Shown piece by piece: positions 1 to 64,000 of a stretch of 64,000 nt of DNA. A model generated the notes under the pieces. That model searched no databases. It was not told the DNA's origin and saw only the letters and a list, made by a program, of their open reading frames with translations. Within the stretch, counting starts at the first letter, position 1, and every line of letters begins with the position of its first letter. Made by a program: the position numbers and the translations under genes. Source of the stretch: a virus; the IMG/VR virus record IMGVR_UViG_3300010334_000023, positions 62,001 to 126,000 of that record. One strand, given 5' to 3'.

Positions 1-29
1 ATAAATGCTCATAATTAGGAGTCATCTAC

Positions 30-68
30 ATGGCAAAAACACCTGCCGCAGAGGCACCCAGGGCATGA
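30..68 (+). CDS. 12-codon ORF, possible leader peptide or frameshifted gene start
   Basis: ATG at 30 follows a good Shine-Dalgarno (TAGGAG at 16-21) and encodes MAKTPAAEAPRA before a TGA. The start signals are strong but the ORF ends inside a hairpin (55-81), and a second, protein-like 29-codon frame opens at 70. It may be the intact start of a small virion gene broken by one frameshift, or a leader peptide. Function unknown. Confidence 0.25.
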   Translation: MAKTPAAEAPRA

Positions 69-81
69 CATGCCCTGGGTG
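55..81 (+). terminator. Perfect 11-bp hairpin, terminator-like
   Basis: CACCCAGGGCA pairs perfectly with TGCCCTGGGTG around the loop TGACA. Only a short T stretch follows (GTTTGG), so it is a weak terminator or a translational/frameshift structure overlapping the two small ORFs. Confidence 0.4.
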
Positions 82-159
82 TTTGGCAGTGGATACGATC
101 CCGGCTTGGCAATTGGCTGGGCTAGCATATGGACCAACGCATTAAACATCGGACCATGA
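70..159 (+). CDS. Possible 29-aa small protein or 3' part of a frameshifted gene
   Basis: ATG at 70 opens a 29-codon frame that ends with TGA at 157-159. Its peptide is rich in W, G and hydrophobic residues (GSGYDPG near residues 6-12, then IGWASIWTNALNIGP) and looks more protein-like than random. It lies +1 relative to the ORF at 30-68, so the two could be one small gene with a frameshift in the hairpin. AGGG lies about 8 nt upstream. No family recognised. Confidence 0.3.
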   Translation: MPWVFGSGYDPGLAIGWASIWTNALNIGP

Positions 160-165
160 TAAATA
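158..165 (+). promoter_or_regulatory. T4-type late promoter (GATAAATA)
   Basis: GATAAATA matches the T4 late -10 consensus (TATAAATA) in 7 of 8 bases. It lies 61 nt before the ATG of the virion gene at 227, which has its own AAGGAG Shine-Dalgarno. Confidence 0.6.
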
Positions 166-226
166 GGTATTGAAATGATTATGGGGCAACGGTGCCCCGT
201 AGGCTTAGAACGCCAAGGAGTTTACA

Positions 227-1339
227 ATGGGACGTCCCCTCAAGAAGAAATATTTTGGCAATGTCACTGCCAGCGGACAGGCAATCATAGGCAACGCATG
301 GATACAGGGCGACACAGTCGCACGTCCAAGCTGGATAGTAAAGCAGCTGACCAGCAGCAGCTATCAGTGGCTCAGTGTCAACGGACAGGGTCCAGCAACG
401 CCAGGCCAGTGCTATCTAGTCAACGGACCAATCACGGGTCCAGGACAGGCCAACATCGCAGTTTACCCATATGGCGGCGAAGGCGGCGGCGCAGTTGCTG
501 CCAATGCTAACCTAGGTGTGTACGCTGGCACTGTCATAGTGGCCAACACGGGTTCTGTCACACAGGATTACGGCGTGGGCAACGTGCTCAGCTTGACAGG
601 CGGCACATACACTGGCAACCAACAGGCCAACGTCACTGTAACCAGCGTCAAGGTCGCAGCTGACAACATATCCACAGCGGGCACACGTTACAGCGTGGGC
701 GACACACTGACCTTCAGTGGAGCAGGTTACAGCACTCCTGTGGTTTTGACAGTTAGCTCAGCCAATGGCACAGGTGGTATCACAGGCGTGAACATCACCA
801 ACGGCGGAGTTTACACCAGTGCTGCCTTGCCCGCAGATCCAGTGGCATCAACTTCCAACGTAGCAGCCAACGTGGATGCCAACGGTGCCACGTTCAATTT
901 TGTCTGGGGCATCAACGCATTCAGCGTGGCAAACATAGGCGACTACACCACACTGCCTGCCAATCCGGTCAGCCTCAGCGGTGGTGGTGGTACAGGCGCA
1001 ACCATCAACGTGACTTACCAAGTCAGCAGCGTACAGGTCACCAACGGTGGCAGCGGATTTGATCCCGGCAACGAAGCCAGCGTGACATTTGGCACAGGCA
1101 ACGCCACAGCAGTGGGTGTGGTCAACGCAGCCGGTTCTGTGACCAGTGTGACTGTGACCAGTGGCGGCAGCGGCTATGTGGCATGCCCCACAGTGTCTCT
1201 GAATCCAATCAGCACACCCACACTGGCTGCGGAGATATATGACAACACTGTCAAGAACTTCATTGGTCAGACTTGGAGTTGGTTGCCAAACGGCTATCAG
1301 TTGCCTGGTCCAACCTGGGCACACTTGAACACACAATAA
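227..1339 (+). CDS. Glycine-rich repeat virion structural protein (MGRP-KK family, copy 1)
   Basis: This 370-aa protein is rich in G, T, V, N and A. It carries degenerate beta-type repeats with a core like YSVGDTLTFSGAGY and GGTGATINV, the pattern of Gly-rich virion proteins in aquatic T4-like phages. It starts MGRPLKKKY and ends in a W-containing PGPTWAHLNTQ tail; both ends recur in the downstream 588-aa protein, so the two are paralogues. Start ATG at 227 follows AAGGAG about 8 nt upstream, and a late promoter lies at 158-165. Role in the virion (tail decoration or fibre-associated) is inferred from composition and late promoter. Related repeats are embedded in the sheath protein at 28.0-32.1 kb. 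Confidence 0.7.
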   Translation: MGRPLKKKYFGNVTASGQAIIGNAWIQGDTVARPSWIVKQLTSSSYQWLSVNGQGPATPGQCYLVNGPITGPGQANIAVYPYGGEGGGAVAANANLGVYAGTVIVANTGSVTQDYGVGNVLSLTGGTYTGNQQANVTVTSVKVAADNISTAGTRYSVGDTLTFSGAGYSTPVVLTVSSANGTGGITGVNITNGGVYTSAALPADPVASTSNVAANVDANGATFNFVWGINAFSVANIGDYTTLPANPVSLSGGGGTGATINVTYQVSSVQVTNGGSGFDPGNEASVTFGTGNATAVGVVNAAGSVTSVTVTSGGSGYVACPTVSLNPISTPTLAAEIYDNTVKNFIGQTWSWLPNGYQLPGPTWAHLNTQ

Positions 1340-1377
1340 CCCTTGCCTGCTGTTGTAGCTGGCAGACTCAGGCGATG

Positions 1378-1410
1378 CCCCCGGAGAACCTTAGCGATCC
1401 GGGGGTTTCG
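1378..1410 (+). terminator. Rho-independent terminator
   Basis: CCCCCGGA pairs with TCCGGGGG across a 12-nt loop and is followed by TTTCGTTT. It closes the transcript of the first Gly-rich virion gene. Confidence 0.75.
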
Positions 1411-1415
1411 TTTGG

Positions 1416-1422
1416 CTAAATA
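1416..1422 (+). promoter_or_regulatory. Late promoter (CTAAATA)
   Basis: CTAAATA lies directly after the upstream terminator and 29 nt before ATG 1452, with AGGAG (about 1439-1443) in between. This is the normal late-gene spacing in this window. Confidence 0.55.
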
Positions 1423-1451
1423 TCGCACGCATAGCCACTAGGAGATATCAC

Positions 1452-3218
1452 ATGGGCCGTCCCGTAAAGAAATCATACATGGGTCCGTATACCCTGCCAA
1501 ACGTAGTGCCTCAGAGCCAGGGATCGCTGATACAGGGCACAGCATGGTTCCCTGATCTCAACGGCACGGCACTGGCATTCCTTGACAAGCAAGTTGGACC
1601 AACCAGCTACCTGTTCCGCAACGCAGCCGACTACACCATGCTCAGTGGTCCTTGTGAACTGGTACCAGGTGACGTTACTGGACCAGGACAGGCCAGCGTG
1701 TTAGTGTACCCTTACCTTTACACCGATGCGTACGGCGCAGAAGCCTACGTGGCCAACATCAGCATCGCTTCAGTGACCGTGGACAATCCGGGCACTAGTG
1801 GATTCCTTGCTGGGAACTTCCTGGCCATCAACACGGGCATATATGCTGGGGGCGAAGGCATCGTGGAAGTGCTGAGATTCACAGGCACAAACTTCGCTGT
1901 GAGCGGTGGCAGCAGCTTTACCACCAGCAGCACCATAAGTTTCAATCTGGGCACAGGTGGCACCAATCCTCTACAGGCACAGGTAGACGTGACCACGGTT
2001 GATCTCAGCGGCGCTATCACTGGATTCAATGTCATAGTGACAGGCAGCAGCACTGGCACAGCCAGCACATCAGGAGGCAGCTTTGATGCCACCACAGGCG
2101 GCGGCACGGGCGCAGTGATCACATTTGATACCATCCTTGACAAGGCTCACCAAAACACCTATGGCAATCCTCTGTCCATAGCCAATGTGGGTTCATACAC
2201 AAAGCCAACTTCATATAATGCCGATATCTACTATCTCACAGGAGGTGGCGTTGGTGCCACCATCAACGTCAGCGCTTGGTTCAGCAACAGCATCGTGGTT
2301 TCATCAGGTGGCACAGGTTACAGCCAAATAGACCCGCCGCCTGTGCTGATATATGACCCATTCATGAGCGGTGTACAAACAGCCGTGGCCACTGTGAACG
2401 GCGGTGCCGTGACTGACATAGAATTCACCGGCACTCGTCGCACGTTCCCACAGAGTGAGCGCGGCGCACATGACAATGGTCGCATGTTCCCTGCTGTGGC
2501 AGTCGATCCACTGGCAGTGCCCACAGCAACTATCTCCAGCTACGGACCTGCCAGCTGGGATAATTCCTCTGATATCGTGAACGGCGGCAGTGCCTACACC
2601 CAGGGTGACACGCTCACGCTGGCAGGTGGCACCTACATTGGTGATCCTGCCACAATCTATATCAACTCAGTTGACGGAACTGGAGCCATAGGCACTTTCT
2701 ACTGGAACTATGCCACAGCTGAATACACAGCATTCCCTGCCAATCCAGTGAGCTTCACGGGCAGCACCGGCACAGGATTCCAGATCAACATCAACACCAA
2801 GCAATTGGCGCCATACAACATCACAGTGACCAATCCAGGTGGTGCTCCGGGATACAATGCTTGGGGACCAGAGGGTCCTCCAGTGTTTGTCACACCAAGC
2901 GGTCCGAACACTGGTCCAGAAGGTGCCATATTCTATCCAGTGGGCAGTCCTGACATAGGCATCACAGGCGTTACCACAGGTGGACCAGAAGGCCAAGTGG
3001 GTGTGTATTATGCCAACGCTGTAGTACAGATAGGGTTTGTACCGCTACAGAGTCCCAACAATCCGCTGCCACAGGCACAAAAGATCATGGACCGCACGGT
3101 TCTAACCTGGGACAACCAGATCTATTCATGGTACTTGATAAGTACCACCAACATCCTGCCAGACCCAACTTGGGCCTATCTCCAAACTGGTGGTCAGCAG
3201 ATACAAAATGGCGGTTAA
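1452..3218 (+). CDS. Glycine-rich repeat virion structural protein (MGRP-KK family, copy 2)
   Basis: This 588-aa paralogue of the upstream gene starts MGRPVKKSY. It contains more copies of the repeat (for example GSAYTQGDTLTLAGGTY near residue 378 and GGVGATINVSAW) and ends with a W-rich segment YSWYLIS followed by PDPTWAYLQTG, matching the end of copy 1. There are no enzyme motifs and no signal peptide. The family is seen as a structural protein in T4-like phages; the exact virion position is unknown. It is flanked by its own late promoter and a strong terminator, so it is an independent late transcription unit. The difference in repeat number (370 vs 588 aa) suggests growth by internal duplication. 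Confidence 0.7.
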   Translation: MGRPVKKSYMGPYTLPNVVPQSQGSLIQGTAWFPDLNGTALAFLDKQVGPTSYLFRNAADYTMLSGPCELVPGDVTGPGQASVLVYPYLYTDAYGAEAYVANISIASVTVDNPGTSGFLAGNFLAINTGIYAGGEGIVEVLRFTGTNFAVSGGSSFTTSSTISFNLGTGGTNPLQAQVDVTTVDLSGAITGFNVIVTGSSTGTASTSGGSFDATTGGGTGAVITFDTILDKAHQNTYGNPLSIANVGSYTKPTSYNADIYYLTGGGVGATINVSAWFSNSIVVSSGGTGYSQIDPPPVLIYDPFMSGVQTAVATVNGGAVTDIEFTGTRRTFPQSERGAHDNGRMFPAVAVDPLAVPTATISSYGPASWDNSSDIVNGGSAYTQGDTLTLAGGTYIGDPATIYINSVDGTGAIGTFYWNYATAEYTAFPANPVSFTGSTGTGFQININTKQLAPYNITVTNPGGAPGYNAWGPEGPPVFVTPSGPNTGPEGAIFYPVGSPDIGITGVTTGGPEGQVGVYYANAVVQIGFVPLQSPNNPLPQAQKIMDRTVLTWDNQIYSWYLISTTNILPDPTWAYLQTGGQQIQNGG

Positions 3219-3251
3219 CAGCCTAGCATACGCAATAGCCTATAGATGACA

Positions 3252-3277
3252 ACGCCGGCGCGAAGCCGGCGTTTTTG
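3252..3277 (+). terminator. Strong rho-independent terminator
   Basis: ACGCCGGC, loop GCGAA, GCCGGCGT then TTTTT. It lies between the convergent Gly-rich virion gene (+) and the glutaredoxin-like gene (-). Confidence 0.85.
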
Positions 3278-3301
3278 TATCTACTGTAGCGTAATGGTAT
3301 C

Positions 3302-3550
3302 TTAAGCCAGCTTTTCTTGCAGCGCCTTGAGACCGCAGATAACGCTAGCGTCGTCCATGACTGTGACAGGACCACGCTGCCATTTTGGAGCGATTGTCTT
3401 GAGATCTTCACTAGTGATCTCTGTAGCAGGATCAACTGTGCCCCAGTTTTTAACTGACTTTTCAGTGAACTCAATCTTCTTTTCTGTGAGCAGTGCCTTG
3501 GCACGGTCGCTGTAGGTGTCGTTCTTGAATGTGTAGATGGTAGTAGCCAT
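3302..3550 (-). CDS. Glutaredoxin-like protein lacking the CxxC active site
   Basis: The 82-aa product has a glutaredoxin layout: a beta strand (TIYTFKND), a helix (RAKALLTEKKIEF) and a late segment GPVTVMDDASVICGLKALQEKL matching the glutathione-binding and final-helix region. Where glutaredoxins carry CPYC this protein has NDTYSD, so it has no redox cysteines; one Cys remains near the C terminus. Start ATG 3550 is chosen over an upstream in-frame TTG because AGGAGG lies 7 nt before it. A late-type element at 3579-3585 lies 29 nt upstream. It may be a non-catalytic adaptor. Fold assignment is by pattern only. Confidence 0.55.
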   Translation of the reverse strand: MATTIYTFKNDTYSDRAKALLTEKKIEFTEKSVKNWGTVDPATEITSEDLKTIAPKWQRGPVTVMDDASVICGLKALQEKLA

Positions 3551-3578
3551 GATCAATCCTCCTGGATGGTTGCCGTCA

Positions 3579-3585
3579 TATTTAT
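3579..3585 (-). promoter_or_regulatory. Late promoter (ATAAATA)
   Basis: Minus-strand ATAAATA 28 nt upstream of the ATG at 3550, with the AGGAGG ribosome site in between. Confidence 0.55.
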
Positions 3586-3592
3586 TGCTGTG

Positions 3593-4102
3593 TCATATCA
3601 GCTTGCGGATATCAAGGCTTTCTGGGATCTTGCCTATGTCCTTGAGGAAGTATGCGCAGTAGGGTCCCTGCTTATCGCTCAGCGGCACTGCCAGCATGTG
3701 CCCGTTTTTCAGCTTGGGGAAGTACCACTTGACGTCTGGCCAGATGTTGATGATCTCCAGCTTGAGGAAGTTGGGCATGTATCCGTTGATGGGATTGTAA
3801 CAGAACACATCAAAGTCCTTGTCGTTGAGATAGATCAGTGGCATGATCTCCATCTCACCGCTGTCCTTGTCACCAATGATCACGCTCCAATCCAGAGGCA
3901 TCTGTAAGCTGAAGTTGCCTATGCGCAGATCCACGCAGGGGCTGTTGAAGCTTTCAAGGAATATCAGAGGTACAAAGTAGTAGTCAACGTTGCTTTGATC
4001 GCTGTAATCCAGCACACCAAAACGCACGTCGCCCACGTCGTCTGGTATCTGGTTTAGGTTATATGAGGTATTTTCCGTGGTCAGTATCTTCATATCACCC
4101 AT
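3593..4102 (-). CDS. Conserved-type phage protein of unknown function
   Basis: A 169-aa acidic, aromatic-rich soluble protein, probably a compact beta-rich domain (PLIFLESF, WSVIIGDKD, IMPLIYLNDKDFDVF, WYFPKLKNGHMLAVP). There are no membrane segments and no catalytic motif I recognise. It lies immediately downstream of uvsW with a 30-nt gap, so it is probably co-transcribed with it. The start is either ATG 4102 or the internal ATG at 4093 (MKILTTENT); neither has a strong ribosome site. Confidence 0.6.
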   Translation of the reverse strand: MGDMKILTTENTSYNLNQIPDDVGDVRFGVLDYSDQSNVDYYFVPLIFLESFNSPCVDLRIGNFSLQMPLDWSVIIGDKDSGEMEIMPLIYLNDKDFDVFCYNPINGYMPNFLKLEIINIWPDVKWYFPKLKNGHMLAVPLSDKQGPYCAYFLKDIGKIPESLDIRKLI

Positions 4103-4132
4103 ACTTAGTGATAGATTGACTGAAATGTAGGA

Positions 4133-5599
4133 TTATTCTACCGTGGTTCTGTCTACTTTTTCAATGGTGAAGTCGTATTTGGCCTGTGTGTAGAACTGCT
4201 TGCGCTTGGTCAGATGCTTGGCACTGAACTTACAGGTGCTGGTTAGATCCCAGATCTGCACGAAGTCCTTGTCTTCAGCCTTGCGCAGGCCACGACCAAT
4301 GCTCTGGATCACACGCACAAAGCTCTTGCCAGGTTCGAGCATGACCAGATTGAACAAGCGAGGCACGTTGATGCCAACGGCTGCCACGCCATAGGTAGCT
4401 ATCAACACCTGATCATCGCTGATAGCAATGTTGTCATACTCTTCCTTGCGGTCCTTGGTCTTAACTGCGCCGCTGATGAATGTGCTGCCTCGGATGTATT
4501 CTTCCAACATCTTGCCAGTTTCGATGCGATCAACCAACACCAGAGTATTACCGCTGTCCTTGATAGCACCAATCATCTTGGCCATCCACTTGATGCGATC
4601 AGTGTCAGTGGTGAGGAACTTGAGCTCTTCCTGGTAGTTGGTATATTTCACTGTCTCGCGAGTCTGTAGCACGTTCACGTGGCACTTAGCCAACACGCCG
4701 CGATCCTGTAGCTCATGCGCAAACAGATCGCCCACGTTGGGTCCTATGCTAGCCAAGAGACTGATCTGGTTCTCTTCTTCTTCGGGTATGGTACCAGTGA
4801 GGCCCCAGCGTATGGGAATGTGGCGGAAGTTGTTGGTCAGCAGCTTGGTCAGCACGTCTGCCTTGGCCATGTGTGCTTCGTCCACGATGATGCCCATGAG
4901 GTCACGCATGAATATCTCATGCTGATGATCATCCAGCGCATCCTTGCTCTTCTTGTCCAGCACGTTCAGGCTCTGCCATGTGCAGATGGTGTGCGTCCTA
5001 TCGTATTCCTTGCGATCACCGTAGAGCACGCCCACGTCCAACCCCAGATTTCTGTAGTCTATCTCAGTCTGCTCAACCAAGCTCTTGTTGGGCACGATCA
5101 CTATGCTGCGGCCATAGGGTTCAATCAATCCGCTGAGCGTAGCTGTGATCAGAGTCTTGCCTGCGCCTGTAGCAACCTGTTGAACTGCTTGTAGATTTTC
5201 CACGAATGTGTTGATTACATCCACCTGGTAGTCACGCAGCAATATCTGCTGTCCGGCACGCTCATGACCCTTGGGCCATACCTTGTGAGCATGTGCTTGA
5301 TCGGTAACCGTGTTCAAGCTCAGCTCATAGCGCAGCCGGTTGTCTTCTATCTCAAAGTCGTAGCCATGCTCCTGAAGGATTGGCAGCATGCGATCTAAGA
5401 GACTGAGATAGGTACGCCCTCCCAGAGTAGCAAAGCTCTTGGTTCCGTCCCAGCGGCCCAGCTTGTAGGCTGCGCTGTAGCGTGCGCCTGGTATGAAGTA
5501 TTTCACAGCGTTCACGCAGGCCTTGCGAGCAGCCAGATCGAGATTGTTCATCTTGATGTTGACTTCGTCTTCAATCTCTATCACACAGTGCTTGATCAT
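4133..5599 (-). CDS. uvsW: UvsW-like SF2 RNA-DNA/branch-migration helicase
   Basis: An SF2 helicase of 488 aa, close to T4 UvsW. The N-terminal part carries YKLGRWDGTK, matching the GNWDG element of the UvsW N-terminal domain. Walker A ATGAGKT lies near residues 143-149, DEAH near 240-243, LTGT near 267-270 and the QxxGRxxR-type motif (QSIGRGLRK) near 432-440. In T4, UvsW unwinds R-loops and branched recombination intermediates and helps the switch from origin- to recombination-dependent replication. The start is set at ATG 5599; a GTG frame extends 10 codons further upstream but adds nothing family-like. Confidence 0.92.
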   Translation of the reverse strand: MIKHCVIEIEDEVNIKMNNLDLAARKACVNAVKYFIPGARYSAAYKLGRWDGTKSFATLGGRTYLSLLDRMLPILQEHGYDFEIEDNRLRYELSLNTVTDQAHAHKVWPKGHERAGQQILLRDYQVDVINTFVENLQAVQQVATGAGKTLITATLSGLIEPYGRSIVIVPNKSLVEQTEIDYRNLGLDVGVLYGDRKEYDRTHTICTWQSLNVLDKKSKDALDDHQHEIFMRDLMGIIVDEAHMAKADVLTKLLTNNFRHIPIRWGLTGTIPEEEENQISLLASIGPNVGDLFAHELQDRGVLAKCHVNVLQTRETVKYTNYQEELKFLTTDTDRIKWMAKMIGAIKDSGNTLVLVDRIETGKMLEEYIRGSTFISGAVKTKDRKEEYDNIAISDDQVLIATYGVAAVGINVPRLFNLVMLEPGKSFVRVIQSIGRGLRKAEDKDFVQIWDLTSTCKFSAKHLTKRKQFYTQAKYDFTIEKVDRTTVE

Positions 5600-5636
5600 C
5601 TCACAGTATACCTCATAGCCTGCTATCACACAAGCA

Positions 5637-5662
5637 GAGAGGAGGGATCGCTCCCTCCTCTC
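5637..5662 (-). terminator. 11-bp hairpin after groEL
   Basis: GAGAGGAGGGA pairs perfectly with TCCCTCCTCTC around a 4-nt loop, 25 nt beyond the groEL stop. No U-run follows on the minus strand, so it may be a weak terminator or a 3'-end stabilising stem. Confidence 0.5.
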
Positions 5663-5687
5663 AGTATTTACAGCGATGTGAATCAGA

Positions 5688-7319
<1,632 letters not shown>

Positions 7320-7326
7320 TTACTCC

Positions 7327-7617
7327 TCAGTTTTCAATAACGGCAAAAAGTTCTTCTTCTTTGAGGACAAGTAGGTCTTGCCCGTCAATCTTGATCTGTG
7401 TGCCTGCATACTTGCCAAACAACACGCGATCATTCACGCTAACATCCAGCGGGATATAGTTGCCGCTATCATCCTTGGTCCCTTTGCCCACAGCAAGCAC
7501 TGTGCCCTGGTCAGGCTTCTCTGCTGCAGTGTCAGGGATGACGATGCCGCCCTTCGTGACAGTCTCGCTGTCCACGCGCTTCACTATGACCCGATTATTA
7601 AGCGGTCTCAGTTCCAT
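7327..7617 (-). CDS. groES: GroES co-chaperonin (10 kDa)
   Basis: A complete 96-aa GroES that starts [15 protein letters not shown] and contains the mobile loop ([18 protein letters not shown], residues 18-35) and the C-terminal strand [16 protein letters not shown]. It caps the GroEL ring. The start is ATG 7617, 7 nt after AAGGAG; the longer in-frame extension to 7650 would run into the CIRCE operator and is not used. It is the first gene of the groES-groEL operon, under the CIRCE element at 7644-7670. Phages usually carry the diverged gp31/CocO type; this one is of ordinary bacterial type. Confidence 0.96.
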
Positions 7618-7643
7618 CGTAGTCTCCTTGGTTAAATGGAAAA

Positions 7644-7670
7644 TTAGCACTCCATCAGTGGCAGTGCTAA
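7644..7670. promoter_or_regulatory. CIRCE operator (HrcA-binding inverted repeat)
   Basis: TTAGCACTC, nine spacer bases, then CAGTGCTAA matches the CIRCE consensus (TTAGCACTC-N9-GAGTGCTAA) at 17 of 18 arm positions; the one mismatch is C at 7662. It lies 27-53 nt upstream of the groES start, just downstream of a sigma-70-type -10 box, where CIRCE sits in bacterial groESL operons. HrcA binds it as a repressor until heat or unfolded protein titrates GroEL. The phage chaperonin is therefore probably under host HrcA control. Confidence 0.88.
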
Positions 7671-7678
7671 CACCTCAT

Positions 7679-7707
7679 AATATAGTCGGAGAATCTACTG
7701 AAAGCAA
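7679..7707 (-). promoter_or_regulatory. Sigma-70-type promoter of groES-groEL
   Basis: On the minus strand TTGCTT (7702-7707), a 17-nt spacer, then TATATT (7679-7684). The -10 box matches TATAAT at 5 of 6 and the spacing is ideal. Transcription would begin at the edge of CIRCE. No NTAAATA late element is present, so this operon appears to use host-type promoter recognition. Confidence 0.65.
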
Positions 7708-8050
7708 GAGCCGGTTACGCGAGCGTCCACTCCTCCGGCGACCTTTATCGTAGGTCCGTTCACTGCCGCCTAATACCACCTGCTCACGCAGCTGGCGCTT
7801 ATCAAGCCTACGCACCCAGCGTCACGACCATGCCGTATAGTAGCGCCGTCAGGTCCCGGGACCTAGGCTGCTGTGCTGCTCCAGCATAGAAAAGCAGTCA
7901 GCCACTAGCTCGTCACCAGGCGTTACTCGATAGATGCGCTGGACGACTGGGCTCAAGGCCCGCGCTCCCGAGTTGCCAGCTGTGCGGACCCTGGGTGTTG
8001 ATCCTAGGCAGATTCCCATCAGCGGCAACTCTTCTGATGGCACACAGCTC
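7690..8050 (-). ncRNA. Large structured RNA candidate (HEARO/omega-RNA-like, no IscB nearby)
   Basis: This GC-richer interval of about 360 nt has no convincing protein but dense RNA structure on the minus strand. A domain closed by 7978-7984/8043-8049 (AGCTGTG/CACAGCT) contains hairpin 8016-8022/8034-8040. The loop of that hairpin (8024-8031, GGCAACTC on +) is perfectly complementary to 7970-7977 (GAGTTGCC), an 8-bp pseudoknot. Further stems are 7851-7864 (a perfect 14-bp palindrome), 7780-7791 (CTGC-GTGA-GCAG with a GNRA loop on the minus strand) and 7794-7799/7842-7847. Short patches (ATCTATCGAGTAACGCCTGG on the minus strand) recall IscB-associated omega/HEARO RNAs from memory only. The 3' end abuts the groES promoter. 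The class call is tentative; the structure is not. Confidence 0.55.
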
Positions 8051-8097
8051 AGCTATAGTTTATGCGGCTTGGATGCTATTAGCAATACAGAGACAAA

Positions 8098-8125
8098 GAC
8101 GCAGCCAGTTTGGCTGCGTCATGTT
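8098..8125 (-). terminator. Terminator of the AAA+ ATPase gene
   Basis: A 10-bp stem GACGCAGCCA/TGGCTGCGTC with loop GTT. On the minus strand it is followed by TTTGTCT; on the plus strand by ATGTTTGTTTT, so it could work both ways. It separates the ATPase gene from the structured RNA. Confidence 0.75.
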
Positions 8126-8144
8126 TGTTTTATGCTGTTGGATA

Positions 8145-9173
8145 TCAAGCAGCCCTGCGATGGCAGCTCTTGGCAACCACTGACTGCCAGTTGCGCGGCA
8201 TGGCTTTACGCATGTCGCTGATCTTGAGGATCATGCGCAGGCTGAGCTCGCGAAGGTTATCCGCATGTGTCATGACATAATCAAGTACTTCAGATTTTTC
8301 CTGCTCATTGAACCCATAATTGCGCAGCATGTCGTGGCGTTCCACGGTGTTGCGGATGTGAATGAGCTTCTCGCGCTGAGAGTCAATGCCCAGATCCATG
8401 TAGTGGCAGCGGCTCACGATGGCTTCCAAATGGTTCTTCAAGCGCTCGCTGCGTACCTGATCAAACTTGAGGTTGGTGATGAACACGATGCCACCCTTGT
8501 ACTCGAAGCTGTTGGGCACACCGCTCTTCTCCAGTGCCAAACTGCGATGGTTGTAGCTGATGCGACGAGTCTTCTTGCTGTCCAGAGCAGCCTTGAGCAA
8601 GTTGAGGCAGTCCTCATCATAGAGCACGTTGTCGCAGTCATCAAACACCAGCACCTGTCCTTCCTCACGGAAGTAGTAGAGCTTCTCTACCAGCATGCTA
8701 GCACTGCATCCACCGCTGATCACTTCGTACATCTGTCCCATGCCATTCAAGCGGCCCAGCACGTCCAGCGTGTCATGCAGCGTGGTCTCCACAGTGTAGC
8801 TCTTACCAATACCAGCTGGACCACTCACAACCAAACCCTTGACGATGTTAGCCGCAACCGCGCGGCTCATGTCTTCGAGAATATCAAAAGTCTCTTGCAG
8901 TTCCTTGCGGATCTGATCATCTGTGCGAGCCTGCTCTGCTACTGGTGCCTTGGCTGCTGTGTGCAGCTCGCCAACATAGCTAATGTGAGCAGAATCGTTC
9001 ACATAGATGCGGTTGCGTCCCGCACGCAAGCCAGGTACATCTGCGCCATCTACCGTGATATAGATGCCGTCCTTGTCGCGCTTCTGCGTCTCAAGCAGCT
9101 TGAGAGAGACATTGCTTACGCTGGCTCCGCCGCGTGTGCGACCCTCTGTAACGTGTACGTAGCTTGCTGACAT
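8145..9173 (-). CDS. AAA+ family ATPase, phage type
   Basis: 342 aa from the ATG at 9173, which has GGAG about 9 nt upstream; in-frame extension to 9218 lacks support. Walker A GPAGIGKS lies near residues 118-125 and Walker B VLVFDDCD near 174-181. A sensor-like segment (GGIVFITNL, about 235) and a basic C terminus follow. The N-terminal 100 residues are a separate basic/polar domain with no known motif. The layout fits a single-domain AAA+ motor similar in size to clamp loaders or primase/helicase loaders, but no specific function can be assigned. It is the first gene after an early-type promoter (9207-9234). Confidence 0.75.
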   Translation of the reverse strand: MSASYVHVTEGRTRGGASVSNVSLKLLETQKRDKDGIYITVDGADVPGLRAGRNRIYVNDSAHISYVGELHTAAKAPVAEQARTDDQIRKELQETFDILEDMSRAVAANIVKGLVVSGPAGIGKSYTVETTLHDTLDVLGRLNGMGQMYEVISGGCSASMLVEKLYYFREEGQVLVFDDCDNVLYDEDCLNLLKAALDSKKTRRISYNHRSLALEKSGVPNSFEYKGGIVFITNLKFDQVRSERLKNHLEAIVSRCHYMDLGIDSQREKLIHIRNTVERHDMLRNYGFNEQEKSEVLDYVMTHADNLRELSLRMILKISDMRKAMPRNWQSVVAKSCHRRAA

Positions 9174-9206
9174 GCTTTTGGCTCCGTTGTGCTCTCGTAT
9201 GTCCAT

Positions 9207-9234
9207 ACAATAGCACAATATGAGGTGCTGTCAA
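9207..9234 (-). promoter_or_regulatory. Early (sigma-70-type) promoter, type A
   Basis: Minus strand TTGACA (9229-9234), 16-nt spacer, TATTGT (9207-9212), preceded by an AAAAAACC tract at 9237-9244. The block from the A-tract through TTGACAGC is identical to the one at 35811-35828 except for two bases, which supports a real phage early-promoter class. It drives the AAA+ ATPase gene. Confidence 0.7.
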
Positions 9235-9235
9235 G

Positions 9236-9290
9236 CGGTTTTTTCAGCATTATAGGCTTGAAATCATTGATGAAAATAGTGAAAAAACCG
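9236..9290. repeat. 11-bp perfect inverted repeat flanking 33 nt
   Basis: CGGTTTTTTCA (9236-9246) is the exact reverse complement of TGAAAAAACCG (9280-9290). The left arm includes the A-tract of the early promoter. It lies between the UvsY-like gene and the promoter of the ATPase gene, so it may be a terminator for the UvsY-like transcript (the minus strand ends in a T-run) or a protein-binding site. Confidence 0.6.
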
Positions 9291-9307
9291 TTAAAAATAC
9301 CGCAGAT

Positions 9308-9772
9308 TCAGCCTCGAGTGTCCAGATGCGCATCTTCCATGCCCTGTATGCGCAGGCGCACGATATTGCTGATCTGGAACTGCTTCACGTCGAGGCCTTT
9401 GATCAGTGCCAGATACTTGTTGCGCACAAGCGCAACTTCGTTGATCAGCGTGGCCATGGTGACCACGTCATCTTCCCCATCGATGTACTTTTCGATGCTG
9501 CGATCAGTAAGCTCGCGCTGATAGCGTTCCAGATACCTGCGATAGTGATCGCTGCGTAGCTTATCATACTTTATGTTTAGATGCTTGAGTATGGCTTCAA
9601 CTTCCTGCAGCTGTCCAAAGCGATAGGCCATTATGCCGCTGAGTTCTTGGGCGGCTCTTTCGATGCCGCCCACGATCTTGGCTTCGACCCAGGAACCTTC
9701 CAGCTGATGTTGATACCAATCGATCGCATCTGGCAGCATAGCCATGTCATCGACGACTCGATTATACCACAT
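9308..9772 (-). CDS. uvsY: UvsY-like recombination mediator
   Basis: 154 aa, highly helical and charged. The C-terminal region (ALVRNKYLALIKGLDVKQF then QISNIVRLRIQG) resembles the end of T4-like UvsY proteins, and the middle (KLRSDHYRRYLERYQREL, EKYIDGEDDV) fits the basic helix followed by an acidic turn. T4 UvsY loads UvsX onto gp32-coated ssDNA. It lies 460 nt downstream of uvsX in the same leftward block, which supports the call. Start ATG 9772; ATG 9745 is a weaker alternative. Assignment rests on pattern and neighbourhood. Confidence 0.6.
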   Translation of the reverse strand: MWYNRVVDDMAMLPDAIDWYQHQLEGSWVEAKIVGGIERAAQELSGIMAYRFGQLQEVEAILKHLNIKYDKLRSDHYRRYLERYQRELTDRSIEKYIDGEDDVVTMATLINEVALVRNKYLALIKGLDVKQFQISNIVRLRIQGMEDAHLDTRG

Positions 9773-9785
9773 GATTTATACTCGG

Positions 9786-9977
9786 TTATGTACCAAACTT
9801 ATTGTAAAGTTCCCAGAGCTTCCAGTCCATCTGATGAAGGCACTGCAGCATGGCAAACTGTACTTCTAGTTGAGCAGCTGCGATATCTGTCATATCTCGG
9901 CTATCAAGCGCAGAGTCAACTCGCTTCTGTAGCTGGTCTATGAAAACGTCCTGTGACTCGTTCTTTTGCCTGGTCAT
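9786..9977 (-). CDS. Small helical protein of unknown function
   Basis: 63 aa from ATG 9977 (an overlapping TTG at 9986 is possible). Sequence is amphipathic helix throughout (VFIDQLQKRVDSALDSRDM, AAAQLEVQFAMLQCLHQMD, ELYNKFG). It lies between the UvsY-like gene and the small gene after uvsX, with short gaps, so it is part of the uvsX transcription unit. GAGGA lies about 12 nt upstream. No family recognised. Confidence 0.55.
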   Translation of the reverse strand: MTRQKNESQDVFIDQLQKRVDSALDSRDMTDIAAAQLEVQFAMLQCLHQMDWKLWELYNKFGT

Positions 9978-9982
9978 GTCTA

Positions 9983-10228
9983 TCAATCATCCTCATAGTC
10001 AAGATCATATTCATAATCTTCTTCCACTGGTTCACCAGTATAATGCGCATCGATGGCACTGTCAAGGTGATCATCTTCGCCTTTTATGGCTTCAAAATCA
10101 TCTCGATCCATGCCTTTGTCTGCGAAGATGTTGACCAATCTCCTAGCCATGTCTTCTCTCTTGTTGTTTGGAAGGAGGTCATTGACCACCTCCCAGACTT
10201 CTAATAGCAGGCTTGCTCCGATTTCCAT
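9983..10228 (-). CDS. Small acidic protein conserved downstream of uvsX in T4-like phages
   Basis: 81 aa: a hydrophobic amphipathic N-terminal half (ASLLLEVWEVVNDLLPNNKR, DMARRLVNIFADKG) and a strongly acidic tail (PVEEDYEYDLDYEDD). I recall similar small proteins directly after uvsX in T4-like cyanophages, function unknown. ATG 10228 has GGAGGA 7 nt upstream and the gene starts 3 nt after the uvsX stop, so translation is probably coupled. Confidence 0.75.
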   Translation of the reverse strand: MEIGASLLLEVWEVVNDLLPNNKREDMARRLVNIFADKGMDRDDFEAIKGEDDHLDSAIDAHYTGEPVEEDYEYDLDYEDD

Positions 10229-10231
10229 CTA

Positions 10232-11317
10232 TCAATCCTCCGATGTTGCGGAATCCATGTTGTCTGGATCAACTTCGAGTTCCAAGACTGGGGTTATCTT
10301 AGTCTCGTCCCATTCAGTCATGATCAGATCCAACAGCTCGTCGGTGACACCAGACCGGAAATACTTATGTTCCTTGCCTGTCTTGTCGGTGTACTTGAGC
10401 TTGTTGCCGTCCTTGACCAACACGCCCTTCTTTTCGAACATCTCGATCAGACCGCTATATTCGTTCATGCCAGTGTCCCAAGGGATCTTGATCTCCACGC
10501 TTTCAAACGGCTTGTTGTAGCGTGTCTTCATGATCTTGCAGGCTGCACGGATACCGCGCACGTCTGTGACCTTCTTGCCATCCTCATCTTCCTTGAGCTT
10601 GAGCTTGCGCATGGCTACCACGATAGAGCTTGCATACACAAATCCCTGACCGCCTGAGATCTTGTCATCCGGATCAAACATGTCTTGGCTGGCATAGGTG
10701 TGGTTGGTAACCACTAATCCAACGTCATACTCACCAAACATGTTCACGCAGTTGCGCACCAGTGCTGCCAGTGCCTTGGGCTTGCGACCCATGTCACCCT
10801 TCATCTCACCAGCTTCGAATTGGTTCACGTCGGTGGGTGTCAGCAGCATGCCCAGACTGTCCAGCACGAACAGGATCTTTGGACGCTCTTCTGGGTCAAC
10901 CTTGTCAAACCTGCTCTTGTAGTCTTTCATGAAGTCGCTGACCAAGCGAGCAACGTCGTCGATCATGGCCATGTTTACTTTGAGCAGCTTCTCATCACTC
11001 GTATCAACGCCCAGTGGCTTGAGCCAGTTCTCGTCAAGTGCGTTCTCTGTATCGATCAAGATCGGGAACACACCCGCTCGCTGAGCGTTTCTTATGACGT
11101 TGCCTGAGCAGATATAGCTTTTGCCGGAACCAGATTGTCCAGCAAACATGGTGACCTTGCCCAACGGGATACCGTTCTTGAAGTCACCACTGATAGCATA
11201 GTTTAGAGCGTAATTACCGCTGTGGATCCAAGTCTTAGGATCATGGAATCCAAGGCTGAGACTAGGGATAGTCTTGGCGATGTCCTTCCTGAATTTACTG
11301 ATGTCAAATGGCTTCAC
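10232..11317 (-). CDS. uvsX: UvsX RecA-like recombinase
   Basis: 361-aa RecA/UvsX strand-exchange protein. Walker A GQSGSGKS spans residues 60-67, the catalytic glutamate region follows (IDTENALDENW, 88-99), and Walker B ILFVLDSLG lies at 148-156. The L2-like stretch and the acidic C-terminal tail are present. UvsX pairs homologous DNA during recombination-dependent replication and repair, working with gp32 and UvsY. The start is GTG at 11317: AGGAGC lies 6 nt upstream and the next ATG would cut off conserved N-terminal sequence. It lies 64 nt downstream of gene 32, separated by a perfect hairpin. Confidence 0.95.
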   Translation of the reverse strand: MKPFDISKFRKDIAKTIPSLSLGFHDPKTWIHSGNYALNYAISGDFKNGIPLGKVTMFAGQSGSGKSYICSGNVIRNAQRAGVFPILIDTENALDENWLKPLGVDTSDEKLLKVNMAMIDDVARLVSDFMKDYKSRFDKVDPEERPKILFVLDSLGMLLTPTDVNQFEAGEMKGDMGRKPKALAALVRNCVNMFGEYDVGLVVTNHTYASQDMFDPDDKISGGQGFVYASSIVVAMRKLKLKEDEDGKKVTDVRGIRAACKIMKTRYNKPFESVEIKIPWDTGMNEYSGLIEMFEKKGVLVKDGNKLKYTDKTGKEHKYFRSGVTDELLDLIMTEWDETKITPVLELEVDPDNMDSATSED

Positions 11318-11340
11318 TTTTTGCTCCTGTGATCATGTGG

Positions 11341-11369
11341 CAGGATGGGCGATTTGCTCGCCCATCCTG
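11341..11369 (-). terminator. 12-bp perfect hairpin between gene 32 and uvsX
   Basis: CAGGATGGGCGA, loop TTTGC, TCGCCCATCCTG. There is no U-run on either side, so this is an attenuator or RNA-stability element after the gene 32 stop rather than a classical terminator. Confidence 0.5.
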
Positions 11370-11381
11370 TGTGTTATTGGA

Positions 11382-12434
11382 TTAGGATTGACCGCCGAGC
11401 TTGCGAGCGCGGATGGCTGCCAGGATAGCATCAGGAGAGTTTAATGTTGGCTTTTCTGCTGCTGGTGCTGCTGGTGCTGCTGCCTTGGGCGGATCCACAT
11501 CAAATGGAGCTTCGTCCACTGGAGCTGCCTTTGGAGCCGCACGTTCCATGATGCTGGCTGCTGTGACTGGTTTGGTCACAGGAGTTGCTGTGGTGTTAGC
11601 AGCAACATCGTTGTTGCTAGCAAACGCATCCATGCGCATGCCGTTTGGACGATAGAACTGTCCCCAACGATCTGCGTCATAGAGATCCTCGTTCACCGAT
11701 GCTTCAAACATCTCCATGATTGCTGCGAGATGCGCATCATCCGGCTTCTTTGGCAGGAAGCTGTTGAGCGTGAACAGTCCATGCTTTTCAATGGCGCTGA
11801 GTTCATCAACGTTGAGAGCACGTTCCTTCATAGACCAAGATGAGCTGCTATAATTGGCATACCCACCCTTAGTTGTCTTAGACAGGTAGAAATCACGTCC
11901 AGATTCGTAATCAGTAGGGCTATTCTCAAGATCCTGACGCATAAGGATCGCCTTAATAGCATCAAACACGCTAGGATTGATGATAAATCTCCGGATTGGA
12001 TTTTCCGGCGTGTTATCATCCTTGTTAGGATTCTGCGTGACAAAACCCTGGAACACATAGCTCTTCTTCCGCCAGTACTTGCGAGCCATATCTTCCAAAG
12101 TAGGATCCTTCCACCACGGACGTGTTTCGGCTGCGATGGGGCAGCTGCCTGGCTTCCACATGTCCATGCAAGGTACTTGCACTTCAACTGGACGAGCATC
12201 ATTTTGCCCCTTGACTCCAGGGAATGGAATCTTGATGATGAGTCGTTCCACCCAGAAGAAGTCGTTGGTGTCGTCGCCGTCCGGCAGAAACCTCAGAGTG
12301 GCAGTTGAGCCCTCTGGGTTGTTCCAAAACGGATAAATGGAGTTGTCGCCGGTAAATTGGCCGCCACGCGAGCGGTCTTTGCGAGCCTGCTGCTCTAACA
12401 GCTTGGCTTGGATTTCTTTAAGATTCAGTCCCAT
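11382..12434 (-). CDS. 32: gp32 single-stranded DNA-binding protein
   Basis: 350 aa with the T4 gp32 plan: basic N-terminal cooperativity arm (LEQQARKDRSRGGQF), an OB-fold core with the aromatic and lysine-rich segment WVERLIIKIPF then VPCMDMWKPGSCP, and a C-terminal acidic/Ala-Pro-rich linker ending in a short basic tip. Only two of the usual zinc ligands (Cys in CMDMWKPGSC) are obvious, so the zinc site may be altered. gp32 coats replication-fork ssDNA and recruits UvsX/UvsY. Start ATG 12434 has AGGAGG 9 nt upstream. The gene is preceded by overlapping early and late promoter motifs at 12515-12545, fitting its need throughout infection. Confidence 0.88.
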   Translation of the reverse strand: MGLNLKEIQAKLLEQQARKDRSRGGQFTGDNSIYPFWNNPEGSTATLRFLPDGDDTNDFFWVERLIIKIPFPGVKGQNDARPVEVQVPCMDMWKPGSCPIAAETRPWWKDPTLEDMARKYWRKKSYVFQGFVTQNPNKDDNTPENPIRRFIINPSVFDAIKAILMRQDLENSPTDYESGRDFYLSKTTKGGYANYSSSSWSMKERALNVDELSAIEKHGLFTLNSFLPKKPDDAHLAAIMEMFEASVNEDLYDADRWGQFYRPNGMRMDAFASNNDVAANTTATPVTKPVTAASIMERAAPKAAPVDEAPFDVDPPKAAAPAAPAAEKPTLNSPDAILAAIRARKLGGQS

Positions 12435-12514
12435 GATATGTGCCTCCTATGTGTGCTTTCATGTGCCTAATTGTGCTATAGACAGCCCGCAACACCTGTT
12501 GCTGACTGACAGTT

Positions 12515-12545
12515 TATTTATGCCGCAGCGATTGTCAAGTGTCAA
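12515..12545 (-). promoter_or_regulatory. Overlapping early and late promoters of gene 32
   Basis: Minus strand TTGACA (12540-12545), 17-nt spacer, CATAAA (12517-12522); the same CATAAATA also contains a perfect late ATAAATA element (12515-12521). A second TTGACA lies at 12533-12538. The ATG of gene 32 is 80 nt downstream. One -10 region could serve both host sigma and gp55. Confidence 0.55.
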
Positions 12546-12596
12546 TCTGCTATCTAAGTTTTCAGTGGAGAATTGGATTGGTGACAGCCGCATGCA

Positions 12597-13619
12597 TTAC
12601 ATAATGCCGGCTAGTTCCTCTAGTCGCAAGAGCTCTTGATCCATCTCTGAACTAGGTACAGTGATGCGGTAACCATGGCTTACCAAATACCTAGCAGCAG
12701 TTTCTAACGCATCCATGTTGGGGACATCCGACTTCTCGCAACCACAAGTTTCGGCTAGCCTATCCCGCAATTCTATCACTTGTTCAGCTGGTGAACTCAT
12801 TGTGCTGCTGGCTAGCTTGGTAATGCCAGTGGCATAACCCTTGCTGCCACTGAGCCTCTTGCTTTCTTTGGCAAGTTGCTCTAGTGCACCCTTGACATGA
12901 AGACCAAGCTCTTGATCTTTGTTACGCATCAGCTTGTTAGCACGCTTGAGCTTGATGTAATCCTCGCTCATGCGCATGATAGCTTTAGCAGTCTGGTCAC
13001 CAAAACGACCATCGTTGGCAAGATGCCGTGCCATAGCCCTGGCGCCCGCTATATGAGCATGGGGATAAGCAAAGCGCTCGCCCATCTTGGTCTCTATGAA
13101 TATGTTCTTGATGTGGCGCCAACGACTGCCCTTCTTCTCTTCGTTCACGGGATCAGTATGGCGTATGATCAGCTTGCTATTGCCTATCTGCTGGTAACTG
13201 CTCTTGGTGCTACCGTAAGGCTTGCTGATATCGCGGCTCTCTTGGATGTTGTTCACAGCATCTTCCCTGGGATCAATGTCATGATCAAACTTATACCAGT
13301 TCACACTGATGTTTTCCTTGTCACCAACATTGACTTGCATGCTGTCCTTGATCTTGATGACTGTGTTAAAATCCTTATCGTTAACTAGATTAGGCGTCTT
13401 GATATCCATGTGGCTACTGGCATCCTCGTCATGCAGCGTCACTAATATGTTAAAGCTGTCCAGTTTTGGATCACTGCTTGGTATGGTAGCAAAGAATCTA
13501 GTGGCTTCATGTGGATCCATGGTCTTGCTGCCGCCTTTGTCAAACATCTGCGTGCGATAGCCGTTGCCTCGCAGTATGCCAAAGATCTTATCGCCTATGA
13601 TGTCCCAGTTGTGATTCAT
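12597..13619 (-). CDS. Virion- or packaging-associated protein of unknown function
   Basis: 340 aa, no recognised enzyme motif. The N-terminal 120 residues look like an alpha/beta domain, followed by a polar stretch and a helical central region (MARHLANDGRFGDQTAKAIM, residues about 207-226) rich in K and R. A single CGC pair lies near the C terminus. It sits 17 nt downstream of the terminase large-subunit stop and has its own late element (13627-13633) only 7 nt before ATG 13619, with no Shine-Dalgarno between. Similar proteins occur near terminase genes in aquatic T4-like phages as I recall; the function is unknown. Confidence 0.65.
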   Translation of the reverse strand: MNHNWDIIGDKIFGILRGNGYRTQMFDKGGSKTMDPHEATRFFATIPSSDPKLDSFNILVTLHDEDASSHMDIKTPNLVNDKDFNTVIKIKDSMQVNVGDKENISVNWYKFDHDIDPREDAVNNIQESRDISKPYGSTKSSYQQIGNSKLIIRHTDPVNEEKKGSRWRHIKNIFIETKMGERFAYPHAHIAGARAMARHLANDGRFGDQTAKAIMRMSEDYIKLKRANKLMRNKDQELGLHVKGALEQLAKESKRLSGSKGYATGITKLASSTMSSPAEQVIELRDRLAETCGCEKSDVPNMDALETAARYLVSHGYRITVPSSEMDQELLRLEELAGIM

Positions 13620-13626
13620 GATGCTA

Positions 13627-13633
13627 TATTTAG
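13627..13633 (-). promoter_or_regulatory. Late promoter (CTAAATA), start-proximal
   Basis: Minus-strand CTAAATA ends 7 nt before the ATG at 13619. A transcript starting about 6 nt downstream of the element would be almost leaderless. Confidence 0.45.
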
Positions 13634-13636
13634 CTG

Positions 13637-15223
13637 TTAGAAGCCTAGGCTGATGGGCATTGGTTCCTGAACGTCCTCGACAAACTCGTCTTTCATGAGA
13701 TTGCCAAAGTTCTCATCCCAGCGAGTGACCATCTGCATCATGCGCACACACAGTATGGTGGCCATCACGGCATCATCGTGCTCTCCAACCTTGCCTTCAA
13801 AGCTGTTGCCCTTGGAAACAAAGAACTTCAGCTGTCTGACCAATTGCTTGCTGCGCAAAACCAGCTTGTTGCTTTCTATGAGGCTCTTCATCTTGGTGCA
13901 GGCCATGGCCTTGCTGCGCACGTTGGTGTTCAGGCCTCGACGCAGCCTGCTCACTCCCTTGACCTTTGGTTCATGCAACCATATGGCATTAAAGTTTTCT
14001 TCACCGATCTCGTCTATGCTCACGATAGCTGCTTCGCCCCAGCTGTTGTTTTCCAGAGTGAAGTATATCTCTGGTTCACTACGCTGTTCATTGCTCTTGC
14101 GCATCTCAGCATGTATGAAGTTGATGATGCCTTGCATGGTCTTGACCTGCTGAGGTATGCTGGTACGATTGTGGTTCCACTCTGCCACCTGTGCCATGTC
14201 CGGAAGGCTGAAGACCTGTATGCAGCTGTGATCTTTGCCCACACCAGCACTGGGATCCAGAGCCACCAGGTAAGTCTTGTTGGGTTTGATCTGATCATAC
14301 CAGCGTGTCTGACCGGTCTTGAACAAAGGTTCGGTACCCTGAAGCTGCAGCAGCGTGGCCGCATTGATCAGAGTCTCATCAGCTGTGATGAACTCAACCC
14401 CGTACTCTCGCCTAAATCGGTCTATACCGATCTTGGCACGCTCTTTATCTGCCCAGACTTCATCCCTGCCTGGCACTTCGCTGTAGTGAGCTGTGAATGC
14501 CGCAAAGCCGTTCACACCCAGGCCATCTGGTGTGTCATTGCCATAATCATCCACTGTCTTGTTGGCACCAAACCAAATCTCTGCGAACTTGTCCTCGTCA
14601 CTGTTGGGTGTGCTGGTGATGATGCACTTACCACCAGTTGCTAGAGTAGGACTCATAGCAGTCCAAAATTCTTCTGCGATACGCGGCTTCACGAACGCAA
14701 ACTCATCCAAATACAGCAGCGAGATACTCATGCCGCGCCCGCTATCTGGAGTTGTTGTAGTTGCCTTGATACGAGATCCATTATCGAACTTGATGTCCTG
14801 CACATTATATATGGCAACACCGGCACGTATCCAATCTGGCAGTTCTTCATAGGCAAACTTCACGCGATCCATGATCTCATTGGCTGCGCGGAACTTGTTG
14901 GCCGCTATCAACACCGTGACATCTTTGTTGAACATAGCATACCATAACAGATAACCCGCTGCCGTGGTAGTCTTGCCACTCTGCCGTGGCAAAAGTGCTA
15001 TCACGCTGGTATTCTTCCAGTATGCGTGTACCAAACGCTTCTGATAATCATATGCTTCAAATGCCATGCGACCTTTGGTAGGATGCTGTATCTTCATGTA
15101 ATTTTCCATGAAATACAGAGGGTCCTTGGCACAGCGTGCTATCTCGCGGATCTGTTCAGCCGTGTAGGCAGTCTTCTTGTTAGCCTGCTTTACTATCTGG
15201 AAATCTATGTCAGTCTTAGCCAT
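13637..15223 (-). CDS. 17: gp17 terminase large subunit (packaging ATPase-nuclease)
   Basis: 528 aa. The ATPase domain carries a Walker A of terminase type, LLPRQSGKTTTA (residues 77-88), Walker B with catalytic glutamate LLYLDEFAF (169-177) and coupling motif TSTPN (203-207). The nuclease domain carries VALDPSAGVGKD (Asp323) and the C-terminal GEHDDAVMA (about residue 485), the RNase H-fold acidic residues. gp17 docks on the portal, pumps DNA into the prohead and cuts headfuls. It is somewhat shorter than T4 gp17 (610 aa), typical for aquatic T4-likes. ATG 15223 has only a weak ribosome site. It lies 64 nt after the repeat-rich protein gene, with a hairpin in between. Confidence 0.96.
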   Translation of the reverse strand: MAKTDIDFQIVKQANKKTAYTAEQIREIARCAKDPLYFMENYMKIQHPTKGRMAFEAYDYQKRLVHAYWKNTSVIALLPRQSGKTTTAAGYLLWYAMFNKDVTVLIAANKFRAANEIMDRVKFAYEELPDWIRAGVAIYNVQDIKFDNGSRIKATTTTPDSGRGMSISLLYLDEFAFVKPRIAEEFWTAMSPTLATGGKCIITSTPNSDEDKFAEIWFGANKTVDDYGNDTPDGLGVNGFAAFTAHYSEVPGRDEVWADKERAKIGIDRFRREYGVEFITADETLINAATLLQLQGTEPLFKTGQTRWYDQIKPNKTYLVALDPSAGVGKDHSCIQVFSLPDMAQVAEWNHNRTSIPQQVKTMQGIINFIHAEMRKSNEQRSEPEIYFTLENNSWGEAAIVSIDEIGEENFNAIWLHEPKVKGVSRLRRGLNTNVRSKAMACTKMKSLIESNKLVLRSKQLVRQLKFFVSKGNSFEGKVGEHDDAVMATILCVRMMQMVTRWDENFGNLMKDEFVEDVQEPMPISLGF

Positions 15224-15237
15224 GTGTTACTCAAGCG

Positions 15238-15260
15238 AACAGCGGCATATAGCCGCTGTT
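15238..15260 (-). terminator. 9-bp hairpin upstream of gene 17
   Basis: AACAGCGGC, loop ATATA, GCCGCTGTT, in the 63-nt gap before gene 17. No clear U-run; it may modulate read-through from the upstream gene. A TATAAGTA sequence next to it could be a weak late element. Confidence 0.4.
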
Positions 15261-15286
15261 ACTTATATTTGTTAAGCGTTGATCTA

Positions 15287-16480
15287 TCAATTCATCACGT
15301 CTTGACGACCAATATGGCTCAGAGGACTGCGGCTACCATCAGTTACAGGTTCCTCATTGCTGAATGGATCTTTGTCAAACTTATCACGAGAATTAGCTGT
15401 CAATGGGCTTTCTGATCCGTCATTGCTGTGCTCTAAATCAGCTTCTATGAGATAATTTGTGTATTCTTCGTTGAGCACGTTGAACAAGCTGTTGGCGCGC
15501 TGGGCCTGTTCGCTCATAAGCGTGTTATCACCGATCTTACCAAAGCGCTGGTTGATGTGGCGACCTTGATAGATGTAATCTTCGGGGTCAATTGGCTCAC
15601 CGTCTTCTGAATGCTCCGTATGACCATAGTCATGATCAGCATTTTCCATAGCAACTTCTTCACAGGTGCAGTTAGTCTGCGGATTACCACAGTGTGAACA
15701 GGTAGGCTCAGCTGACACACCATAAGGCATGCCGGCTTTTGGTGCCGCTACTACCAATTCAGCGTGAGCATTGCTGCGTCCAACACCGCTCATAGCCAAC
15801 AAGCGCTCTAGGGTATCAAAGTCCTCGTCTGTGGCTGTTACAGTCATGCTCTTATGGCTGCCTTTTTCATCAATGTTCTGTGTCATCACGATGTTCATGC
15901 TCTCACGCAGCTGCTTTTGGCTTTCGTTGTAAGCGTACACAAAACCCTGTGTGTCTGGGCCATTGTTAGTGGCACCGATCGGAGTAAATGGTATTGGGCC
16001 CAGCGGAGCATCCTCTTCCATGCTCGATGACCAGCACTCTTCCATTCCATGCACAGGGCACATCTCGCCTTCTGCCGTCATGTTGCACTCGCCTTCTTCC
16101 ATGTTCTCATGCATCTCGTCGTGCTCGATGTCTTTGGTCACTTCACGTCCGGCACGCTCTGCCTTGTCGTCTTCGCTGCCACGTTTGTGACCATGAATGT
16201 GATCTTTGTGGCGCTCGTCATATTCAATGTCATGAGCAACTCTGCGTCCAGCTTTCTCAGCACGGTCGTCACGAGTATGATCAGACTCTTCATCCATCAT
16301 CTCGCCCCGGCTGTCTTCCATCTGTATGCTGCCCTGATATCCGACGCATTCTTCCATGCCATGCACAGGGCACATCTCGCCCTCAGCTGTCATGTTGCAC
16401 TCTTCAGCTTCAAACACGCTGTCTCTGCGTCCCAAGGACTCTATAGCCCTAAGCTTGCCTAATATGCTATGGAAATCCAT
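15287..16480 (-). CDS. Acidic Cys/His repeat protein next to terminase, unknown function
   Basis: 397 aa. It carries two identical 19-residue blocks ECNMTAEGEMCPVHGMEEC (residues 27-45 and 131-149), each with two flanking Cys and an internal CPVHG, plus two imperfect copies of DD(R/K)AE(K/R)AGR (71- and 104-) followed by His/Asp-rich helices. A third Cys cluster CSHCGNPQTNCTC spans 261-273. These look like small metal-binding modules on an acidic scaffold. The N terminus (MDFHSILGKLRAIESL) is a helix and the C terminus is polar and disordered-looking. ATG 16480 has AAGGG nearby; the gene starts 3 nt after its neighbour. Probably a virion or assembly factor. Confidence 0.6.
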   Translation of the reverse strand: MDFHSILGKLRAIESLGRRDSVFEAEECNMTAEGEMCPVHGMEECVGYQGSIQMEDSRGEMMDEESDHTRDDRAEKAGRRVAHDIEYDERHKDHIHGHKRGSEDDKAERAGREVTKDIEHDEMHENMEEGECNMTAEGEMCPVHGMEECWSSSMEEDAPLGPIPFTPIGATNNGPDTQGFVYAYNESQKQLRESMNIVMTQNIDEKGSHKSMTVTATDEDFDTLERLLAMSGVGRSNAHAELVVAAPKAGMPYGVSAEPTCSHCGNPQTNCTCEEVAMENADHDYGHTEHSEDGEPIDPEDYIYQGRHINQRFGKIGDNTLMSEQAQRANSLFNVLNEEYTNYLIEADLEHSNDGSESPLTANSRDKFDKDPFSNEEPVTDGSRSPLSHIGRQDVMN

Positions 16481-16483
16481 GGT

Positions 16484-17302
16484 TTAACCCTTCCTCAAGA
16501 ATTCTGGTTTGTTTGGAGCTTTTGGTGCTCCCATGTTTACTCGCTTGCCATCTCTGTCCTTGTAGAACCTGTACTCTATTTCAGCACCATCATCAAAATT
16601 GCCTTCGGGTCCAAGACCACTGCGAGGCGTTGGGTCAGCTGGATCTTTGCTCGATGGCTTGTATACTGGTTTTGGGGTGTCGTACCTGGCATTGAAATCT
16701 GCCATGTCCTGTACAGGCTCATGAGGAGCTACCTTGTTCATCTCAAGCCAGGTAAAGAGCGGTTGGCTTGAATCAACTTCATCGCTTGGACGTGTTGCTT
16801 TTATACCAGCCAAGTAATCCAAAAAGCGCTTGTTATATGCATCGCCAAAGATATCAGTGACCACTGGCTGTTCAATGTCTTGGTAAAAACGATCTGTGCT
16901 TAGGCGTCCCATGGATGATAATCCATCCTTGGTAGCAAGCTCATGGAAACCCATGTCTGTCATGTATCTGTCTGAGTTCATCTCGACCGGTTCCATGGCA
17001 GTTCTCACCACTATGTTCTTCTCTGGTATGTTCATCACACCGCGGATTCCTTCCATGGTGATGTAGCTGCTCAGAGGCATTGTCGTAACGAAATTGATCT
17101 GATACACCGTTTGGTTTGCCTGATCAATGAAATCCATCTTGTCTCCCTTGAGCAAGACTGGTACAGTCATCTCAACCAGACCAAACTGCGTGAGATAACG
17201 CTCAACAGCATCTAACTGCTCATCGCTTGGTTCCACAGCAAGCTTGATCACGAATCCATACTCTCGTGTGCTTTCTGCGAGATACTCTCTGAATGACTTC
17301 AT
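16484..17302 (-). CDS. Phage protein of unknown function in the terminase operon
   Basis: 272 aa from ATG 17302 (MKSFREYLAES). The N-terminal half looks like a compact alpha/beta domain (EYGFVIKLAVEPSDEQLD, VEMTVPVLLKGDKMDF), with a Pro-rich, polar C-terminal half that ends in KPEFLRKG. MKSFREYLxE-type starts are frequent among virion-associated proteins of aquatic T4-like phages, but I cannot name the family. GGAG lies about 12 nt upstream and a late element lies at 17329-17335. It overlaps neither neighbour and precedes the Cys/His repeat gene by 3 nt. Confidence 0.6.
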   Translation of the reverse strand: MKSFREYLAESTREYGFVIKLAVEPSDEQLDAVERYLTQFGLVEMTVPVLLKGDKMDFIDQANQTVYQINFVTTMPLSSYITMEGIRGVMNIPEKNIVVRTAMEPVEMNSDRYMTDMGFHELATKDGLSSMGRLSTDRFYQDIEQPVVTDIFGDAYNKRFLDYLAGIKATRPSDEVDSSQPLFTWLEMNKVAPHEPVQDMADFNARYDTPKPVYKPSSKDPADPTPRSGLGPEGNFDDGAEIEYRFYKDRDGKRVNMGAPKAPNKPEFLRKG

Positions 17303-17327
17303 GGCAATAGATGCTCCAATGTACCTG

Positions 17328-17810
17328 TTATTTAGCGTCGCTTTCAATTTCACCTAGCTGTTTGAGCAGCTCATTTCGGTCCATCATTGTAGCTTTGACA
17401 TCCAACGGATCATCGTCAGGTGATTTAGTTGTGCGGTCAAGCTTGAGCTTGTCTAGCTTCAGCTTCAGCATCTTCAGCTTCTTGTCCACCTTAGAGTTCC
17501 TAGCATCTACTGCTATCTTTAGCATCTGGCTGCTGCTACTGAATATCTCTCCAGCATGACGAATTTCAACATTCATACCGAGATCCTGTAGATCTTGATG
17601 TGCTTTGATAGCCATGTTAGCCAGTTCATCCATCTCACGATCATGGAGATCCTGTCCTCTTGCTGTGCTAAGCTGACGATCAATGTCATCAGCCATGGCC
17701 AATGCTGCTGCGATGTCCTCTTCGTTAGGCTGCGCCGGTATCTCTGCATCGGAACCTTCAACAGGTTCTAGCTCAAATGCATCTTCCAGTGTCTTGAATC
17801 TGTTGGCCAT
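17328..17810 (-). CDS. 16: gp16 terminase small subunit
   Basis: 160 aa with the small-terminase pattern of T4-likes: an acidic N-terminal region, a central coiled coil (MDELANMAIKAHQDLQDLGM, then EIRHAGEIFSSSSQMLKIAV) and a very Lys/Leu-rich helix (KKLKMLKLKLDKLKLDR, about residues 118-134). gp16 forms a ring that stimulates gp17 ATPase and helps choose the DNA to be packaged. Start ATG 17810 overlaps the stop of the head-completion gene as TGATG, showing translational coupling. Position two genes before 17 rather than adjacent is a departure from T4. Confidence 0.8.
   Translation of the reverse strand: MANRFKTLEDAFELEPVEGSDAEIPAQPNEEDIAAALAMADDIDRQLSTARGQDLHDREMDELANMAIKAHQDLQDLGMNVEIRHAGEIFSSSSQMLKIAVDARNSKVDKKLKMLKLKLDKLKLDRTTKSPDDDPLDVKATMMDRNELLKQLGEIESDAK
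17329..17335 (-). promoter_or_regulatory. Late promoter (CTAAATA) at the end of gene 16
   Basis: Minus-strand CTAAATA, 26 nt before ATG 17302 and overlapping the last codons of gene 16. Confidence 0.4.
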
Positions 17811-18262
17811 CAACGGGTCCTCTTGGTCTTGGTTTTGGGCTTAGTGATATATATGTCACTTTCAGTAAGGATCCTGAAGGTCATTCCGTTCTTCTTACAA
17901 TAGGTCATTGCCGCTGCCCATTTAGCTGTGTTGAGTATGAGGCTTACCTTGTCTCGCTTGCTCTTGGCATTCTCAACCATGGCTTCCTTGGCAGGTTTGA
18001 CTTCTACTATCTCTGCTCGCCTCTTGCCATTCTTGTCTTGGTATAGTATCATGAAATCTGGCACATATTGGCTGGGTTTGCCGGTTAGAGGATTTGTATA
18101 GGGTATGCGTATGCTCTCACTGGCCCACTGTATCACACTGGGGTGGCTGTCAAGAAAGTTCATCACAGTCAGTTCCCAGCTGCTACGGAACGTGACTTCC
18201 TGCTTGCCTATCAGCTTTGCTGGATTCTTCGGTATGAATCGCCCTTGGCTGTACTTAGACAT
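17810..18262 (-). CDS. 4: gp4-like head completion protein (nuclease fold)
   Basis: 150 aa. N-terminal SKYSQGRFIPKNPAKL and RSSWELTVMNFLDSHPSV are typical of the T4 gp4 (50/65) head-completion family. The PD-(D/E)XK-type residues Glu30, Asp69 (VPDF) and Glu87-x-Lys89 (VEVKP) are in place, as in TnsA-like nucleases. In T4, loss of gp4 gives heads that cannot join tails, and it may trim DNA at the filled head. The C terminus is strongly basic (KPKTKTKRTR). The start at 18262 overlaps the end of the radical-SAM gene by 8 nt. Confidence 0.85.
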   Translation of the reverse strand: MSKYSQGRFIPKNPAKLIGKQEVTFRSSWELTVMNFLDSHPSVIQWASESIRIPYTNPLTGKPSQYVPDFMILYQDKNGKRRAEIVEVKPAKEAMVENAKSKRDKVSLILNTAKWAAAMTYCKKNGMTFRILTESDIYITKPKTKTKRTR

Positions 18263-19424
18263 TGCTATAACCTTCTAGACATGCAGATAATTCTGGATTG
18301 ATCATTTTCAAAGATGTCCTTCTCAGGGAATCCAACCTATCATTGTATTCGCTGAACATGCTGAGCCACACCGGAAGCGGTATGGTAGCTGGCATGCTTA
18401 GATGATTAGTTATAGCCGATATCACAGACTTGTGACGCGGGTAGTCAGCAGATCTACGTGTATATGAATCTATCAGTGCTTGTTTATAGACAGTGGGTAG
18501 ATTGCGTGCGTCTAACATGGGCGGATGCTTACACAGTATCACAGAAAGCTTGCTGATGTGAGGGTTGAGTTCGCTATCTACCCAGTCTAAGAGGTCTAAC
18601 ATAGCATGTGCGTTATACAAGCTGAAGACTGAGGTTATTTTTGCCTTCACGCGAGCATTTTTCGCACAAATATCTCGTAGATTCTTGGTCACAGCCGAAA
18701 CCCTATCCCAGGTACTGTCGGATCTTATGTAATCATTCAGCTGACCAAACGCGTCTATGCTACAGTCTATCTTAACTTCGCGCAGCACAGAGAAGTATGA
18801 CTGCATCTCCTCGTTCAGGTCATGAGTCATGTTGCTGCTCATGTGCAGCTGTAAGCGAGAAATATTTCCGTGATTAGCAACTTGAATCAATGCTTCTATT
18901 ATGCGTGCTTGATGCATCATTGGTTCACCACCGAGGAACTGTAGTCTCTCTGTGTTCTTAGCAGTTTCTGCAGACAGATACCATCCAGATTCTCGCAAAC
19001 CTACCGATAGCTGTCCAAGGGATATAGCATCTGATAGCCAACTAGTCGAACTGGTTTGATTACATGATCTACATTTGATATTACAGATGTTGTTCAGATT
19101 TACATCCTGGCTCATCAACGTTGGTTCTGCGGAAAAATCCACACCTATGAGATCTGCAAGCTCGAATGACCATGTCCTATGGCTGTAACCCTTGACCTGC
19201 TCATTGAACTCGCAGGTTTTACAATAGCGATGTCCTTGACCCTGCTTGAATTGTTGCCGTAGATTTTCCATGTAATCTGTATGGATGTACCCATCAATAT
19301 CACATTCGGGAACACTATCCGGCCATTTGCAGCAGGGTTTTAACTGGCCATCGGTTTCAATACGACCGTGAAACCAAGGAAAAGCACAGTAAGGTCTGTT
19401 AGCTGTTTGAGATGGCTGCTGCAA
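18255..19424 (-). CDS. Radical SAM enzyme with N-terminal SPASM/twitch-like cluster (copy 1)
   Basis: 389 aa. The CxxxCxxC cluster that binds the SAM-cleaving [4Fe-4S] is CNIKCRSC (Cys114/118/121) with FLGGEP at 163-168. Ahead of it is a Cys-rich region with the CxxPW...G...CC pattern (Cys13, Cys31/32) and CxxC at 68-71, a permuted auxiliary-cluster module. Such proteins modify peptides, sugars or cofactors by radical chemistry; substrate unknown. The only start that keeps Cys13 is TTG 19424, inside the preceding virion gene, without a clear ribosome site. It overlaps gene 4 by 8 nt, so it is embedded in the late operon. Homologous to the three radical-SAM genes at 22.3-27.6 kb. Confidence 0.85.
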   Translation of the reverse strand: MQQPSQTANRPYCAFPWFHGRIETDGQLKPCCKWPDSVPECDIDGYIHTDYMENLRQQFKQGQGHRYCKTCEFNEQVKGYSHRTWSFELADLIGVDFSAEPTLMSQDVNLNNICNIKCRSCNQTSSTSWLSDAISLGQLSVGLRESGWYLSAETAKNTERLQFLGGEPMMHQARIIEALIQVANHGNISRLQLHMSSNMTHDLNEEMQSYFSVLREVKIDCSIDAFGQLNDYIRSDSTWDRVSAVTKNLRDICAKNARVKAKITSVFSLYNAHAMLDLLDWVDSELNPHISKLSVILCKHPPMLDARNLPTVYKQALIDSYTRRSADYPRHKSVISAITNHLSMPATIPLPVWLSMFSEYNDRLDSLRRTSLKMINPELSACLEGYSNV

Positions 19425-19881
19425 TAGTCGGACCCAGGGTTGGATTGTTTGCCCAGCTTGGATAGGGATTGATACCCTGGTATCCCAGCTGGCTAGTAGG
19501 CAGTCTTATGCTGTTGATAGTAGCAAGGAAATCATTCACTAATATGCCTTTTTTGAAGAGGCTACTCACAGGTTGCCCTGTCTGATTAGCATAGTAAACC
19601 GCCATGTTTGCTAGCACGGTGATCAAGCTATCTGGCACGTTAGGACCGCCAAACAGTCCAAGTGCCAATTGATACGCAGTGGAACCCATGTTGGTCACAT
19701 AGCGAGCAGGGCTTTGGCTCAACCCGTAGTTGGTAAAATCGCTACCTGATTGAGCTATTGGATTGCCTTGACCGTCAGCCCATTGGAACTGGCCGCCTTG
19801 GTTACTGACCTGTAGCTGACCGCTCTGAAGTGCTAGCTGCTTGCGTATATTGCTCTGTATTATATCTCTGTTTCCAGACAT
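19399..19881 (-). CDS. Probable virion structural protein
   Basis: 160 aa, Q/N/G-rich N-terminal half (LALQSGQLQVSNQGGQFQWA) and a more helical C-terminal half. No enzyme motif. Start ATG 19881 has GGAGCGGG upstream and lies 9 nt after the preceding tail gene, so it is in the same late transcript. Context (between a tube-like protein and the gp4/gp16 genes) suggests a tail or neck component. It overlaps the radical-SAM gene by 26 nt. Confidence 0.6.
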   Translation of the reverse strand: MSGNRDIIQSNIRKQLALQSGQLQVSNQGGQFQWADGQGNPIAQSGSDFTNYGLSQSPARYVTNMGSTAYQLALGLFGGPNVPDSLITVLANMAVYYANQTGQPVSSLFKKGILVNDFLATINSIRLPTSQLGYQGINPYPSWANNPTLGPTIAAAISNS

Positions 19882-19889
19882 ACCCGCTC

Positions 19890-21611
19890 CTATTCTAGAT
19901 CATAAGGATAAACCACAGGAGGTGGTTCATTATCACTGATATCACCACCAAAAACCAATGCGTCAGTTAGCGCAAGGAAAAGCTCTGTGGTATTGTTGCT
20001 GTTAGCAGCGCTGGAATATAGATCAGGTCCAAATTCAGGCGGAGGTGCAGGCTGATACGGAGCTTCATCGTATCCAATGTATACCCCTTGATCATCATAG
20101 ATTGGATTGCCAACTGCGATGCTAAATCCAACCCCGTCAACGTTTACGTCTAAACTCAAACTAGATTCGCCTCGCTGAACCCTGCGCCTTGCTTCTACCA
20201 GCGTCTCATACTGAGTAAAGAAGATTTGCCCAGAATCGCTACCATAAGAGTTTATCCTATTGCGCCTACCACTATGTAGATGTGGTCGTCTTCCGCCCGG
20301 AGTGTATACGTAAGCAGCATGATCAAAGGCCCAATCTGGTGCTGCGGGACTCACTGAGAAAGGTGTTACTACTATGTTGTAATATTGATTCCCACCATAT
20401 ATACCAGGGGCAGGGCTAGGGAATAGGGCGGCACCAAAATCAAAGCTACCAAAGCTACCTAGCAAGGTATAGCTGCCGCTGATGCTAACAGGTTGGAATA
20501 TATCTGTTGAGATAATATCCACAAAGGTTGGGATGTCTGGTAGCTGGCCCCGAGGTAGGCCAGCTATACCAACGTTCTGTACCGGTGGAAGATCGCTGCC
20601 TTGGCTACCAGTTATGGAATTGTACACGATATCACCGCTCAGAGAGGTAGCGTATGTGGTCTGCCCAGCAGGTATTAGCACTGTGGTTTCGGCTTTTGGA
20701 TAGTTACCAGCTGGTATGTTGTTGGTCCGTATGCTGCCGACTAGCGCCTGATAGCTAGTCCCATTCATGCCAAAATCGCTGTGTATACCACCCGCAGGCG
20801 CAGTGATGAAGGATTGCCTCTCATTATTGAGATATTGTGATTTTATCTCTCCTATGAGATCTGGTCTGGTTACCTCGCCTATTGGCGGCGGTTCACCAGT
20901 TGGTTCCAGATATGGCGACGAATCAAAACCAAACTGTGTAGCTAAAGCAGGCGTTATGTTACCAAGACTGTACTGAAGAGTCTCATAGCTCAATGTCATC
21001 CTAATCTCTTCTAATCCGCTATCTGTGCTGTCGTGTGCTCCAAAATCTATAGCCGTGATCTTGGGATTTAGATAGCTAGTCAGCGCATATTGTTTGTTAT
21101 AGAGAGAATAGACATCGATGCTGGTGAAGAAATTGATCTGATCAACAAGCGGTCGCAATCCCCAACCAGTGCTGTCATCAAAGGTTGGATCAGTGGGGTT
21201 AGTACCCATGGTTGTCTGTGATTTGAGCCTTGGATCCCCAAAGTAATAGCTGAAGTATTCTACCCACAGCTGCAGTGGTCGATTGTCAACCGTGTCATAC
21301 ATGACGACGTTGACTGGCTTATATTCAGTCTTGGTATAAGCATATCTCTTGCGATTGTACTGATTGAGCTCTCTGGTCTGGAGATCAACGTTGGGCTTGT
21401 CAATGGTCTTGATCTTGAAGCTCACACCATTTTCCCAGCTGCCTATGTTCTTGAGTTCTTGGAACATAGCCAATGCCTGTGTGTTTACCCGGAATGTGGC
21501 ATAGTACATGTACTTGACACGAGGTATCCGGTACATGGGGTTGCCACCGGTACCAAGGGTACCATAGAATGTTGAGGCGTAATTGGTGTTTTGTAAGGTT
21601 TTGATTGCCAT
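19890..21611 (-). CDS. Large tail-tube-related structural protein
   Basis: 573 aa. The N-terminal 220 residues resemble the tail-tube/tube-initiator fold of T4-likes: MYYATFRVNTQALAMF, KPVNVVMYDTVDNRPLQLW, and LNPKITAIDFGAHDSTDSGL followed by EEIRMTLSYETLQYS. The rest is Pro/Gly/Tyr-rich and probably a surface extension. It lies directly downstream of gene 19, so a baseplate-proximal tube protein (gp54/gp48-like) or a decorated tube variant is likely. Start ATG 21611 lies only 4 nt from the late element at 21616-21622 and has no Shine-Dalgarno, so the mRNA may be leaderless. Confidence 0.6.
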   Translation of the reverse strand: MAIKTLQNTNYASTFYGTLGTGGNPMYRIPRVKYMYYATFRVNTQALAMFQELKNIGSWENGVSFKIKTIDKPNVDLQTRELNQYNRKRYAYTKTEYKPVNVVMYDTVDNRPLQLWVEYFSYYFGDPRLKSQTTMGTNPTDPTFDDSTGWGLRPLVDQINFFTSIDVYSLYNKQYALTSYLNPKITAIDFGAHDSTDSGLEEIRMTLSYETLQYSLGNITPALATQFGFDSSPYLEPTGEPPPIGEVTRPDLIGEIKSQYLNNERQSFITAPAGGIHSDFGMNGTSYQALVGSIRTNNIPAGNYPKAETTVLIPAGQTTYATSLSGDIVYNSITGSQGSDLPPVQNVGIAGLPRGQLPDIPTFVDIISTDIFQPVSISGSYTLLGSFGSFDFGAALFPSPAPGIYGGNQYYNIVVTPFSVSPAAPDWAFDHAAYVYTPGGRRPHLHSGRRNRINSYGSDSGQIFFTQYETLVEARRRVQRGESSLSLDVNVDGVGFSIAVGNPIYDDQGVYIGYDEAPYQPAPPPEFGPDLYSSAANSNNTTELFLALTDALVFGGDISDNEPPPVVYPYDLE

Positions 21612-21615
21612 CAAG

Positions 21616-21622
21616 TATTTAT
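21616..21622 (-). promoter_or_regulatory. Late promoter (ATAAATA), 4 nt from the start codon
   Basis: Minus-strand ATAAATA just downstream of the gene 19 terminator; only 4 nt separate it from ATG 21611. Confidence 0.6.
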
Positions 21623-21628
21623 GGTCAA

Positions 21629-21655
21629 GAAAAACCGCCGGTTTGTGCCGGCGGT
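21629..21655 (-). terminator. Rho-independent terminator of gene 19
   Basis: Stem ACCGCCGG/CCGGCGGT with loop CACAAA on the minus strand, followed by TTTTTC. It ends the tail-tube transcript directly before the next late promoter. Confidence 0.85.
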
Positions 21656-21680
21656 CTTGATAATGAAAAGGTAGGGGTTA

Positions 21681-22277
21681 TTAACCTGCTTGTGGACCGC
21701 TACCGCTAGCACGTACACGGCTTGGCATGATGTCTTGATCCTGCGTTGCGTTATCGTAGCGCACAGTCAGCGTGATCATCATCGATTCGCTGTTGCTATA
21801 GTCAAAGCTGTCATAGGCCACAGTCTCGAGATAGCAGCCTTCGAGATACCAGTTCTCGAGAACCCCACTGTCTGATCCATCTAAAGTTTCAATCTGAGTA
21901 GCAAACTTGTAGTTGATACCAGCAAGGAATGAAGTCTGTGTAAAGTGGTTCATCTGCTTCTGCAGCTGATACGATGTCAGGTAGCTTACGCTGTTTGTAA
22001 CATCATCGCGTACAGTGATTTCAATGCTCTGCCATTCTGGTTTCTGAGCCACATACATCACGTTGTTGTAGCTGTGGATCGGTGTGCTGTTGTGTTGGAT
22101 GCTGGGGCGTCCGCAGGTTGCTACCTGTGTGGTTAACGCGATAGCTGCATTCGGTGGTCCAAAACCCTGCATGCTCACCCTGAAGCGATATTTCAGCTTC
22201 GGCATGAGGATGCCACGCCCTGTGGTTCCTAATTGGGTCGGTACACCAAAACTCTGCAAGGTTGGGGTAAAGGCCAT
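21681..22277 (-). CDS. 19: gp19 tail tube protein
   Basis: 198 aa with the gp19 pattern: MPKLKYRFRVSMQGFG near residues 25-40, a central strand-rich region (YVAQKPEWQSIEITVRDDV), and a C-terminal strand set containing ENWYLEGCYLETVAYDSFDY then MMITLTVRYD. It polymerises into the inner tube through which DNA passes. Start ATG 22277 has AGGAG 8 nt upstream and a late element at 22302-22308. It ends with its own terminator, suggesting high, independent expression, as expected for a major virion protein. Confidence 0.88.
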   Translation of the reverse strand: MAFTPTLQSFGVPTQLGTTGRGILMPKLKYRFRVSMQGFGPPNAAIALTTQVATCGRPSIQHNSTPIHSYNNVMYVAQKPEWQSIEITVRDDVTNSVSYLTSYQLQKQMNHFTQTSFLAGINYKFATQIETLDGSDSGVLENWYLEGCYLETVAYDSFDYSNSESMMITLTVRYDNATQDQDIMPSRVRASGSGPQAG

Positions 22278-22301
22278 GTGTGATTCTCCTATGTCGCAGA
22301 G

Positions 22302-22308
22302 TATTTAT
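22302..22308 (-). promoter_or_regulatory. Late promoter of gene 19 (ATAAATA)
   Basis: Minus-strand ATAAATA 24 nt before ATG 22277, with AGGAG in between. Confidence 0.7.
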
Positions 22309-22334
22309 ACCAGACGTGTGTCCGATATCAGCTG

Positions 22335-23462
22335 TCAGATCAGCTTGCGGCTCTTTGGTATCTTGCTGTCTGCGCTGCTCACACAGGCGCTGCTAATGCA
22401 GGGCATTGGACCATCAAATAGCTTGAATCCGGTCTCAATGTAACCAAGTGGTTTATCGGCGCAACTATAGCTGCGCTTTATAGCTCCATCAGGCTCGCGT
22501 ATGATGATACTACGAAACCCACTTTCGCAATCCCAGCCATTGAATTGATTGAAATTGAAAGCATTGAATCGTTCAGCCTGGTCCATGTACCATTTCTTGC
22601 CAGTATCGTCTTCAAATTCTACCTGCATGATCTGCGGTACTGATGCGTCATCGCCGTTTGACACACTCATCTTTGCCATGCTGATCTTGGGCTTTGGCCG
22701 CTCTACCTTGGATTTAACCGTGGTAAAATCGCGCTGCGGCATGCCGTTGTGCAGTGTAGCAAGCTGATCCTTGGTATATCCTTCTACTACCTTGCTGGCA
22801 GTTGGATCGCTCTGTGGTTTTAGTGTTACGTTGATACCGCGACCCAGGAAGTATTCTGCTTCAGCATAGAGAGTATCAAACCATTCTGGCACCATGACGG
22901 TGTTCACGGTTACCTGTATGTCGTTCTCCTGCAGGAAAACCAGTTTGTCAGCAAACTTCTCTGTGTGACCTTTGAGATCACCTTGCTTGATCCCCTGTTC
23001 TCGATGCCAGCTAGCCGTCACGCTCACACGGTGCAGATCTTTGGTAGCATCAACGTATTTCTCGAACCAACGCAGCCCTTGGCTGATATTTGAAGTCATG
23101 TGCACGCTCTGATAGTTGCAGTTAGCAGTATCTTGGCTATAGTGCTCTAGCAGTCTTAGATAATCAGGATATACAGTCGGTTCGCCTCCGCTGAAACTGA
23201 AATGAAAGCTATTGTAACCTCGTTCTCTGCTCTGTCGCTTGATCTCATCCATGGTCATGAGGTTAAGCTCTATGGGACGATAATCTTTGGTGTTGCTGCG
23301 TGCGTATGGCCAGCAGTAGCTGCAGTTGTAGTTGCAGTATCGACCAATCAACCAGCTCACGCAGAATATATCACGATATAGCAGGGTACGCTGACCAAAT
23401 CTGGTTATCTTGTCGAATGGTATCTTGGTGAAATCATAGGAGCTAACCGCATCATTTGCCAT
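22335..23462 (-). CDS. Radical SAM enzyme with C-terminal SPASM-type cysteines (copy 2)
   Basis: 375 aa. The core CxxxCxxC motif is CNYNCSYC (Cys43/47/50) with FSGGEP at 91-96. The C-terminal 80 residues hold Cys in the order expected for a SPASM auxiliary cluster (near GWDCESG, RSYSCADK and PCISSAC). It has the usual N-to-C order (core first), unlike the other three copies. Members of this group modify peptides (sactionine/quinone-type maturases) or sugars; the substrate here is unknown. Last gene of a five-gene cassette; overlaps the SDR gene by 11 nt, with AGGAG before ATG 23462. Cytoplasmic, late-expressed by context. Confidence 0.9.
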   Translation of the reverse strand: MANDAVSSYDFTKIPFDKITRFGQRTLLYRDIFCVSWLIGRYCNYNCSYCWPYARSNTKDYRPIELNLMTMDEIKRQSRERGYNSFHFSFSGGEPTVYPDYLRLLEHYSQDTANCNYQSVHMTSNISQGLRWFEKYVDATKDLHRVSVTASWHREQGIKQGDLKGHTEKFADKLVFLQENDIQVTVNTVMVPEWFDTLYAEAEYFLGRGINVTLKPQSDPTASKVVEGYTKDQLATLHNGMPQRDFTTVKSKVERPKPKISMAKMSVSNGDDASVPQIMQVEFEDDTGKKWYMDQAERFNAFNFNQFNGWDCESGFRSIIIREPDGAIKRSYSCADKPLGYIETGFKLFDGPMPCISSACVSSADSKIPKSRKLI

Positions 23463-24012
23463 TTACGTTCTCCTGTATGGGATCTATGCTTAGCTCGTTT
23501 ATGTTTAGGTTAGCAGGTTGGTCAACCATCCATTTCACATACTGTGCCGCTTGATCAAGCTCCATGCAGGTCCTCGAAGGATGCTTGTGCTGCACGTTAC
23601 TAAGCGAGCCCACGCTCAGCAATGACACCTTGGGTCCACCTCCCCAGGTGCTCAATAATCCAAGGCTGTTGCAGAAATCTCGCAGTGATTTCTTTTCATG
23701 TTGATAGGTCCAATCGCTGCCTTTTGAAGTGCGATCCGCGGTGCTACCAATGCTAATGATATGCAGCTGATGTTTGTGATCTCGAGCAACTGCGTAGACT
23801 TCTCGGAGCAGCAGCGTCTGTTGAAACTGCCACAACGCACTGTTATTGATGAAAACATCGTATTCCAGTGCCAGCTGTGCTAGATCCCTGCGTCGTTGAT
23901 CTTTATCTAGATCCCAGCCATTTGCTCTACTAACGAAGCTAGCATCTGGCCAAATGCCGTGCATTGACTGTGCTAAACCCTTAGTTGGATTACCAGTAAT
24001 CAATATCTTCAT
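23452..24012 (-). CDS. Short-chain dehydrogenase-like NAD(P)-binding protein
   Basis: 186 aa. It starts MKILITGNPTKGLAQSM, a Rossmann beta-strand and nucleotide-binding turn. VFINNSA (residues 53-59) matches the SDR NNAG region, HIISIGSTAD (84-93) supplies the catalytic-Ser strand and Tyr103-x-x-x-Lys107 is the SDR catalytic pair. It is shorter than classical SDRs (about 250 aa), so substrate-binding elements are reduced. Probably an oxidoreductase or epimerase acting on the product of neighbouring enzymes. Start ATG overlaps the preceding radical-SAM stop (ATGA) with GAGGG upstream: tight coupling inside the cassette. Confidence 0.8.
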   Translation of the reverse strand: MKILITGNPTKGLAQSMHGIWPDASFVSRANGWDLDKDQRRRDLAQLALEYDVFINNSALWQFQQTLLLREVYAVARDHKHQLHIISIGSTADRTSKGSDWTYQHEKKSLRDFCNSLGLLSTWGGGPKVSLLSVGSLSNVQHKHPSRTCMELDQAAQYVKWMVDQPANLNINELSIDPIQENVNGK

Positions 24013-25325
24013 AGGTAACCCTCCATCTCTGGTACCACATCTACTAATTTCTGCGATCTAATAGCATCCATCTTGGCTGTGAATGATACAAAAATATTCC
24101 AATGAGCCTCATGTAGATCCCCACTGGTCATGTATTCGATCACGCTACTGCAGATGTTCTTGCTGCTAGACACCACGTTCTCAGGAAAACCCTGATCCAC
24201 CACCCAATCATGGAAGTCATTGAATCTATTGGTCACTAGGTCTTTGAGATCTTGTGGCAGCACCCTTATGTTGAGATGTTTGGGGTGATGTGCTACATGA
24301 TGCGTCACGATTGGTTTCTTGATGGTGTTATTGAACTTGTTGAGACCGCTCTGTCCAAGCTTCCATCTCATGAAATCTGGCATGTGCAGCACGTTGTAGG
24401 CAGTCACGGTGTAAGCGAACCAGGCCTGGACGTTTTCAGGGGCTTCGTCGACCCTGTATATGTTTCGCAAAACCTTGCTCCAATCTGACGGATATCTTTG
24501 ATATTCCTGCATAGCACCGTATCCATCTATGCTAGCTCCTATCTGTATGGTCTTGAAATGAGTCCACAGATCGAGCACTCTGCTTGGTATGCTGGTCATG
24601 TTGGTGTTATATTCAACTACCATGTTGCCAGCTGCTCCATTCTCTATGCAGCGTTCTAGGAATTCATAGTGTCGCTCTATCAGCAGAGGTTCGCCTCCTG
24701 CCATGTAGACATGCTGCACGTTGCCAGCATTGGCTTCGATCTGCTGCCAGAAACTCTCGCTGTTGTGCCATCCATAGCTGTTGCTTATCCATTTGCCATT
24801 TGAGCGATGCATATGCTCGCGACCGTGCGTGTCGTTGAACCAGTCAACATCATACAGCTTGTTCCAGTCATCATACCAACCAGTGCTGTCCTGAGGTCCG
24901 CACATGCGGCATGCCAAGTTGCAGAGGTTTCCAAATCGTAGATCATAATATACCACAGGCAACGCTTCTGTATCGATGCTGCCATCTTCTGCGGTATGGG
25001 CTAACATTTTAGTACGCTGGTTCTTCCATCTATATGTCTCATATTTCCGACGGCTATCTAAGCCAGCGTCTTCCTCGCTCTTGCACCTGCCACATTCCTC
25101 GCTCCATATGCCCTGCATCATGTTCTTTCGCATGCCTATCAACAAAGCGCTGTTGCGAGCAGAGACCAGTTCGTCAGATGCTGCGTTATAGGGTGTACCA
25201 TCTGGTTTGCGAATCACGCCCTTGTTCTGCGTGATGTTGGCCTGGCAACATACCCTGAGATCGCCGTTGCTCCTCACTGCTTGAAAGTTCCAGGGAATAG
25301 GGCACCACGTGTCTGACTTGCTCAT
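24009..25325 (-). CDS. Radical SAM enzyme with N-terminal SPASM/twitch-like cluster (copy 3)
   Basis: 438 aa. N-terminal WCPIPWN, NGDLRVCC (Cys8, Cys26/27) and ECGRC (Cys78/81) form the permuted auxiliary-cluster module. The core CNLACRMC (Cys135/139/142) and MAGGEPLL follow, at exactly the same residue numbers as in copy 4. The C-terminal third is helical. It is a paralogue of copy 4 and more distantly of copy 1. Start overlaps the PLP-enzyme stop by ATGA, and its own stop overlaps the SDR start by ATGA. Substrate unknown; two such paralogues side by side suggest two related steps or a heterodimer. Confidence 0.9.
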   Translation of the reverse strand: MSKSDTWCPIPWNFQAVRSNGDLRVCCQANITQNKGVIRKPDGTPYNAASDELVSARNSALLIGMRKNMMQGIWSEECGRCKSEEDAGLDSRRKYETYRWKNQRTKMLAHTAEDGSIDTEALPVVYYDLRFGNLCNLACRMCGPQDSTGWYDDWNKLYDVDWFNDTHGREHMHRSNGKWISNSYGWHNSESFWQQIEANAGNVQHVYMAGGEPLLIERHYEFLERCIENGAAGNMVVEYNTNMTSIPSRVLDLWTHFKTIQIGASIDGYGAMQEYQRYPSDWSKVLRNIYRVDEAPENVQAWFAYTVTAYNVLHMPDFMRWKLGQSGLNKFNNTIKKPIVTHHVAHHPKHLNIRVLPQDLKDLVTNRFNDFHDWVVDQGFPENVVSSSKNICSSVIEYMTSGDLHEAHWNIFVSFTAKMDAIRSQKLVDVVPEMEGYL

Positions 25326-26221
25326 ATCCTGCCCTGCTTCCTGGCCTTGACAAGTCCGCGTATGCCCAATCGGTTGTGATCACCGACGGCAAAATCATTC
25401 CATTCTGGTCCACCGAGAGCAATGTGCATGCACTTGGTAGGCGTGATACCAACTTCGGCACAGACTTCAATCTGCGATTGCCTATATTTGGCAGGAATGA
25501 AATCAGGCGTTTTCAATTCCTGCATGAAGTATATGCCAACCTTGGCAGCTCCGAGCACTGTGTGATTGTATCTGTTCTGCTGGCATATTGGCAGATCATC
25601 GTCAATGTTGCTGTAACGAATGCCACTGCGTATGTGTCCTGTACCTGTGCCTTTGGTAAGACTAAAGCTAACGCTCTCTATAGCTGGGTGATCCACGCTC
25701 AGTTGAACATCCACACAGGTGCCTATGTATGCGCAGTCAACTATGACCGGAACCTTGAGATCTGCGCATCTGTCCAGCATGGCATAGAATCCCTGCGGTA
25801 CATCCCCTGTTGTCGCATGAGGTACGCTGACTATGACATAGTCGCCCTGCTCTATCGGACCGTCCTCTATGTGCTTCCAATCCTTAACGATGCGTGCGTG
25901 ATAGGCATATTCACCTCGATACATGCGCAAACGCCTAGAAGCGTGTCGGTGGTAAGCTTCATCAAAGCTCTGAGTGGTACCATTTATCAGATGATGCTGT
26001 TTGAAACGTTCAAGCCCTATAACCTTACTAAGACGCATGTTTCCAAGGTAGAGCTTATAGGTATCTAGATATTCTAACCTGCAATCTAATGGATCGCCGC
26101 CATCCTGGAACCATTCTTGCCACGGCAGTGATTTGAAAAGATCCACGAACCGTACGTCATAAACAGCAGCAGTCTTCTTGCTGATCATGCCGCTATCTAC
26201 TAGTGATTGCTTGTCCATCAT
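25322..26221 (-). CDS. PLP-dependent aminotransferase-like enzyme (fold type I)
   Basis: 299 aa. VIVDCAYIG (Asp162 and Tyr165) gives the Asp that contacts the pyridine nitrogen, SFSLTKGTGTGHIRSG supplies the Schiff-base lysine (Lys190) and the phosphate-binding Arg198. This is the signature of class I/II aminotransferases. It is shorter than typical enzymes (about 390 aa) with a reduced N-terminal arm, so substrate scope may be unusual. ATG 26221 overlaps the radical-SAM stop, and its stop overlaps the next radical-SAM start (ATGA both sides). Likely installs or removes an amino group in the pathway run by this cassette; a decarboxylase or lyase role cannot be excluded. Confidence 0.82.
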   Translation of the reverse strand: MMDKQSLVDSGMISKKTAAVYDVRFVDLFKSLPWQEWFQDGGDPLDCRLEYLDTYKLYLGNMRLSKVIGLERFKQHHLINGTTQSFDEAYHRHASRRLRMYRGEYAYHARIVKDWKHIEDGPIEQGDYVIVSVPHATTGDVPQGFYAMLDRCADLKVPVIVDCAYIGTCVDVQLSVDHPAIESVSFSLTKGTGTGHIRSGIRYSNIDDDLPICQQNRYNHTVLGAAKVGIYFMQELKTPDFIPAKYRQSQIEVCAEVGITPTKCMHIALGGPEWNDFAVGDHNRLGIRGLVKARKQGRI

Positions 26222-27582
26222 CTGTTAGTATCCTTTATCACGTCATAGAATTCTGGCAGGCTATCCTGCATGCTCTCAGATCGTATTTTATCCAACCTAT
26301 CAGTGAATCTCCAAAACTTAGGCATGAGCTCTGCCTGATCCGCAGCTAGCATAAAACGTTGCCACTGATCGAGATGCTGCGTGATACCAGCTATCAGCTC
26401 ATCTCGGCGAGCATGATCATCGTCATAGAGTTCGCAAGCAAGCTTGATCAGCTCAGGCAATCTGCGGGCAAAATGCTCTACTACTTTCTGTTTTTCTGCC
26501 GGTGGCAAGGTTCTCGCATTTAGATGCTTTGGTCCATACAGAGGATGAAAGAATATCAGCGGACTGTTTGGTGTGAAACCAAACCTCTTGTACTTTCGGC
26601 GCATGAACCATTCCAGAGTGTCAGGTATGTACCAGATGTTGTATATCATGATCGTGCTGGCGATCCAGACCACAAAATTGATATCTGTGGCAGAATCTAT
26701 CCTATCTAGGTTCTCTTCGATCATGTGCCATCGGCAGGGGTGTCGTATGTAGTCATTGACCGGTCCAATGCCGTCAACGCTGGCTCCGATCCTAACTTCT
26801 CTAAAATGCCGCCACAGATCCCAGGCCACCGGTGGTATCTTTACTACGTTGCTGTTGTATTCGATGATGATGTTCTTGCTGATACCCATATCGATGCAGC
26901 GTTCGAGGAACTCCCACTGTTGATCAATGAGCATGGGTTCGCCACCAACTGTGTGTATGTGCTGTATGTTTTTGGCATTCCTAGAGATGTGATCCCAGAA
27001 CAGAGGTGACTCATACCAAGTGTAACCATCTGTGTCTGGTACTAATCTGCCACTATCATCTCTTGACAGTGTTACCTTTCCAAAGCTTTCATCATATTGG
27101 TGAGTGTTCCACAGGGCTACATAGTCTTCGTACCAAAAATTGCTTTCTGTTGGGCTGCACATCCTGCATTTCAGGTTACACTTGTTGCCAAATCTCACTC
27201 CGTAGTGCATGACTGGGCAAGACTCATTGGATATCTGTCCATCATCACAGGTCAGCTGCTTGGCCATATCAACAGTGAACCTATCAGACCACAGCGTGGT
27301 TTCTGTCTGGTTCCTGCTTATCAAACCACCTTTGCTTTCATTCTCGCAGCGTCTACAAGCCGGATTCCATCGGCCTGCCAGCATGTCCAAACGTATCTGC
27401 CGCAGTAAGGAGCTGTTGCGAGCATCTTCTATCATGTCTAACGTGGCGTTGAAGGTGCTACCGTTTGATTTGCGTAAGAGCCCATTATCAGCACCCTGCT
27501 GGCTATGCGAGCACACGCGCATGTCTCCGTTATTGCGGATATCTAGGCTGATCCAAGGCAGTGGGCACCAATTACATGACAT
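26218..27582 (-). CDS. Radical SAM enzyme with N-terminal SPASM/twitch-like cluster (copy 4)
   Basis: 454 aa. Starts MSCNWCPLPW; auxiliary-cluster cysteines Cys6, Cys24 and CRRC (76-79) precede the core CNLKCRMC (Cys135/139/142) and TVGGEP. Co-linear with copy 3, with a longer middle segment. First enzyme of the cassette: it lies 35 nt after a small helical protein gene that carries the late element at 27914-27920, so the whole run is probably one late transcript. ATG 27582 lacks an obvious ribosome site; a TATACT stands just upstream. Substrate unknown. Confidence 0.9.
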   Translation of the reverse strand: MSCNWCPLPWISLDIRNNGDMRVCSHSQQGADNGLLRKSNGSTFNATLDMIEDARNSSLLRQIRLDMLAGRWNPACRRCENESKGGLISRNQTETTLWSDRFTVDMAKQLTCDDGQISNESCPVMHYGVRFGNKCNLKCRMCSPTESNFWYEDYVALWNTHQYDESFGKVTLSRDDSGRLVPDTDGYTWYESPLFWDHISRNAKNIQHIHTVGGEPMLIDQQWEFLERCIDMGISKNIIIEYNSNVVKIPPVAWDLWRHFREVRIGASVDGIGPVNDYIRHPCRWHMIEENLDRIDSATDINFVVWIASTIMIYNIWYIPDTLEWFMRRKYKRFGFTPNSPLIFFHPLYGPKHLNARTLPPAEKQKVVEHFARRLPELIKLACELYDDDHARRDELIAGITQHLDQWQRFMLAADQAELMPKFWRFTDRLDKIRSESMQDSLPEFYDVIKDTNR

Positions 27583-27617
27583 GTGCTAGTATATCACAGC
27601 TACTGGCTGCTCCATAA

Positions 27618-27908
27618 TCAAGCGTGGCCAATATGCCCATAGACTTCAATGTCAGTGAGCTTGCTCACCTCAGTGATCTGGTCCTTTATCAACCGATTTA
27701 CCAGCTTTAGATTCTGCTTTCTGCTGGCAGGATCTAACTGACCAATGATGTGTCCTAGATTCAAGCTCAGCACTGTGAGCAGGATCTCATTGGCCAGCTC
27801 TGAGCTCGTATCTGTTTCCAGCTTGCTATGCATTCCAGCTAGATAGGTGTATAGGGCCGCGCTGATATCATTCTTGAAAGAGTCAGCAATCTTATCTTGA
27901 TCAGTCAT
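27618..27908 (-). CDS. Small helical protein at the head of the radical-SAM cassette
   Basis: 96 aa, almost wholly amphipathic helix (ADSFKNDISAALYTYLAGMH, ANEILLTVLSLNLGHIIGQL, KQNLKLVNRLIKDQI). Could be a small carrier, adaptor or substrate protein, or unrelated. Directly precedes the radical-SAM operon. Its ATG at 27908 is 5 nt from a late element (27914-27920), with no Shine-Dalgarno between. Contains no Cys, so it is unlikely to be a classical thioether-type precursor. Function unknown. Confidence 0.65.
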   Translation of the reverse strand: MTDQDKIADSFKNDISAALYTYLAGMHSKLETDTSSELANEILLTVLSLNLGHIIGQLDPASRKQNLKLVNRLIKDQITEVSKLTDIEVYGHIGHA

Positions 27909-27913
27909 GACAA

Positions 27914-27920
27914 TATTTAA
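27914..27920 (-). promoter_or_regulatory. Late promoter of the radical-SAM cassette (TTAAATA)
   Basis: Minus-strand TTAAATA 5 nt before ATG 27908. It is the only promoter candidate I find upstream of the cassette after the sheath terminator. Confidence 0.5.
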
Positions 27921-27954
27921 CGGTCAACCATGCAGGTTAGCAATGCTCATGCAA

Positions 27955-27979
27955 AGATAAACCGGGCATTTAGCCCGGT
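27955..27979 (-). terminator. Rho-independent terminator of the sheath gene
   Basis: ACCGGGC, 5-nt loop, GCCCGGT, followed on the minus strand by TTATCTTT. It isolates the sheath transcript from the radical-SAM cassette. Confidence 0.75.
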
Positions 27980-27987
27980 CCATCAGC

Positions 27988-30900
27988 TTATACGTTGATG
28001 TTGTTGCTACCGTTTGGTAGCGGATCTGCGTCATTCAACACCCTGATTGGTATGTAGATGAACTCGATCGCCTTTTCTGGCTTGATAGCTATATCAACCC
28101 AAAGCTCGTTGCGATCGATCCTAATCGGTGTGTTGTTGCTGCTATCGCACACGACTGAGAAGTCGTAGAGCGCACGCAATCCAACCAAGTTACCCATGAA
28201 GCTGTTAAACGCTATGGTAACTGCCTGCCTGGTCTGAGCGTCGTTTGGCTCAAACAAGAACGGCTGTGCCAACTGCCTTAGGTTGTAAACCAAGTAGTTG
28301 ATCAGGCGCGCAACATTGACTCTGTCCAGGCTTGTGGTGATTGGATCCAAGGTCTTCTGTCCATATACAACCAAACCACGATTTGGTATGAACGTGATCG
28401 GATTGATCTTGTTCACATACAGCACGTCGCGCTGTCCTTGGTTTAGACTGACTGGCTGATATGTACCGTCTGACTTGAGGTAACCAACGCTCAATGCGCC
28501 AGCAACCAAACCACGATTGAAACCAGCTGGAGCAAACCAAGGATAAGCTACTTGGTCATTGTAAGCATATACCGTGAGTGCCATGGTGCTTGGCGGCACA
28601 AACACTTGGTTTCCGTCCAAGTTCACTTCCAGTGCCCAGGGATAGTAAACTGCTGCGTATGATGTGTGGGTTATCAAACCATCAATGCTGTCATAAGCTG
28701 CGTTGTTGGCATTGGTAGCCCACTGCTGCAGGCTAGTGGTATCAGCTGGTAGCTCTCCAGGAGGATCTGCTAGGATGAAAGCTATCTGTTGTATGTCAAC
28801 ATTGAGCAGGTTCATCTCAGCCAAGCATTCTATGTAACCCGGTGTTGCTATCAAGTTGTAGAAGATCGAATCACCGCGTATGGCTTGGTTGCTAGCAAGC
28901 GAAGCATTAAGCGCTCTAAAGACCATAGCACGCTGCGCATCTGGTCCCATGTAAGGGGTGCCATTTGGACGGTTACCGCTAGCTGTGACCCAGCAATCCG
29001 GATCATAACCTTCAGAAGTGTTCACATCTGGGAAATAATCCATATAGTACTGCTTGACATTGTAGGTGCTATAACGAGTGTTGAACAGCAACATACCAGC
29101 TGGATAAAGCTCTGCGTTAGGCGCATCGCTATCCACATAGTTGCTGACTACCATCGCGCTAGGAGCTTGGCTGCCATTGGTCTTGCCATTGTTATTGTAT
29201 CGCGCGTCAGTGAATATGATGCCCGAAGGACTGCTGTGATTGGTGTTATCGATCAGTGTCCATGATCCAGATGATCCATCGTAGCGGTATAGCACTGGAT
29301 AGGGTGTCACGCTGCTGTCTACCCAGATGTCGTTGGTAACCAATGGACTAAGGTCGCTCTGTGTGCTAGGCATGCTGCCATCTATGATTGGACCATTTGG
29401 ATCTGTAGCTGGATAGGCATTCCTATAACCCTGCCAGATCTGGCCGCTGCCGACCATAATATCAACCTGTAGGTAGGTGTTATACCATAGCGTACCGTCT
29501 GCCGGAGGTCCTACTGGATTGGTGGTGCTCGGTGTATACATCAGTGTTACCCAAGCAGAACCGTCCCATTGATAAAGAACTGTCTTGGCCGTAGCAGGCA
29601 TGTCGCCGTCATTGTTATAACGAGCATACACTGTACCGTAGGTCTTGCTAGAACCAAAAGCAGCATTGGCTACAGCATCGCTGCTGTACATAGGCACAGT
29701 GTTGGTCAGAGGATTGATATTCTGCTCCACCCATATCGTACCATTGTACTTCTTAACTACCATGTTAGCGCCGCGATCGGCTGGTGTGGTATTGATCCAC
29801 ACGTTGGTAGCAGCAGTCTGTGCCAGTGTGCTAGGTACTGTAAGAGATGGATAGTAACCCTGATAAACCATCTGTCGTCCAAACACATAGCCAACTTGTA
29901 TACCTGCGCTGTTAAGAGGAGTTCCGCTGATATCCTTCAGTATGAACTGTGTACCGTTTGTGTTGGTGATTGTGAGATGGTTGCCAGTAGACACGCTAGC
30001 CACGATCGGACCACTTGGGAAAGCAGCATTGATAGCAGAGACCACACCAGCCAACGTGTTGTTAGGTGATGCCGGCACGTAAATCGTGGTAGCTATTCCT
30101 GTGCCAGGATTGATGCTGAATGTGTCAGCAGTTAGATATGCCATGCTAACAGTGAATGTAGCGTTGGTGCCGCTGCCCCCGGTGACGCTCACCGGATTGG
30201 TAGGTGCCACCGTGTAGTTGCCAGGATTGGTCACGGTCACTGTGCCAACACCCCAGCCAATAGTCACTGTGGCATTAGTACCGTTGCCGCTGGTTGATGA
30301 AGGTGTCACAGGATTAGCTGGGACGTTGGTGATGTGCTGTCCGGGCTGTCGTATGGTCAAGGTAACAATAGAGCCGCCGCCTCCGATGCTGGCCACTTCT
30401 AGTATGGTCGGAGTCACATAGGCTGGACCATCAAAAGTAAGCGTATCGCCTTGAGCATAACCAGTTCCAGTAGCAGATATGCTAGCCGCTACAGCCTGTA
30501 TGCTAGCAACAGTCAGCACACCCGTTACGCTGTGGGTACCACCAACGACATTAAGCGTGTCTCCTGGTGCGTAACCAGCACCAGGCGCAACTACAACCGG
30601 CGCTGGCTGTGTTTGTCCTGCTATGTTGCCGTTTGATATCTCAAGCGTAGCAGCTGTGAATGTTGGATTAGCCACAGTACCTGTCACTGCTCCATAGTAA
30701 GTCTGCGTGGTTGGCATACCTGCAGTCTGCCATGGGTGTGTGGTATTTGTTTCTGTGGTTATGTCATGGAAGAAAATGTCAGTAGCATCATAGTTGGTGA
30801 TTACCAAGAAGTTGCTGCTACCAGAAGTGGCAATGCTAGCCAAGGCATTGAAACTATTGGCATCAAGAACCGAATTGATCGAAGTTACAAAGCTGCTGAG

Positions 30901-32076
30901 AGAAGTTCCCGCCACAGTGATGGTCACAGGCACTGCATCACCAATGCTTATAGTGCATTGGTTGCCTATAGTGAAGGTTGGATTGCTGACTGTGCCCTGC
31001 ACCACACGCGGTGCTGCTTCGCGCCATCCCCAACCTGGATAATCCATGTCAGTGCTGCCAACCAAGAACCACCAAGCGTCTGTGTTACCGTTAAGCGTGG
31101 TCTGTTCGATCTTCTGCCAGATCTTGTTCTCCATTAATTCGGTAGTCGGATCAGTGCTGTATGCATCAACTATGAACTCACCAACTGTGCCGTAAGCATG
31201 TATTGGTAATATGGTGTTAGTTGGCTCCGGAGTCATAAATCCGATATCCTCTAACACGTATATGTTAGAATAAAGCAGATCAATCATCGTGGTGATATCA
31301 GTGCCGGTGATGCGTAGATAGTAGAGATCTTCTATCGTAGCTACTGTTGGATCAGGCTTGCCGGTGCGAGCATAGATCGTAGCGCTAATGCCAGAGTTAT
31401 GTATGGCGTTGTTGTTGATAGCACTTGCTACATCACTGAGGCTCATGCCAACTGTCATGGGCACTGTAGTTCCATTAATCACCAAGTTACCAACATGAGT
31501 AACGGCAGGAGTGCTGGCACTGGTCAGTCCAACTGATGCCTGTACCATTATCTCGAGATCAGTTGACTTTGAAAGTGTCAACGGAGTCTTGGCGCTCCAG
31601 CTCAATGCGCTGTTAGCGTTCCCATTGCTGCTGAATATGCCCCAAGTGGTGTTTGCTGTGTCAAGCCAATATTGGTTGAGTGAAGGAGGACCTGCTGGTT
31701 CAGTGGTGCTTGGCACCATCTGCTTTAGATCAACATCCGCACGCAATACATATGCAGTGTTTGCTATACCGAGATATTGATATGCTGTGAACAGACCCAG
31801 CTCATTCAGCTGATTACCATAGTCAGGCGTGCCAGCGGTGGTGTAGAAGGTTGGAGTTCCAAACGTCTGCAGCAGATCACGTTGGCTGCTGATTAGATAA
31901 AGTTGGTTAGCATTAGCAGCAGTAGTACCGGGCGCGTAAACACCTGAGCTACCAGGTTGTAGCTTATTAGCTGCCGTAGCAATGAGAATGAGCGGGACGG
32001 TTCCAGCACCTGCGCTAGCATATACGCTTTCATCTGTGACTGTGACGCTTACGCCGGGTGATACTAGGGTTGCCAT
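27988..32076 (-). CDS. 18: gp18 tail sheath protein with very large insertions
   Basis: 1362 aa, about twice T4 gp18 (659 aa). The N terminus MATLVSPGVSVTVTDES and the following sheath domain are canonical. The C-terminal 300 residues (VYGQKTLDPITTSLDRVNVA, then NYLVYNLRQL, ending EKAIEFIYIPIRVLND) form the conserved sheath core that contacts the tube. In between lie Gly-rich repeats (about residues 495-645, for example GAGYAPGDTLNVVGG) like those in the two MGRP-KK proteins, and several modules with PPxxxTLWYNT or NVWINTT and Y-GS-W motifs (about 120-150 and 730-960). The extra modules probably form external tail decorations. Own late promoter (32107-32113) and terminator. Confidence 0.92.
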   Translation of the reverse strand: MATLVSPGVSVTVTDESVYASAGAGTVPLILIATAANKLQPGSSGVYAPGTTAANANQLYLISSQRDLLQTFGTPTFYTTAGTPDYGNQLNELGLFTAYQYLGIANTAYVLRADVDLKQMVPSTTEPAGPPSLNQYWLDTANTTWGIFSSNGNANSALSWSAKTPLTLSKSTDLEIMVQASVGLTSASTPAVTHVGNLVINGTTVPMTVGMSLSDVASAINNNAIHNSGISATIYARTGKPDPTVATIEDLYYLRITGTDITTMIDLLYSNIYVLEDIGFMTPEPTNTILPIHAYGTVGEFIVDAYSTDPTTELMENKIWQKIEQTTLNGNTDAWWFLVGSTDMDYPGWGWREAAPRVVQGTVSNPTFTIGNQCTISIGDAVPVTITVAGTSLSSFVTSINSVLDANSFNALASIATSGSSNFLVITNYDATDIFFHDITTETNTTHPWQTAGMPTTQTYYGAVTGTVANPTFTAATLEISNGNIAGQTQPAPVVVAPGAGYAPGDTLNVVGGTHSVTGVLTVASIQAVAASISATGTGYAQGDTLTFDGPAYVTPTILEVASIGGGGSIVTLTIRQPGQHITNVPANPVTPSSTSGNGTNATVTIGWGVGTVTVTNPGNYTVAPTNPVSVTGGSGTNATFTVSMAYLTADTFSINPGTGIATTIYVPASPNNTLAGVVSAINAAFPSGPIVASVSTGNHLTITNTNGTQFILKDISGTPLNSAGIQVGYVFGRQMVYQGYYPSLTVPSTLAQTAATNVWINTTPADRGANMVVKKYNGTIWVEQNINPLTNTVPMYSSDAVANAAFGSSKTYGTVYARYNNDGDMPATAKTVLYQWDGSAWVTLMYTPSTTNPVGPPADGTLWYNTYLQVDIMVGSGQIWQGYRNAYPATDPNGPIIDGSMPSTQSDLSPLVTNDIWVDSSVTPYPVLYRYDGSSGSWTLIDNTNHSSPSGIIFTDARYNNNGKTNGSQAPSAMVVSNYVDSDAPNAELYPAGMLLFNTRYSTYNVKQYYMDYFPDVNTSEGYDPDCWVTASGNRPNGTPYMGPDAQRAMVFRALNASLASNQAIRGDSIFYNLIATPGYIECLAEMNLLNVDIQQIAFILADPPGELPADTTSLQQWATNANNAAYDSIDGLITHTSYAAVYYPWALEVNLDGNQVFVPPSTMALTVYAYNDQVAYPWFAPAGFNRGLVAGALSVGYLKSDGTYQPVSLNQGQRDVLYVNKINPITFIPNRGLVVYGQKTLDPITTSLDRVNVARLINYLVYNLRQLAQPFLFEPNDAQTRQAVTIAFNSFMGNLVGLRALYDFSVVCDSSNNTPIRIDRNELWVDIAIKPEKAIEFIYIPIRVLNDADPLPNGSNNINV

Positions 32077-32106
32077 GGAAAACCTCTCCGTTTGAATTGT
32101 TCTTTC

Positions 32107-32113
32107 TATTTAT
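32107..32113 (-). promoter_or_regulatory. Late promoter of gene 18 (ATAAATA)
   Basis: Minus-strand ATAAATA 30 nt before the sheath ATG at 32076. Confidence 0.65.
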
Positions 32114-32213
32114 CAGCGACTCAGCAAAAAACCAGGTTTTCTCTGGGTTAGGGCCAAGCAGACGCTTGATTGGCTGCTGCAGATGCGTTATTATTAGATG
32201 GACGGAGGTATCG

Positions 32214-32798
32214 ATGATCATAGGCATATGCGGGTTGATTGGCAGCGGCAAAGGAACCGTGGCTGATATACTAGAGCAAGACCAGGGATTCACCAAAGTC
32301 AGCTTCGCTGACAGTCTCAAAGATGCTGTAACAGCTGTGTTTGGATGGCCGCGGCATTTACTAGAAGGTGACACGGATGAGAGCAGAGAATGGCGCGAGC
32401 AGGTAGACCCATGGTGGGCCACCAGGCTTAGGATGCCAGATCTAACTCCGCGTTTGATCCTTCAGCTATGGGGCACAGAGGTTTGTCGGTCAGGCTTTCA
32501 TGACGACATTTGGATAGCTAGCATGGAACGCAAGCTGGACAGCAACGTCAATTATGTGATTCCAGACACCCGGTTTCCAAACGAGATTGCTCTCATCAAA
32601 AAGCTAGGCGGGCAGGTTTGGCACGTGGAAAGAGGCGGTCGTCCGTCGTGGTTTGACAAATATAAGCTGGGAGGATCGCCACCTAGTGACATACATGCCA
32701 GCGAATGGGCATGGGTGAGATCTAAGTTCGAACATACCATAGAAAACAATGGCACCGTGGATCAGCTCAAGCAAACTGTGCAGGGTTTGATCACCTGA
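32214..32798 (+). CDS. 1: gp1-like deoxynucleoside monophosphate kinase
   Basis: 194 aa. P-loop GLIGSGKGT at residues 7-15, followed by the DSLKDAV nucleotide-binding helix, the RLRMPDLTPRLILQLWGTEV segment characteristic of T4 gp1-type dNMP kinases, and VIPDTRFPNE (about 120-129). It phosphorylates dNMPs to supply DNA precursors. Start ATG 32214 has GGAGG 6 nt upstream; the open frame extends further 5' but overlaps the sheath promoter region and is not family-like. Confidence 0.85.
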   Translation: MIIGICGLIGSGKGTVADILEQDQGFTKVSFADSLKDAVTAVFGWPRHLLEGDTDESREWREQVDPWWATRLRMPDLTPRLILQLWGTEVCRSGFHDDIWIASMERKLDSNVNYVIPDTRFPNEIALIKKLGGQVWHVERGGRPSWFDKYKLGGSPPSDIHASEWAWVRSKFEHTIENNGTVDQLKQTVQGLIT

Positions 32799-32805
32799 TT
32801 AAATA
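32799..32805 (+). promoter_or_regulatory. Late promoter (TTAAATA)
   Basis: Immediately after the gp1 stop and 21 nt before ATG 32827. Confidence 0.45.
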
Positions 32806-32826
32806 TGATATTATCAAAGGTTACCC

Positions 32827-33408
32827 ATGACGCAAGACTCACCAATGCTATTATCCGACGGCGGCGAGAGCCCAGTAACCGCAGCAGCAGCTGAACTAGC
32901 TGAGGAAGCTGGACATGAACTTAGGCTCCTTACCTATCCAGGATCAACCGTCAGCTTGAACCGAGGACATGTCTATGAGATAGACATGGAGCATCTAAAG
33001 GAAGCCAACCGATATCTGCTGCGTGCCAACAAGAATATGCACAGATCGTGGCCGAGAAGGCAGCTAGCAGCAGACAATGCGCTGCGACGAGATAGTTGGA
33101 CTGCCAAGTGGGTTCATAGGATCTATATGATAGGGTTGTTTACACAGGATGCCAGCCTGCTCAAGCTGAATACTGATTCGGCATGGGCAGCTCAGATGTA
33201 TGTTGATCGCTTCCTCTATGACCAAGAACCCTGGCAACTATGCGAGCTGTTCCTGTTTGATATGAAGAGCGAATCATGGTGGCAATGGCAGCAGCAGTGG
33301 TCGCGTGTCAGCGAGGTCCCATCTCCAGACGGAGTCTACACTGTTCTGGGAAATGACAAGATCACTAACGCTGGAAAATCTGCTCTGAGAGATCTTTTTC
33401 TCAGTTAG
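32827..33408 (+). CDS. Unknown phage protein, Trp-rich
   Basis: 193 aa with an Ala/Glu-rich helix near the N terminus (TAAAAELAEEAGHEL) and many Trp residues in the second half (SESWWQWQQQWSRVSE). No catalytic motif accepted (a weak Nudix-box resemblance is rejected). ATG 32827 has AAGG 9 nt upstream and a late-type element at 32799. It ends by overlapping the convergent gene 13-like stop by 4 nt. Function unknown. Confidence 0.55.
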   Translation: MTQDSPMLLSDGGESPVTAAAAELAEEAGHELRLLTYPGSTVSLNRGHVYEIDMEHLKEANRYLLRANKNMHRSWPRRQLAADNALRRDSWTAKWVHRIYMIGLFTQDASLLKLNTDSAWAAQMYVDRFLYDQEPWQLCELFLFDMKSESWWQWQQQWSRVSEVPSPDGVYTVLGNDKITNAGKSALRDLFLS

Positions 33409-34193
33409 CCCACAATAATACCCAGAGGCATGGCATTATCGATATAGAGATCAATGTCCTTTTCGAGGCGCTCCATCGAAGCCTTGCTTTCTTCCAACAG
33501 CTGAGTACCTTTGAGCGTGGTGCCACCCTGTGGACCCGCTAGCGTGTTGTACTTGCTGTATGCCTCTCCCAACATCCTCTGGCACCAAGCCAAGGTGTAA
33601 TCTCTAATCCATGGGCGAGCAAATGGATCCTGTAGAATGACATCGTTTGGCCTATACATGTAGGCCCATATCAGTATCTGTTCATTGCCACTGGGCCTGC
33701 GTACAAGACTCAATCGCTTGGTAACCGTATCAAAGGTATAGTTGATGTCACGACCAAACATGCGCCCAGCTTGATCAAGGTATTCGTAGAAAAGCTCATA
33801 TGTCAACAGTCCGGCGCTATAGCCGCCGCCGGCTCCAGCCTGTAGGAGATAGAGGTTGGTATAAGCCAGGCTGAAAGGATCAATCTGAGTACCACCCGTT
33901 ATACCACCTAAACCTCTGCGGAACAGTTGCCTCACGCTCACCACATTGTCTGGCAGGTAATAATCCGTGATATCGTTCTGTAAGAGCAGGAACAAGTAGC
34001 TTTCTTCATCCGCATTTCCGCTTCTCTGACGATACCGATCGAACGAAAAGGTTAGAGCAGCACTGTAATGAGCAGGATCAAGTTCTATATCTACCATGCC
34101 GCCGCCCAGCATCAATTGGACTTCGTCAATTATCTGCTGCTGTAGAGGCGAGCTTGGATTTGAAGGTGGTACTGTAACTGTTGCTGTGACCAT
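33405..34193 (-). CDS. 13: gp13-like neck protein
   Basis: 262 aa. The N-terminal IIDEVQLMLGGGMVDIELDP followed by ALTFSFDRYRQRSGN matches the layout of gp13-type neck proteins of aquatic T4-likes (a short helix, a strand giving the acidic V-x-ELDP, then a Tyr/Arg helix). Middle region SYLFLLLQNDITDYYLPDNV and C-terminal IRDYTLAWCQRMLGEAYSKY also fit. gp13 and gp14 form the neck ring that closes the filled head and joins the tail. Own late element at 34214-34220, 20 nt from the ATG. Confidence 0.65.
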   Translation of the reverse strand: MVTATVTVPPSNPSSPLQQQIIDEVQLMLGGGMVDIELDPAHYSAALTFSFDRYRQRSGNADEESYLFLLLQNDITDYYLPDNVVSVRQLFRRGLGGITGGTQIDPFSLAYTNLYLLQAGAGGGYSAGLLTYELFYEYLDQAGRMFGRDINYTFDTVTKRLSLVRRPSGNEQILIWAYMYRPNDVILQDPFARPWIRDYTLAWCQRMLGEAYSKYNTLAGPQGGTTLKGTQLLEESKASMERLEKDIDLYIDNAMPLGIIVG

Positions 34194-34213
34194 TTTCTTT
34201 GGATCTCCAGCGA

Positions 34214-34220
34214 TATTTAT
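34214..34220 (-). promoter_or_regulatory. Late promoter (ATAAATA)
   Basis: Minus-strand ATAAATA 20 nt before ATG 34193. Confidence 0.6.
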
Positions 34221-34229
34221 AGCAGCGTA

Positions 34230-34682
34230 TCACTGTTCCTGCATGATCTTCATGACCTTACGGCAGTATCTGCTAGGCTTATTTCGCCAAGATTTACCAA
34301 GTCCTTCGTTGTATAAGGTAGCTGCCCTGCACTGATCGTCTTGAGCTTCATCTAACGCCATGCGCATATAGGTCATGCTGTATTCAAGATTCACTTCTGG
34401 CTCTAGCAGTGCGGCGCACTTGCCATTGAACCCTATGCCTCGAGCCGTGCCGCACTTGATCTGTCCTAGACCATAGTTGCCGCTGCTCAATGCCTTTGCG
34501 TCCCAATTACTCTCAACAGTCACTACAGCGATTGCCAGGGAGCTTGGCACGTTATGTTCTTGGGCCTTGTCAACTGTAAGTTGAACCAAAGGGTTGCTGC
34601 TGTGGTGCAACCCATCGGCACCAACTGTTTCACAGCCTGCGCATGCAAAACAGAAGGCTACGACCAGAGCCATTTTCATCAT
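34230..34682 (-). CDS. Lytic transglycosylase-type (SLT fold) lipoprotein
   Basis: 150 aa from ATG 34682. Residues 1-16 are a signal peptide (MKMALVVAFCFACAG) ending in a lipobox-like ACAG-Cys17. The catalytic domain has VESNWD (Glu57) and SGNYGLGQIKCGTARGIGF, the Glu and GLMQI-type motifs of family 1 lytic transglycosylases; LEYSMTYMRMAL follows. It would cleave peptidoglycan glycan strands from the periplasmic side while anchored in a membrane. Unusual for T4-likes as a lipoprotein. TTG 34688 is an alternative start: GGAGG is 10 nt ahead of it, but the late element at 34692-34698 lies between. Confidence 0.78.
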   Translation of the reverse strand: MMKMALVVAFCFACAGCETVGADGLHHSSNPLVQLTVDKAQEHNVPSSLAIAVVTVESNWDAKALSSGNYGLGQIKCGTARGIGFNGKCAALLEPEVNLEYSMTYMRMALDEAQDDQCRAATLYNEGLGKSWRNKPSRYCRKVMKIMQEQ

Positions 34683-34691
34683 TGGCAAATA

Positions 34692-34698
34692 TATTTAG
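34692..34698 (-). promoter_or_regulatory. Late promoter (CTAAATA), start-proximal
   Basis: Minus-strand CTAAATA 9 nt before ATG 34682; the only GGAGG lies upstream of the element and would not be in its transcript. Confidence 0.4.
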
Positions 34699-34721
34699 CC
34701 TCCACTGAAGCAAAAGTCAAG

Positions 34722-35771
34722 TTATCTGAACACCTTGATCACCAGTGTGTCCTTGTTGAGCCGCCCATTTACGGGATGCCGCTTGCCTTTGATGTTATCA
34801 TTCATGACCAGATCCACTCGCTTAACCGTGGCAGCGTCGCGTAAAATCACCAAGACCTTCTTGGGATCACGCAGTGTCTTAGCAAAGCTTTTGGCTTCAT
34901 CGTAGCCAGTAATCTTGGTGCCTTTGATGCCAAGCTCACCTTCTGCTGCCGCGTAGACATAGAGCTTGCGGCTCTTGCTGTTGTAGATCACAGCTTTGTT
35001 GCTGCCAGGGATCATAGCTGGGCTCAAGCTAGCCATGTCTGTGTTGAGGTCAACCGTCTTGAACTTAGCCTTGCTGGCCTGCTTAATGCTCTTGCGACTG
35101 ACATCCTTGCTGCTGCTAACTGCCTTGGCATTGCCAGTGCTAGTAGCAAGCACGTTAAGCACGGTCACGATTGGTTCGATGGTTTCTGCTACCAATCTGT
35201 TTTCCTTGTCGCGCATAGCATCCGCAAAGCTCTCCTTGAAGTGATCATAGAGACGCTTGAGCATCTGTTGGTTTGGCCTGTAGCGATCCAAGCGCTTCTT
35301 GGTCTCTTCCTCGATCTTAGCCGTGTCTGCTATGTACTTGCGCCAGACAGCTTCAAGGCTACTGTACATGTTCACATATTCGATTGTGCGCCGTCCAGTT
35401 AAGCTAAGCTTGATGTCGTCGTCTGGTTCTTCAGCAACTACCTGCACCTTGAGCAGCTCTACCAGCTTGGACTCAAACCATTCCTTGGCCTGATCCGGCA
35501 TTACTGCGCCGTGATCCATGCAGAATGTCATGCGACCAATCGTAGCATATTGCCAGGGCGAAAGTGCATCCCAGTGATAACGTTCATCAATGTCCCTGTT
35601 GACCTTAGCCCAACCCAGGAAGCTCTGTTTTAGCGTGGGGAGATCGATCTCCACGCGAGCGTAGTCCATGGCATGACGCCATTCTCTGAGGTGATTTTCG
35701 TTCTCAGGACCAGCATTAGAAAAGTCCACACCCTTCATCTTGCGTCCAGAAACTTGAGTTTGCTCGATCAT
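34722..35771 (-). CDS. Conserved-type phage protein, early promoter, unknown function
   Basis: 349 aa, basic, two parts. Residues 1-200 are helical (MDYARVEIDLPTLKQSFLGW, KEWFESKLVELLKVQVVAEE, KRLDRYRPNQQMLKRLYDHF). After a Ser/Lys linker (AVSSSKDVSRKSIKQASKAK) residues 260-349 form a beta-rich domain (SRKLYVYAAAEGELGIKGTK, DPKKVLVILRDAATVKRVDL, KDTLVIKVF). No known motif. GGAGG lies 7 nt before ATG 35771. Driven by the early-type promoter at 35791-35818, unlike its late neighbours, so a role in early takeover or DNA metabolism is more likely than a virion role. Confidence 0.65.
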   Translation of the reverse strand: MIEQTQVSGRKMKGVDFSNAGPENENHLREWRHAMDYARVEIDLPTLKQSFLGWAKVNRDIDERYHWDALSPWQYATIGRMTFCMDHGAVMPDQAKEWFESKLVELLKVQVVAEEPDDDIKLSLTGRRTIEYVNMYSSLEAVWRKYIADTAKIEEETKKRLDRYRPNQQMLKRLYDHFKESFADAMRDKENRLVAETIEPIVTVLNVLATSTGNAKAVSSSKDVSRKSIKQASKAKFKTVDLNTDMASLSPAMIPGSNKAVIYNSKSRKLYVYAAAEGELGIKGTKITGYDEAKSFAKTLRDPKKVLVILRDAATVKRVDLVMNDNIKGKRHPVNGRLNKDTLVIKVFR

Positions 35772-35790
35772 CTCTGTCCTCCAATATGCT

Positions 35791-35828
35791 ATAGTAGCAT
35801 GGTTTTAGGAGCTGTCAACTGGTTTTTT
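35791..35828 (-). promoter_or_regulatory. Early (sigma-70-type) promoter, type A
   Basis: Minus strand AAAAAACC tract (35821-35828), TTGACA (35813-35818), 16-nt spacer, TACTAT (35791-35796). Matches the promoter at 9207-9244 in 16 of 18 positions over the A-tract/TTGACAGC block. Confidence 0.7.
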
Positions 35829-35887
35829 GCTGATTTTTACATAATTTTATCAGCAGATTCAATGATATAAACGCACGCAAAGCGCTG

Positions 35888-35894
35888 ATAAATA
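35888..35894 (+). promoter_or_regulatory. Late promoter (ATAAATA)
   Basis: ATAAATA 26 nt before the GTG start at 35921, with GGAG in between. Confidence 0.65.
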
Positions 35895-35920
35895 CCAATG
35901 CCGTAATCTGGGAGCGAGAT

Positions 35921-37054
35921 GTGCCACCATTAACCCTTTGGAAGGGTGCCGCAGTAAGGACAAACGACTACAAGCTGTTCGATCGTCTGATCAGCGAGGA
36001 GTACCGCATAGGCGGTACTGAATTCTTGGTACACAAATACCTTGGACCAAAACCAACCGGGGACAGCGGTGATTTTACCCTGCCCAACACGGCGTTAGAT
36101 GCACTCAACAGCGGACAGGACAACCTTCTGCAGATACAAGACGTGCTAAACATGGAGATACGCGATCGTGCCTACGATCAGGACGTGATTGCCCTAAAGG
36201 GACATTATCAGATCAGTGACACAGAATTTGACCTACGCCAGTTTGGCCTGTTCTTGAGCAATGAGACCATATTCATCACCTTCCATCTCAATGACATGGT
36301 GCTCAGCATAGGTCGCACGTTGATGAGCGGTGATGTTATAGAGATCAGCCATCGCAGAGATGATCTAGCACTGGGAGATTTTGTGATACCAAAGTACTAT
36401 GTGGTGCAGGAAGGAGCACGTCCAGCAGAAGGCTACAGTCCAACATGGTGGCCTCACATCTGGCGAGTGAAGTGTGATCCGATCACAGACAGCCAAGAAT
36501 ACCGAGACATACTCCAGAAACCAGCACAGGATCTCAATGGAGATCCAGTTCCCAATCCAAACGGCACCGGAACTCTCACCGTGGCTGACATGGTCAGCGT
36601 GTACAACCGCGAGATAGAAATCAACGACAGGATAGTAGCACAAGCTACCGCAGAGGTTCCATTCAGGAACCTACAGGCACAGCAGTTCTATGTGTTAGAT
36701 TCAAACGTACCGGTTACAATCTTGGCCAACGACGGCATTCCTCCAAACCAAAGCAAACCTGTACAGACAGGCATAGCTTTTCCGCCCGGTGCGCCCGCAG
36801 GTACTTGGATACTGAGAGTGGACTACAGCCCACCTCAGCTTTATGAGAGAGTGCAGTTGGCAAACAACAGCGGAGCAGTATGGACACGCTATGAGATAGA
36901 TTACCGCACCAGCTGGACACCAAGTACTTCCGTGCTTGCTGAGTTCATAAATAATGCCACAGCAACGAGCACTCTTTCCAATGGAGTTGTTGTACCTCAG
37001 AGGCAGGATCTGCGCACGGTGCTGAAAGCCAAGCTAGACCCAGACATCATATAG
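35921..37054 (+). CDS. 14: gp14-like neck protein
   Basis: 377 aa. Residues 15-180 match the gp14 neck family in layout: RLISEEYRIGGTEFLVHKYL, NMEIRDRAYDQDVIALKGHY, QFGLFLSNETIFITFHLN, then SIGRTLMSGDVIEISHRRDD, and WWPHIWRVKCDPITDSQEY. The C-terminal half is a beta-rich extension not present in T4 gp14 (256 aa). With gp13 it seals the neck. The start is GTG 35921 with GGAGCG 6 nt upstream; an ATG two bases earlier is out of frame and stops after four codons. First gene of a rightward late block (14, endolysin). Confidence 0.7.
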   Translation: MPPLTLWKGAAVRTNDYKLFDRLISEEYRIGGTEFLVHKYLGPKPTGDSGDFTLPNTALDALNSGQDNLLQIQDVLNMEIRDRAYDQDVIALKGHYQISDTEFDLRQFGLFLSNETIFITFHLNDMVLSIGRTLMSGDVIEISHRRDDLALGDFVIPKYYVVQEGARPAEGYSPTWWPHIWRVKCDPITDSQEYRDILQKPAQDLNGDPVPNPNGTGTLTVADMVSVYNREIEINDRIVAQATAEVPFRNLQAQQFYVLDSNVPVTILANDGIPPNQSKPVQTGIAFPPGAPAGTWILRVDYSPPQLYERVQLANNSGAVWTRYEIDYRTSWTPSTSVLAEFINNATATSTLSNGVVVPQRQDLRTVLKAKLDPDII

Positions 37055-37065
37055 GAGCGAGATAG

Positions 37066-37680
37066 ATGGTAACCGTTGAGCAACTGCAGCAGATTTTTAC
37101 GTCATCTGATCCAAGTGATCTACAAGAGATCTGTGATCCCTTGAATGCCGCTATGAACGAATTCAATATCAGTAGTGACAGAGAGCAAGCCATGTTCCTA
37201 GCACAGTGCGGGCATGAGAGCGGCGGATTCAGTGTCGTACAAGAAAACTTGAACTACAAAGCCGAAGGATTGACGAAGATCTTTCACAGATACTTCCAAG
37301 ATGTAGACACAGCTAGCAGCTATGCGCATAACCCAGAAAAGATTGCCAATCGAGTGTATGCCAATCGCATGGGCAATGGTGACGAAGACAGCGGCGACGG
37401 CTATCGCTATCGCGGTCGAGGTCTAATACAGCTCACAGGCAAGGACAACTACGATGCCTGCGGCGCGGCTCTAAAGGTCGATCTCACGGCAGATCCGGAT
37501 TATCTAGAGACAGCGGAAGGTGCTGCTCGCAGTGCTGCATGGTTTTGGTCACACAACGGCCTCAATCGGTTTGCTGATAAAGACGATATCGTTGGCTGCA
37601 CCAAACGAGTCAACGGAGGCACCATTGGCCTTGAAGAACGCACTCGTTATTATCAGATAGCAAAGTCTGTGCTAGCTTGA
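37066..37680 (+). CDS. Endolysin, GH19 chitinase-like muramidase
   Basis: 204 aa. FLAQCGHESGGF (Glu51) and the second acidic residue Glu60, followed by YRYRGRGLIQLTGKDNY (113-129), are hallmarks of the GH19 lysozyme/chitinase-like endolysins of phages. The C-terminal GCTKRVNGGTIGLEERTRYY completes the family pattern. It has no signal peptide, so it would need a holin or pore; none was recognised in the window. ATG 37066 has AGGAGCG 7 nt upstream and lies 11 nt after gene 14. Overlaps the convergent small gene by 9 nt. Confidence 0.88.
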   Translation: MVTVEQLQQIFTSSDPSDLQEICDPLNAAMNEFNISSDREQAMFLAQCGHESGGFSVVQENLNYKAEGLTKIFHRYFQDVDTASSYAHNPEKIANRVYANRMGNGDEDSGDGYRYRGRGLIQLTGKDNYDACGAALKVDLTADPDYLETAEGAARSAAWFWSHNGLNRFADKDDIVGCTKRVNGGTIGLEERTRYYQIAKSVLA

Positions 37681-37881
37681 TTTCTTGATCATATCGCGCA
37701 CGTCAGTTACTTTTTCGTGCTCGATCATGTCTATGATTTGGTTGGTCAAGTGTATCTCGCGCTTGACCAACTCGTATTTCACGTTCAGCTTGCGTAGCTC
37801 CTCGTGGTAAAATGCCAATTCCTGTTCCTTGCGCCTGCGCATCTCATAGATATCATCCAAGAGGATAAGCTTAGCAGTCAT
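37672..37881 (-). CDS. Small coiled-coil protein of unknown function
   Basis: 69 aa from ATG 37881 (MTAKLILLDDIYEMR). Almost entirely charged coiled coil (RRRKEQELAFYHEELRKL, KYELVKREIHLTNQI). No membrane segment. A GTAAATA late-type element lies at 37899-37905, 17 nt upstream. In-frame extension to 37932 would cross the divergent promoters and is rejected. Possibly a small assembly chaperone. Confidence 0.5.
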   Translation of the reverse strand: MTAKLILLDDIYEMRRRKEQELAFYHEELRKLNVKYELVKREIHLTNQIIDMIEHEKVTDVRDMIKKSS

Positions 37882-37898
37882 ACGTTTTACCCATGCAA

Positions 37899-37913
37899 TA
37901 TTTACCATAAATA
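37899..37913. promoter_or_regulatory. Divergent late promoters
   Basis: Minus-strand GTAAATA (37899-37905) faces left and plus-strand ATAAATA (37907-37913) faces right, separated by one base. They would serve the small coiled-coil gene and gene 15. Confidence 0.55.
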
Positions 37914-37935
37914 TCCATGAAAAGCAGGACAAAAC

Positions 37936-39597
37936 ATGGAATACTGGTACTCAGGACAGCTACGCAATTATCGACTGCAGTTCATACGTGCATTTAGCAA
38001 CTTCAGCTACAGCGTGGGAACCAATCCAGATGGTACCCCCATCTTAGTTAGAGTGCCATGCCGATATGGGGATCCAAGTAGGATAGCTGCTACCATAGTC
38101 AAGGGCAACAGCGAAAACAAGCTGTTGACCACACCATTCATTACCTGTTGGATAAGCGGCCTAACACTAGCACCAAATCGCCGGCAAGGACCTCAGATAG
38201 TTGATACTGTGCTGGTCAATGAAAGAGCCTACAATCAAGACACCAACCAATATGACAACACACCAGGAAATCGCTACAGCGTCAATCGCTACATGCCTGT
38301 GCCTTATGAATTAAGCATGTCGGTGGACATGTGGACCAACAACGAGAGCGTCAAGGAACAGCTGGTAGAACAGATCATGGTCCTGTATAACCCAGCCATA
38401 GAAGTGCAGACCAGCAATAACCCCATTGATTGGACTGTGCTCACTTGGATAGAGATGCAGGATCAGATCACATGGAGCAGCCGTACCATACCCATCGGTA
38501 CCGAAAATCCAATTGACGTGCTGACCATGGTCTTCCGTTTTCCAATCTGGATCACACCTCCTGCACAGGTCAATCAGCAGACTATCATTGAAAACATCGT
38601 TACCAACATCGTGCAGGGTACCAAAGAAACGCCCAATCAAGTAGAGTGGAGCGATTATGAGTTCCTAGCTAGACGCACATTCACACCAGGCGATCTCAGC
38701 ATTTCCCTGACATGGATAGGCAATAACCAATATACCATGGAACTAGCTAGCTATGGTGGCAATCCAGTTGACAACGGTAACCAAGCCACTGTGACTTTCT
38801 CGCAGGTAAATCCGATTTTGGTTCCCGGCACCAGCTTCAGCTTTAACGGCATAGTCATACCAATCAACACTACCAACATAGCCACGTTCGTAGACAGTGC
38901 TGCTGCTCTGATGATCAATACCAGCTATAACATACAGCTGCAGAACTACAACACAGTGATGTTCATCAACAACACAGCAGAGGACAACACCTTTACCAAC
39001 GTGACCGGAAATCCGTTGACTGGTCTGGGACTGCTAGCAACCACCTATCCCGGTGGGGAACTGGCATGGTGGAGGTTGATCAACTATTACGGGACTTTGA
39101 ATCCTTACAACATTTATGGTAATAATGCTAGCCAGATCACTGTTTGGACAACACAGCCAAACGTGGATCCAACAACTACCTATCAAGCAGCAGGTTGGAT
39201 TCAGCCACATCCAACGAACCAAAACCTACTCATATGGACGGTAGAGCCAGATAGCTTGCCCCCGACTACCATAGCTCCAATCACAGCAGTGGTAAATCCG
39301 CAGTCCAAAGGACCAGGTGCGGGATTGCCAGCTGCTGCTCCAGGTCAAAGCTATCTGCTAACCGAAATGCCATCTCTTAACAGCGTTAGCTGGGGCACTG
39401 TCACTGCCAATGCCAACGACATCATAACCTTCGATGGCACAAACTGGCAGGTCACATGGTCGGCTCAGAACTATCAGGGCAGCATGCAGTACGTACAGAA
39501 CCTCTTTCAAGGCAAGCTGCTTGAATGGAACGGTACGCATTGGAGCGAGTACATATTGCCTCGCTACGCAGCAGGTTTCTGGCGCTTCGCTCTATAA
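37936..39597 (+). CDS. 15: gp15-like tail sheath terminator with long C-terminal extension
   Basis: 553 aa. Residues 1-225 match gp15 of T4-likes: YWYSGQLRNYRLQFIRAFSNF, VRVPCRYGDPSRIAATIV, SENKLLTTPFITCWISGL, VERYMPVPYEL-type segment (here NRYMPVPYELSMSVDMWTNN) and WTVLTWIEMQDQITWSSRT. gp15 caps the last sheath ring and joins tail to neck. T4 gp15 is 272 aa; the extra 300 residues (beta-rich, Trp/Pro-rich, with WRLINYYGTLNPYNIYG) are unusual and may decorate the tail-neck junction. ATG 37936 has AGGAC 8 nt upstream; late promoter at 37907-37913. Confidence 0.85.
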   Translation: MEYWYSGQLRNYRLQFIRAFSNFSYSVGTNPDGTPILVRVPCRYGDPSRIAATIVKGNSENKLLTTPFITCWISGLTLAPNRRQGPQIVDTVLVNERAYNQDTNQYDNTPGNRYSVNRYMPVPYELSMSVDMWTNNESVKEQLVEQIMVLYNPAIEVQTSNNPIDWTVLTWIEMQDQITWSSRTIPIGTENPIDVLTMVFRFPIWITPPAQVNQQTIIENIVTNIVQGTKETPNQVEWSDYEFLARRTFTPGDLSISLTWIGNNQYTMELASYGGNPVDNGNQATVTFSQVNPILVPGTSFSFNGIVIPINTTNIATFVDSAAALMINTSYNIQLQNYNTVMFINNTAEDNTFTNVTGNPLTGLGLLATTYPGGELAWWRLINYYGTLNPYNIYGNNASQITVWTTQPNVDPTTTYQAAGWIQPHPTNQNLLIWTVEPDSLPPTTIAPITAVVNPQSKGPGAGLPAAAPGQSYLLTEMPSLNSVSWGTVTANANDIITFDGTNWQVTWSAQNYQGSMQYVQNLFQGKLLEWNGTHWSEYILPRYAAGFWRFAL

Positions 39598-39600
39598 ATA
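39593..39600 (+). promoter_or_regulatory. Perfect T4-type late promoter (TATAAATA)
   Basis: TATAAATA overlaps the gene 15 stop codon and ends 4 nt before ATG 39605. There is no Shine-Dalgarno between. Confidence 0.55.
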
Positions 39601-39604
39601 TTCC

Positions 39605-40354
39605 ATGCTTACTGAAAAGATTGCCAAGCTCAACATCGATGAAAAGAAGTTTGAACAGGTGTTTACACCCGAGGTACATCGTGTAGCTGACGTGCTACGC
39701 AAGTACGGATTTGATGCCAGAGTAGTAGGCGGAGCGGTGCGCGATTTCGTGCGCGGCAAAGCCCCTCGAGACATAGACTTTGCCACCGACGCTGATCCCA
39801 GCGAGCTAATCTACATTTTCAACATGGAAGACATTGATCACGATGACAAAGGCATTGGTCACGGAACCATCAAAGCAGTGTTTCCCAATGGCAAAGTAGA
39901 TGTTACCAGCATTGCCTACAAGCTAGAGCTCAAGGACGGAAAGGTACGCATCATACGCGGCCAAGACTGGGAACAGGATGCTCAGCACAGAGATCTCAGC
40001 ATCAACAGCATGAGCATTGACAAAGACGGCACGCTCTATGATTACACAGGAGGTCTCGATGATCTGCGCAACCAACGTGTGGTCATGCTACCTGTGACAC
40101 AGTATAGGATCAAGGATGACCCTCACTTGATCATGCGATGGTTCAAGGCACTGGGATATTTTAACAGTCCTCGTTGGCCCAAGCACGATCTCGAGATCAT
40201 CAAGCAGAACATGCCTCTGCTAGCCAAGATCAAGGACGAAGAAAAGACTGATCGAGAGCTAAGCAGCATCATGCGCAGCAGGCATGGACAGAAGATTGTG
40301 CGCATGATGTGCGACATGGGTGCAGACAAGTATCTGGGAATAAATTGCGATTGA
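39605..40354 (+). CDS. CCA-adding enzyme / poly(A) polymerase-type nucleotidyltransferase
   Basis: 249 aa. RVVGGAVRDFVRGKAPRDIDFATDADP (about residues 39-65) contains the class II tRNA nucleotidyltransferase signature GGxVRD...G...DxD, with the metal-binding pair Asp56 and Asp58. The second conserved element RDLSINSMSID and the DPHLIMRWFKALGYF helix follow. It is much shorter than bacterial CCA enzymes (about 400 aa), keeping mainly the head and neck domains. It would repair or add 3' CCA or tails to RNA. ATG 39605 sits 4 nt after a late element and lacks a ribosome site. I found no tRNA genes in this window. Confidence 0.85.
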   Translation: MLTEKIAKLNIDEKKFEQVFTPEVHRVADVLRKYGFDARVVGGAVRDFVRGKAPRDIDFATDADPSELIYIFNMEDIDHDDKGIGHGTIKAVFPNGKVDVTSIAYKLELKDGKVRIIRGQDWEQDAQHRDLSINSMSIDKDGTLYDYTGGLDDLRNQRVVMLPVTQYRIKDDPHLIMRWFKALGYFNSPRWPKHDLEIIKQNMPLLAKIKDEEKTDRELSSIMRSRHGQKIVRMMCDMGADKYLGINCD

Positions 40355-40378
40355 TGTGGCTAACCCACACAATAAAGC

Positions 40379-41242
40379 ATGAAAAAAGATCTAATCATAG
40401 GTTCGTTCACCAACTACAGCTGGGATAAGATCCAGTACTGGGTCAACAGCATAGACGCTTGCGGCTTCAAGGGCGACAAGGCCATGCTGGTTTACAATGC
40501 CGAACTGAGCACAGTTCAGAAGCTCAACGATCGAGGTTTCAAGATAATGGGATTTAGTCAGGATCCCGCCAACGGTAATCTCGTATACAATGGCCAGCTG
40601 ATCATAGTCGTAGAACGCTTCCTGCATCTGCACAGCTTCCTTGATAATCTCATGAAGAGTGAGGACTATCGCTATGTGATTCACACGGATGTCAAGGATG
40701 TGGTATTCCAGCGCAATCCCAGCGAATGGTTGGATGCCAACATGGGCAATGCTAAGATACTAGCCAGCTGCGAGAGCCTGCAGTATCAGCACGAACCCTG
40801 GGGCAACGAAAACTTACAGAACAGCTTCCCTTGGGTGTACGATAAGATGAAGACCAATCCCATATGGAACTGCGGTGTTCAATGTGGCGTACCCAGCGTG
40901 ATGAAAGATCTGTGGCTCAACATATATCTGCTTAGCGTAGGTAGCCAGCATGCTACCAAGGTTCACAATCCCGATCAAGCTGCTTACAATGTGTTGCTGG
41001 GACTAGAACCCTACAAGAGCATCACCAAGTTTACCATGAGCGAGGACGGTTGGGCATGCCAAGCTGGAACCAGTTATGATCCAACCAAGATGCATACCTT
41101 CAAACCGCACTTGCTTGAACCTCAACCAAAGTGGGATGGTGAGAATGCTACCACTAGCAGGGGGGCTAGGCATTACATACTTCATCAGTATGATCGCATC
41201 CCGGAGTGGAAACCCATAATTGAGGCCAAACATGCAGGTTAA
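40379..41242 (+). CDS. Glycosyltransferase-like protein (GT-A type), island gene 1
   Basis: 287 aa. A Rossmann-like start (KKDLIIGSFTNYSWDKIQYW) and an Asp-rich metal site YVIHTDVKDVVFQ (Asp104, Asp107) fit a GT-A glycosyltransferase acting on a sugar nucleotide. NCGVQCGVPSVMKDLW and NPDQAAYNVLLG resemble the acceptor-side helix region of such enzymes. No signal peptide or membrane segment, so cytoplasmic. First gene of a five-gene overlapping operon. No promoter was found in the 24-nt gap, so it is probably read from upstream. Donor and acceptor are unknown. Confidence 0.7.
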   Translation: MKKDLIIGSFTNYSWDKIQYWVNSIDACGFKGDKAMLVYNAELSTVQKLNDRGFKIMGFSQDPANGNLVYNGQLIIVVERFLHLHSFLDNLMKSEDYRYVIHTDVKDVVFQRNPSEWLDANMGNAKILASCESLQYQHEPWGNENLQNSFPWVYDKMKTNPIWNCGVQCGVPSVMKDLWLNIYLLSVGSQHATKVHNPDQAAYNVLLGLEPYKSITKFTMSEDGWACQAGTSYDPTKMHTFKPHLLEPQPKWDGENATTSRGARHYILHQYDRIPEWKPIIEAKHAG

Positions 41243-42197
41243 TTTACAAGAAGAATATCAGAAGGTTGACCAGATGCTGAGCAGTTTGGGCGTACCGCAC
41301 TTCAACCCAGGTCGCAGCATCGTGACCAGCGTTTACGGTAAGGAGATTGCCAGCGGTTATGTTCTAATGCGTGAGCTAGCCTTACAAGAAATCAAGCTAC
41401 CAATTGAAATATTCCATCGCAAAGGCGAGATAACACTCCAGCAAGCAGCCATACTGCGCAGCCCTGCACCTGATCAGATAACTGTGCGAGAGATACAGGG
41501 CAACGCCAAGGATTTCACTACTATCTATGGGACCAAAGCGGGTTGGAGCACCAAGATATATGCTCTATGGGAAAGCCAATACTCAGAGAACCTGTGGCTG
41601 GATGCAGATAGCTTTCCAATAAGAAATCCAGAATTCTTGTTTGATGACCAAGAATACTTGGACAAGGGTAGCTTGTTTTGGCGAGATGTTTTTAGCACTG
41701 ACCGCGCTAATCGCTATCACGACGACGCGCCAATGTGGCGCATCTTCAACGTGAATCCAAACGACGGCGAACCTTTTGAAACAGGACAGCTGCTGTTCAA
41801 CAAGGCACAATGCTGGGCTGAAATGAACTTGGTTAAACACTACGCTGACAACTGCGAGGTGTACTATCACTTTGGCGGAGATGCGGAAACATTCCGCATG
41901 GCGTGGCAACATCTAGATCTCAGAAATGGTCGACGGCCAAGCTACATCAACTACCAAGCTGACCCAATGGTGCCTTATGGATTCATGCCGTTTGGACCTT
42001 TCCACAAGGGCCACTCTAACCAATACAAGAAGTGGGGTGGCGGAACAGTGATGGTCCAGCGCGATCGCAATGGTCTAGAGCTGTTCAACCATCGCAACAT
42101 GGAGAAGTTCTCGCTTGGTAATAATCCTGTATACACTGACATAACCAATGAGCTGCGCTACCATCAGCACATACAAGACCTGAGGCGTTTGATATGA
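41232..42197 (+). CDS. Mannosyltransferase-like glycosyltransferase, island gene 2
   Basis: 321 aa. The DxD motif is in ENLWLDADSFPIRNPEFLF (Asp124-Ala-Asp126), preceded by WSTKIYALWESQY and followed by GSLFWRDVF and ETGQLLFNK, the order seen in Mnn/MNN1-type (GT71-like) and related enzymes. Soluble. ATG 41232 has GAGG upstream and overlaps the first island gene by 11 nt, so translation is coupled. Likely transfers a hexose to a protein or glycan. Confidence 0.78.
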   Translation: MQVNLQEEYQKVDQMLSSLGVPHFNPGRSIVTSVYGKEIASGYVLMRELALQEIKLPIEIFHRKGEITLQQAAILRSPAPDQITVREIQGNAKDFTTIYGTKAGWSTKIYALWESQYSENLWLDADSFPIRNPEFLFDDQEYLDKGSLFWRDVFSTDRANRYHDDAPMWRIFNVNPNDGEPFETGQLLFNKAQCWAEMNLVKHYADNCEVYYHFGGDAETFRMAWQHLDLRNGRRPSYINYQADPMVPYGFMPFGPFHKGHSNQYKKWGGGTVMVQRDRNGLELFNHRNMEKFSLGNNPVYTDITNELRYHQHIQDLRRLI

Positions 42198-43336
42198 TAG
42201 ATCAAGTTACTGCGGTGAGATTTCCTAGCGAATGGCAGATCAAGAGGCAGCCAGCACGGCCCAATATGCTACGCATTGACTACTGCGGCGGCATGAAGTT
42301 TGACGAAAACTTTGACTGGGACAACATCTGGTACGATTGTGTGCAGTTGAACGATACACAGACCATACTGATCGGTCCGCCGATCTACGAAGGCAAGCAA
42401 TGGTTTGCTGCGAACGCAGGCTTCGCAGATCGGCATGGACGCGCACTGGACTATCAGTTTTATGATCTGGACAGGGTCAGCTATACGTTAGTGCATACCA
42501 AAGGCATAGACGAGTCACTCATCATGATCAGCAAGAAAGCTGATCCAGTGCACATCGAAGTCCATCACAATGATGGATATTTTAACGGCCACAAGACCAT
42601 GGTAACCCTGCAGAAAGATAACCCAATACAATGGATTGAGCAGTGGATGGACTATCACTATCGTGTGCATGGTATAGATGGTTTCTTGATCTATGACAAT
42701 ACCAGCAGCAAGTACACGGTCAACGAACTCGAGAGCAAACTAAGCAGAGATTATCTAAAGCTGAAGATAGTACCGTGGCCTTATCCATATGGTCCGCAGG
42801 GCAGCGACAACGCACCCTGGGACAGCGACTACGGACAGTACTGCATGCTTGAACATGCCAAATATAGGTATCTCAGCCATGCGGCGTTGGTTTTGAACAA
42901 TGACATAGACGAACTGATAGTAACCAAGGGTCCTTCTTTGGACAAGATCCAATCACAGTTAGAATCTGGGCCATATCACTGCCTAGCATACCAAGGACGT
43001 TGGATTGAACCTCACGATGTACCACGTAACAAAGGCGCATATGAAGTACCATTTGAATCAAGATTGTTCAGTGATTATTGCTGCACAGATGCCAATGACA
43101 AGCGAGGTATCGGACACAAGTGGATGTTGGTACCACAGAAAAACATCAACTATCAGTGGTTAGTTCATCGCATAGCCGGACCATATGGTGTGAGCGAGGA
43201 TCTGTTCTACGGACATTATCTTGCTATGAACACCAATTGGAGCTGGGAACGCGACAAATACACTGGCAATGTCAAGGATCTAACACCTGATCCGTGGCTA
43301 CATACAGCGCTGCAGAAGATTGAGGTATATAAATGA
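42194..43336 (+). CDS. GT92/GT2-like glycosyltransferase, island gene 3
   Basis: 380 aa. QWIEQWMDYHYRVHGIDGF then LIYDNTSS (about residues 146-172) and LVLNNDIDELI (Asp237, Asp239) are the paired motifs of GT92 (DUF23) glycosyltransferases. A basic/aromatic C terminus follows. ATGA overlap on both sides (42194-42197 and 43333-43336). No membrane anchor. GT92 enzymes often add galactose or related sugars; that is a family statement, not shown for this protein. Confidence 0.8.
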   Translation: MIDQVTAVRFPSEWQIKRQPARPNMLRIDYCGGMKFDENFDWDNIWYDCVQLNDTQTILIGPPIYEGKQWFAANAGFADRHGRALDYQFYDLDRVSYTLVHTKGIDESLIMISKKADPVHIEVHHNDGYFNGHKTMVTLQKDNPIQWIEQWMDYHYRVHGIDGFLIYDNTSSKYTVNELESKLSRDYLKLKIVPWPYPYGPQGSDNAPWDSDYGQYCMLEHAKYRYLSHAALVLNNDIDELIVTKGPSLDKIQSQLESGPYHCLAYQGRWIEPHDVPRNKGAYEVPFESRLFSDYCCTDANDKRGIGHKWMLVPQKNINYQWLVHRIAGPYGVSEDLFYGHYLAMNTNWSWERDKYTGNVKDLTPDPWLHTALQKIEVYK

Positions 43337-44022
43337 AAAAGCTTTTGGTAGTAACAGGCCCGCAGGGTTCTGGCAATCACATGTGGAGCAAGGTTCTAAG
43401 TGGTACTCCGGGTGTGCGAGGCTGGGAACAGTTGCAGAATGAATACTGGGTTGGACACGGTAACGAGCCGTTCGCACTGATATGGCAAGATCCCAAGCTG
43501 TTCCATGAGATAGACTGGGAACCAGGTAATTATGTTACCAGCATCAGCTGTCCAACTGTTCCAGTGGGAGGACCTACTGCTCCCAGCGTAGAACCACCCT
43601 ATGGCGATTTCATGGCTAATGCTAAGCAAGCAGGATTTGACGTCAAGCTGGCAATCATAGGACGAGACAAGAACATCCTAGAATTCCAACAGAACAGATT
43701 GCGAGAAAACCATAGCACACCAAGATTCTTAAAACACATCGAAGTGCTGATGTCCTATGATCCTGTTTTCATCAGCACAGAATTACTGTATCTCTATCAA
43801 GACCACTATCTCAGACAACTGTCAAAGCTCTTGGATTTTCCAATCAACAATACCAATCTACCGGAGATACTTAAAGACAATACCAATCTCAAATATCTAC
43901 ACCCAGTAGAATCTTATTGGCTAGATGAACACTGTAGGACCAATTCTAGAAAAAACGGCGATCCAACTAACCCTTATGTGTATCAACCAAAAAAGAACTC
44001 CGGAGGAGAAACAAACACATGA
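43333..44022 (+). CDS. Sulfotransferase-like P-loop protein, island gene 4
   Basis: 229 aa. The first strand and loop KLLVVTGPQGSGNHMWSKVL (residues 3-22) resemble the PAPS 5'-phosphosulfate-binding loop of sulfotransferases. LAIIGRDKNILEFQQNRLRE and YLYQDHYLRQLSKLLDFP fit the later helix that carries the 3'-phosphate contacts, but no definite Arg/Ser pair can be proved by eye. A kinase role is an alternative. ATGA overlaps at both ends place it firmly in the glycan operon, suggesting sulfation of the product. Confidence 0.6.
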   Translation: MKKLLVVTGPQGSGNHMWSKVLSGTPGVRGWEQLQNEYWVGHGNEPFALIWQDPKLFHEIDWEPGNYVTSISCPTVPVGGPTAPSVEPPYGDFMANAKQAGFDVKLAIIGRDKNILEFQQNRLRENHSTPRFLKHIEVLMSYDPVFISTELLYLYQDHYLRQLSKLLDFPINNTNLPEILKDNTNLKYLHPVESYWLDEHCRTNSRKNGDPTNPYVYQPKKNSGGETNT

Positions 44023-44978
44023 AGAAATTGCTGTTCGTTGTACACAGATATGCTCCGTTCCCAGGTGGTAGCGAATACTATGTGCAGGCCATGGCGGAAG
44101 AAGCACTGAGCAGAGGACACCAAGTAGCTGTGTTTGCTGGTGAACACCAAGGTGATCACAATGGCGTGCATGTAACCAGCGATCCTCAGATACTTGGTCG
44201 GCCCTGGGATCTCATAGTAGTGCACGGCGGCGATGTTGGTTTACAGAACTTCGTGCTGACCAATGTGCTGAGAATACCAAGTCCCATGCTTTACATGCTG
44301 ATACTGCCTAGCAACAGCGAAACATGCCTACATGCTCTCAGAGAATGTGCTTACCTTGGTTGGAGCACACCAGATGACATCAACCACATACGCAAGCATG
44401 GACAGAGCGATAAAGCTAAACGTGTGCGTCATGGTATCAAGCTGAACGAAAGCATAGGTAAACCAGGATTCAAAGACAAGCATGGTATAACCAAACGCAT
44501 GTTTCTCAGCTGCGGTGGCTATTGGCCCAACAAGAAGATGCGAGAGCTTGCTGATGTGTTTACCAGAGCAGAGCTTGACGATGCAGTGCTAGTCACTACT
44601 GGTTATGACAATCGCATGGATCTAATGCCTGCAGCCAGCGATACAGTGATGCCATTGATGATAGATGACAAAGCAGAAGTGCTCAATGCTATTGCCGAAG
44701 CTGATTGCTACCTCATGCACAGCAACCAAGAAGGATTTGGTCTAGTAATATTAGAGAGCATGCTCAATGAAACGCCGTGGATATCTCGTCAGATCGCAGG
44801 TGCTGCTATGCTCAACAAGTTTGGTCAAACCTACCAAACAGATAGCCAATTGATCAACTTGCTCAAGAATTTTGACCCAGTAACCTATGATTTGTCAGCT
44901 GCTAAACAGCACATACTGGATAATCATACCATACGCAGCACAGTTGATGACATAGAAGCGATCATCACTTCTTCTTAA
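44019..44978 (+). CDS. GT4-family (GT-B) glycosyltransferase, island gene 5
   Basis: 319 aa. HRYAPFPGGSEYYVQAMAEE (residues 9-28) is the GT4 acceptor-side start; SCGGYWPNKKMRELADVF gives the donor-domain entry and HSNQEGFGLVILESM (234-248) is the E-x7-E nucleotide-sugar motif. It is short for GT4 because the N-terminal domain is reduced. ATGA overlap with the previous gene. Stop overlaps the end of the convergent 532-aa gene by 14 nt. Confidence 0.88.
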   Translation: MKKLLFVVHRYAPFPGGSEYYVQAMAEEALSRGHQVAVFAGEHQGDHNGVHVTSDPQILGRPWDLIVVHGGDVGLQNFVLTNVLRIPSPMLYMLILPSNSETCLHALRECAYLGWSTPDDINHIRKHGQSDKAKRVRHGIKLNESIGKPGFKDKHGITKRMFLSCGGYWPNKKMRELADVFTRAELDDAVLVTTGYDNRMDLMPAASDTVMPLMIDDKAEVLNAIAEADCYLMHSNQEGFGLVILESMLNETPWISRQIAGAAMLNKFGQTYQTDSQLINLLKNFDPVTYDLSAAKQHILDNHTIRSTVDDIEAIITSS

Positions 44979-46563
44979 CACGACCCAATGCTACAGCATC
45001 AGGAACCTTGATGTCCCTGATGTCTTTCTCGCCTGGTGTGACGATGCGTCCAACCTTTTGCTGCTGTGTTTTTTCAGCAGACTTGGCTGCTTTCCTAGCC
45101 ACTGCTGGATCGATCTTGGTGGTCAAGCTGGCATCAGGTTCGTCAGTCATCTTAGCACCCTGACCTATCTTGAATCCCAAACGTCCTTTGATTTCGGTGG
45201 CACTGAAGAACTTACCACTGTAGAATTTTATGCTACCCTTGAACTGCGGAGGCCAAACCAAATCATAACCTTGGCATAACAGATCAGCTCCCTGTACTTT
45301 GGTCTTGAAGTACATCTGCACAATGTTTGAATGGTTCAAGATCTCTTTGATGACATCCGTGTAATCTTCATCATTGAGCTTGGTCGTGACCTGCCTAGCT
45401 ATGGCAGCCAACGCATGTTTAGCAGGATCATACTGCGGATGATGAGTGTTAGCAGCATAATCGCTCATGTAATCTGCTATAGTTTCATCCGGTCTGTAGT
45501 CTCGCTTACCATTGTTGATGCTGCTCTTGATCTTGTTAGCCTGTGCATCTGTCACGATACCTTCCGTGGCAGCAACTTTGAGCAAGCCTTCCACAGCTCC
45601 AGAATCCATGATAGTGGTTATGACATCGTTAAACTTGCTAATCTTATCATCCTGCCAAAATGATGCTGGGAACTTGTCTCGATTTTTGGTAAGCGCATCA
45701 TACAAGCCCTTCACGCTAGCAGCTGCGCCGCCAACCTTAGCTTTGGTGCTTATCAGTATTTCCGAGGTCTTTGTTATCACGGTGCTGTCAAACAGGGTTT
45801 CGCCTGTGTTTGTGTTGTATTCTATGCTACTGCTACTTAGGCTTTTGCCCCCGTTCATGACTTCTTCTATCTCTGGTAGCTGATCACTAGGTTCAAACTG
45901 ACCTGTTATCAATGCTATAGGGCTGCCCCATTCGCCTAGATATTTGCTATGTAGATTAGCGTCTGCGGCCCCATCCTTGATCACATAACCGGTGCCATTA
46001 CCACCAGCTAGAGCACGCAGATATTCCTGCATCTGATCAACTGCTTGATCGCCTGCTGTACCTCTGGCAGAATCCAGCAAAGATGCTACCTGAGTTGGTC
46101 GCACGCGCTGCTTTCCCTTGACGACTTCTGCGGGTTTTAACCCGCTGCGTTCGCTGAAACTTACCTTGCGATTCATCACATAACCACCATGACCTGGAAT
46201 GACTCCAGGCGGTATGTTAGTGAGCTTTCCTTCTAGCTTGCCCAAGTCGCGAGTGAACAACACATAATGTTCAAAACCTCTGGGAGTTTCCATGTTCACT
46301 ATGTAAGCTGATTTGGTCCCGCGATCTCGGCTGTTTATCTCATATACCTTACCAGACTTGCCTTGCTTCCAATCCTGATATGCGTCTGTGAAATCTTCAT
46401 TGGAATCATACTGAGGTTGATCTTCTGGCAAAAGCGTGAGACCTTGGAAGGTGGCTATATCGTCGCGATCAGTAGGATCAACATATTCATCACCTGTGCG
46501 CCTAGCCACGAAACCGCGGCTCTCCACAAGTTGGCTAGCAGGAGCAAGATGCCAAATTCTCAT
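44965..46563 (-). CDS. Partner protein of the nucleotidyltransferase, unknown function
   Basis: 532 aa, basic, no recognised motif. The N-terminal third is beta-rich (GKVYEINSRDRGTKSAYIVN, GFEHYVLFTRDLGKLEGKLT), the centre has a region (GSPIALITGQFEPSDQLPEI) and a long helical, charged part, and the C terminus is Lys/Ala-rich. ATG 46563 overlaps the stop of the nucleotidyltransferase gene by ATGA, implying equal synthesis and probably a shared task. Located between the glycan operon (convergent) and the head genes. May be a virion-associated or injected protein. Confidence 0.55.
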   Translation of the reverse strand: MRIWHLAPASQLVESRGFVARRTGDEYVDPTDRDDIATFQGLTLLPEDQPQYDSNEDFTDAYQDWKQGKSGKVYEINSRDRGTKSAYIVNMETPRGFEHYVLFTRDLGKLEGKLTNIPPGVIPGHGGYVMNRKVSFSERSGLKPAEVVKGKQRVRPTQVASLLDSARGTAGDQAVDQMQEYLRALAGGNGTGYVIKDGAADANLHSKYLGEWGSPIALITGQFEPSDQLPEIEEVMNGGKSLSSSSIEYNTNTGETLFDSTVITKTSEILISTKAKVGGAAASVKGLYDALTKNRDKFPASFWQDDKISKFNDVITTIMDSGAVEGLLKVAATEGIVTDAQANKIKSSINNGKRDYRPDETIADYMSDYAANTHHPQYDPAKHALAAIARQVTTKLNDEDYTDVIKEILNHSNIVQMYFKTKVQGADLLCQGYDLVWPPQFKGSIKFYSGKFFSATEIKGRLGFKIGQGAKMTDEPDASLTTKIDPAVARKAAKSAEKTQQQKVGRIVTPGEKDIRDIKVPDAVALGRVKKK

Positions 46564-47297
46564 AGCGAATCCATTGGTAGGTGCATGATGCCTTTGGCTG
46601 CAGATTCTCGAGCTTGTGCCAGCTTGGCATCTCTTTCAGGATCATCTTTCAGTGCTCGCAATATGCTCTTGGCTGAATTGAGATCGTCAGCAGTGGCATC
46701 AGGATTGAGCAGCACTTTGGCCACGGTGTCTCTGTCTCGAGCTACTTCAGTGTTGCCTTCTCTGGTCATGAGCTTGCCAGTGAAAGCATCAAACTTGAGA
46801 CCCAGTGCCTTGCCTATGCTGTTCATCAATATGAATATGTCACTGCCCTTGAATTCTGGATCATCATACATGCCCCTAGGTCCATGTTGGTGATAGGGAG
46901 CCACGGTACCAACGTCGTCTATGACCATGTAATCTACCTGAGCAATACCGCCGTCAAATGGTATGCCAACATGCACGTTACGACCACTCATCTTGGCATC
47001 ATAGCCTTTCTGCACTAGATATTCTTCCAGTGCTTTCTTGGCAGACTTTGCTGGATCTTTCTGGCTGATCGTCTTGAAGTATTTGACCAAATCACTGGTT
47101 TCTATCATGAGATCAATGTCGCCCGGAGGCACTTTCTTAAAACCTGCCGAGCCTATGTCCTTGGCTAGATTCACACGCAGTGCTGGTGGTAAGAGCTTTA
47201 TCGCATCATCAACCACTGCTGACACTTGATCTAGTGGCACAGCAGATGCGTTTGGTATAGCGTTACCGCCTTCGGTTATTATCTCTCGCCAACGCAT
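46560..47297 (-). CDS. Minimal DNA polymerase beta-type nucleotidyltransferase
   Basis: 245 aa. DIGSAGFKKVPPGDIDLMI (residues 48-65) is the GS...DxD signature with metal Asp60 and Asp62, and QVDYMVID (120-127) provides the third carboxylate (Asp122). The C-terminal half is helical (DRDTVAKVLLNPDATADDLN). Such enzymes transfer NMP groups to RNA, proteins or small molecules. No antitoxin-like partner of MNT/HEPN size is seen; the coupled 532-aa gene is the only companion. GAGG lies about 8 nt before ATG 47297. Target unknown. Confidence 0.72.
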   Translation of the reverse strand: MRWREIITEGGNAIPNASAVPLDQVSAVVDDAIKLLPPALRVNLAKDIGSAGFKKVPPGDIDLMIETSDLVKYFKTISQKDPAKSAKKALEEYLVQKGYDAKMSGRNVHVGIPFDGGIAQVDYMVIDDVGTVAPYHQHGPRGMYDDPEFKGSDIFILMNSIGKALGLKFDAFTGKLMTREGNTEVARDRDTVAKVLLNPDATADDLNSAKSILRALKDDPERDAKLAQARESAAKGIMHLPMDSL

Positions 47298-47305
47298 CAG
47301 TTACC

Positions 47306-47605
47306 TCAAAAATTAAATGTTTTCACAGGTTGTACTGCAGAAGCATGTTCTGCTTCTAACTCACTGTGTATTTGCTCAACATTTATAACACCATATACCC
47401 AGGCTTCTACCATTTCTTCTGTAACAGAATCAAAAGGCACAAAGGTTTCCAGATTCGGCGCTCCTAGTTGAACAGTATCGTTCTTCTTATAGGTAGTACC
47501 GTCGTCAGCATATAGCACGCACCACCAATGTATCTGGCTGATAGCATCCGTAAAAACTTCATCGCTGTAAACATCAGCTGGGCCTAATTGCCAATCGTAT
47601 CTCAT
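47306..47605 (-). CDS. Small virion-type protein (DUF7936-like)
   Basis: 99 aa. YTW-type start (MRYDWQLGPADVYSDEV), a conserved IHWWCVLYADDGTTYKKN segment and FVPFDSVTEEMVEAWVYG match small proteins common in T4-like phages of aquatic bacteria (I recall DUF7936). Probably a minor structural or scaffold-side protein. GGAG lies 8 nt before ATG 47605 and a late element lies at 47627-47633. Confidence 0.65.
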   Translation of the reverse strand: MRYDWQLGPADVYSDEVFTDAISQIHWWCVLYADDGTTYKKNDTVQLGAPNLETFVPFDSVTEEMVEAWVYGVINVEQIHSELEAEHASAVQPVKTFNF

Positions 47606-47626
47606 ATCTAGCTCCTTGACGCAGCA

Positions 47627-47633
47627 TATTTAT
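47627..47633 (-). promoter_or_regulatory. Late promoter (ATAAATA)
   Basis: Minus-strand ATAAATA 21 nt before ATG 47605, with GGAGCTAG in between. It probably also drives the nucleotidyltransferase pair downstream. Confidence 0.65.
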
Positions 47634-47672
47634 GGTTATATGATGAGTGATGATAGTCGAGCATGCATACAG

Positions 47673-47698
47673 AAAACCCGGGATTGCTCCCGGGTTTT
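47673..47698 (-). terminator. Strong terminator after gene 23
   Basis: AAAACCCGGGA, loop, TCCCGGGTTTT: an 11-bp stem with A and T tails, bidirectional. It ends the 21-22-23 transcript. Confidence 0.88.
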
Positions 47699-47720
47699 CC
47701 TTTCTAGTAGCTCTAATTTC

Positions 47721-48920
47721 TTAGAGGAACTTGAGATGTGCTGTGTTGATTGAAATACCAGCGAGGTAGTCAGCTGCGTTACCCAAGCTGCTTGCCGTGT
47801 TGGTAAGCTCTAGGTAGCCGTAACGTGACATGAAGCTGACCACTGGCTCGAAGGTATTCGGATCAATGATAACGCCTGAAGACGTTAGCGGAACGTATGG
47901 GCAGTAATAAGCTGCCGCATCAATTTCGCCTGGACCCTTATAACCAACGAGAACGTTGGTAGCATCGCTTGCGTACTGGTTGACGTAAACACGCATGCTG
48001 TTGTTCAAAGTACCAACGAACTTGGTGTTAGTTGGAGCTTCGAACGTGCCTTCTGTGGTACGTGCGAACGCAGAGGTCGTTGCAGACTGTAGGATGGTGA
48101 GAGCAGTTGGGCTCACAACAACCCAGTTGCCTGCGCCACGACGTGTGCGAGCAGCGATCAAGTTAGCAGCACGGTTGATGAGGATCGCAAGAGCTGCGTG
48201 CTCGTCACCAACGAATGTTGCTGTACCAGAAACTGCAGCCTGATCGTAGGTCAGTGTGGTACCAGCGAGAGCGAGCAAGGAGGTCAAGATCTCCTGATCG
48301 ATTTCAGCCGTAATTTCCTGAGCCAGAGCAGCCATGATTTCTGCTTCGATATCGATGCCCTGCTGTGCCTGTGCATCCTGTGCAGCTTCAAAGGTCCAAC
48401 GAGCTGATAGCTTGCGGGTCTTTGCTTCCACAACTTCCTTGAGGATCTGGATGTTCAAGCGCTTACCAGCAACGCCTTCGAGGACGCTAACTGGTGCAGC
48501 TGCTGGAGCAGTGCTGTTGCCGTTACCAGAGTAGAACGCAGCAATCTGGAATGGGCTAAGTGCTTCCGTGTTAGCTGCTACTGGATTTGGCGAACCAAAT
48601 GTATCAGCATAACGAACGCGCAGCGTGTGGATCTGGCCAACTGGGCCAGTCATAGGCTGAACGCCGATGATTTCGTTCGCGATAACCGTAGGCATAACGC
48701 GACGAATTACTGGGAGGATAACCTTGTTGAGAGTAGCAACGTTACCTGCAGACGTGCTGCCTGGGGTTGCGCTTTCAAAAAGGATTCCGGACTTGCTTTG
48801 CAGGTCCTTCTTGGTGTTCTCAAGGACAACTTCCATGACCTTCTTGCGATTGCCGGTCAGACCTTCGCAGAGTGCGGTCTTGGTAGCCGACCAATGAGTT
48901 TCAAACAGATTCTTGCTCAT
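47721..48920 (-). CDS. 23: gp23 major capsid protein precursor
   Basis: 399 aa from ATG 48920 (MSKNLFETHW), with AGGAAG 8 nt upstream; an in-frame extension to 48971 overlaps gene 22 and is rejected. HK97-fold capsid protein of the T4 type: IRRVMPTVIANEIIGVQPM near residues 70-88, AARTRRGAGNWVVVSPTAL near 255-273, and C-terminal EPVVSFMSRYGYLELTN. A prohead-protease site of the LxE type, ILFE/SATPG, lies at Glu49/Ser50, so about 49 residues would be removed on maturation. It is somewhat shorter than T4 gp23 (521 aa). GroEL encoded here may assist its folding. Last gene of the 21-22-23 run with a strong terminator. Confidence 0.94.
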   Translation of the reverse strand: MSKNLFETHWSATKTALCEGLTGNRKKVMEVVLENTKKDLQSKSGILFESATPGSTSAGNVATLNKVILPVIRRVMPTVIANEIIGVQPMTGPVGQIHTLRVRYADTFGSPNPVAANTEALSPFQIAAFYSGNGNSTAPAAAPVSVLEGVAGKRLNIQILKEVVEAKTRKLSARWTFEAAQDAQAQQGIDIEAEIMAALAQEITAEIDQEILTSLLALAGTTLTYDQAAVSGTATFVGDEHAALAILINRAANLIAARTRRGAGNWVVVSPTALTILQSATTSAFARTTEGTFEAPTNTKFVGTLNNSMRVYVNQYASDATNVLVGYKGPGEIDAAAYYCPYVPLTSSGVIIDPNTFEPVVSFMSRYGYLELTNTASSLGNAADYLAGISINTAHLKFL

Positions 48921-48933
48921 TTTTGGCTTCCTT

Positions 48934-50139
48934 TCAATTTTTGATGCCTGCGAGATAGAGAATTTGACCAATGTCTTGGTTGTTGTCTTCTCTCACCGCT
49001 TCTGACAGCTTGTTTGGCCTGTCACCCGTGAATGCCACGGTTTTGTTTGTGGCGTTTTCAGACAGTTTTTGCCTGATAGCGCCGGTTGCTTCACCGTTCA
49101 TCACGGTTGGAAGATAACGATTAAAGGCTTCCTTCAAGTTTGTTGTCTTGATGTCCTTAAGCATCTCTTCCATGATTGCCTTCTTATCGCGGTTCAGAGG
49201 AGCTAGCATCTCACTCATGAGCTCCAGCCTCTGTGTGCGATCGTTGGCTGCCTTGACTTGCTTTTCAGCTGCTTCAACAAGCTGTTGCTTGGTCTGGAGC
49301 TGCTTAGTTGCCTCATCAATGCGGGACTGGCTCTCGGCCAGTTGGCGCTGAAGTTGCTTGGTCATGCTGCCCTCTGATAGGTAACTAGCCATGTATTCTG
49401 CAGCGACTGCTTCAAAGATCCTGCGACCAAAGTTGTTCTCACGAGCAACCTTGATATCGTCCCTCCACTGCACCAACTCGCTACGGATGACTTCGTTCAA
49501 CGTCTTGTCCAACGTCTTAGTAGCCTTCTGCACAAATGCTGCCTTGGTTTCGGTGATCTTCTTCTTGCCCTCGGCAGCTAGCTTGGCACGCTGTTCGATG
49601 AGGGCCTTCTTATCAGTTTCAAACTCGGCAATCTCTTCTGAAAGCTTCTTGACCACGAAACCTTCTAGCTTGCTGATGCGATCCTGGGTGTTTCTCTTTG
49701 CGCTTTCGCGGATGGTTTCAACTTCTTGAGCCATCTTCTTGCGCTGTGATTCTAGCGTCTTCCTGTCGGAGACGAACTCTGATATCTCTTCTTTCAGCTG
49801 CTTTGCTACGAATGCGTTCAGCAGTTTAGTGTGTTTTGCGATCGAGGCTTCTGCGATACGCTTAGCTGCTAGGGTTTCCTTGCTGAGCTTAGCCTTCTGT
49901 GCGATCAGAGCAGCGCGGTCTTCTGCGAACTCTTCAAGCTCAGAACGGATAGTGTCGTTCAGCATGTTATCCATTGCCTCAACAAGCTGTTGCTTGTCAT
50001 TGGCATAACGTGCAGCATAATCTTCCTGCAGTTGGGCCTCGGTCTGCTTGATCTTAGCTTGGAATGCTTCTTGGAGCGCAGACTTGACTTCGGGGCCAAG
50101 TACTTCGTTCTCAAGGAGCTCTTCAATCTTTGTTGTCAT
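48934..50139 (-). CDS. 22: gp22 prohead core scaffold protein
   Basis: 401 aa, nearly all charged coiled coil with repeated EEI-EF-xD-K/R-xxL-x-x-Q-R/K blocks (EEFAEDRAALIAQKAKLSKE, EFVSDRKTLESQRKKMAQE, EFETDKKALIEQRAKLAAE), three to four internal repeats of about 55 residues. T4 gp22 is the main prohead scaffold and is degraded by gp21. Length exceeds T4 gp22 (269 aa), consistent with the internal repeats. Located between 21 and 23 as in T4, 13 nt from each neighbour. Confidence 0.9.
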   Translation of the reverse strand: MTTKIEELLENEVLGPEVKSALQEAFQAKIKQTEAQLQEDYAARYANDKQQLVEAMDNMLNDTIRSELEEFAEDRAALIAQKAKLSKETLAAKRIAEASIAKHTKLLNAFVAKQLKEEISEFVSDRKTLESQRKKMAQEVETIRESAKRNTQDRISKLEGFVVKKLSEEIAEFETDKKALIEQRAKLAAEGKKKITETKAAFVQKATKTLDKTLNEVIRSELVQWRDDIKVARENNFGRRIFEAVAAEYMASYLSEGSMTKQLQRQLAESQSRIDEATKQLQTKQQLVEAAEKQVKAANDRTQRLELMSEMLAPLNRDKKAIMEEMLKDIKTTNLKEAFNRYLPTVMNGEATGAIRQKLSENATNKTVAFTGDRPNKLSEAVREDNNQDIGQILYLAGIKN

Positions 50140-50151
50140 TTGACCGACTCC

Positions 50152-50793
50152 TTATCTCAGTTTCAACTCGTCAACCCAGTTAAGCAGTATTTTCGTCAGA
50201 TGCTTCTGAGCAGAACCATCATGACGAACTGCTTCAGCGAGTTCGTTAGCTCGGTATCCGTGTTTGCGATTCATGATCGCCTCGTACATCGGCACGGGGT
50301 AAGCATTTGGCGCACTAGGTTTGGCTACTATATCAACTGTGAGCATGTCAAAGTCGCTTACCTCGCCGTTATCGTCTACATTGCCTGAACCACGGCTGCT
50401 GACACCTAGCTTTATACCGCTAGAAAGCAGCGTACGGACGATCTCGCCGCAGGGAGTTGGCAATATTTGTAGCTTGCCATAACCGTTAGCGCCGTCCATC
50501 CACATGTCAGTAATCTTATGGCTCACGCGATCGAGATGTATCTGTAGCTCCTGTGGGTGATCGCACTCTCCAAGAACTCCGTTGTCCTGCTTGATTGACT
50601 CATTGAGGGCCTCGACTGCTTTACGTATCTCATTGACGGGATAAACGCGACCGTTGTGATTGCGCAGCCCGCCTTGTATGAAGATACCTTTCATGTAGAC
50701 ATTCTTTGGTTGGCCCTCACCAGCCGATTCGGTTATGACCTCGGCTTTGGCAACGTCGTAAGTGAGATGCTCAACTAAGATGTTCTCTTTCAT
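50152..50793 (-). CDS. 21: gp21 prohead maturation protease
   Basis: 213 aa from ATG 50793, preceded by AAGG at 8 nt; longer in-frame starts lie upstream of the late promoter. Serine protease of the T4 gp21 family: GVLGECDHPQ (His79) and GVSSRGSG (Ser about 133) carry the catalytic residues, with MKGIFIQGGLRNHNGRVYP near the N terminus. It cleaves gp22, gp23 and core proteins at LxE/IxE sites. Start of the 21-22-23 late transcript. Confidence 0.93.
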   Translation of the reverse strand: MKENILVEHLTYDVAKAEVITESAGEGQPKNVYMKGIFIQGGLRNHNGRVYPVNEIRKAVEALNESIKQDNGVLGECDHPQELQIHLDRVSHKITDMWMDGANGYGKLQILPTPCGEIVRTLLSSGIKLGVSSRGSGNVDDNGEVSDFDMLTVDIVAKPSAPNAYPVPMYEAIMNRKHGYRANELAEAVRHDGSAQKHLTKILLNWVDELKLR

Positions 50794-50818
50794 GTACATA
50801 CCTTGTAATCTGGTGTGA

Positions 50819-50825
50819 TATTTAG
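50819..50825 (-). promoter_or_regulatory. Late promoter of the 21-22-23 operon (CTAAATA)
   Basis: Minus-strand CTAAATA 25 nt before ATG 50793. Confidence 0.6.
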
Positions 50826-50867
50826 TGACAGATTGATTAACCTGCGTCAAATAGGCATTTTTCTAAG

Positions 50868-50902
50868 AAAATACCGCAGGAATATATCCTGCGGTATTTT
50901 TT
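50868..50902 (-). terminator. Strong bidirectional terminator
   Basis: AAAATACCGCAGGA, 5-nt loop, TCCTGCGGTATTTTTT: a 14-bp stem. It ends the acidic core-protein transcript just before the gene 21 promoter. Confidence 0.9.
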
Positions 50903-50923
50903 ATAGCATCTATGCTCTTTCAA

Positions 50924-51877
50924 TTACTTGCGCGGAGCATGAGTGAGCGGGCTAGTTTGGTTGCCCTTGCCGAAAGTCTTGTCGGTTGTGTCAAGTGCGC
51001 TCTTGCTGTCTTCCTTCGCACCGTACTTGCCGCTCTGCTCATTTTCCATGCCCTCTGTATCAGTCTTGCGCTGATTGGTCTTTGGGAGGATTGGGAGCTT
51101 GTCGCTCTTTGGAGCTGCCTGTAGAGCATAACCATCTGCCTTAGGTCCTGTTCCGGTCTTGATCGGAGCAGCACCAAAGCGTGTGGTCTGGCTTGGAGGT
51201 ACTGGACTGTCTTGCTTGGTATCGGCATCCTTAGGGCTGAACTTGCCAGCGCCTACTTCACCCTTGGTAGGGATCGTTACCTTCTCAAGCTCAACAGCTT
51301 CAGCGAGATCATCGAAGTCTTCTTCGGTGAACATCTCGTCCATCTCTTCTTCGCCTTCTTCGCTGCCCTGCATTTCATCGCCATCCATGGACATCTCGTC
51401 GTCGCCCATGCCGTCCATGTGGTCTTCAGCGCCTTCTGCGGCTTCTAGCTCTTCAAACTCAGCCTTGAGCTTGGCAAGAGCAGTTTCGAGGTCGCCCATG
51501 GTGCCTTCGATGTCGTCCATGACGTCATGTTCAGCGCCTTCTGCGTCAGACATAGCATCGCCGAGATCTTCTTCAGCGTCATCCATGTCCATCTCAGCAT
51601 CACCCATGTCCATCTCAGCGTCTTCACCCATGATCTCTTCTGACTCAATCTCGTCATTTAGATCACTGATGTGGTCGCTGTGATGCATGACATCGTGGCG
51701 GAGATCCTTGCCTTCGTCACCGCCGAGTGTTTCTTCATCCATCTCTTCTGCGCTGATCAGTTCTTCGTGGATCTGACGAGCTTTTTCGATAAAGACCTGA
51801 TGTAGCAGATCCTTTGCCTTGCTCTCATCGCCTGCGACGAGATATTCAAGGACTTGTTCAAGTTTATTCCTAGCCAT
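50924..51877 (-). CDS. Acidic prohead core protein (gp67/68 position)
   Basis: 317 aa. Residues 45-195 are extremely acidic with Met/Asp/Glu repeats (EDAEMDMGDAEMDMDDAEED), followed by a basic, Pro/Thr/Lys-rich tail that ends TSPLTHAPRK. The N-terminal helix (NKLEQVLEYLVAGDESKAKDLL) is conserved-looking. Position between portal and protease equals T4 gp67/gp68, internal core proteins cleaved by gp21. Much longer than T4 gp67 (80 aa). ATG 51877 has AGGAG about 11 nt upstream. Expected in the prohead core. Confidence 0.72.
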   Translation of the reverse strand: MARNKLEQVLEYLVAGDESKAKDLLHQVFIEKARQIHEELISAEEMDEETLGGDEGKDLRHDVMHHSDHISDLNDEIESEEIMGEDAEMDMGDAEMDMDDAEEDLGDAMSDAEGAEHDVMDDIEGTMGDLETALAKLKAEFEELEAAEGAEDHMDGMGDDEMSMDGDEMQGSEEGEEEMDEMFTEEDFDDLAEAVELEKVTIPTKGEVGAGKFSPKDADTKQDSPVPPSQTTRFGAAPIKTGTGPKADGYALQAAPKSDKLPILPKTNQRKTDTEGMENEQSGKYGAKEDSKSALDTTDKTFGKGNQTSPLTHAPRK

Positions 51878-51912
51878 TGCCTTTTACTCCTGTGGTAAGA
51901 TGTGTAGCAGAC

Positions 51913-51939
51913 TCGGCTGTATTTAATGGCAACAGCCGA
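51913..51939 (-). promoter_or_regulatory. Late promoter (TTAAATA) inside an 8-bp inverted repeat
   Basis: TCGGCTGT (51913-51920) pairs with ACAGCCGA (51932-51939); the loop region holds the minus-strand TTAAATA (51920-51926). It lies 42 nt before ATG 51877 and after the fibre-like gene. Confidence 0.45.
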
Positions 51940-51988
51940 ATCCTTTGAAATATAGGTAAAAAACCGTAGATACGATGAAACTTACCTA

Positions 51989-53035
51989 TCAGTAGACTTT
52001 TTGTATCCACACGCAACCGGGTAGATCTGAACCTGTGAGATTCTGTGTGACAACAGTACCACCACCACCTGGTAATGACACGCTCTGACCATTAGCTATA
52101 TACCAACCAATTGGTATGGTGGCACCAGTAGGCAGAGAAATGATGCCGTTAGTGGGCATTGGATTGTCAAGGAATGTGGTAGTTATGATGATGTTGCTGT
52201 TGCCGTGGAAGACGTTGCTACCACCAACTACACCGTTGATTATTATGTTAGAACCAAAGCTTAGGCTATTAGCTACACCATCCACTGGGCTGGGAACGTA
52301 ACCAAGCGCAGTGTTGATGTCATTGGCGTTCAGCAGCTGACCGCTGGTCACGATACCATTGCTGCCAACTGTCACATTTTGATAGTAGCCCGCTGTGACC
52401 ACGTGTGTTAGCGCCAGTGGCATCACCACATTACCGCTGCCGTTGAAGCTCACGCTGGCATTGGCACTGCCTGTCACTGTGATGGTCATGTTGCTAGTAA
52501 ATGCGTTAGCTGTGCTGGCTCTTCCAAAGAGGTGCAAACCGTTAGAATCGCTTGCTATTGTGATACCAGCAGCCAAACCCTGAGGAAATCTTGGCGCAAA
52601 CGCATAATATCGGTCATCAACCAACACGCTAGCTGGTAGCGCAGCTGGTTGCAGTGGTACTAAACTTGTAGCATAGATGATCTCGTTGTCTGCCAGTGTT
52701 AGAGCTACGCTAGTCCCAAGAATGCTGGTAGTAGCAGTACCTGCTGCGCCATCAAATGGCGGAGTGAGCACCTTCCACTGCACGCCGTTGTAATACTTGA
52801 TAGCTGCTGCTACAGTATCATACCAAAGCTGTCCTATCAACGGGCTTATTGGCGCACTGTTGCTAGCAAAAGTCTGTAGCAGATCAACGAAGTTTTGGTT
52901 GATATAAAGTCCAAAGTTCACGGTGTTAGCACCAACTAGTGCCAAGCTGGTGCTGGTAGTGTTTATGGTACCGTCAAGCACCAAGATGTTGCCCTGCGAC
53001 GTAGCCGTAGACTGATAAGGTATGTTATAACTCAT
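51989..53035 (-). CDS. Tail fibre/collar-type structural protein
   Basis: 348 aa. The N-terminal domain (NQNFVDLLQTFASNS, PISPLIGQLWYDT, IKYYNGVQWKVLTPPF) is a module repeated in many long fibres of aquatic T4-likes. A beta-rich, Ser/Asn/Thr-rich shaft follows (ALTHVVTAGYYQNVTVGSNG). The C-terminal PTGATIPIGWYIANGQSVSLP segment is a phage tail-collar motif, ending in GCVWIQKVY. Likely a short fibre or virion surface protein. Start overlaps the preceding small gene by ATGA, and it is between head genes rather than in a fibre cluster, which is unusual. Confidence 0.75.
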   Translation of the reverse strand: MSYNIPYQSTATSQGNILVLDGTINTTSTSLALVGANTVNFGLYINQNFVDLLQTFASNSAPISPLIGQLWYDTVAAAIKYYNGVQWKVLTPPFDGAAGTATTSILGTSVALTLADNEIIYATSLVPLQPAALPASVLVDDRYYAFAPRFPQGLAAGITIASDSNGLHLFGRASTANAFTSNMTITVTGSANASVSFNGSGNVVMPLALTHVVTAGYYQNVTVGSNGIVTSGQLLNANDINTALGYVPSPVDGVANSLSFGSNIIINGVVGGSNVFHGNSNIIITTTFLDNPMPTNGIISLPTGATIPIGWYIANGQSVSLPGGGGTVVTQNLTGSDLPGCVWIQKVY

Positions 53036-53247
53036 AGACCTGGTGCGCCTTCTTCTGCCGGAGCGTATTGCATGGATAGATGATCAGCATGCACCAAATC
53101 TTCCAAAGCTTTAGCAGCACGCATCTTCTTGAGCTTGTTAAGCTGTATGAGCGTTAGTCTCACCCTCCTAGTGTCATGCAGCTTCGCCTGATTGAACTTG
53201 TCATCCTCAGGTGAGTAGTATGCGCCTTGGAATTCGTCAGCTCTCAT
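53032..53247 (-). CDS. Small basic protein in the prohead gene cluster
   Basis: 71 aa. N-terminal MRADEFQGAYYSPEDDKFNQ, then a basic helix (RRVRLTLIQLNKLKKMRAAKA). Proteins with this helix occur beside portal genes of aquatic T4-likes and may correspond to the gp68 core protein; that is inference. ATG 53247 has AGGACAGG upstream and a late element at 53266-53272. Confidence 0.55.
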   Translation of the reverse strand: MRADEFQGAYYSPEDDKFNQAKLHDTRRVRLTLIQLNKLKKMRAAKALEDLVHADHLSMQYAPAEEGAPGL

Positions 53248-53265
53248 ATGCCTGTCCTCGCTGGA

Positions 53266-53272
53266 TATTTAT
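53266..53272 (-). promoter_or_regulatory. Late promoter (ATAAATA)
   Basis: Minus-strand ATAAATA 18 nt before ATG 53247, adjacent to the portal gene stop. Confidence 0.6.
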
Positions 53273-53277
53273 GGTTC

Positions 53278-55044
53278 TTAGGTACCACCAAGTATGCCGC
53301 CACCTGGTGGTGCCGCCGGTGGAGCTTCACCGCCTGCCGGTTCTTCACCTGGTGGAGGTGTTTCTTCTACTCCGAGATCTGGTCCGCTTGTAGGAGCAGG
53401 TGTCTCTGAATCAGGACGAAGTCCAATAGCGTTCATGCCAGGTGGCTCGCTAGATGAGCTAGTACCCGTCTTGTCCTTGACGCGATCAGCATTCTCTTCG
53501 CGCCACATGACTTCGTTGCGAGATATCTCTTCCTGCGTCCAACCAAGGTAGCGTTCGAGGGCAAATCGCTTGCTCACATACTTGGTGGCTTCTGTGCCCA
53601 TGAGAGTGCTGAACAGATTGATCTGCTCACCATCCATCTGCATGCGACGATAGTCACTGAAGCTCTGGGCAGGGAAGAAGGTGATCTCAAAGAGGTTGCT
53701 CTGTATCTCTATGCCACGATGCTTGAGAAACAGCTTGAACTCTTTGTCAAGCACTGGGCTCATGAGGTTCTGTAAGCGACCGCAATACTTGCTGAAGCGA
53801 TATTCCTGCACGTAAGCAGTGCCAACCTTGCCATCGTTGTAGGTTGCAGTGCCATCATCTGGACCAGTTGGTAGATAGCTGCTAGGTATACCAAGACCGC
53901 GGATCATCTTGTTGTTGAAGTACTTGAGATCGTCGATCTGTCCAAGATTTTCACCAGCATTCAGCGTGTCAATGCGTGTCCCCTTGCCCTCGGCATTGGT
54001 AGCAAGGAAGAAATCTTCATTGATGCTGATGGGATTGTAGGCAGCATCTATAACGCTGACACCACCGCCCGTCCTGTTGGGAATTCGTCGCTGATATATC
54101 TCGTTCTTGATGCGTTCAACGTACTGCATGGCACGAGGACCACTCAGAGATCCCACGTCAATGTAGAAAACTCTGCGTTCTGGCGCACGCACGATGCGAT
54201 AGATAAGGATGCAGTCTTCAAGCAGATCTTTCTGCTTGTAAACCTTGTAGATGCTTTCTAATATGCTAGTTCCAAAAGGCCATTGGTTGTCCATGCCTTC
54301 GCTGAGGCTGAGATGCACCACGTGAGTGGCATCAACTGCTGTGTCATTGGGTTGATTGTTGAATCGGCTCTGGCGAGAACCAGCAGTGCTGGCCTGACCA
54401 TAGTTTAGTGTACCAGCGCCGCTAGCAGGATTACCACTGCGCGGATATCCACCAGGGAAGCTGTATTGGTCGTGAACAAGCATGTTAGAACCAACCAACG
54501 TGGTGAGATTGAAATCTATCTCACGTATCACGTACTGTTCAACGCTCTTGCCTTTGTCTTCATTGACGATGATCTTCTCAACTTTAGTAGGATCAATCCA
54601 TATCAGCCGGAATGTTTCTGGATCCCTGATGTAGATCTGATCACCATATTTGATCACATTGCGAAACATGCGCCACAGGCGCTGGCGCCACTTGTTCAGA
54701 GCACACCACTGCTGCAACGTCTCTGTGAGCAATTTGATCTCAGTCTCGCTGAGCTTGCCTTTGTAGTTGAGCTGGAAAGGTTCATCATCCTTGTCAAAGC
54801 TCTGCGTGCTGAAATCGCTGATTGTGTCCAGAGCACGGCTGATCTCGCTGTCCAGATCCATTTGTTCGTACTGCACATAGCGCTCTATGCGATTTGGAGC
54901 ACCACTGTAGACTTCAGGCAGATAGCTGTTGTATTTTGATGAGCTTCCTGGTTTAGCATCCCCATCGCTGTTCCACTGCTCCATGCGCTGCTGCATGCGC
55001 GCCTGAGTTGGTACAGCGGAGAAATATTTCTTCCAAGATGCCAT
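53278..55044 (-). CDS. 20: gp20 portal vertex protein
   Basis: 588 aa of the T4 portal family: RYVQYEQMDLDSEISRALDTI (about residues 54-74), RQRLWRMFRNVIKYGDQIYI (about 118-137), an ERRVFYIDVGSLSGPRAMQY segment (about 285-305) and RGLGIPSSYLPTGPDDGTATYNDG-type clip region. It forms the 12-subunit ring for DNA entry and initiates head assembly. A Pro/Gly-rich C-terminal tail (PTSGPDLGVEETPPPGEEPA) is an added feature. Late promoter at 55069-55075. ATG 55044 has GAGG about 12 nt upstream. Confidence 0.95.
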   Translation of the reverse strand: MASWKKYFSAVPTQARMQQRMEQWNSDGDAKPGSSSKYNSYLPEVYSGAPNRIERYVQYEQMDLDSEISRALDTISDFSTQSFDKDDEPFQLNYKGKLSETEIKLLTETLQQWCALNKWRQRLWRMFRNVIKYGDQIYIRDPETFRLIWIDPTKVEKIIVNEDKGKSVEQYVIREIDFNLTTLVGSNMLVHDQYSFPGGYPRSGNPASGAGTLNYGQASTAGSRQSRFNNQPNDTAVDATHVVHLSLSEGMDNQWPFGTSILESIYKVYKQKDLLEDCILIYRIVRAPERRVFYIDVGSLSGPRAMQYVERIKNEIYQRRIPNRTGGGVSVIDAAYNPISINEDFFLATNAEGKGTRIDTLNAGENLGQIDDLKYFNNKMIRGLGIPSSYLPTGPDDGTATYNDGKVGTAYVQEYRFSKYCGRLQNLMSPVLDKEFKLFLKHRGIEIQSNLFEITFFPAQSFSDYRRMQMDGEQINLFSTLMGTEATKYVSKRFALERYLGWTQEEISRNEVMWREENADRVKDKTGTSSSSEPPGMNAIGLRPDSETPAPTSGPDLGVEETPPPGEEPAGGEAPPAAPPGGGILGGT

Positions 55045-55068
55045 GTGATGTATGCCTCTTTAATGGGA

Positions 55069-55075
55069 TATTTAT
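55069..55075 (-). promoter_or_regulatory. Late promoter of gene 20 (ATAAATA)
   Basis: Minus-strand ATAAATA 24 nt before ATG 55044. Confidence 0.65.
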
Positions 55076-55106
55076 AGTGTGTTGGCTCCGGTACCACTAG
55101 GTCAAC

Positions 55107-58100
55107 TTAATAGACCACAGCAGCAACCTTGCTGAATCCGTCGCTCATGACCCTAACCTGACGATCTTCAACTAGCAGCAGCGATTCGATGTTGTTATTG
55201 AGCTTGTTGAGCGCTGCCATCATCTCCTTGTGTCGCTGTTCAGGACTGTGTGGCCCGTTGCTAGTAGTACCAGTGCCGCCTGCTGTTGGATTGGTAGCCA
55301 CTGGACCACCACCAGACAGACCTGGAGCGGCTGTGGCACCAAAGGTTGAGCTGATCACGTTTGGTATGGCTAGGGTAGCCTGCCTGTTAATGAGATCAGA
55401 CAAGCTAAACAGATTGCTGAGGCTTTCGATAGATATGCTGTCAGCAAACGCATCAACTAGATAGCTGTAAGCGTCAGCAAAATAGTAGAGCCTGTCAGCT
55501 ACTAGCGGTATGTTACCGGTTTCAGTCTCGAGATTTGCCAAGCGAGCCATTATCTCGTTGCTGCCTAGCAGCCAATTTCCCATTAGCACAAAAGCACCAT
55601 CACGGAAGATGAGGTCTAACATTGCCAAAGTATCCAACGCTGGTTTGCTAAAAATCCCAGTATTGATCAGATCAAATGCTCTGGCATAAGCTTCGCCAAA
55701 ACGTCCCATGACTTCAGATGCTGCGTTCAGAGGCTCGGCAAGCTCACCAAATAATGCTATTTGCTTCCTGATAGTATCGCTAGCTAACAACCTGTCACCC
55801 TTGAACAAAAGCTTGAGCTTGTCCATAGTGTCAAACGCTGTTTGACTAATGGATGCATTGTTAAGCGCATAAATTACACGGGGATAGGCATCAGCAAACT
55901 TGCTCATAGCATCGCCTGCTGCCTTGAGAGGCTCTGCTATCTCACCAAAGCGCTTGAGCTTGGTTATGGGATCGTCTGAGAAGAAGCTGCTTATCCAACC
56001 AGTTAGGCTACCTAGGCTGTTAACCACCTCTCCTGCACCCATAGCAGCTAGTCCAGCGCCAATCTTGATCATACCGTTTCCGGTCTGTTCTAGCTTGGTA
56101 CCATCAATGTCAGTGAATGACTTGAGACCTTCAGCCATCTTGGGCAAGGCTGCGCCCATGATCCACGTTGCACCAGCTATTCCTGCGCCTATCAACGTGA
56201 TGCTACCACCAAGTATTGCTGCACCCAACAGAATATATGGATCTGCCATGGCTTTGAGACCGATACTTAAACCTTCAAGTATGGCGCCTAGTGCCACACC
56301 AAGGCCTTTGCCTATACCACCTACTATAGCAGCTATTGCCTTGCCTAGACCTTCGCTGATGCTAGCGATGGCCTTGCCTAGCGTATCAGCCAGAGATACT
56401 AGTACGCTGCTTAGCTTGCCAAGCACATCAGCTAACAGGGAAGTCATGCCTCTGATAGCATCTCCCACTGCACCACCTATGCTCTTGATGCCATCAGCTA
56501 GGCTGGCACCCATGCTGGACATGGATTTGGTAGCACCGCCTGCGGCATCTGCGGCAGCCCCAGCTACGTTGCCAAGACCTGGAACGTTAGCTAGAGGTTT
56601 CAATCCAGGCACGCTGAACAGATTCTTGACTAGGCCGGCACCGGATCTCAGCGTCTTGACCACTCCCCCCAGCAGTTTGTAAATTATGCCACCACTCAGT
56701 ATGGCCGCAACAGTGCTGGTCACTACTTCCTGCGTGGTCATCGGCGTGCTGTCTTGACTGTCGCCTCCAGCTTTATCTGGCGTGGCATTCATACCAAAGA
56801 GAAAGCCAAATGTGCTTTTGATATGGTCTCCCAACCAAGTGAACCATTTACCCACGGTCTCAGCTGGTTTGGTAACCAGATCATAGAGACCTTCAAAGGT
56901 AGTGGTGAGTATATCAGCTGTTTTTTCAATCACTTTGAAAAGAAACTCTATGGGTCCGGCAACCAGTGCCAGCACCTTGGCGGACATCAGGGTGAAACCA
57001 TTGTTCAGAGTGTTGAGGCTTCTGCTTACTGCTTTCTGTGCGTCAGCTATGGCTTGTGCATCAGCAGGTGTGGGCTGCCCCTCTTTGATGGCTTTCTGAG
57101 CTTGTATGAAACTAGTAGCGTACTTCTGTAGGGTCTCAGCTGCTTCTTTCTGACCTATCAGTCGAAGCTCATTGGCTCTCTGCTGGAAGGTCTGGCTCAT
57201 CATAGCCAGATCCTCGTTCTGTGCCTGTACGTTACCTGCCATGGTATCTGCTGACAGCTTCTGTATCTGTTCCAAACCTCCAGGGAACATGTTCATGGCT
57301 TTGAACACATCCGGCATGACCTTGCTGAGACCACCAAATCCCGTGGGACTGTTAAGCTGAGCAAACATGGTCTGTAGCTCAGCTGCTGTGTCAGAACCTA
57401 CCACATTGAGCTGAGCTAATCCTTTGCGTGCCGCATCCTGCAGCTCTGGGGCAAGGCTGTTTATCAGCAGCTGAACGTCGGGTTTCTTCAGCTGCTGTTT
57501 TATTTCTGCATCAAGCTGTTCGCGTCTCTTGCCAGTGCTCTGGCTGAGCCTGTTGAGCTCCTGACCATATTCTATAGCACCTTTTTTAAGCTGATCGTCC
57601 GTGATTCGACCAAGCTGACCGGATGTACGCATCTGATCTGCATAGCTGAGGAACAGTTCTTGCGACTCTTCCATGCTCATACCAAGGTTGCTGCCGTTAT
57701 TGGTTAGCTTGGCAAATTCCTTGCCTAGCTGAGCAGTCTTGTTGATGCCCATGTAAGTGACCACTTGGCCATGTTTGGTCAGCACCTTGCTAAGCGTCTG
57801 CAGATCAAGTCCAGTATCATTGCTGGCATGTGCTAGCTGGCTGAGACCACCGCTGAACACCAAACCGTTGTCATAAAGGCTCATGACACTGTCTGCAAGC
57901 TGAGTGCCTCGCTTCCATATGATATCAAAAACCTCAGCTGCGAGCGTGACCCTGCCTAGCATTGCTGAGAGAGCTGTGTTACCCTTGCCAAGGTTCCAGC
58001 TAAAACTGTCTGCTGCGTTGGCTATGCCCCCAAACAGGCTGCGGCTGTCCATGCTGCTGAGGCTGTCAAAGGTCTTTGCCGTGAAACCCAGGGTCCTCTT

Positions 58101-58367
58101 GAGATCTTTGGTGCTAGCCGCTAGATCGAGATCAGCACCAGTGTTCTTGTTGACAGCTTCTGTGTTCTTGTTGAGATCCTCGGCTACCTCGCCTAGATCC
58201 TTGATAATATCAGCGTATTCTTTGTCGTTCTTGGCGACGCTCTTGGCGACGCTCTTGGCAATGTTCCGCAATACGGCATTGCTGTTGTCGCTGCTGGCTA
58301 GCAGTGATCGCAGCGTAGCATCCTTGGCCCATTTGGGATAATACTCTTTATCGAGTTCGTCAGACAT
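55107..58367 (-). CDS. Tape measure-like tail protein (candidate)
   Basis: 1086 aa. Long helical N-terminal half with coiled-coil stretches (LGEVAEDLNKNTEAVNKNTG, KYATSFIQAQKAIKEGQPTP), then a Gly/Ala/Leu-rich hydrophobic zone (about residues 530-760, for example AIAAIVGGIGKGLGVALGAI) and a C-terminal helical part. This is the usual build of tail tape-measure proteins, which set tail length and enter the membrane at ejection. T4 gp29 is 590 aa; if a tape measure, the tail would be longer than T4. An internal virion protein is the main alternative. Located between the portal gene and gp26. A late element lies 82 nt upstream. Confidence 0.65.
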   Translation of the reverse strand: MSDELDKEYYPKWAKDATLRSLLASSDNSNAVLRNIAKSVAKSVAKNDKEYADIIKDLGEVAEDLNKNTEAVNKNTGADLDLAASTKDLKRTLGFTAKTFDSLSSMDSRSLFGGIANAADSFSWNLGKGNTALSAMLGRVTLAAEVFDIIWKRGTQLADSVMSLYDNGLVFSGGLSQLAHASNDTGLDLQTLSKVLTKHGQVVTYMGINKTAQLGKEFAKLTNNGSNLGMSMEESQELFLSYADQMRTSGQLGRITDDQLKKGAIEYGQELNRLSQSTGKRREQLDAEIKQQLKKPDVQLLINSLAPELQDAARKGLAQLNVVGSDTAAELQTMFAQLNSPTGFGGLSKVMPDVFKAMNMFPGGLEQIQKLSADTMAGNVQAQNEDLAMMSQTFQQRANELRLIGQKEAAETLQKYATSFIQAQKAIKEGQPTPADAQAIADAQKAVSRSLNTLNNGFTLMSAKVLALVAGPIEFLFKVIEKTADILTTTFEGLYDLVTKPAETVGKWFTWLGDHIKSTFGFLFGMNATPDKAGGDSQDSTPMTTQEVVTSTVAAILSGGIIYKLLGGVVKTLRSGAGLVKNLFSVPGLKPLANVPGLGNVAGAAADAAGGATKSMSSMGASLADGIKSIGGAVGDAIRGMTSLLADVLGKLSSVLVSLADTLGKAIASISEGLGKAIAAIVGGIGKGLGVALGAILEGLSIGLKAMADPYILLGAAILGGSITLIGAGIAGATWIMGAALPKMAEGLKSFTDIDGTKLEQTGNGMIKIGAGLAAMGAGEVVNSLGSLTGWISSFFSDDPITKLKRFGEIAEPLKAAGDAMSKFADAYPRVIYALNNASISQTAFDTMDKLKLLFKGDRLLASDTIRKQIALFGELAEPLNAASEVMGRFGEAYARAFDLINTGIFSKPALDTLAMLDLIFRDGAFVLMGNWLLGSNEIMARLANLETETGNIPLVADRLYYFADAYSYLVDAFADSISIESLSNLFSLSDLINRQATLAIPNVISSTFGATAAPGLSGGGPVATNPTAGGTGTTSNGPHSPEQRHKEMMAALNKLNNNIESLLLVEDRQVRVMSDGFSKVAAVVY

Positions 58368-58405
58368 GTCCTGCCAAAATCTTTCATAACCCTGCGATTG
58401 CGCAG

Positions 58406-58412
58406 TTAAATA
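58406..58412 (+). promoter_or_regulatory. Late promoter of gene 26 (TTAAATA)
   Basis: Plus-strand TTAAATA 56 nt before ATG 58469. A GCCAGCA/TGCTGGC hairpin (58428-58445) lies in the leader. Confidence 0.45.
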
Positions 58413-58449
58413 TCTGTGCTATCACACGCCAGCACAGATGCTGGCAGGA

Positions 58450-58456
58450 TATTTAT
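58450..58456 (-). promoter_or_regulatory. Late promoter (ATAAATA) facing the tape-measure candidate
   Basis: Minus-strand ATAAATA 82 nt before ATG 58367. It lies beyond the plus-strand element at 58406, so the two divergent transcripts would overlap by about 40 nt at their 5' ends. Confidence 0.5.
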
Positions 58457-58468
58457 GGAAAGAAAATC

Positions 58469-59332
58469 ATGGTCAACAATCCACTACAGAAGCATTTTAG
58501 GAGACCAGCACTCTGGATCAAGCTGCCCACGGGTGGACGCTGGTACCAAGATGGCAGCGTCAGCATCAATGGCGAAGGCCAGGTGCGCATCTTTGGTCTA
58601 ACTGCCAAGGACGACATCATGCTCAACACGCCAGACGCGCTGTTGAACGGCCATGCGCTGGAAACGGTCATACAGAGCTGCGTGCCAGATGTCAAGAACG
58701 TCAAGGGACTCATGCAGCCAGATCTAGATTCCATCTTCCTTGGTATAAAAGCAGCCACAAACAATGGTCAGTTTGAGATCGAACGCAAGTGCGAAGCCTG
58801 TGGTCACGAAAACAACTTCGCAGTACAGTGCAACCATCTCATAGATCAGACCACGTTCGTGGAAGACAGTGACTGTGTGGTGATGATTGGCAGCGACATG
58901 CGAGTGCACATCAAACCATATAGCTATGAGATGCGCACGATTCTCATACAGAAGCAGCTGGAAGAACAGCGGACTCTCACTGCTATTGAACAGGACAATC
59001 AGATAACCGATGACATGCAGCGTGCCGGAATATTAGCACAGAGCATAGAAAAACTCACAGAGCTTACTTTCAAGCTGGTAGCCAACAGCATAGTCAAGGT
59101 TGATATCATAGCAGCAGAACCTATCACAGTGACAGATCAGCAGCACATCACAGAATGGCTGCTGAATACCGACAAGGTAACAGCAGATGCTGTGATCAAT
59201 GCTGTCAATGAGCTCAATCGCGTTGGGCCACCAAAAGAAACACCGGCACAGTGCGAGCAATGCGGACACGGTTGGACCGAGAAGCTGAGCTTTGATCCCG
59301 CGCTTTTTTTCACGCGACTATCGCCACCATGA
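58469..59332 (+). CDS. 26: gp26 baseplate hub protein
   Basis: 287 aa of the T4 baseplate-hub gp26 family: LWIKLPTGGRWYQDG near the N terminus, VRIFGLTAKDDIMLNTPDAL (about 39-58), and an SCVPDVKNVKGLMQPDLDSI segment with FLGIKAATNNG. Two zinc-ribbon-like pairs are present, CEACGHENN (Cys108/111) with Cys121, and CEQCGHGW near residue 262. Works in assembly of the central hub. Longer than T4 gp26 (208 aa). GGAAAG precedes ATG 58469. Ends in ATGA overlap with the next gene. Confidence 0.85.
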   Translation: MVNNPLQKHFRRPALWIKLPTGGRWYQDGSVSINGEGQVRIFGLTAKDDIMLNTPDALLNGHALETVIQSCVPDVKNVKGLMQPDLDSIFLGIKAATNNGQFEIERKCEACGHENNFAVQCNHLIDQTTFVEDSDCVVMIGSDMRVHIKPYSYEMRTILIQKQLEEQRTLTAIEQDNQITDDMQRAGILAQSIEKLTELTFKLVANSIVKVDIIAAEPITVTDQQHITEWLLNTDKVTADAVINAVNELNRVGPPKETPAQCEQCGHGWTEKLSFDPALFFTRLSPP

Positions 59333-59541
59333 ACCCTGACCTGATTGGTACCATGCTAGAAACCATGGTTAAAAATCAGGATCTCATAGAACAGGACGTG
59401 TCATCCTTGGTGTTCCACATGCAGGGTGGATTGGACTATGATGATGCTTGGCTGCTTACCACTGAGCAACGTCGCTTAATGGCCAAGATCATACAGAAAC
59501 ACTACGATGATCAGAACCCTAATAAGAAAAATCTATTGTGA
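59329..59541 (+). CDS. Small baseplate-hub partner protein
   Basis: 70 aa, helical. SLVFHMQGGLDYDDAWLLTT followed by QRRLMAKIIQKHYDDQN resembles short proteins that directly follow gp26 in T4-like and other myoviruses (the WxMxGG...DDA pattern) and probably helps hub assembly. Start ATG overlaps the gp26 stop (ATGA), so the two are co-translated. Exact T4 equivalent (gp51/gp28 type) is not certain. Confidence 0.65.
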   Translation: MNPDLIGTMLETMVKNQDLIEQDVSSLVFHMQGGLDYDDAWLLTTEQRRLMAKIIQKHYDDQNPNKKNLL

Positions 59542-59550
59542 TTGATCCTG

Positions 59551-59606
59551 TGATGAGCGTAGCTCATCAGTTAGCTGAGCTAAAGCTCATCTAACACGTT
59601 TTCTTT
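59551..59606 (+). terminator. Tandem hairpin terminator after the gp26 operon
   Basis: Hairpin 1: TGATGAGC/GCTCATCA (59551-59569). Hairpin 2: GTTAG-C-TGAGC / GCTCA-T-CTAAC (59570-59595), followed by TTTTCTTT. The arms of the two hairpins could also pair with each other. Confidence 0.75.
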
Positions 59607-59609
59607 AAT

Positions 59610-60040
59610 AATGCTTGATTAGTTATTCTGGTCGATTAGCAGCCACATCACTCCCTTTGCCAGGGAGTGACCATGTGAAACATCATTCTGGTTCGAACGA
59701 CACCACTGCCCTTTCATCCTTGCTTGTCAGCAGCTGGCGGAGTGCCTAATTCCAGCTTGCGGATGAGATCCTCTGAGGAGTCTATACCTCAACACTCGGT
59801 TATGGGAGTTTACCCACGCTACATGATGGTCAAACGGCCAGACGCATCATGCATCACAGCTGGCCAGTCGCACGGCGGCTGTGATCCTTTTCCTGATTTC
59901 CTTGGCAGGGGCCTAGCAGATAGAAATCCCCGTTCAGTGAGTGTGATAACCTTGCCGTTATCCTTTCACTGAGTGGTAACACCACCATTATGGAGCCAAT
60001 ATGGATTAGTAGGTTACAACTGTGAGGTAACCCTGGAGCC
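59610..60040. ncRNA. Second structured intergenic region (unclassified ornate RNA candidate)
   Basis: This 430-nt gap between convergent genes has no credible protein but dense complementarity. Stems: 59649-59656/59662-59669; 59822-59828/59845-59851; 59853-59860/59878-59885; 59934-59940/59966-59972 enclosing 59945-59950/59957-59962; 59973-59977/59981-59985; 60012-60017/60027-60032. GGCCA in the loop of the second stem (59836-59840) is complementary to TGGCC in the loop of the third (59861-59865), a possible kissing-loop contact. A near-direct repeat ATTCTGGT(T)CGA occurs at 59625 and 59685. Strand is unresolved. It might be a large phage RNA (GOLLD/ROOL-like in size) or long overlapping 3' regions. 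Confidence 0.45.
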
Positions 60041-60044
60041 TATT

Positions 60045-60401
60045 TCACTTGCTGTGCTTGATTGCTGAGTCTATGACTTCTGCTAGCTTATGGCGTTCTT
60101 TGTTTAACATCTCTGAGCCAACGACCTTCCACAGCTGTTCAAGCTGTGAATCGGACAATTTCTTGTGATTCTCTGAGCAATGAGTGTTGAATTCTTCTCT
60201 GATGCTAAATCCTGGCTTGGCCAAGGTTCCGTAGCTGATTGGAGCTGCGCGGCGCTGCCATGGGCTGGTCTTCTTGGCCGGCGTGGTAGCAGCAGTGGCA
60301 GCCTTGGCATCTTCTGGAAACCAGTGTTTCTCAGCTGGCGTGTTTTCGACCACCTGAGACTTGCTTTTCTGCCTCTGTTTGGCAACTTTCTTGGTGACCA
60401 T
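60045..60401 (-). CDS. Small basic protein of unknown function
   Basis: 118 aa. The N-terminal half is basic, Ala/Pro/Lys-rich and disordered-looking (KKVAKQRQKSKSQVVENTPA); the C-terminal half is helical (SDSQLEQLWKVVGSEMLNKE). GGAGG lies 8 nt before ATG 60401. It overlaps the end of the nuclease gene by 71 nt in another frame. It could bind nucleic acid. No family recognised. Confidence 0.55.
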   Translation of the reverse strand: MVTKKVAKQRQKSKSQVVENTPAEKHWFPEDAKAATAATTPAKKTSPWQRRAAPISYGTLAKPGFSIREEFNTHCSENHKKLSDSQLEQLWKVVGSEMLNKERHKLAEVIDSAIKHSK

Positions 60402-60948
60402 CTGATACCTCCGTTACTGTTATAGCATTGTCATCTATGGTGTCAGCTGTCAAGTTCGATGACAGGAAATGGTCATCTGGTTGAGCCAGCCAATCATCCA
60501 GCAAATGCACGTAGAAGTCTTTGTATTTGTTGTGATACTTACCAGGAATGGCCTGTTTGAGGAACACCATGATATCCACGTTATTGTACTTGATAACGAG
60601 GCTCATCAATCGCTTGCTGGCATCTGCATCTTGCTGTGCCTGGGCAAGCCATTGATCCCATTGAGCAACGCTGTGCTTGAGCACGCTCTGGAAGCTGGGT
60701 GGTGTCTTGTAGTGCTTGCATTCCACGCTGTAGGTAAAGTTTCGAGGGCATATCAGGTCCCCGAAAATCGCATAGTCTAAGCTGTAGCTCTCAGTGCGGA
60801 TCTTGTTGCTACCACCAAAGAAGCTGCCGCTGTCTGGATTGCGGCGGAAACCGTTAGCCATGCCCAGCGCCGCTTCGAATCTAGCAGACAGCGTGTTTGC
60901 TATCTTGCGTTCAAAGCTTGAGCCTTTTGCCTTGCCATTCACTGCCAT
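60331..60948 (-). CDS. PD-(D/E)XK resolvase-like nuclease
   Basis: 205 aa. N-terminal GKAKGSSFERKIANTLSARF (Glu13), then Asp64 in IFGDLICP and Glu76-x-Lys78 in YSVECKHYK form the restriction-endonuclease-like active site seen in Holliday-junction resolvases (Hjc type). It would cut branched DNA before packaging. T4 uses the unrelated gp49; I saw no gp49 here, so this may replace it. The C-terminal 60 residues are acidic/polar. Overlaps the stop of gene 46 as TGATG, linking it to the recombination operon. Confidence 0.75.
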   Translation of the reverse strand: MAVNGKAKGSSFERKIANTLSARFEAALGMANGFRRNPDSGSFFGGSNKIRTESYSLDYAIFGDLICPRNFTYSVECKHYKTPPSFQSVLKHSVAQWDQWLAQAQQDADASKRLMSLVIKYNNVDIMVFLKQAIPGKYHNKYKDFYVHLLDDWLAQPDDHFLSSNLTADTIDDNAITVTEVSDGHQESCQTEAEKQVSGGRKHAS

Positions 60949-62732
60949 CAGGTAATTATCTCATGTTCATAGCTGAAGGTAGTAAATCCACCTTCTTTGA
61001 TCACGCTGAGCACGTTGCTAACACGGGTTATCAGTTCTTCTCTGTGCGATATCACGAACACGTTCTTGCCACGCTCGCGTTCCATGCGCTTGAGCACAGC
61101 AACCGAGCCTTCCAGACCAGCAGGATCGAGGCCGCTATCTAACAGTTCGTCCACGAACAGCAGATTGATCGCTTGGTTCATGTTCTCAAAGATGTCACGG
61201 AAGCTCCAGCTCAATCCCAGTATCAAACGAGTGCGTTCACCACGTGATAGATTGTCAAAGTCCAGATCCTGACCCAGCAAGCTGATCTCTGTGGTGAGAT
61301 CATTGAGAAACTTGACGCTGTGAGGCAGTCCCAGCTTGTCCAGGTAGTCGTTTAACCTGCTGTTGAGATAGGCTAGGTTCTGATCAATGATGCGCTTGCG
61401 TATGAAGCTGTCCTTGTTGGTCAACAGCTTGAGCAGGAACTCTTGGTGTTCTCGAGCCTTGATCATGGTGTTCAGCTTGTCATAGCTGACTTCTTGTACC
61501 GTGCTCTGTAGGCTGTCTGCCTGATCTAGATAGGGATTCTCAGCCGCACGCTCCTTGACCAGATCTTTGTGCAGAGACTCCAGAGTGCTCTTATGGTTCA
61601 CTGCTTCGGTCAGCGTGGGATAGAAAGTCTGAGGCGTGCCCATGGCAGCATACACAGGTTCAACCTCATCTATCTGAGACTGTAGATCGGCAATTTCCTG
61701 CTTCTCGGCATTGACCTGTTGATCCAGCGTGGCAATCTTGCCTTCTAGCTCGCCGATGATGTCTTCGTGCTTGTGGTCCTTGATCTGCTGTTCGCACATT
61801 GGGCATTGCTTGTGCACGCTGGCACGTTCAAACTGGTTTAACAGGCCGTTGAGCTGTGTTTCTAGCTGTCCAGCATGCCTGCTCTTGAGGCTTTGATCCT
61901 TGCGCAGCTGTGCCAGGGCCTTGCCTAGCTCTCTGTGAGTCTCGACCAACTTGTGTTTTTCAAGCTCTGTTTCAATGTCCAACAGCTCAAGCTGTTCTAT
62001 GGCAGCTTCCAGAGTGGCCACTTCTTGCAGATGCTTGTTGTCCCAGTTGTTGATCTTGTTCTGCAGATCTTCGATGGCCTTGGCAATCTTCTCATTAGCA
62101 GTCTTCACGGTGCGTATGCGAAACTCTTCCTGATCAATCTCAGTCTTGGTGGCCTTGATCAGTTCCTTGAGATTCTCAGCCTTTTGGCTCAGCAGCGTGA
62201 TGCCCAGCAGCTCTTCGATGATCTCGCGCTGTTTGGCAGCACCCATGGCCAAGAATGGCTCTGTGTAGGTGTTTAGTGCCACGATGTGCTTGAACAGCGT
62301 GTGGCTCATGCCTATGAGCTTGACGATGTCTTTCTGGCTGTCACGCGCATCGCCCTGTGCTTCATCGGTGGCTTCTTCGCCAACCTTGCTCTCATCATCC
62401 ACCATCCAGCGGAAGAACTGCGGCTTGCGACCGCGCTCAATGCGATGCGTGTGACCATTGAGCTCGAATTCGATGCTCACGGCCATGTTCTTGCCGTTGA
62501 TCTTGTTGACGAGGTTGTCGCGCTTGATGTTGGTCAGTGCTTCACCGTACAGCCCATAGCTGATGGCTTGGAGTATGGTGCTCTTGCCCACGCCGTTGCG
62601 CGAACCATTGCCGCCCAGATCCAGATTGTCACCTAATACCAAGGTCAATCCGTTGCGATCCAAGTCCACTGCTTGCGTTACCGCACCAACAGACAAGAAG
62701 TTCTTGAGGCTCACGCTTTTCAGTTTCAACAT
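60948..62732 (-). CDS. 46: gp46 recombination nuclease subunit (Rad50/SbcC-like)
   Basis: 594 aa. Walker A NGSRNGVGKST (residues 42-52), a long coiled coil broken by the zinc hook CPMC (310-313), the ABC signature NLSRGERTRL (about 492-501) and Walker B LLFVDELLDSGLD (524-536). With gp47 it resects DNA ends to start recombination and degrades host DNA. Start ATG 62732 lies 2 nt beyond the gene 47 stop (62735), so the two are coupled. Confidence 0.96.
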   Translation of the reverse strand: MLKLKSVSLKNFLSVGAVTQAVDLDRNGLTLVLGDNLDLGGNGSRNGVGKSTILQAISYGLYGEALTNIKRDNLVNKINGKNMAVSIEFELNGHTHRIERGRKPQFFRWMVDDESKVGEEATDEAQGDARDSQKDIVKLIGMSHTLFKHIVALNTYTEPFLAMGAAKQREIIEELLGITLLSQKAENLKELIKATKTEIDQEEFRIRTVKTANEKIAKAIEDLQNKINNWDNKHLQEVATLEAAIEQLELLDIETELEKHKLVETHRELGKALAQLRKDQSLKSRHAGQLETQLNGLLNQFERASVHKQCPMCEQQIKDHKHEDIIGELEGKIATLDQQVNAEKQEIADLQSQIDEVEPVYAAMGTPQTFYPTLTEAVNHKSTLESLHKDLVKERAAENPYLDQADSLQSTVQEVSYDKLNTMIKAREHQEFLLKLLTNKDSFIRKRIIDQNLAYLNSRLNDYLDKLGLPHSVKFLNDLTTEISLLGQDLDFDNLSRGERTRLILGLSWSFRDIFENMNQAINLLFVDELLDSGLDPAGLEGSVAVLKRMERERGKNVFVISHREELITRVSNVLSVIKEGGFTTFSYEHEIIT

Positions 62733-62734
62733 GC

Positions 62735-63754
62735 TTATATGCTCTGATAGATCTGGATCAACTGCTGCCGATCTATGGTATTGGATTCTATGCTCTGCAG
62801 ATGGCTGATCACGATGGTGTCCACGCTCTCAAAGTTGATGTCACCATCTGGTATGGCACCTTGCGCATCTGCTTTGGCCACCTGTAGGTTCACTTCGCGA
62901 GCGTTGAGTTCGCGCTCAAACAGCTCCTTAAGGAAGTTGGCTTCTTCATAGGTGATGTCCAGATCCACTGCGATGCGAGCATAGGTCTTGGCATCAATGA
63001 TAGATTCTGGATCTTCCAGCAGCGTGCTCAGAGGCGTTACGCGATATTTTGGAGCACCAGGCCAAGCACGGAACGTGGGATACTTGCCTGGTTCCCAGAG
63101 CATGATGCCTCGGTTGTCATCCCAGGCATCTGAGTAATCATGTGGGAAGCAGTTGCCAGTATACCAAACCTTGCCGCGGTTCTGTCGCTTGTGGAAATGG
63201 CCAGTGAACACCTGCGTTTGGTTAGCAAAATGCGTCTCGTTGAGCAGCCCGTGATCTGGCATCTCCACCATGGCATTCATCTTGAACTTTGGCAGTTCGA
63301 AATGTCCAAACATGTATGGCGCTTTGATCTTTGGCACAGATTTCCAATCATCGCCTACCAACCATGGTATGAAGCTTACGCCATCAAACACCTGTTGTGT
63401 CTCGATCAAGCGGATGTTCGCAAATTCCTTGATGTAAGGGATGCTGTGGATCTCGTACTTGTCCCTGTAGAACAGATCATGGTTTCCTATGAGGAAGAAC
63501 ACATTATCAAAGTAATCGTTCAGCTTTTTGAGCCCGCTCACTGAGTAGTTGAGCGTGCTTACATTGATAGCACTGCGATTGTGATGCCAATCGCCGCCGA
63601 AGATGCAGTTCTTGCTGCCCCATTCTTCGGCCTGCTCGATCATCCATTCTATGAACTGCTCACAGCTGGAGTTGTGCTCGCGGCTGTTGTTTCGCAATCC
63701 ATAGTGGATGTCGGTGAAGTACACTGTCTTTGAGAAGTCTATGTCTTTTGCCAT
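62735..63754 (-). CDS. 47: gp47 recombination nuclease subunit (Mre11/SbcD-like)
   Basis: 339 aa calcineurin-like phosphoesterase with TDIHYG (Asp15, His17), GGDWHH (Asp55, His57), LIGNHD (89-93) and GHFH near residues 186-189. It is the nuclease partner of gp46. Full T4-like length. The gene follows the gp55 gene by 33 nt, so 55-47-46-resolvase form one leftward unit as in other T4-likes. Confidence 0.96.
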   Translation of the reverse strand: MAKDIDFSKTVYFTDIHYGLRNNSREHNSSCEQFIEWMIEQAEEWGSKNCIFGGDWHHNRSAINVSTLNYSVSGLKKLNDYFDNVFFLIGNHDLFYRDKYEIHSIPYIKEFANIRLIETQQVFDGVSFIPWLVGDDWKSVPKIKAPYMFGHFELPKFKMNAMVEMPDHGLLNETHFANQTQVFTGHFHKRQNRGKVWYTGNCFPHDYSDAWDDNRGIMLWEPGKYPTFRAWPGAPKYRVTPLSTLLEDPESIIDAKTYARIAVDLDITYEEANFLKELFERELNAREVNLQVAKADAQGAIPDGDINFESVDTIVISHLQSIESNTIDRQQLIQIYQSI

Positions 63755-63787
63755 GCACTTGTATGTTACGGCATCAGCTCATATTGA

Positions 63788-64000
63788 TCAAGTGCTCTCT
63801 TTGGCAGCAGAAGCAGCAGCATCTGCTGCGGCACGAGCCTGTTGGTTCTTCATGTCATGCTCGGTTTGGCGCGTGTAGCTTGGTGTGGCACCATGCATGA
63901 TCAGGATGTCATCTCGGATGTTTTGGTTGCGTTTCTCTATGTTGAGTACGCGAGTGAAGCTGTTGGTGATGGCAGCAGTGTAATAGGCAAATGGATTGGG
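63788..64000 (-). CDS. 55: gp55 late sigma factor, C-terminal part (cut by window edge)
   Basis: 70 C-terminal codons plus stop. The visible start NPFAYYTAAITNSFTRVLNIEKRNQ is the helix typical of gp55 of T4-like phages, followed by NIRDDILIMHGATPSYTRQ and an Ala-rich tail that ends AKEST. gp55 binds RNA polymerase core and directs it to late promoters of the TATAAATA type, which explains the NTAAATA elements across this window. The N-terminal part lies beyond 64,000. Confidence 0.82.
   Translation of the reverse strand, partial: PNPFAYYTAAITNSFTRVLNIEKRNQNIRDDILIMHGATPSYTRQTEHDMKNQQARAAADAAASAAKEST

Follow-up and report, generated by a model that had tools for sequence, protein, structure and literature searches.

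The window analysed here, a 64,000-nt stretch (positions 62,001–126,000 of IMG/VR record IMGVR_UViG_3300010334_000023), comes from a virus of bacteria in an aquatic metagenome. A leftward run of five overlapping ORFs (22335–27582), all on the minus strand, lies between the tail sheath and tail tube genes. The main features of the window, with best profile matches, are:

18255–19424, minus strand: radical-SAM copy 1 (rSAM1), N-terminal twitch family, among connector/tail genes (NF033640, 214.9 bits)
21681–22277, minus strand: tail tube gene, flanking the run (phrog_4542, E 3e-52), with TATAAATA 24 nt upstream
22335–23462, minus strand: enzyme A (rSAM2), radical-SAM/C-terminal-twitch, 375 aa (PF04055, E 1e-13)
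23452–24012, minus strand: lean SDR, 186 aa (profile match to SDR structures, E 7e-9)
24009–25325, minus strand: radical-SAM copy 3 (rSAM3), N-terminal twitch family (NF033640, 376.9 bits)
25322–26221, minus strand: fold-type I PLP enzyme, aminotransferase-like, 299 aa (profile match to valine-pyruvate aminotransferase, E 2.8e-5)
26218–27582, minus strand: radical-SAM copy 4 (rSAM4), N-terminal twitch family (NF033640, 326.0 bits)
27618–27908, minus strand: 96-aa gene, first after the sheath terminator, conserved at this place in several relatives
27914–27920, minus strand: TTAAATA element, at the same position in five relatives (L026, L029, L033, L036 and L038)
27988–32076, minus strand: tail sheath gene, flanking the run (phrog_10581, E 1e-238)
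40379–44978, plus strand: run of glycosyltransferase-like genes close to the gene for the sheath stabiliser (Mannosyl_trans3, E 4e-20; GT92, E 2e-10; phrog glycosyltransferase, E 1e-9)

A sequence-only reading of this DNA had described the five genes, their strand and their sheath and tube neighbours correctly, as well as the junctions between them (three ATGA overlaps, then an 11-nt overlap, ATGGCAAATGA). Its count for the whole span 22335–27908 overlooked the 96-aa gene, which was not found in two relatives (L024 and L025) and is therefore dispensable. The TTAAATA element that it had taken for a late element is present and conserved, but lies just 5 nt upstream of the 96-aa gene's start codon (ATG) rather than at the usual late-gene spacing: in a promoter scan, clear TATAAATA/NATAAATA elements were mostly 20–27 nt before late genes, e.g. 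the tube gene. Seven of the nine TTAAATA copies in the contig are located just upstream of ORFs. rSAM copy 1 has no counterpart at the same place in L041, while L031 and L033 carry two copies there.

Active-site residues proposed for the PLP enzyme and the SDR proved invariant among homologues. Lys190 of the PLP enzyme, within SLTKG, is unchanged in 24 homologues together with Asp162 and Ser187, giving the Schiff-base lysine and ring-nitrogen aspartate of fold-type I enzymes. In the SDR, Tyr103, Lys107, Ser90 and Gly7 are invariant across 30 sequences, i.e. the glycine motif and Ser-Tyr-x3-Lys set that define this family. The CxxxCxxC motif begins at residue 135 in rSAM copies 3 and 4, as had been reported, and at residue 43 in copy 2 (enzyme A). 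rSAM1, rSAM3 and rSAM4 all exceed the curated cut-off (170 bits) of NF033640, an NCBIfam family of N-terminal twitch radical-SAM enzymes that is named but carries no functional assignment. Enzyme A falls outside this family (35.3 bits, over the SAM core only). Its C-terminal cysteines had been assigned to a SPASM domain, an assignment that did not hold up: PF13186 gave no match, and in an alignment of 50 sequences the invariant residues are C43/C47/C50 and C312/C334/C355/C360, the latter four fitting a twitch domain with one auxiliary cluster. Viperin gave the highest fold match to enzyme A, followed by matches that include a sactipeptide maturase and an anaerobic sulfatase maturase. Viperin (pVip) is the best fold and profile match to its radical-SAM core, but enzyme A differs in having the additional C-terminal four-cysteine domain and scores far under the viperin cut-off (42 versus 180 bits, over the SAM core only). 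Membership of the viperin or MoaA families was rejected.

Comparison of the cassette with three relatives of the same gene order (L024, L025 and L045) gave pS values of 0.76–0.85, with synonymous sites near saturation, against pN of 0.06–0.29, which indicates that all five genes are under strong purifying selection and rules out chance ORFs. For enzyme A, pN was 0.06–0.10, compared with 0.14–0.24 for the tube and 0.13–0.23 for the sheath in the same relatives. The genes are intact and their order is kept, which rules out decayed inserts and runs against separate unrelated insertions with inactivating changes, the outcome named beforehand as refuting a common pathway and pursued here in part.

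At least 597 relatives of enzyme A were confirmed in IMG/VR, with ≥59% pairwise identity among 49 representatives, and none was found among the 50,697 isolate phages searched. All phage copies form one clade. Outside phage contigs, among the cellular genomes searched, enzyme A was detected in Bdellovibrionota alone (22 of 369 genomes of the phylum). Copies in MAGs labelled Rickettsiales, Gammaproteobacteria, Chloroflexi and Acidimicrobiaceae are adjoined by phage genes or radical-SAM arrays and were treated as mis-binned phage contigs; one such match (L116) is 100% identical to an IMG/VR contig. Bdellovibrionota as host of the present phage is not supported, its GroEL being closer to those of the phylum to which a MAG titled Gammaproteobacteria (G017) belongs (best score 783 bits, 67–69% identity) than to those of Bdellovibrionota (743 bits, 65–66%). 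Gene content around enzyme A differs strongly between relatives, with a mean of 5.2 radical-SAM genes per locus and up to 21 N-terminal-twitch matches in one phage record with enzyme A. The lean SDR lies directly upstream of enzyme A, overlapping it by 1–11 nt, in 18 of 67 non-redundant loci.

In Bdellovibrionota chromosomes, enzyme A recurs in one locus with two further radical-SAM enzymes, B and C, often accompanied by D, a GT-A-fold protein, or E, which is methyltransferase-like on sequence motifs judged by eye. Two of these five families have no Pfam match. B, C, D and E are also present in the cassette-bearing phage (G000), 75 kb from the cassette; its B and C have 53% and 54% identity to the proteins of one chromosomal locus (L132), and its D and E 35% each (D to L130). 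G000, like 13 of the 18 other long A-bearing viral records, has an orthologue of B (>460 bits; next score 345), with a C-type enzyme either adjacent to it or at another place in that record, so that A, B and C occur within one genome as a core shared with Bdellovibrionota. Enzyme C belongs to NF033640 (411 bits). The model of D (pLDDT 83) matched GT-A glycosyltransferases first and almost exclusively, at TM-scores ≤0.46, with the peptide-glycosylating enzyme SunS as best match; no solved structure matched E. In G000, B and C adjoin ThyX and a c5/c7/c6/c9 block, and enzyme A lies within ~8 kb of this block in 24 of the 67 non-redundant loci, which suggests that the cassette belongs to a single pathway and has been moved away from the rest of it. 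Sheath or tube genes are near enzyme A in just 9 of the 67, so its position here is a local arrangement and by itself no argument for modification of gp18 or gp19.

The account that we tentatively prefer, while rating it somewhat short of probable, is that the cassette is a relocated piece of a multi-enzyme radical-SAM pathway whose product would be an unusual, phage-variable glycan, in the simplest case one that decorates the virion. A, B and C with D and E would form the core, while variable tailoring steps would fall to the SDR, the PLP enzyme and additional N-terminal-twitch enzymes. Radical chemistry could oxidise, dehydrate or epimerise a sugar or sugar-nucleotide, which the PLP enzyme would then aminate and the SDR reduce; D-type glycosyltransferases would transfer the product, possibly methylated by E, and the glycan would be made during infection. 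The gene families, their linkage and co-occurrence, the purifying selection and the single phage clade of enzyme A are demonstrated; we infer the sugar substrate, the sequence of reactions, a virion target and late timing. The sequence-only reading had offered an amino-sugar or a virion peptide modification; a biosynthetic or tailoring pathway is supported here too, with preference for the sugar branch because the wider pathway of the same phage includes the predicted GT-A-fold and methyltransferase-like proteins, but the idea of a self-contained five-gene system falls with B–E at a distance. The glycosyltransferase-like run at 40379–44978, a possible partner of the pathway, also counts for a sugar. 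The preferred account is weakened by the minority status of the tail-adjacent arrangement and by the visual labelling of E. Twitch/SPASM radical-SAM enzymes act on peptides more often than on sugars, which, like SunS as best match of D and the low TM-scores, tells against a sugar, as does an Asp/Asn-hydroxylase-like protein (cluster c2), whose family is known mainly for protein substrates, in about half of the loci (40/80).

The prevalence of peptide substrates among twitch/SPASM enzymes and the recurrent hydroxylase-like genes speak for the closest competitor, in which radical-SAM enzymes would introduce cross-links, epimerisations or other changes into a phage protein or ribosomal peptide, with PLP enzyme, SDR and hydroxylase as tailoring enzymes. 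The maturase-type fold matches of enzyme A and the setting of the cassette among virion genes in this phage also fit such a role. A search of the arrays for a small, conserved peptide resembling a precursor found none, although precursors may be too variable to detect, and the small ORF families recovered were mostly flanking phage genes; with a GT-A-fold protein in the core and a tail position that is not general, we regard peptide modification as rather unlikely, while giving it more weight than any other alternative. It is less likely again that the pathway serves host-directed metabolism, with no virion part as its product but an altered host envelope glycan or a small molecule made in infection (for superinfection exclusion or competition). 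The chromosomal locus L132 is adjoined by genes that, by eye, encode an epimerase, an asparagine-synthase-like protein, an acyltransferase and a glycosyltransferase, so the core serves a cell there, and an enzyme-rich region comparable to that of the present phage adjoins tail-fibre genes in Pelagibacter phage Mosig; against this, the cassette here makes up a single block with the tail genes, and T4-like late promoter motifs surround that block.

A hypermodified DNA base or modified nucleotide is improbable. Some phage thymidine hypermodifications use PLP and radical-SAM enzymes, a parallel to the cassette, and the viperin-type matches of enzyme A could hint at a viperin-like nucleotide product, but these cover only the SAM core at a score far under the cut-off, chromosomes of bacteria also carry the core along with the GT-A protein, and no thymidylate-synthase-family hydroxymethylase (PF00303) was matched in the 216-kb record, which is possibly a fragment. 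Unrelated selfish or neutral inserts gathered by chance between late genes would account for the differences in gene content between relatives, but hardly for the selection on all five genes, the overlapping starts, the order kept in three relatives or the joint presence of A, B and C in 13 of 18 other long records, and are the least credible explanation.

The sequence-only reading knew of no system of such make-up in T4-like phages, which requires a caveat. Nothing closer to this enzyme combination was found in the literature than TARA_ERS488813_N000010, a T4-like environmental genome of 183 kb and thus similar size, in which 12 radical-SAM genes were reported (Nishimura et al. 2017; PMC5332604). 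The accessible part of that account treats them as Fe-S-related auxiliary genes and describes neither an A–B–C–D–E core nor a PLP/SDR cassette, nor any function, product or counterpart in bacteria. A literature search on thymidine hypermodification likewise found nothing. Among isolates, Pelagibacter phage Mosig EXVC030M (MT647606) has a run of genes for an aminotransferase (a distant relative of the cassette PLP enzyme, E 3e-6), MoaA-like radical-SAM proteins, a hydroxylase and a methyltransferase, but no protein related to enzyme A or to the SDR was found in this member of the Kyanoviridae. Vibrio phage K566/K567 (255 kb) carries three neighbouring radical-SAM genes with merely ~19% identity to rSAM3, again without a relative of enzyme A.

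More speculatively, and in our estimate unlikely, the preferred account could extend to a modular, combinatorial radical-SAM glycan factory in a large uncultured phage group, in which an invariant core (A, B, C, a glycosyltransferase and the methyltransferase-like protein), exchanged once between Bdellovibrionota and phages, would combine with up to ~20 lineage-specific N-terminal-twitch enzymes to give each phage its own sugar decoration. The logic would then be comparable to that of O-antigen diversity, but on a virus. Enzyme A itself is more conserved than the adjoining tail genes and present in hundreds of contigs of aquatic phages, yet was found in no isolate phage searched. The core as delimited here provides a concrete set of proteins for expression, a bacterial counterpart in relatives of predatory bacteria and a direct question for mass spectrometry; were the product a virion glycan, a virus would be devoting an unusually large set of radical enzymes to its own surface chemistry.

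Re-examination of the sequence bore out the placement, overlaps and motifs of the five cassette genes in the sequence-only reading, as well as their flanks (tail tube and tail sheath genes). The SDR and the fold-I PLP enzyme were confirmed by family profiles, with Ser90/Tyr103/Lys107 and Asp162/Lys190, respectively, invariant. Radical-SAM copies 1, 3 and 4 exceed the curated cut-off of NF033640 (N-terminal-twitch family); copy 2 (enzyme A, the last cassette gene) falls below it, and hence is not a member by score, and its C-terminal cysteines, previously read as SPASM-type, form a four-cysteine, twitch-like set instead. The tail sheath (window 27988-32076) is unusually large (1362 aa), with long insertions inside the protein. 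The parent IMG/VR virus record (G000; 216,498 bp, the window being its 62001-126000) carries these further features:

Window 5688-7313, phage-encoded GroEL
Window 18255-19424, radical-SAM copy 1 (N-terminal twitch, above the NF033640 cut-off)
Window 40379-44978, plus strand, glycosyltransferase run of five overlapping genes (Mannosyl_trans3, GT92, another glycosyltransferase match)
Record ~153.7-160.0 kb, D-type (GT-A-fold) domains and one E-type (methyltransferase-like) domain, preceding B and C
Record 160246-161352, radical-SAM enzyme B
Record 161349-162743, radical-SAM enzyme C

TTAAATA (window 27914-27920), kept in several relatives, lies 5 nt upstream of a 96-aa gene, and a conserved hairpin resembling a terminator stands ahead of it, downstream of the sheath gene, an arrangement that would fit the cassette being a separate, possibly late, transcription unit. 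TATAAATA/NATAAATA elements are found mostly 20-27 nt upstream of late genes. Of the nine TTAAATA copies in the G000 contig, seven sit no more than 70 nt ahead of an ORF, four of these at a distance of 3-11 nt, which suggests a class of promoter whose transcripts are leaderless or have very short leaders.

The IMG/VR scan identified at least 597 confirmed relatives of A; tblastn at E 1e-5 detected none in 50,697 isolate phage records. The lowest pairwise identity is 59% (49 representatives drawn from the 80 loci kept). In relatives retaining the tail region, pN of A is 0.06-0.10, compared with 0.13-0.23 for sheath and 0.14-0.24 for tube, synonymous sites being near saturation in the same comparison. 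Whole cassette order is retained in phage relative L025, and in L024 and L045 within contig reach. One radical-SAM cluster, built by single linkage and possibly including a few non-members, comprises 411 genes across the 80 loci (mean 5.2 per non-redundant locus), which also carry SDR, PLP, Asp/Asn-hydroxylase-like, QueC-like, desaturase and B12-type radical-SAM genes. Up to 21 N-twitch matches are present in a single long viral record with A. An 889-aa frame with two tandem N-twitch radical-SAM matches, apparently a natural fusion, was seen at L103, L105 and L106 (records G387-G389).

ThyX and the conserved c5/c7/c6/c9 block lie directly beyond B-C in this phage, and the same block is found no more than ~8 kb from A in 24 of 67 other loci, from which we infer that A and accompanying genes were relocated from the ThyX-block region to the tail operon of this phage lineage. 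A B orthologue, clearly set apart by score, was found in 13/18 other long viral records with A, most with a C-type enzyme nearby, although these records may be fragments.

Neither D nor E matches Pfam, NCBIfam or PDB sequences. An AlphaFold2 model of D (pLDDT 83) matches GT-A glycosyltransferases with modest TM-scores, and E, read by eye, resembles a SAM-dependent methyltransferase. A 615-aa protein (L018 8581-10428; G000 154581-156428) appears to contain several D-type GT-A domain repeats. Chiefly because of D and the glycosyltransferase run, located after a sheath-stabiliser-like gene, a sugar or glycan pathway is the best-supported reading, albeit as an inference. Peptide or protein modification is a competing reading to be taken seriously. 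Fold matches to A cover the shared radical-SAM core only: viperin ranks at the top, followed by maturases of sactipeptides and sulfatases and by MoaA. DNA modification as the product is weakened by the absence of any PF00303 match in the 216,498-bp record.

Nishimura et al. 2017 (PMC5332604) reported 12 radical-SAM genes in one T4-like genome, and phage Mosig and Vibrio phages K566/K567 offer looser parallels. No description of the A-B-C-D-E core was found in the openly accessible journal papers searched.

Among 84,980 genome species scanned, 25 loci carry A, mostly in Bdellovibrionota MAGs; 22/369 genomes of that phylum match. Contigs L116, L128, L135, L137 and L138, in MAGs labelled Rickettsiales, Gammaproteobacteria, Chloroflexi and Acidimicrobiaceae, are apparently mis-binned phage. 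Bdellovibrionota loci are flanked by ordinary chromosomal genes (L130, for example, has a UvrD-like helicase and pilus genes, read by eye), and A is accompanied by B (~360 aa, C-terminal cysteines) and C (~470 aa, N-twitch), joined by D or E in several genomes. Phage B and C share 53-54% identity with proteins of chromosomal locus L132. The phage GroEL is closer to the set from the phylum of G017 (a MAG titled Gammaproteobacteria) than to Bdellovibrionota, and this comparison does not support Bdellovibrionota as host. A maximum-likelihood tree built from 74 A proteins has phage and Bdellovibrionota rows split on one branch (95/89), with phages nested within Bdellovibrionota under midpoint rooting (used for drawing only). 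Such a topology would fit a single exchange of A between Bdellovibrionota and phages, in either direction.
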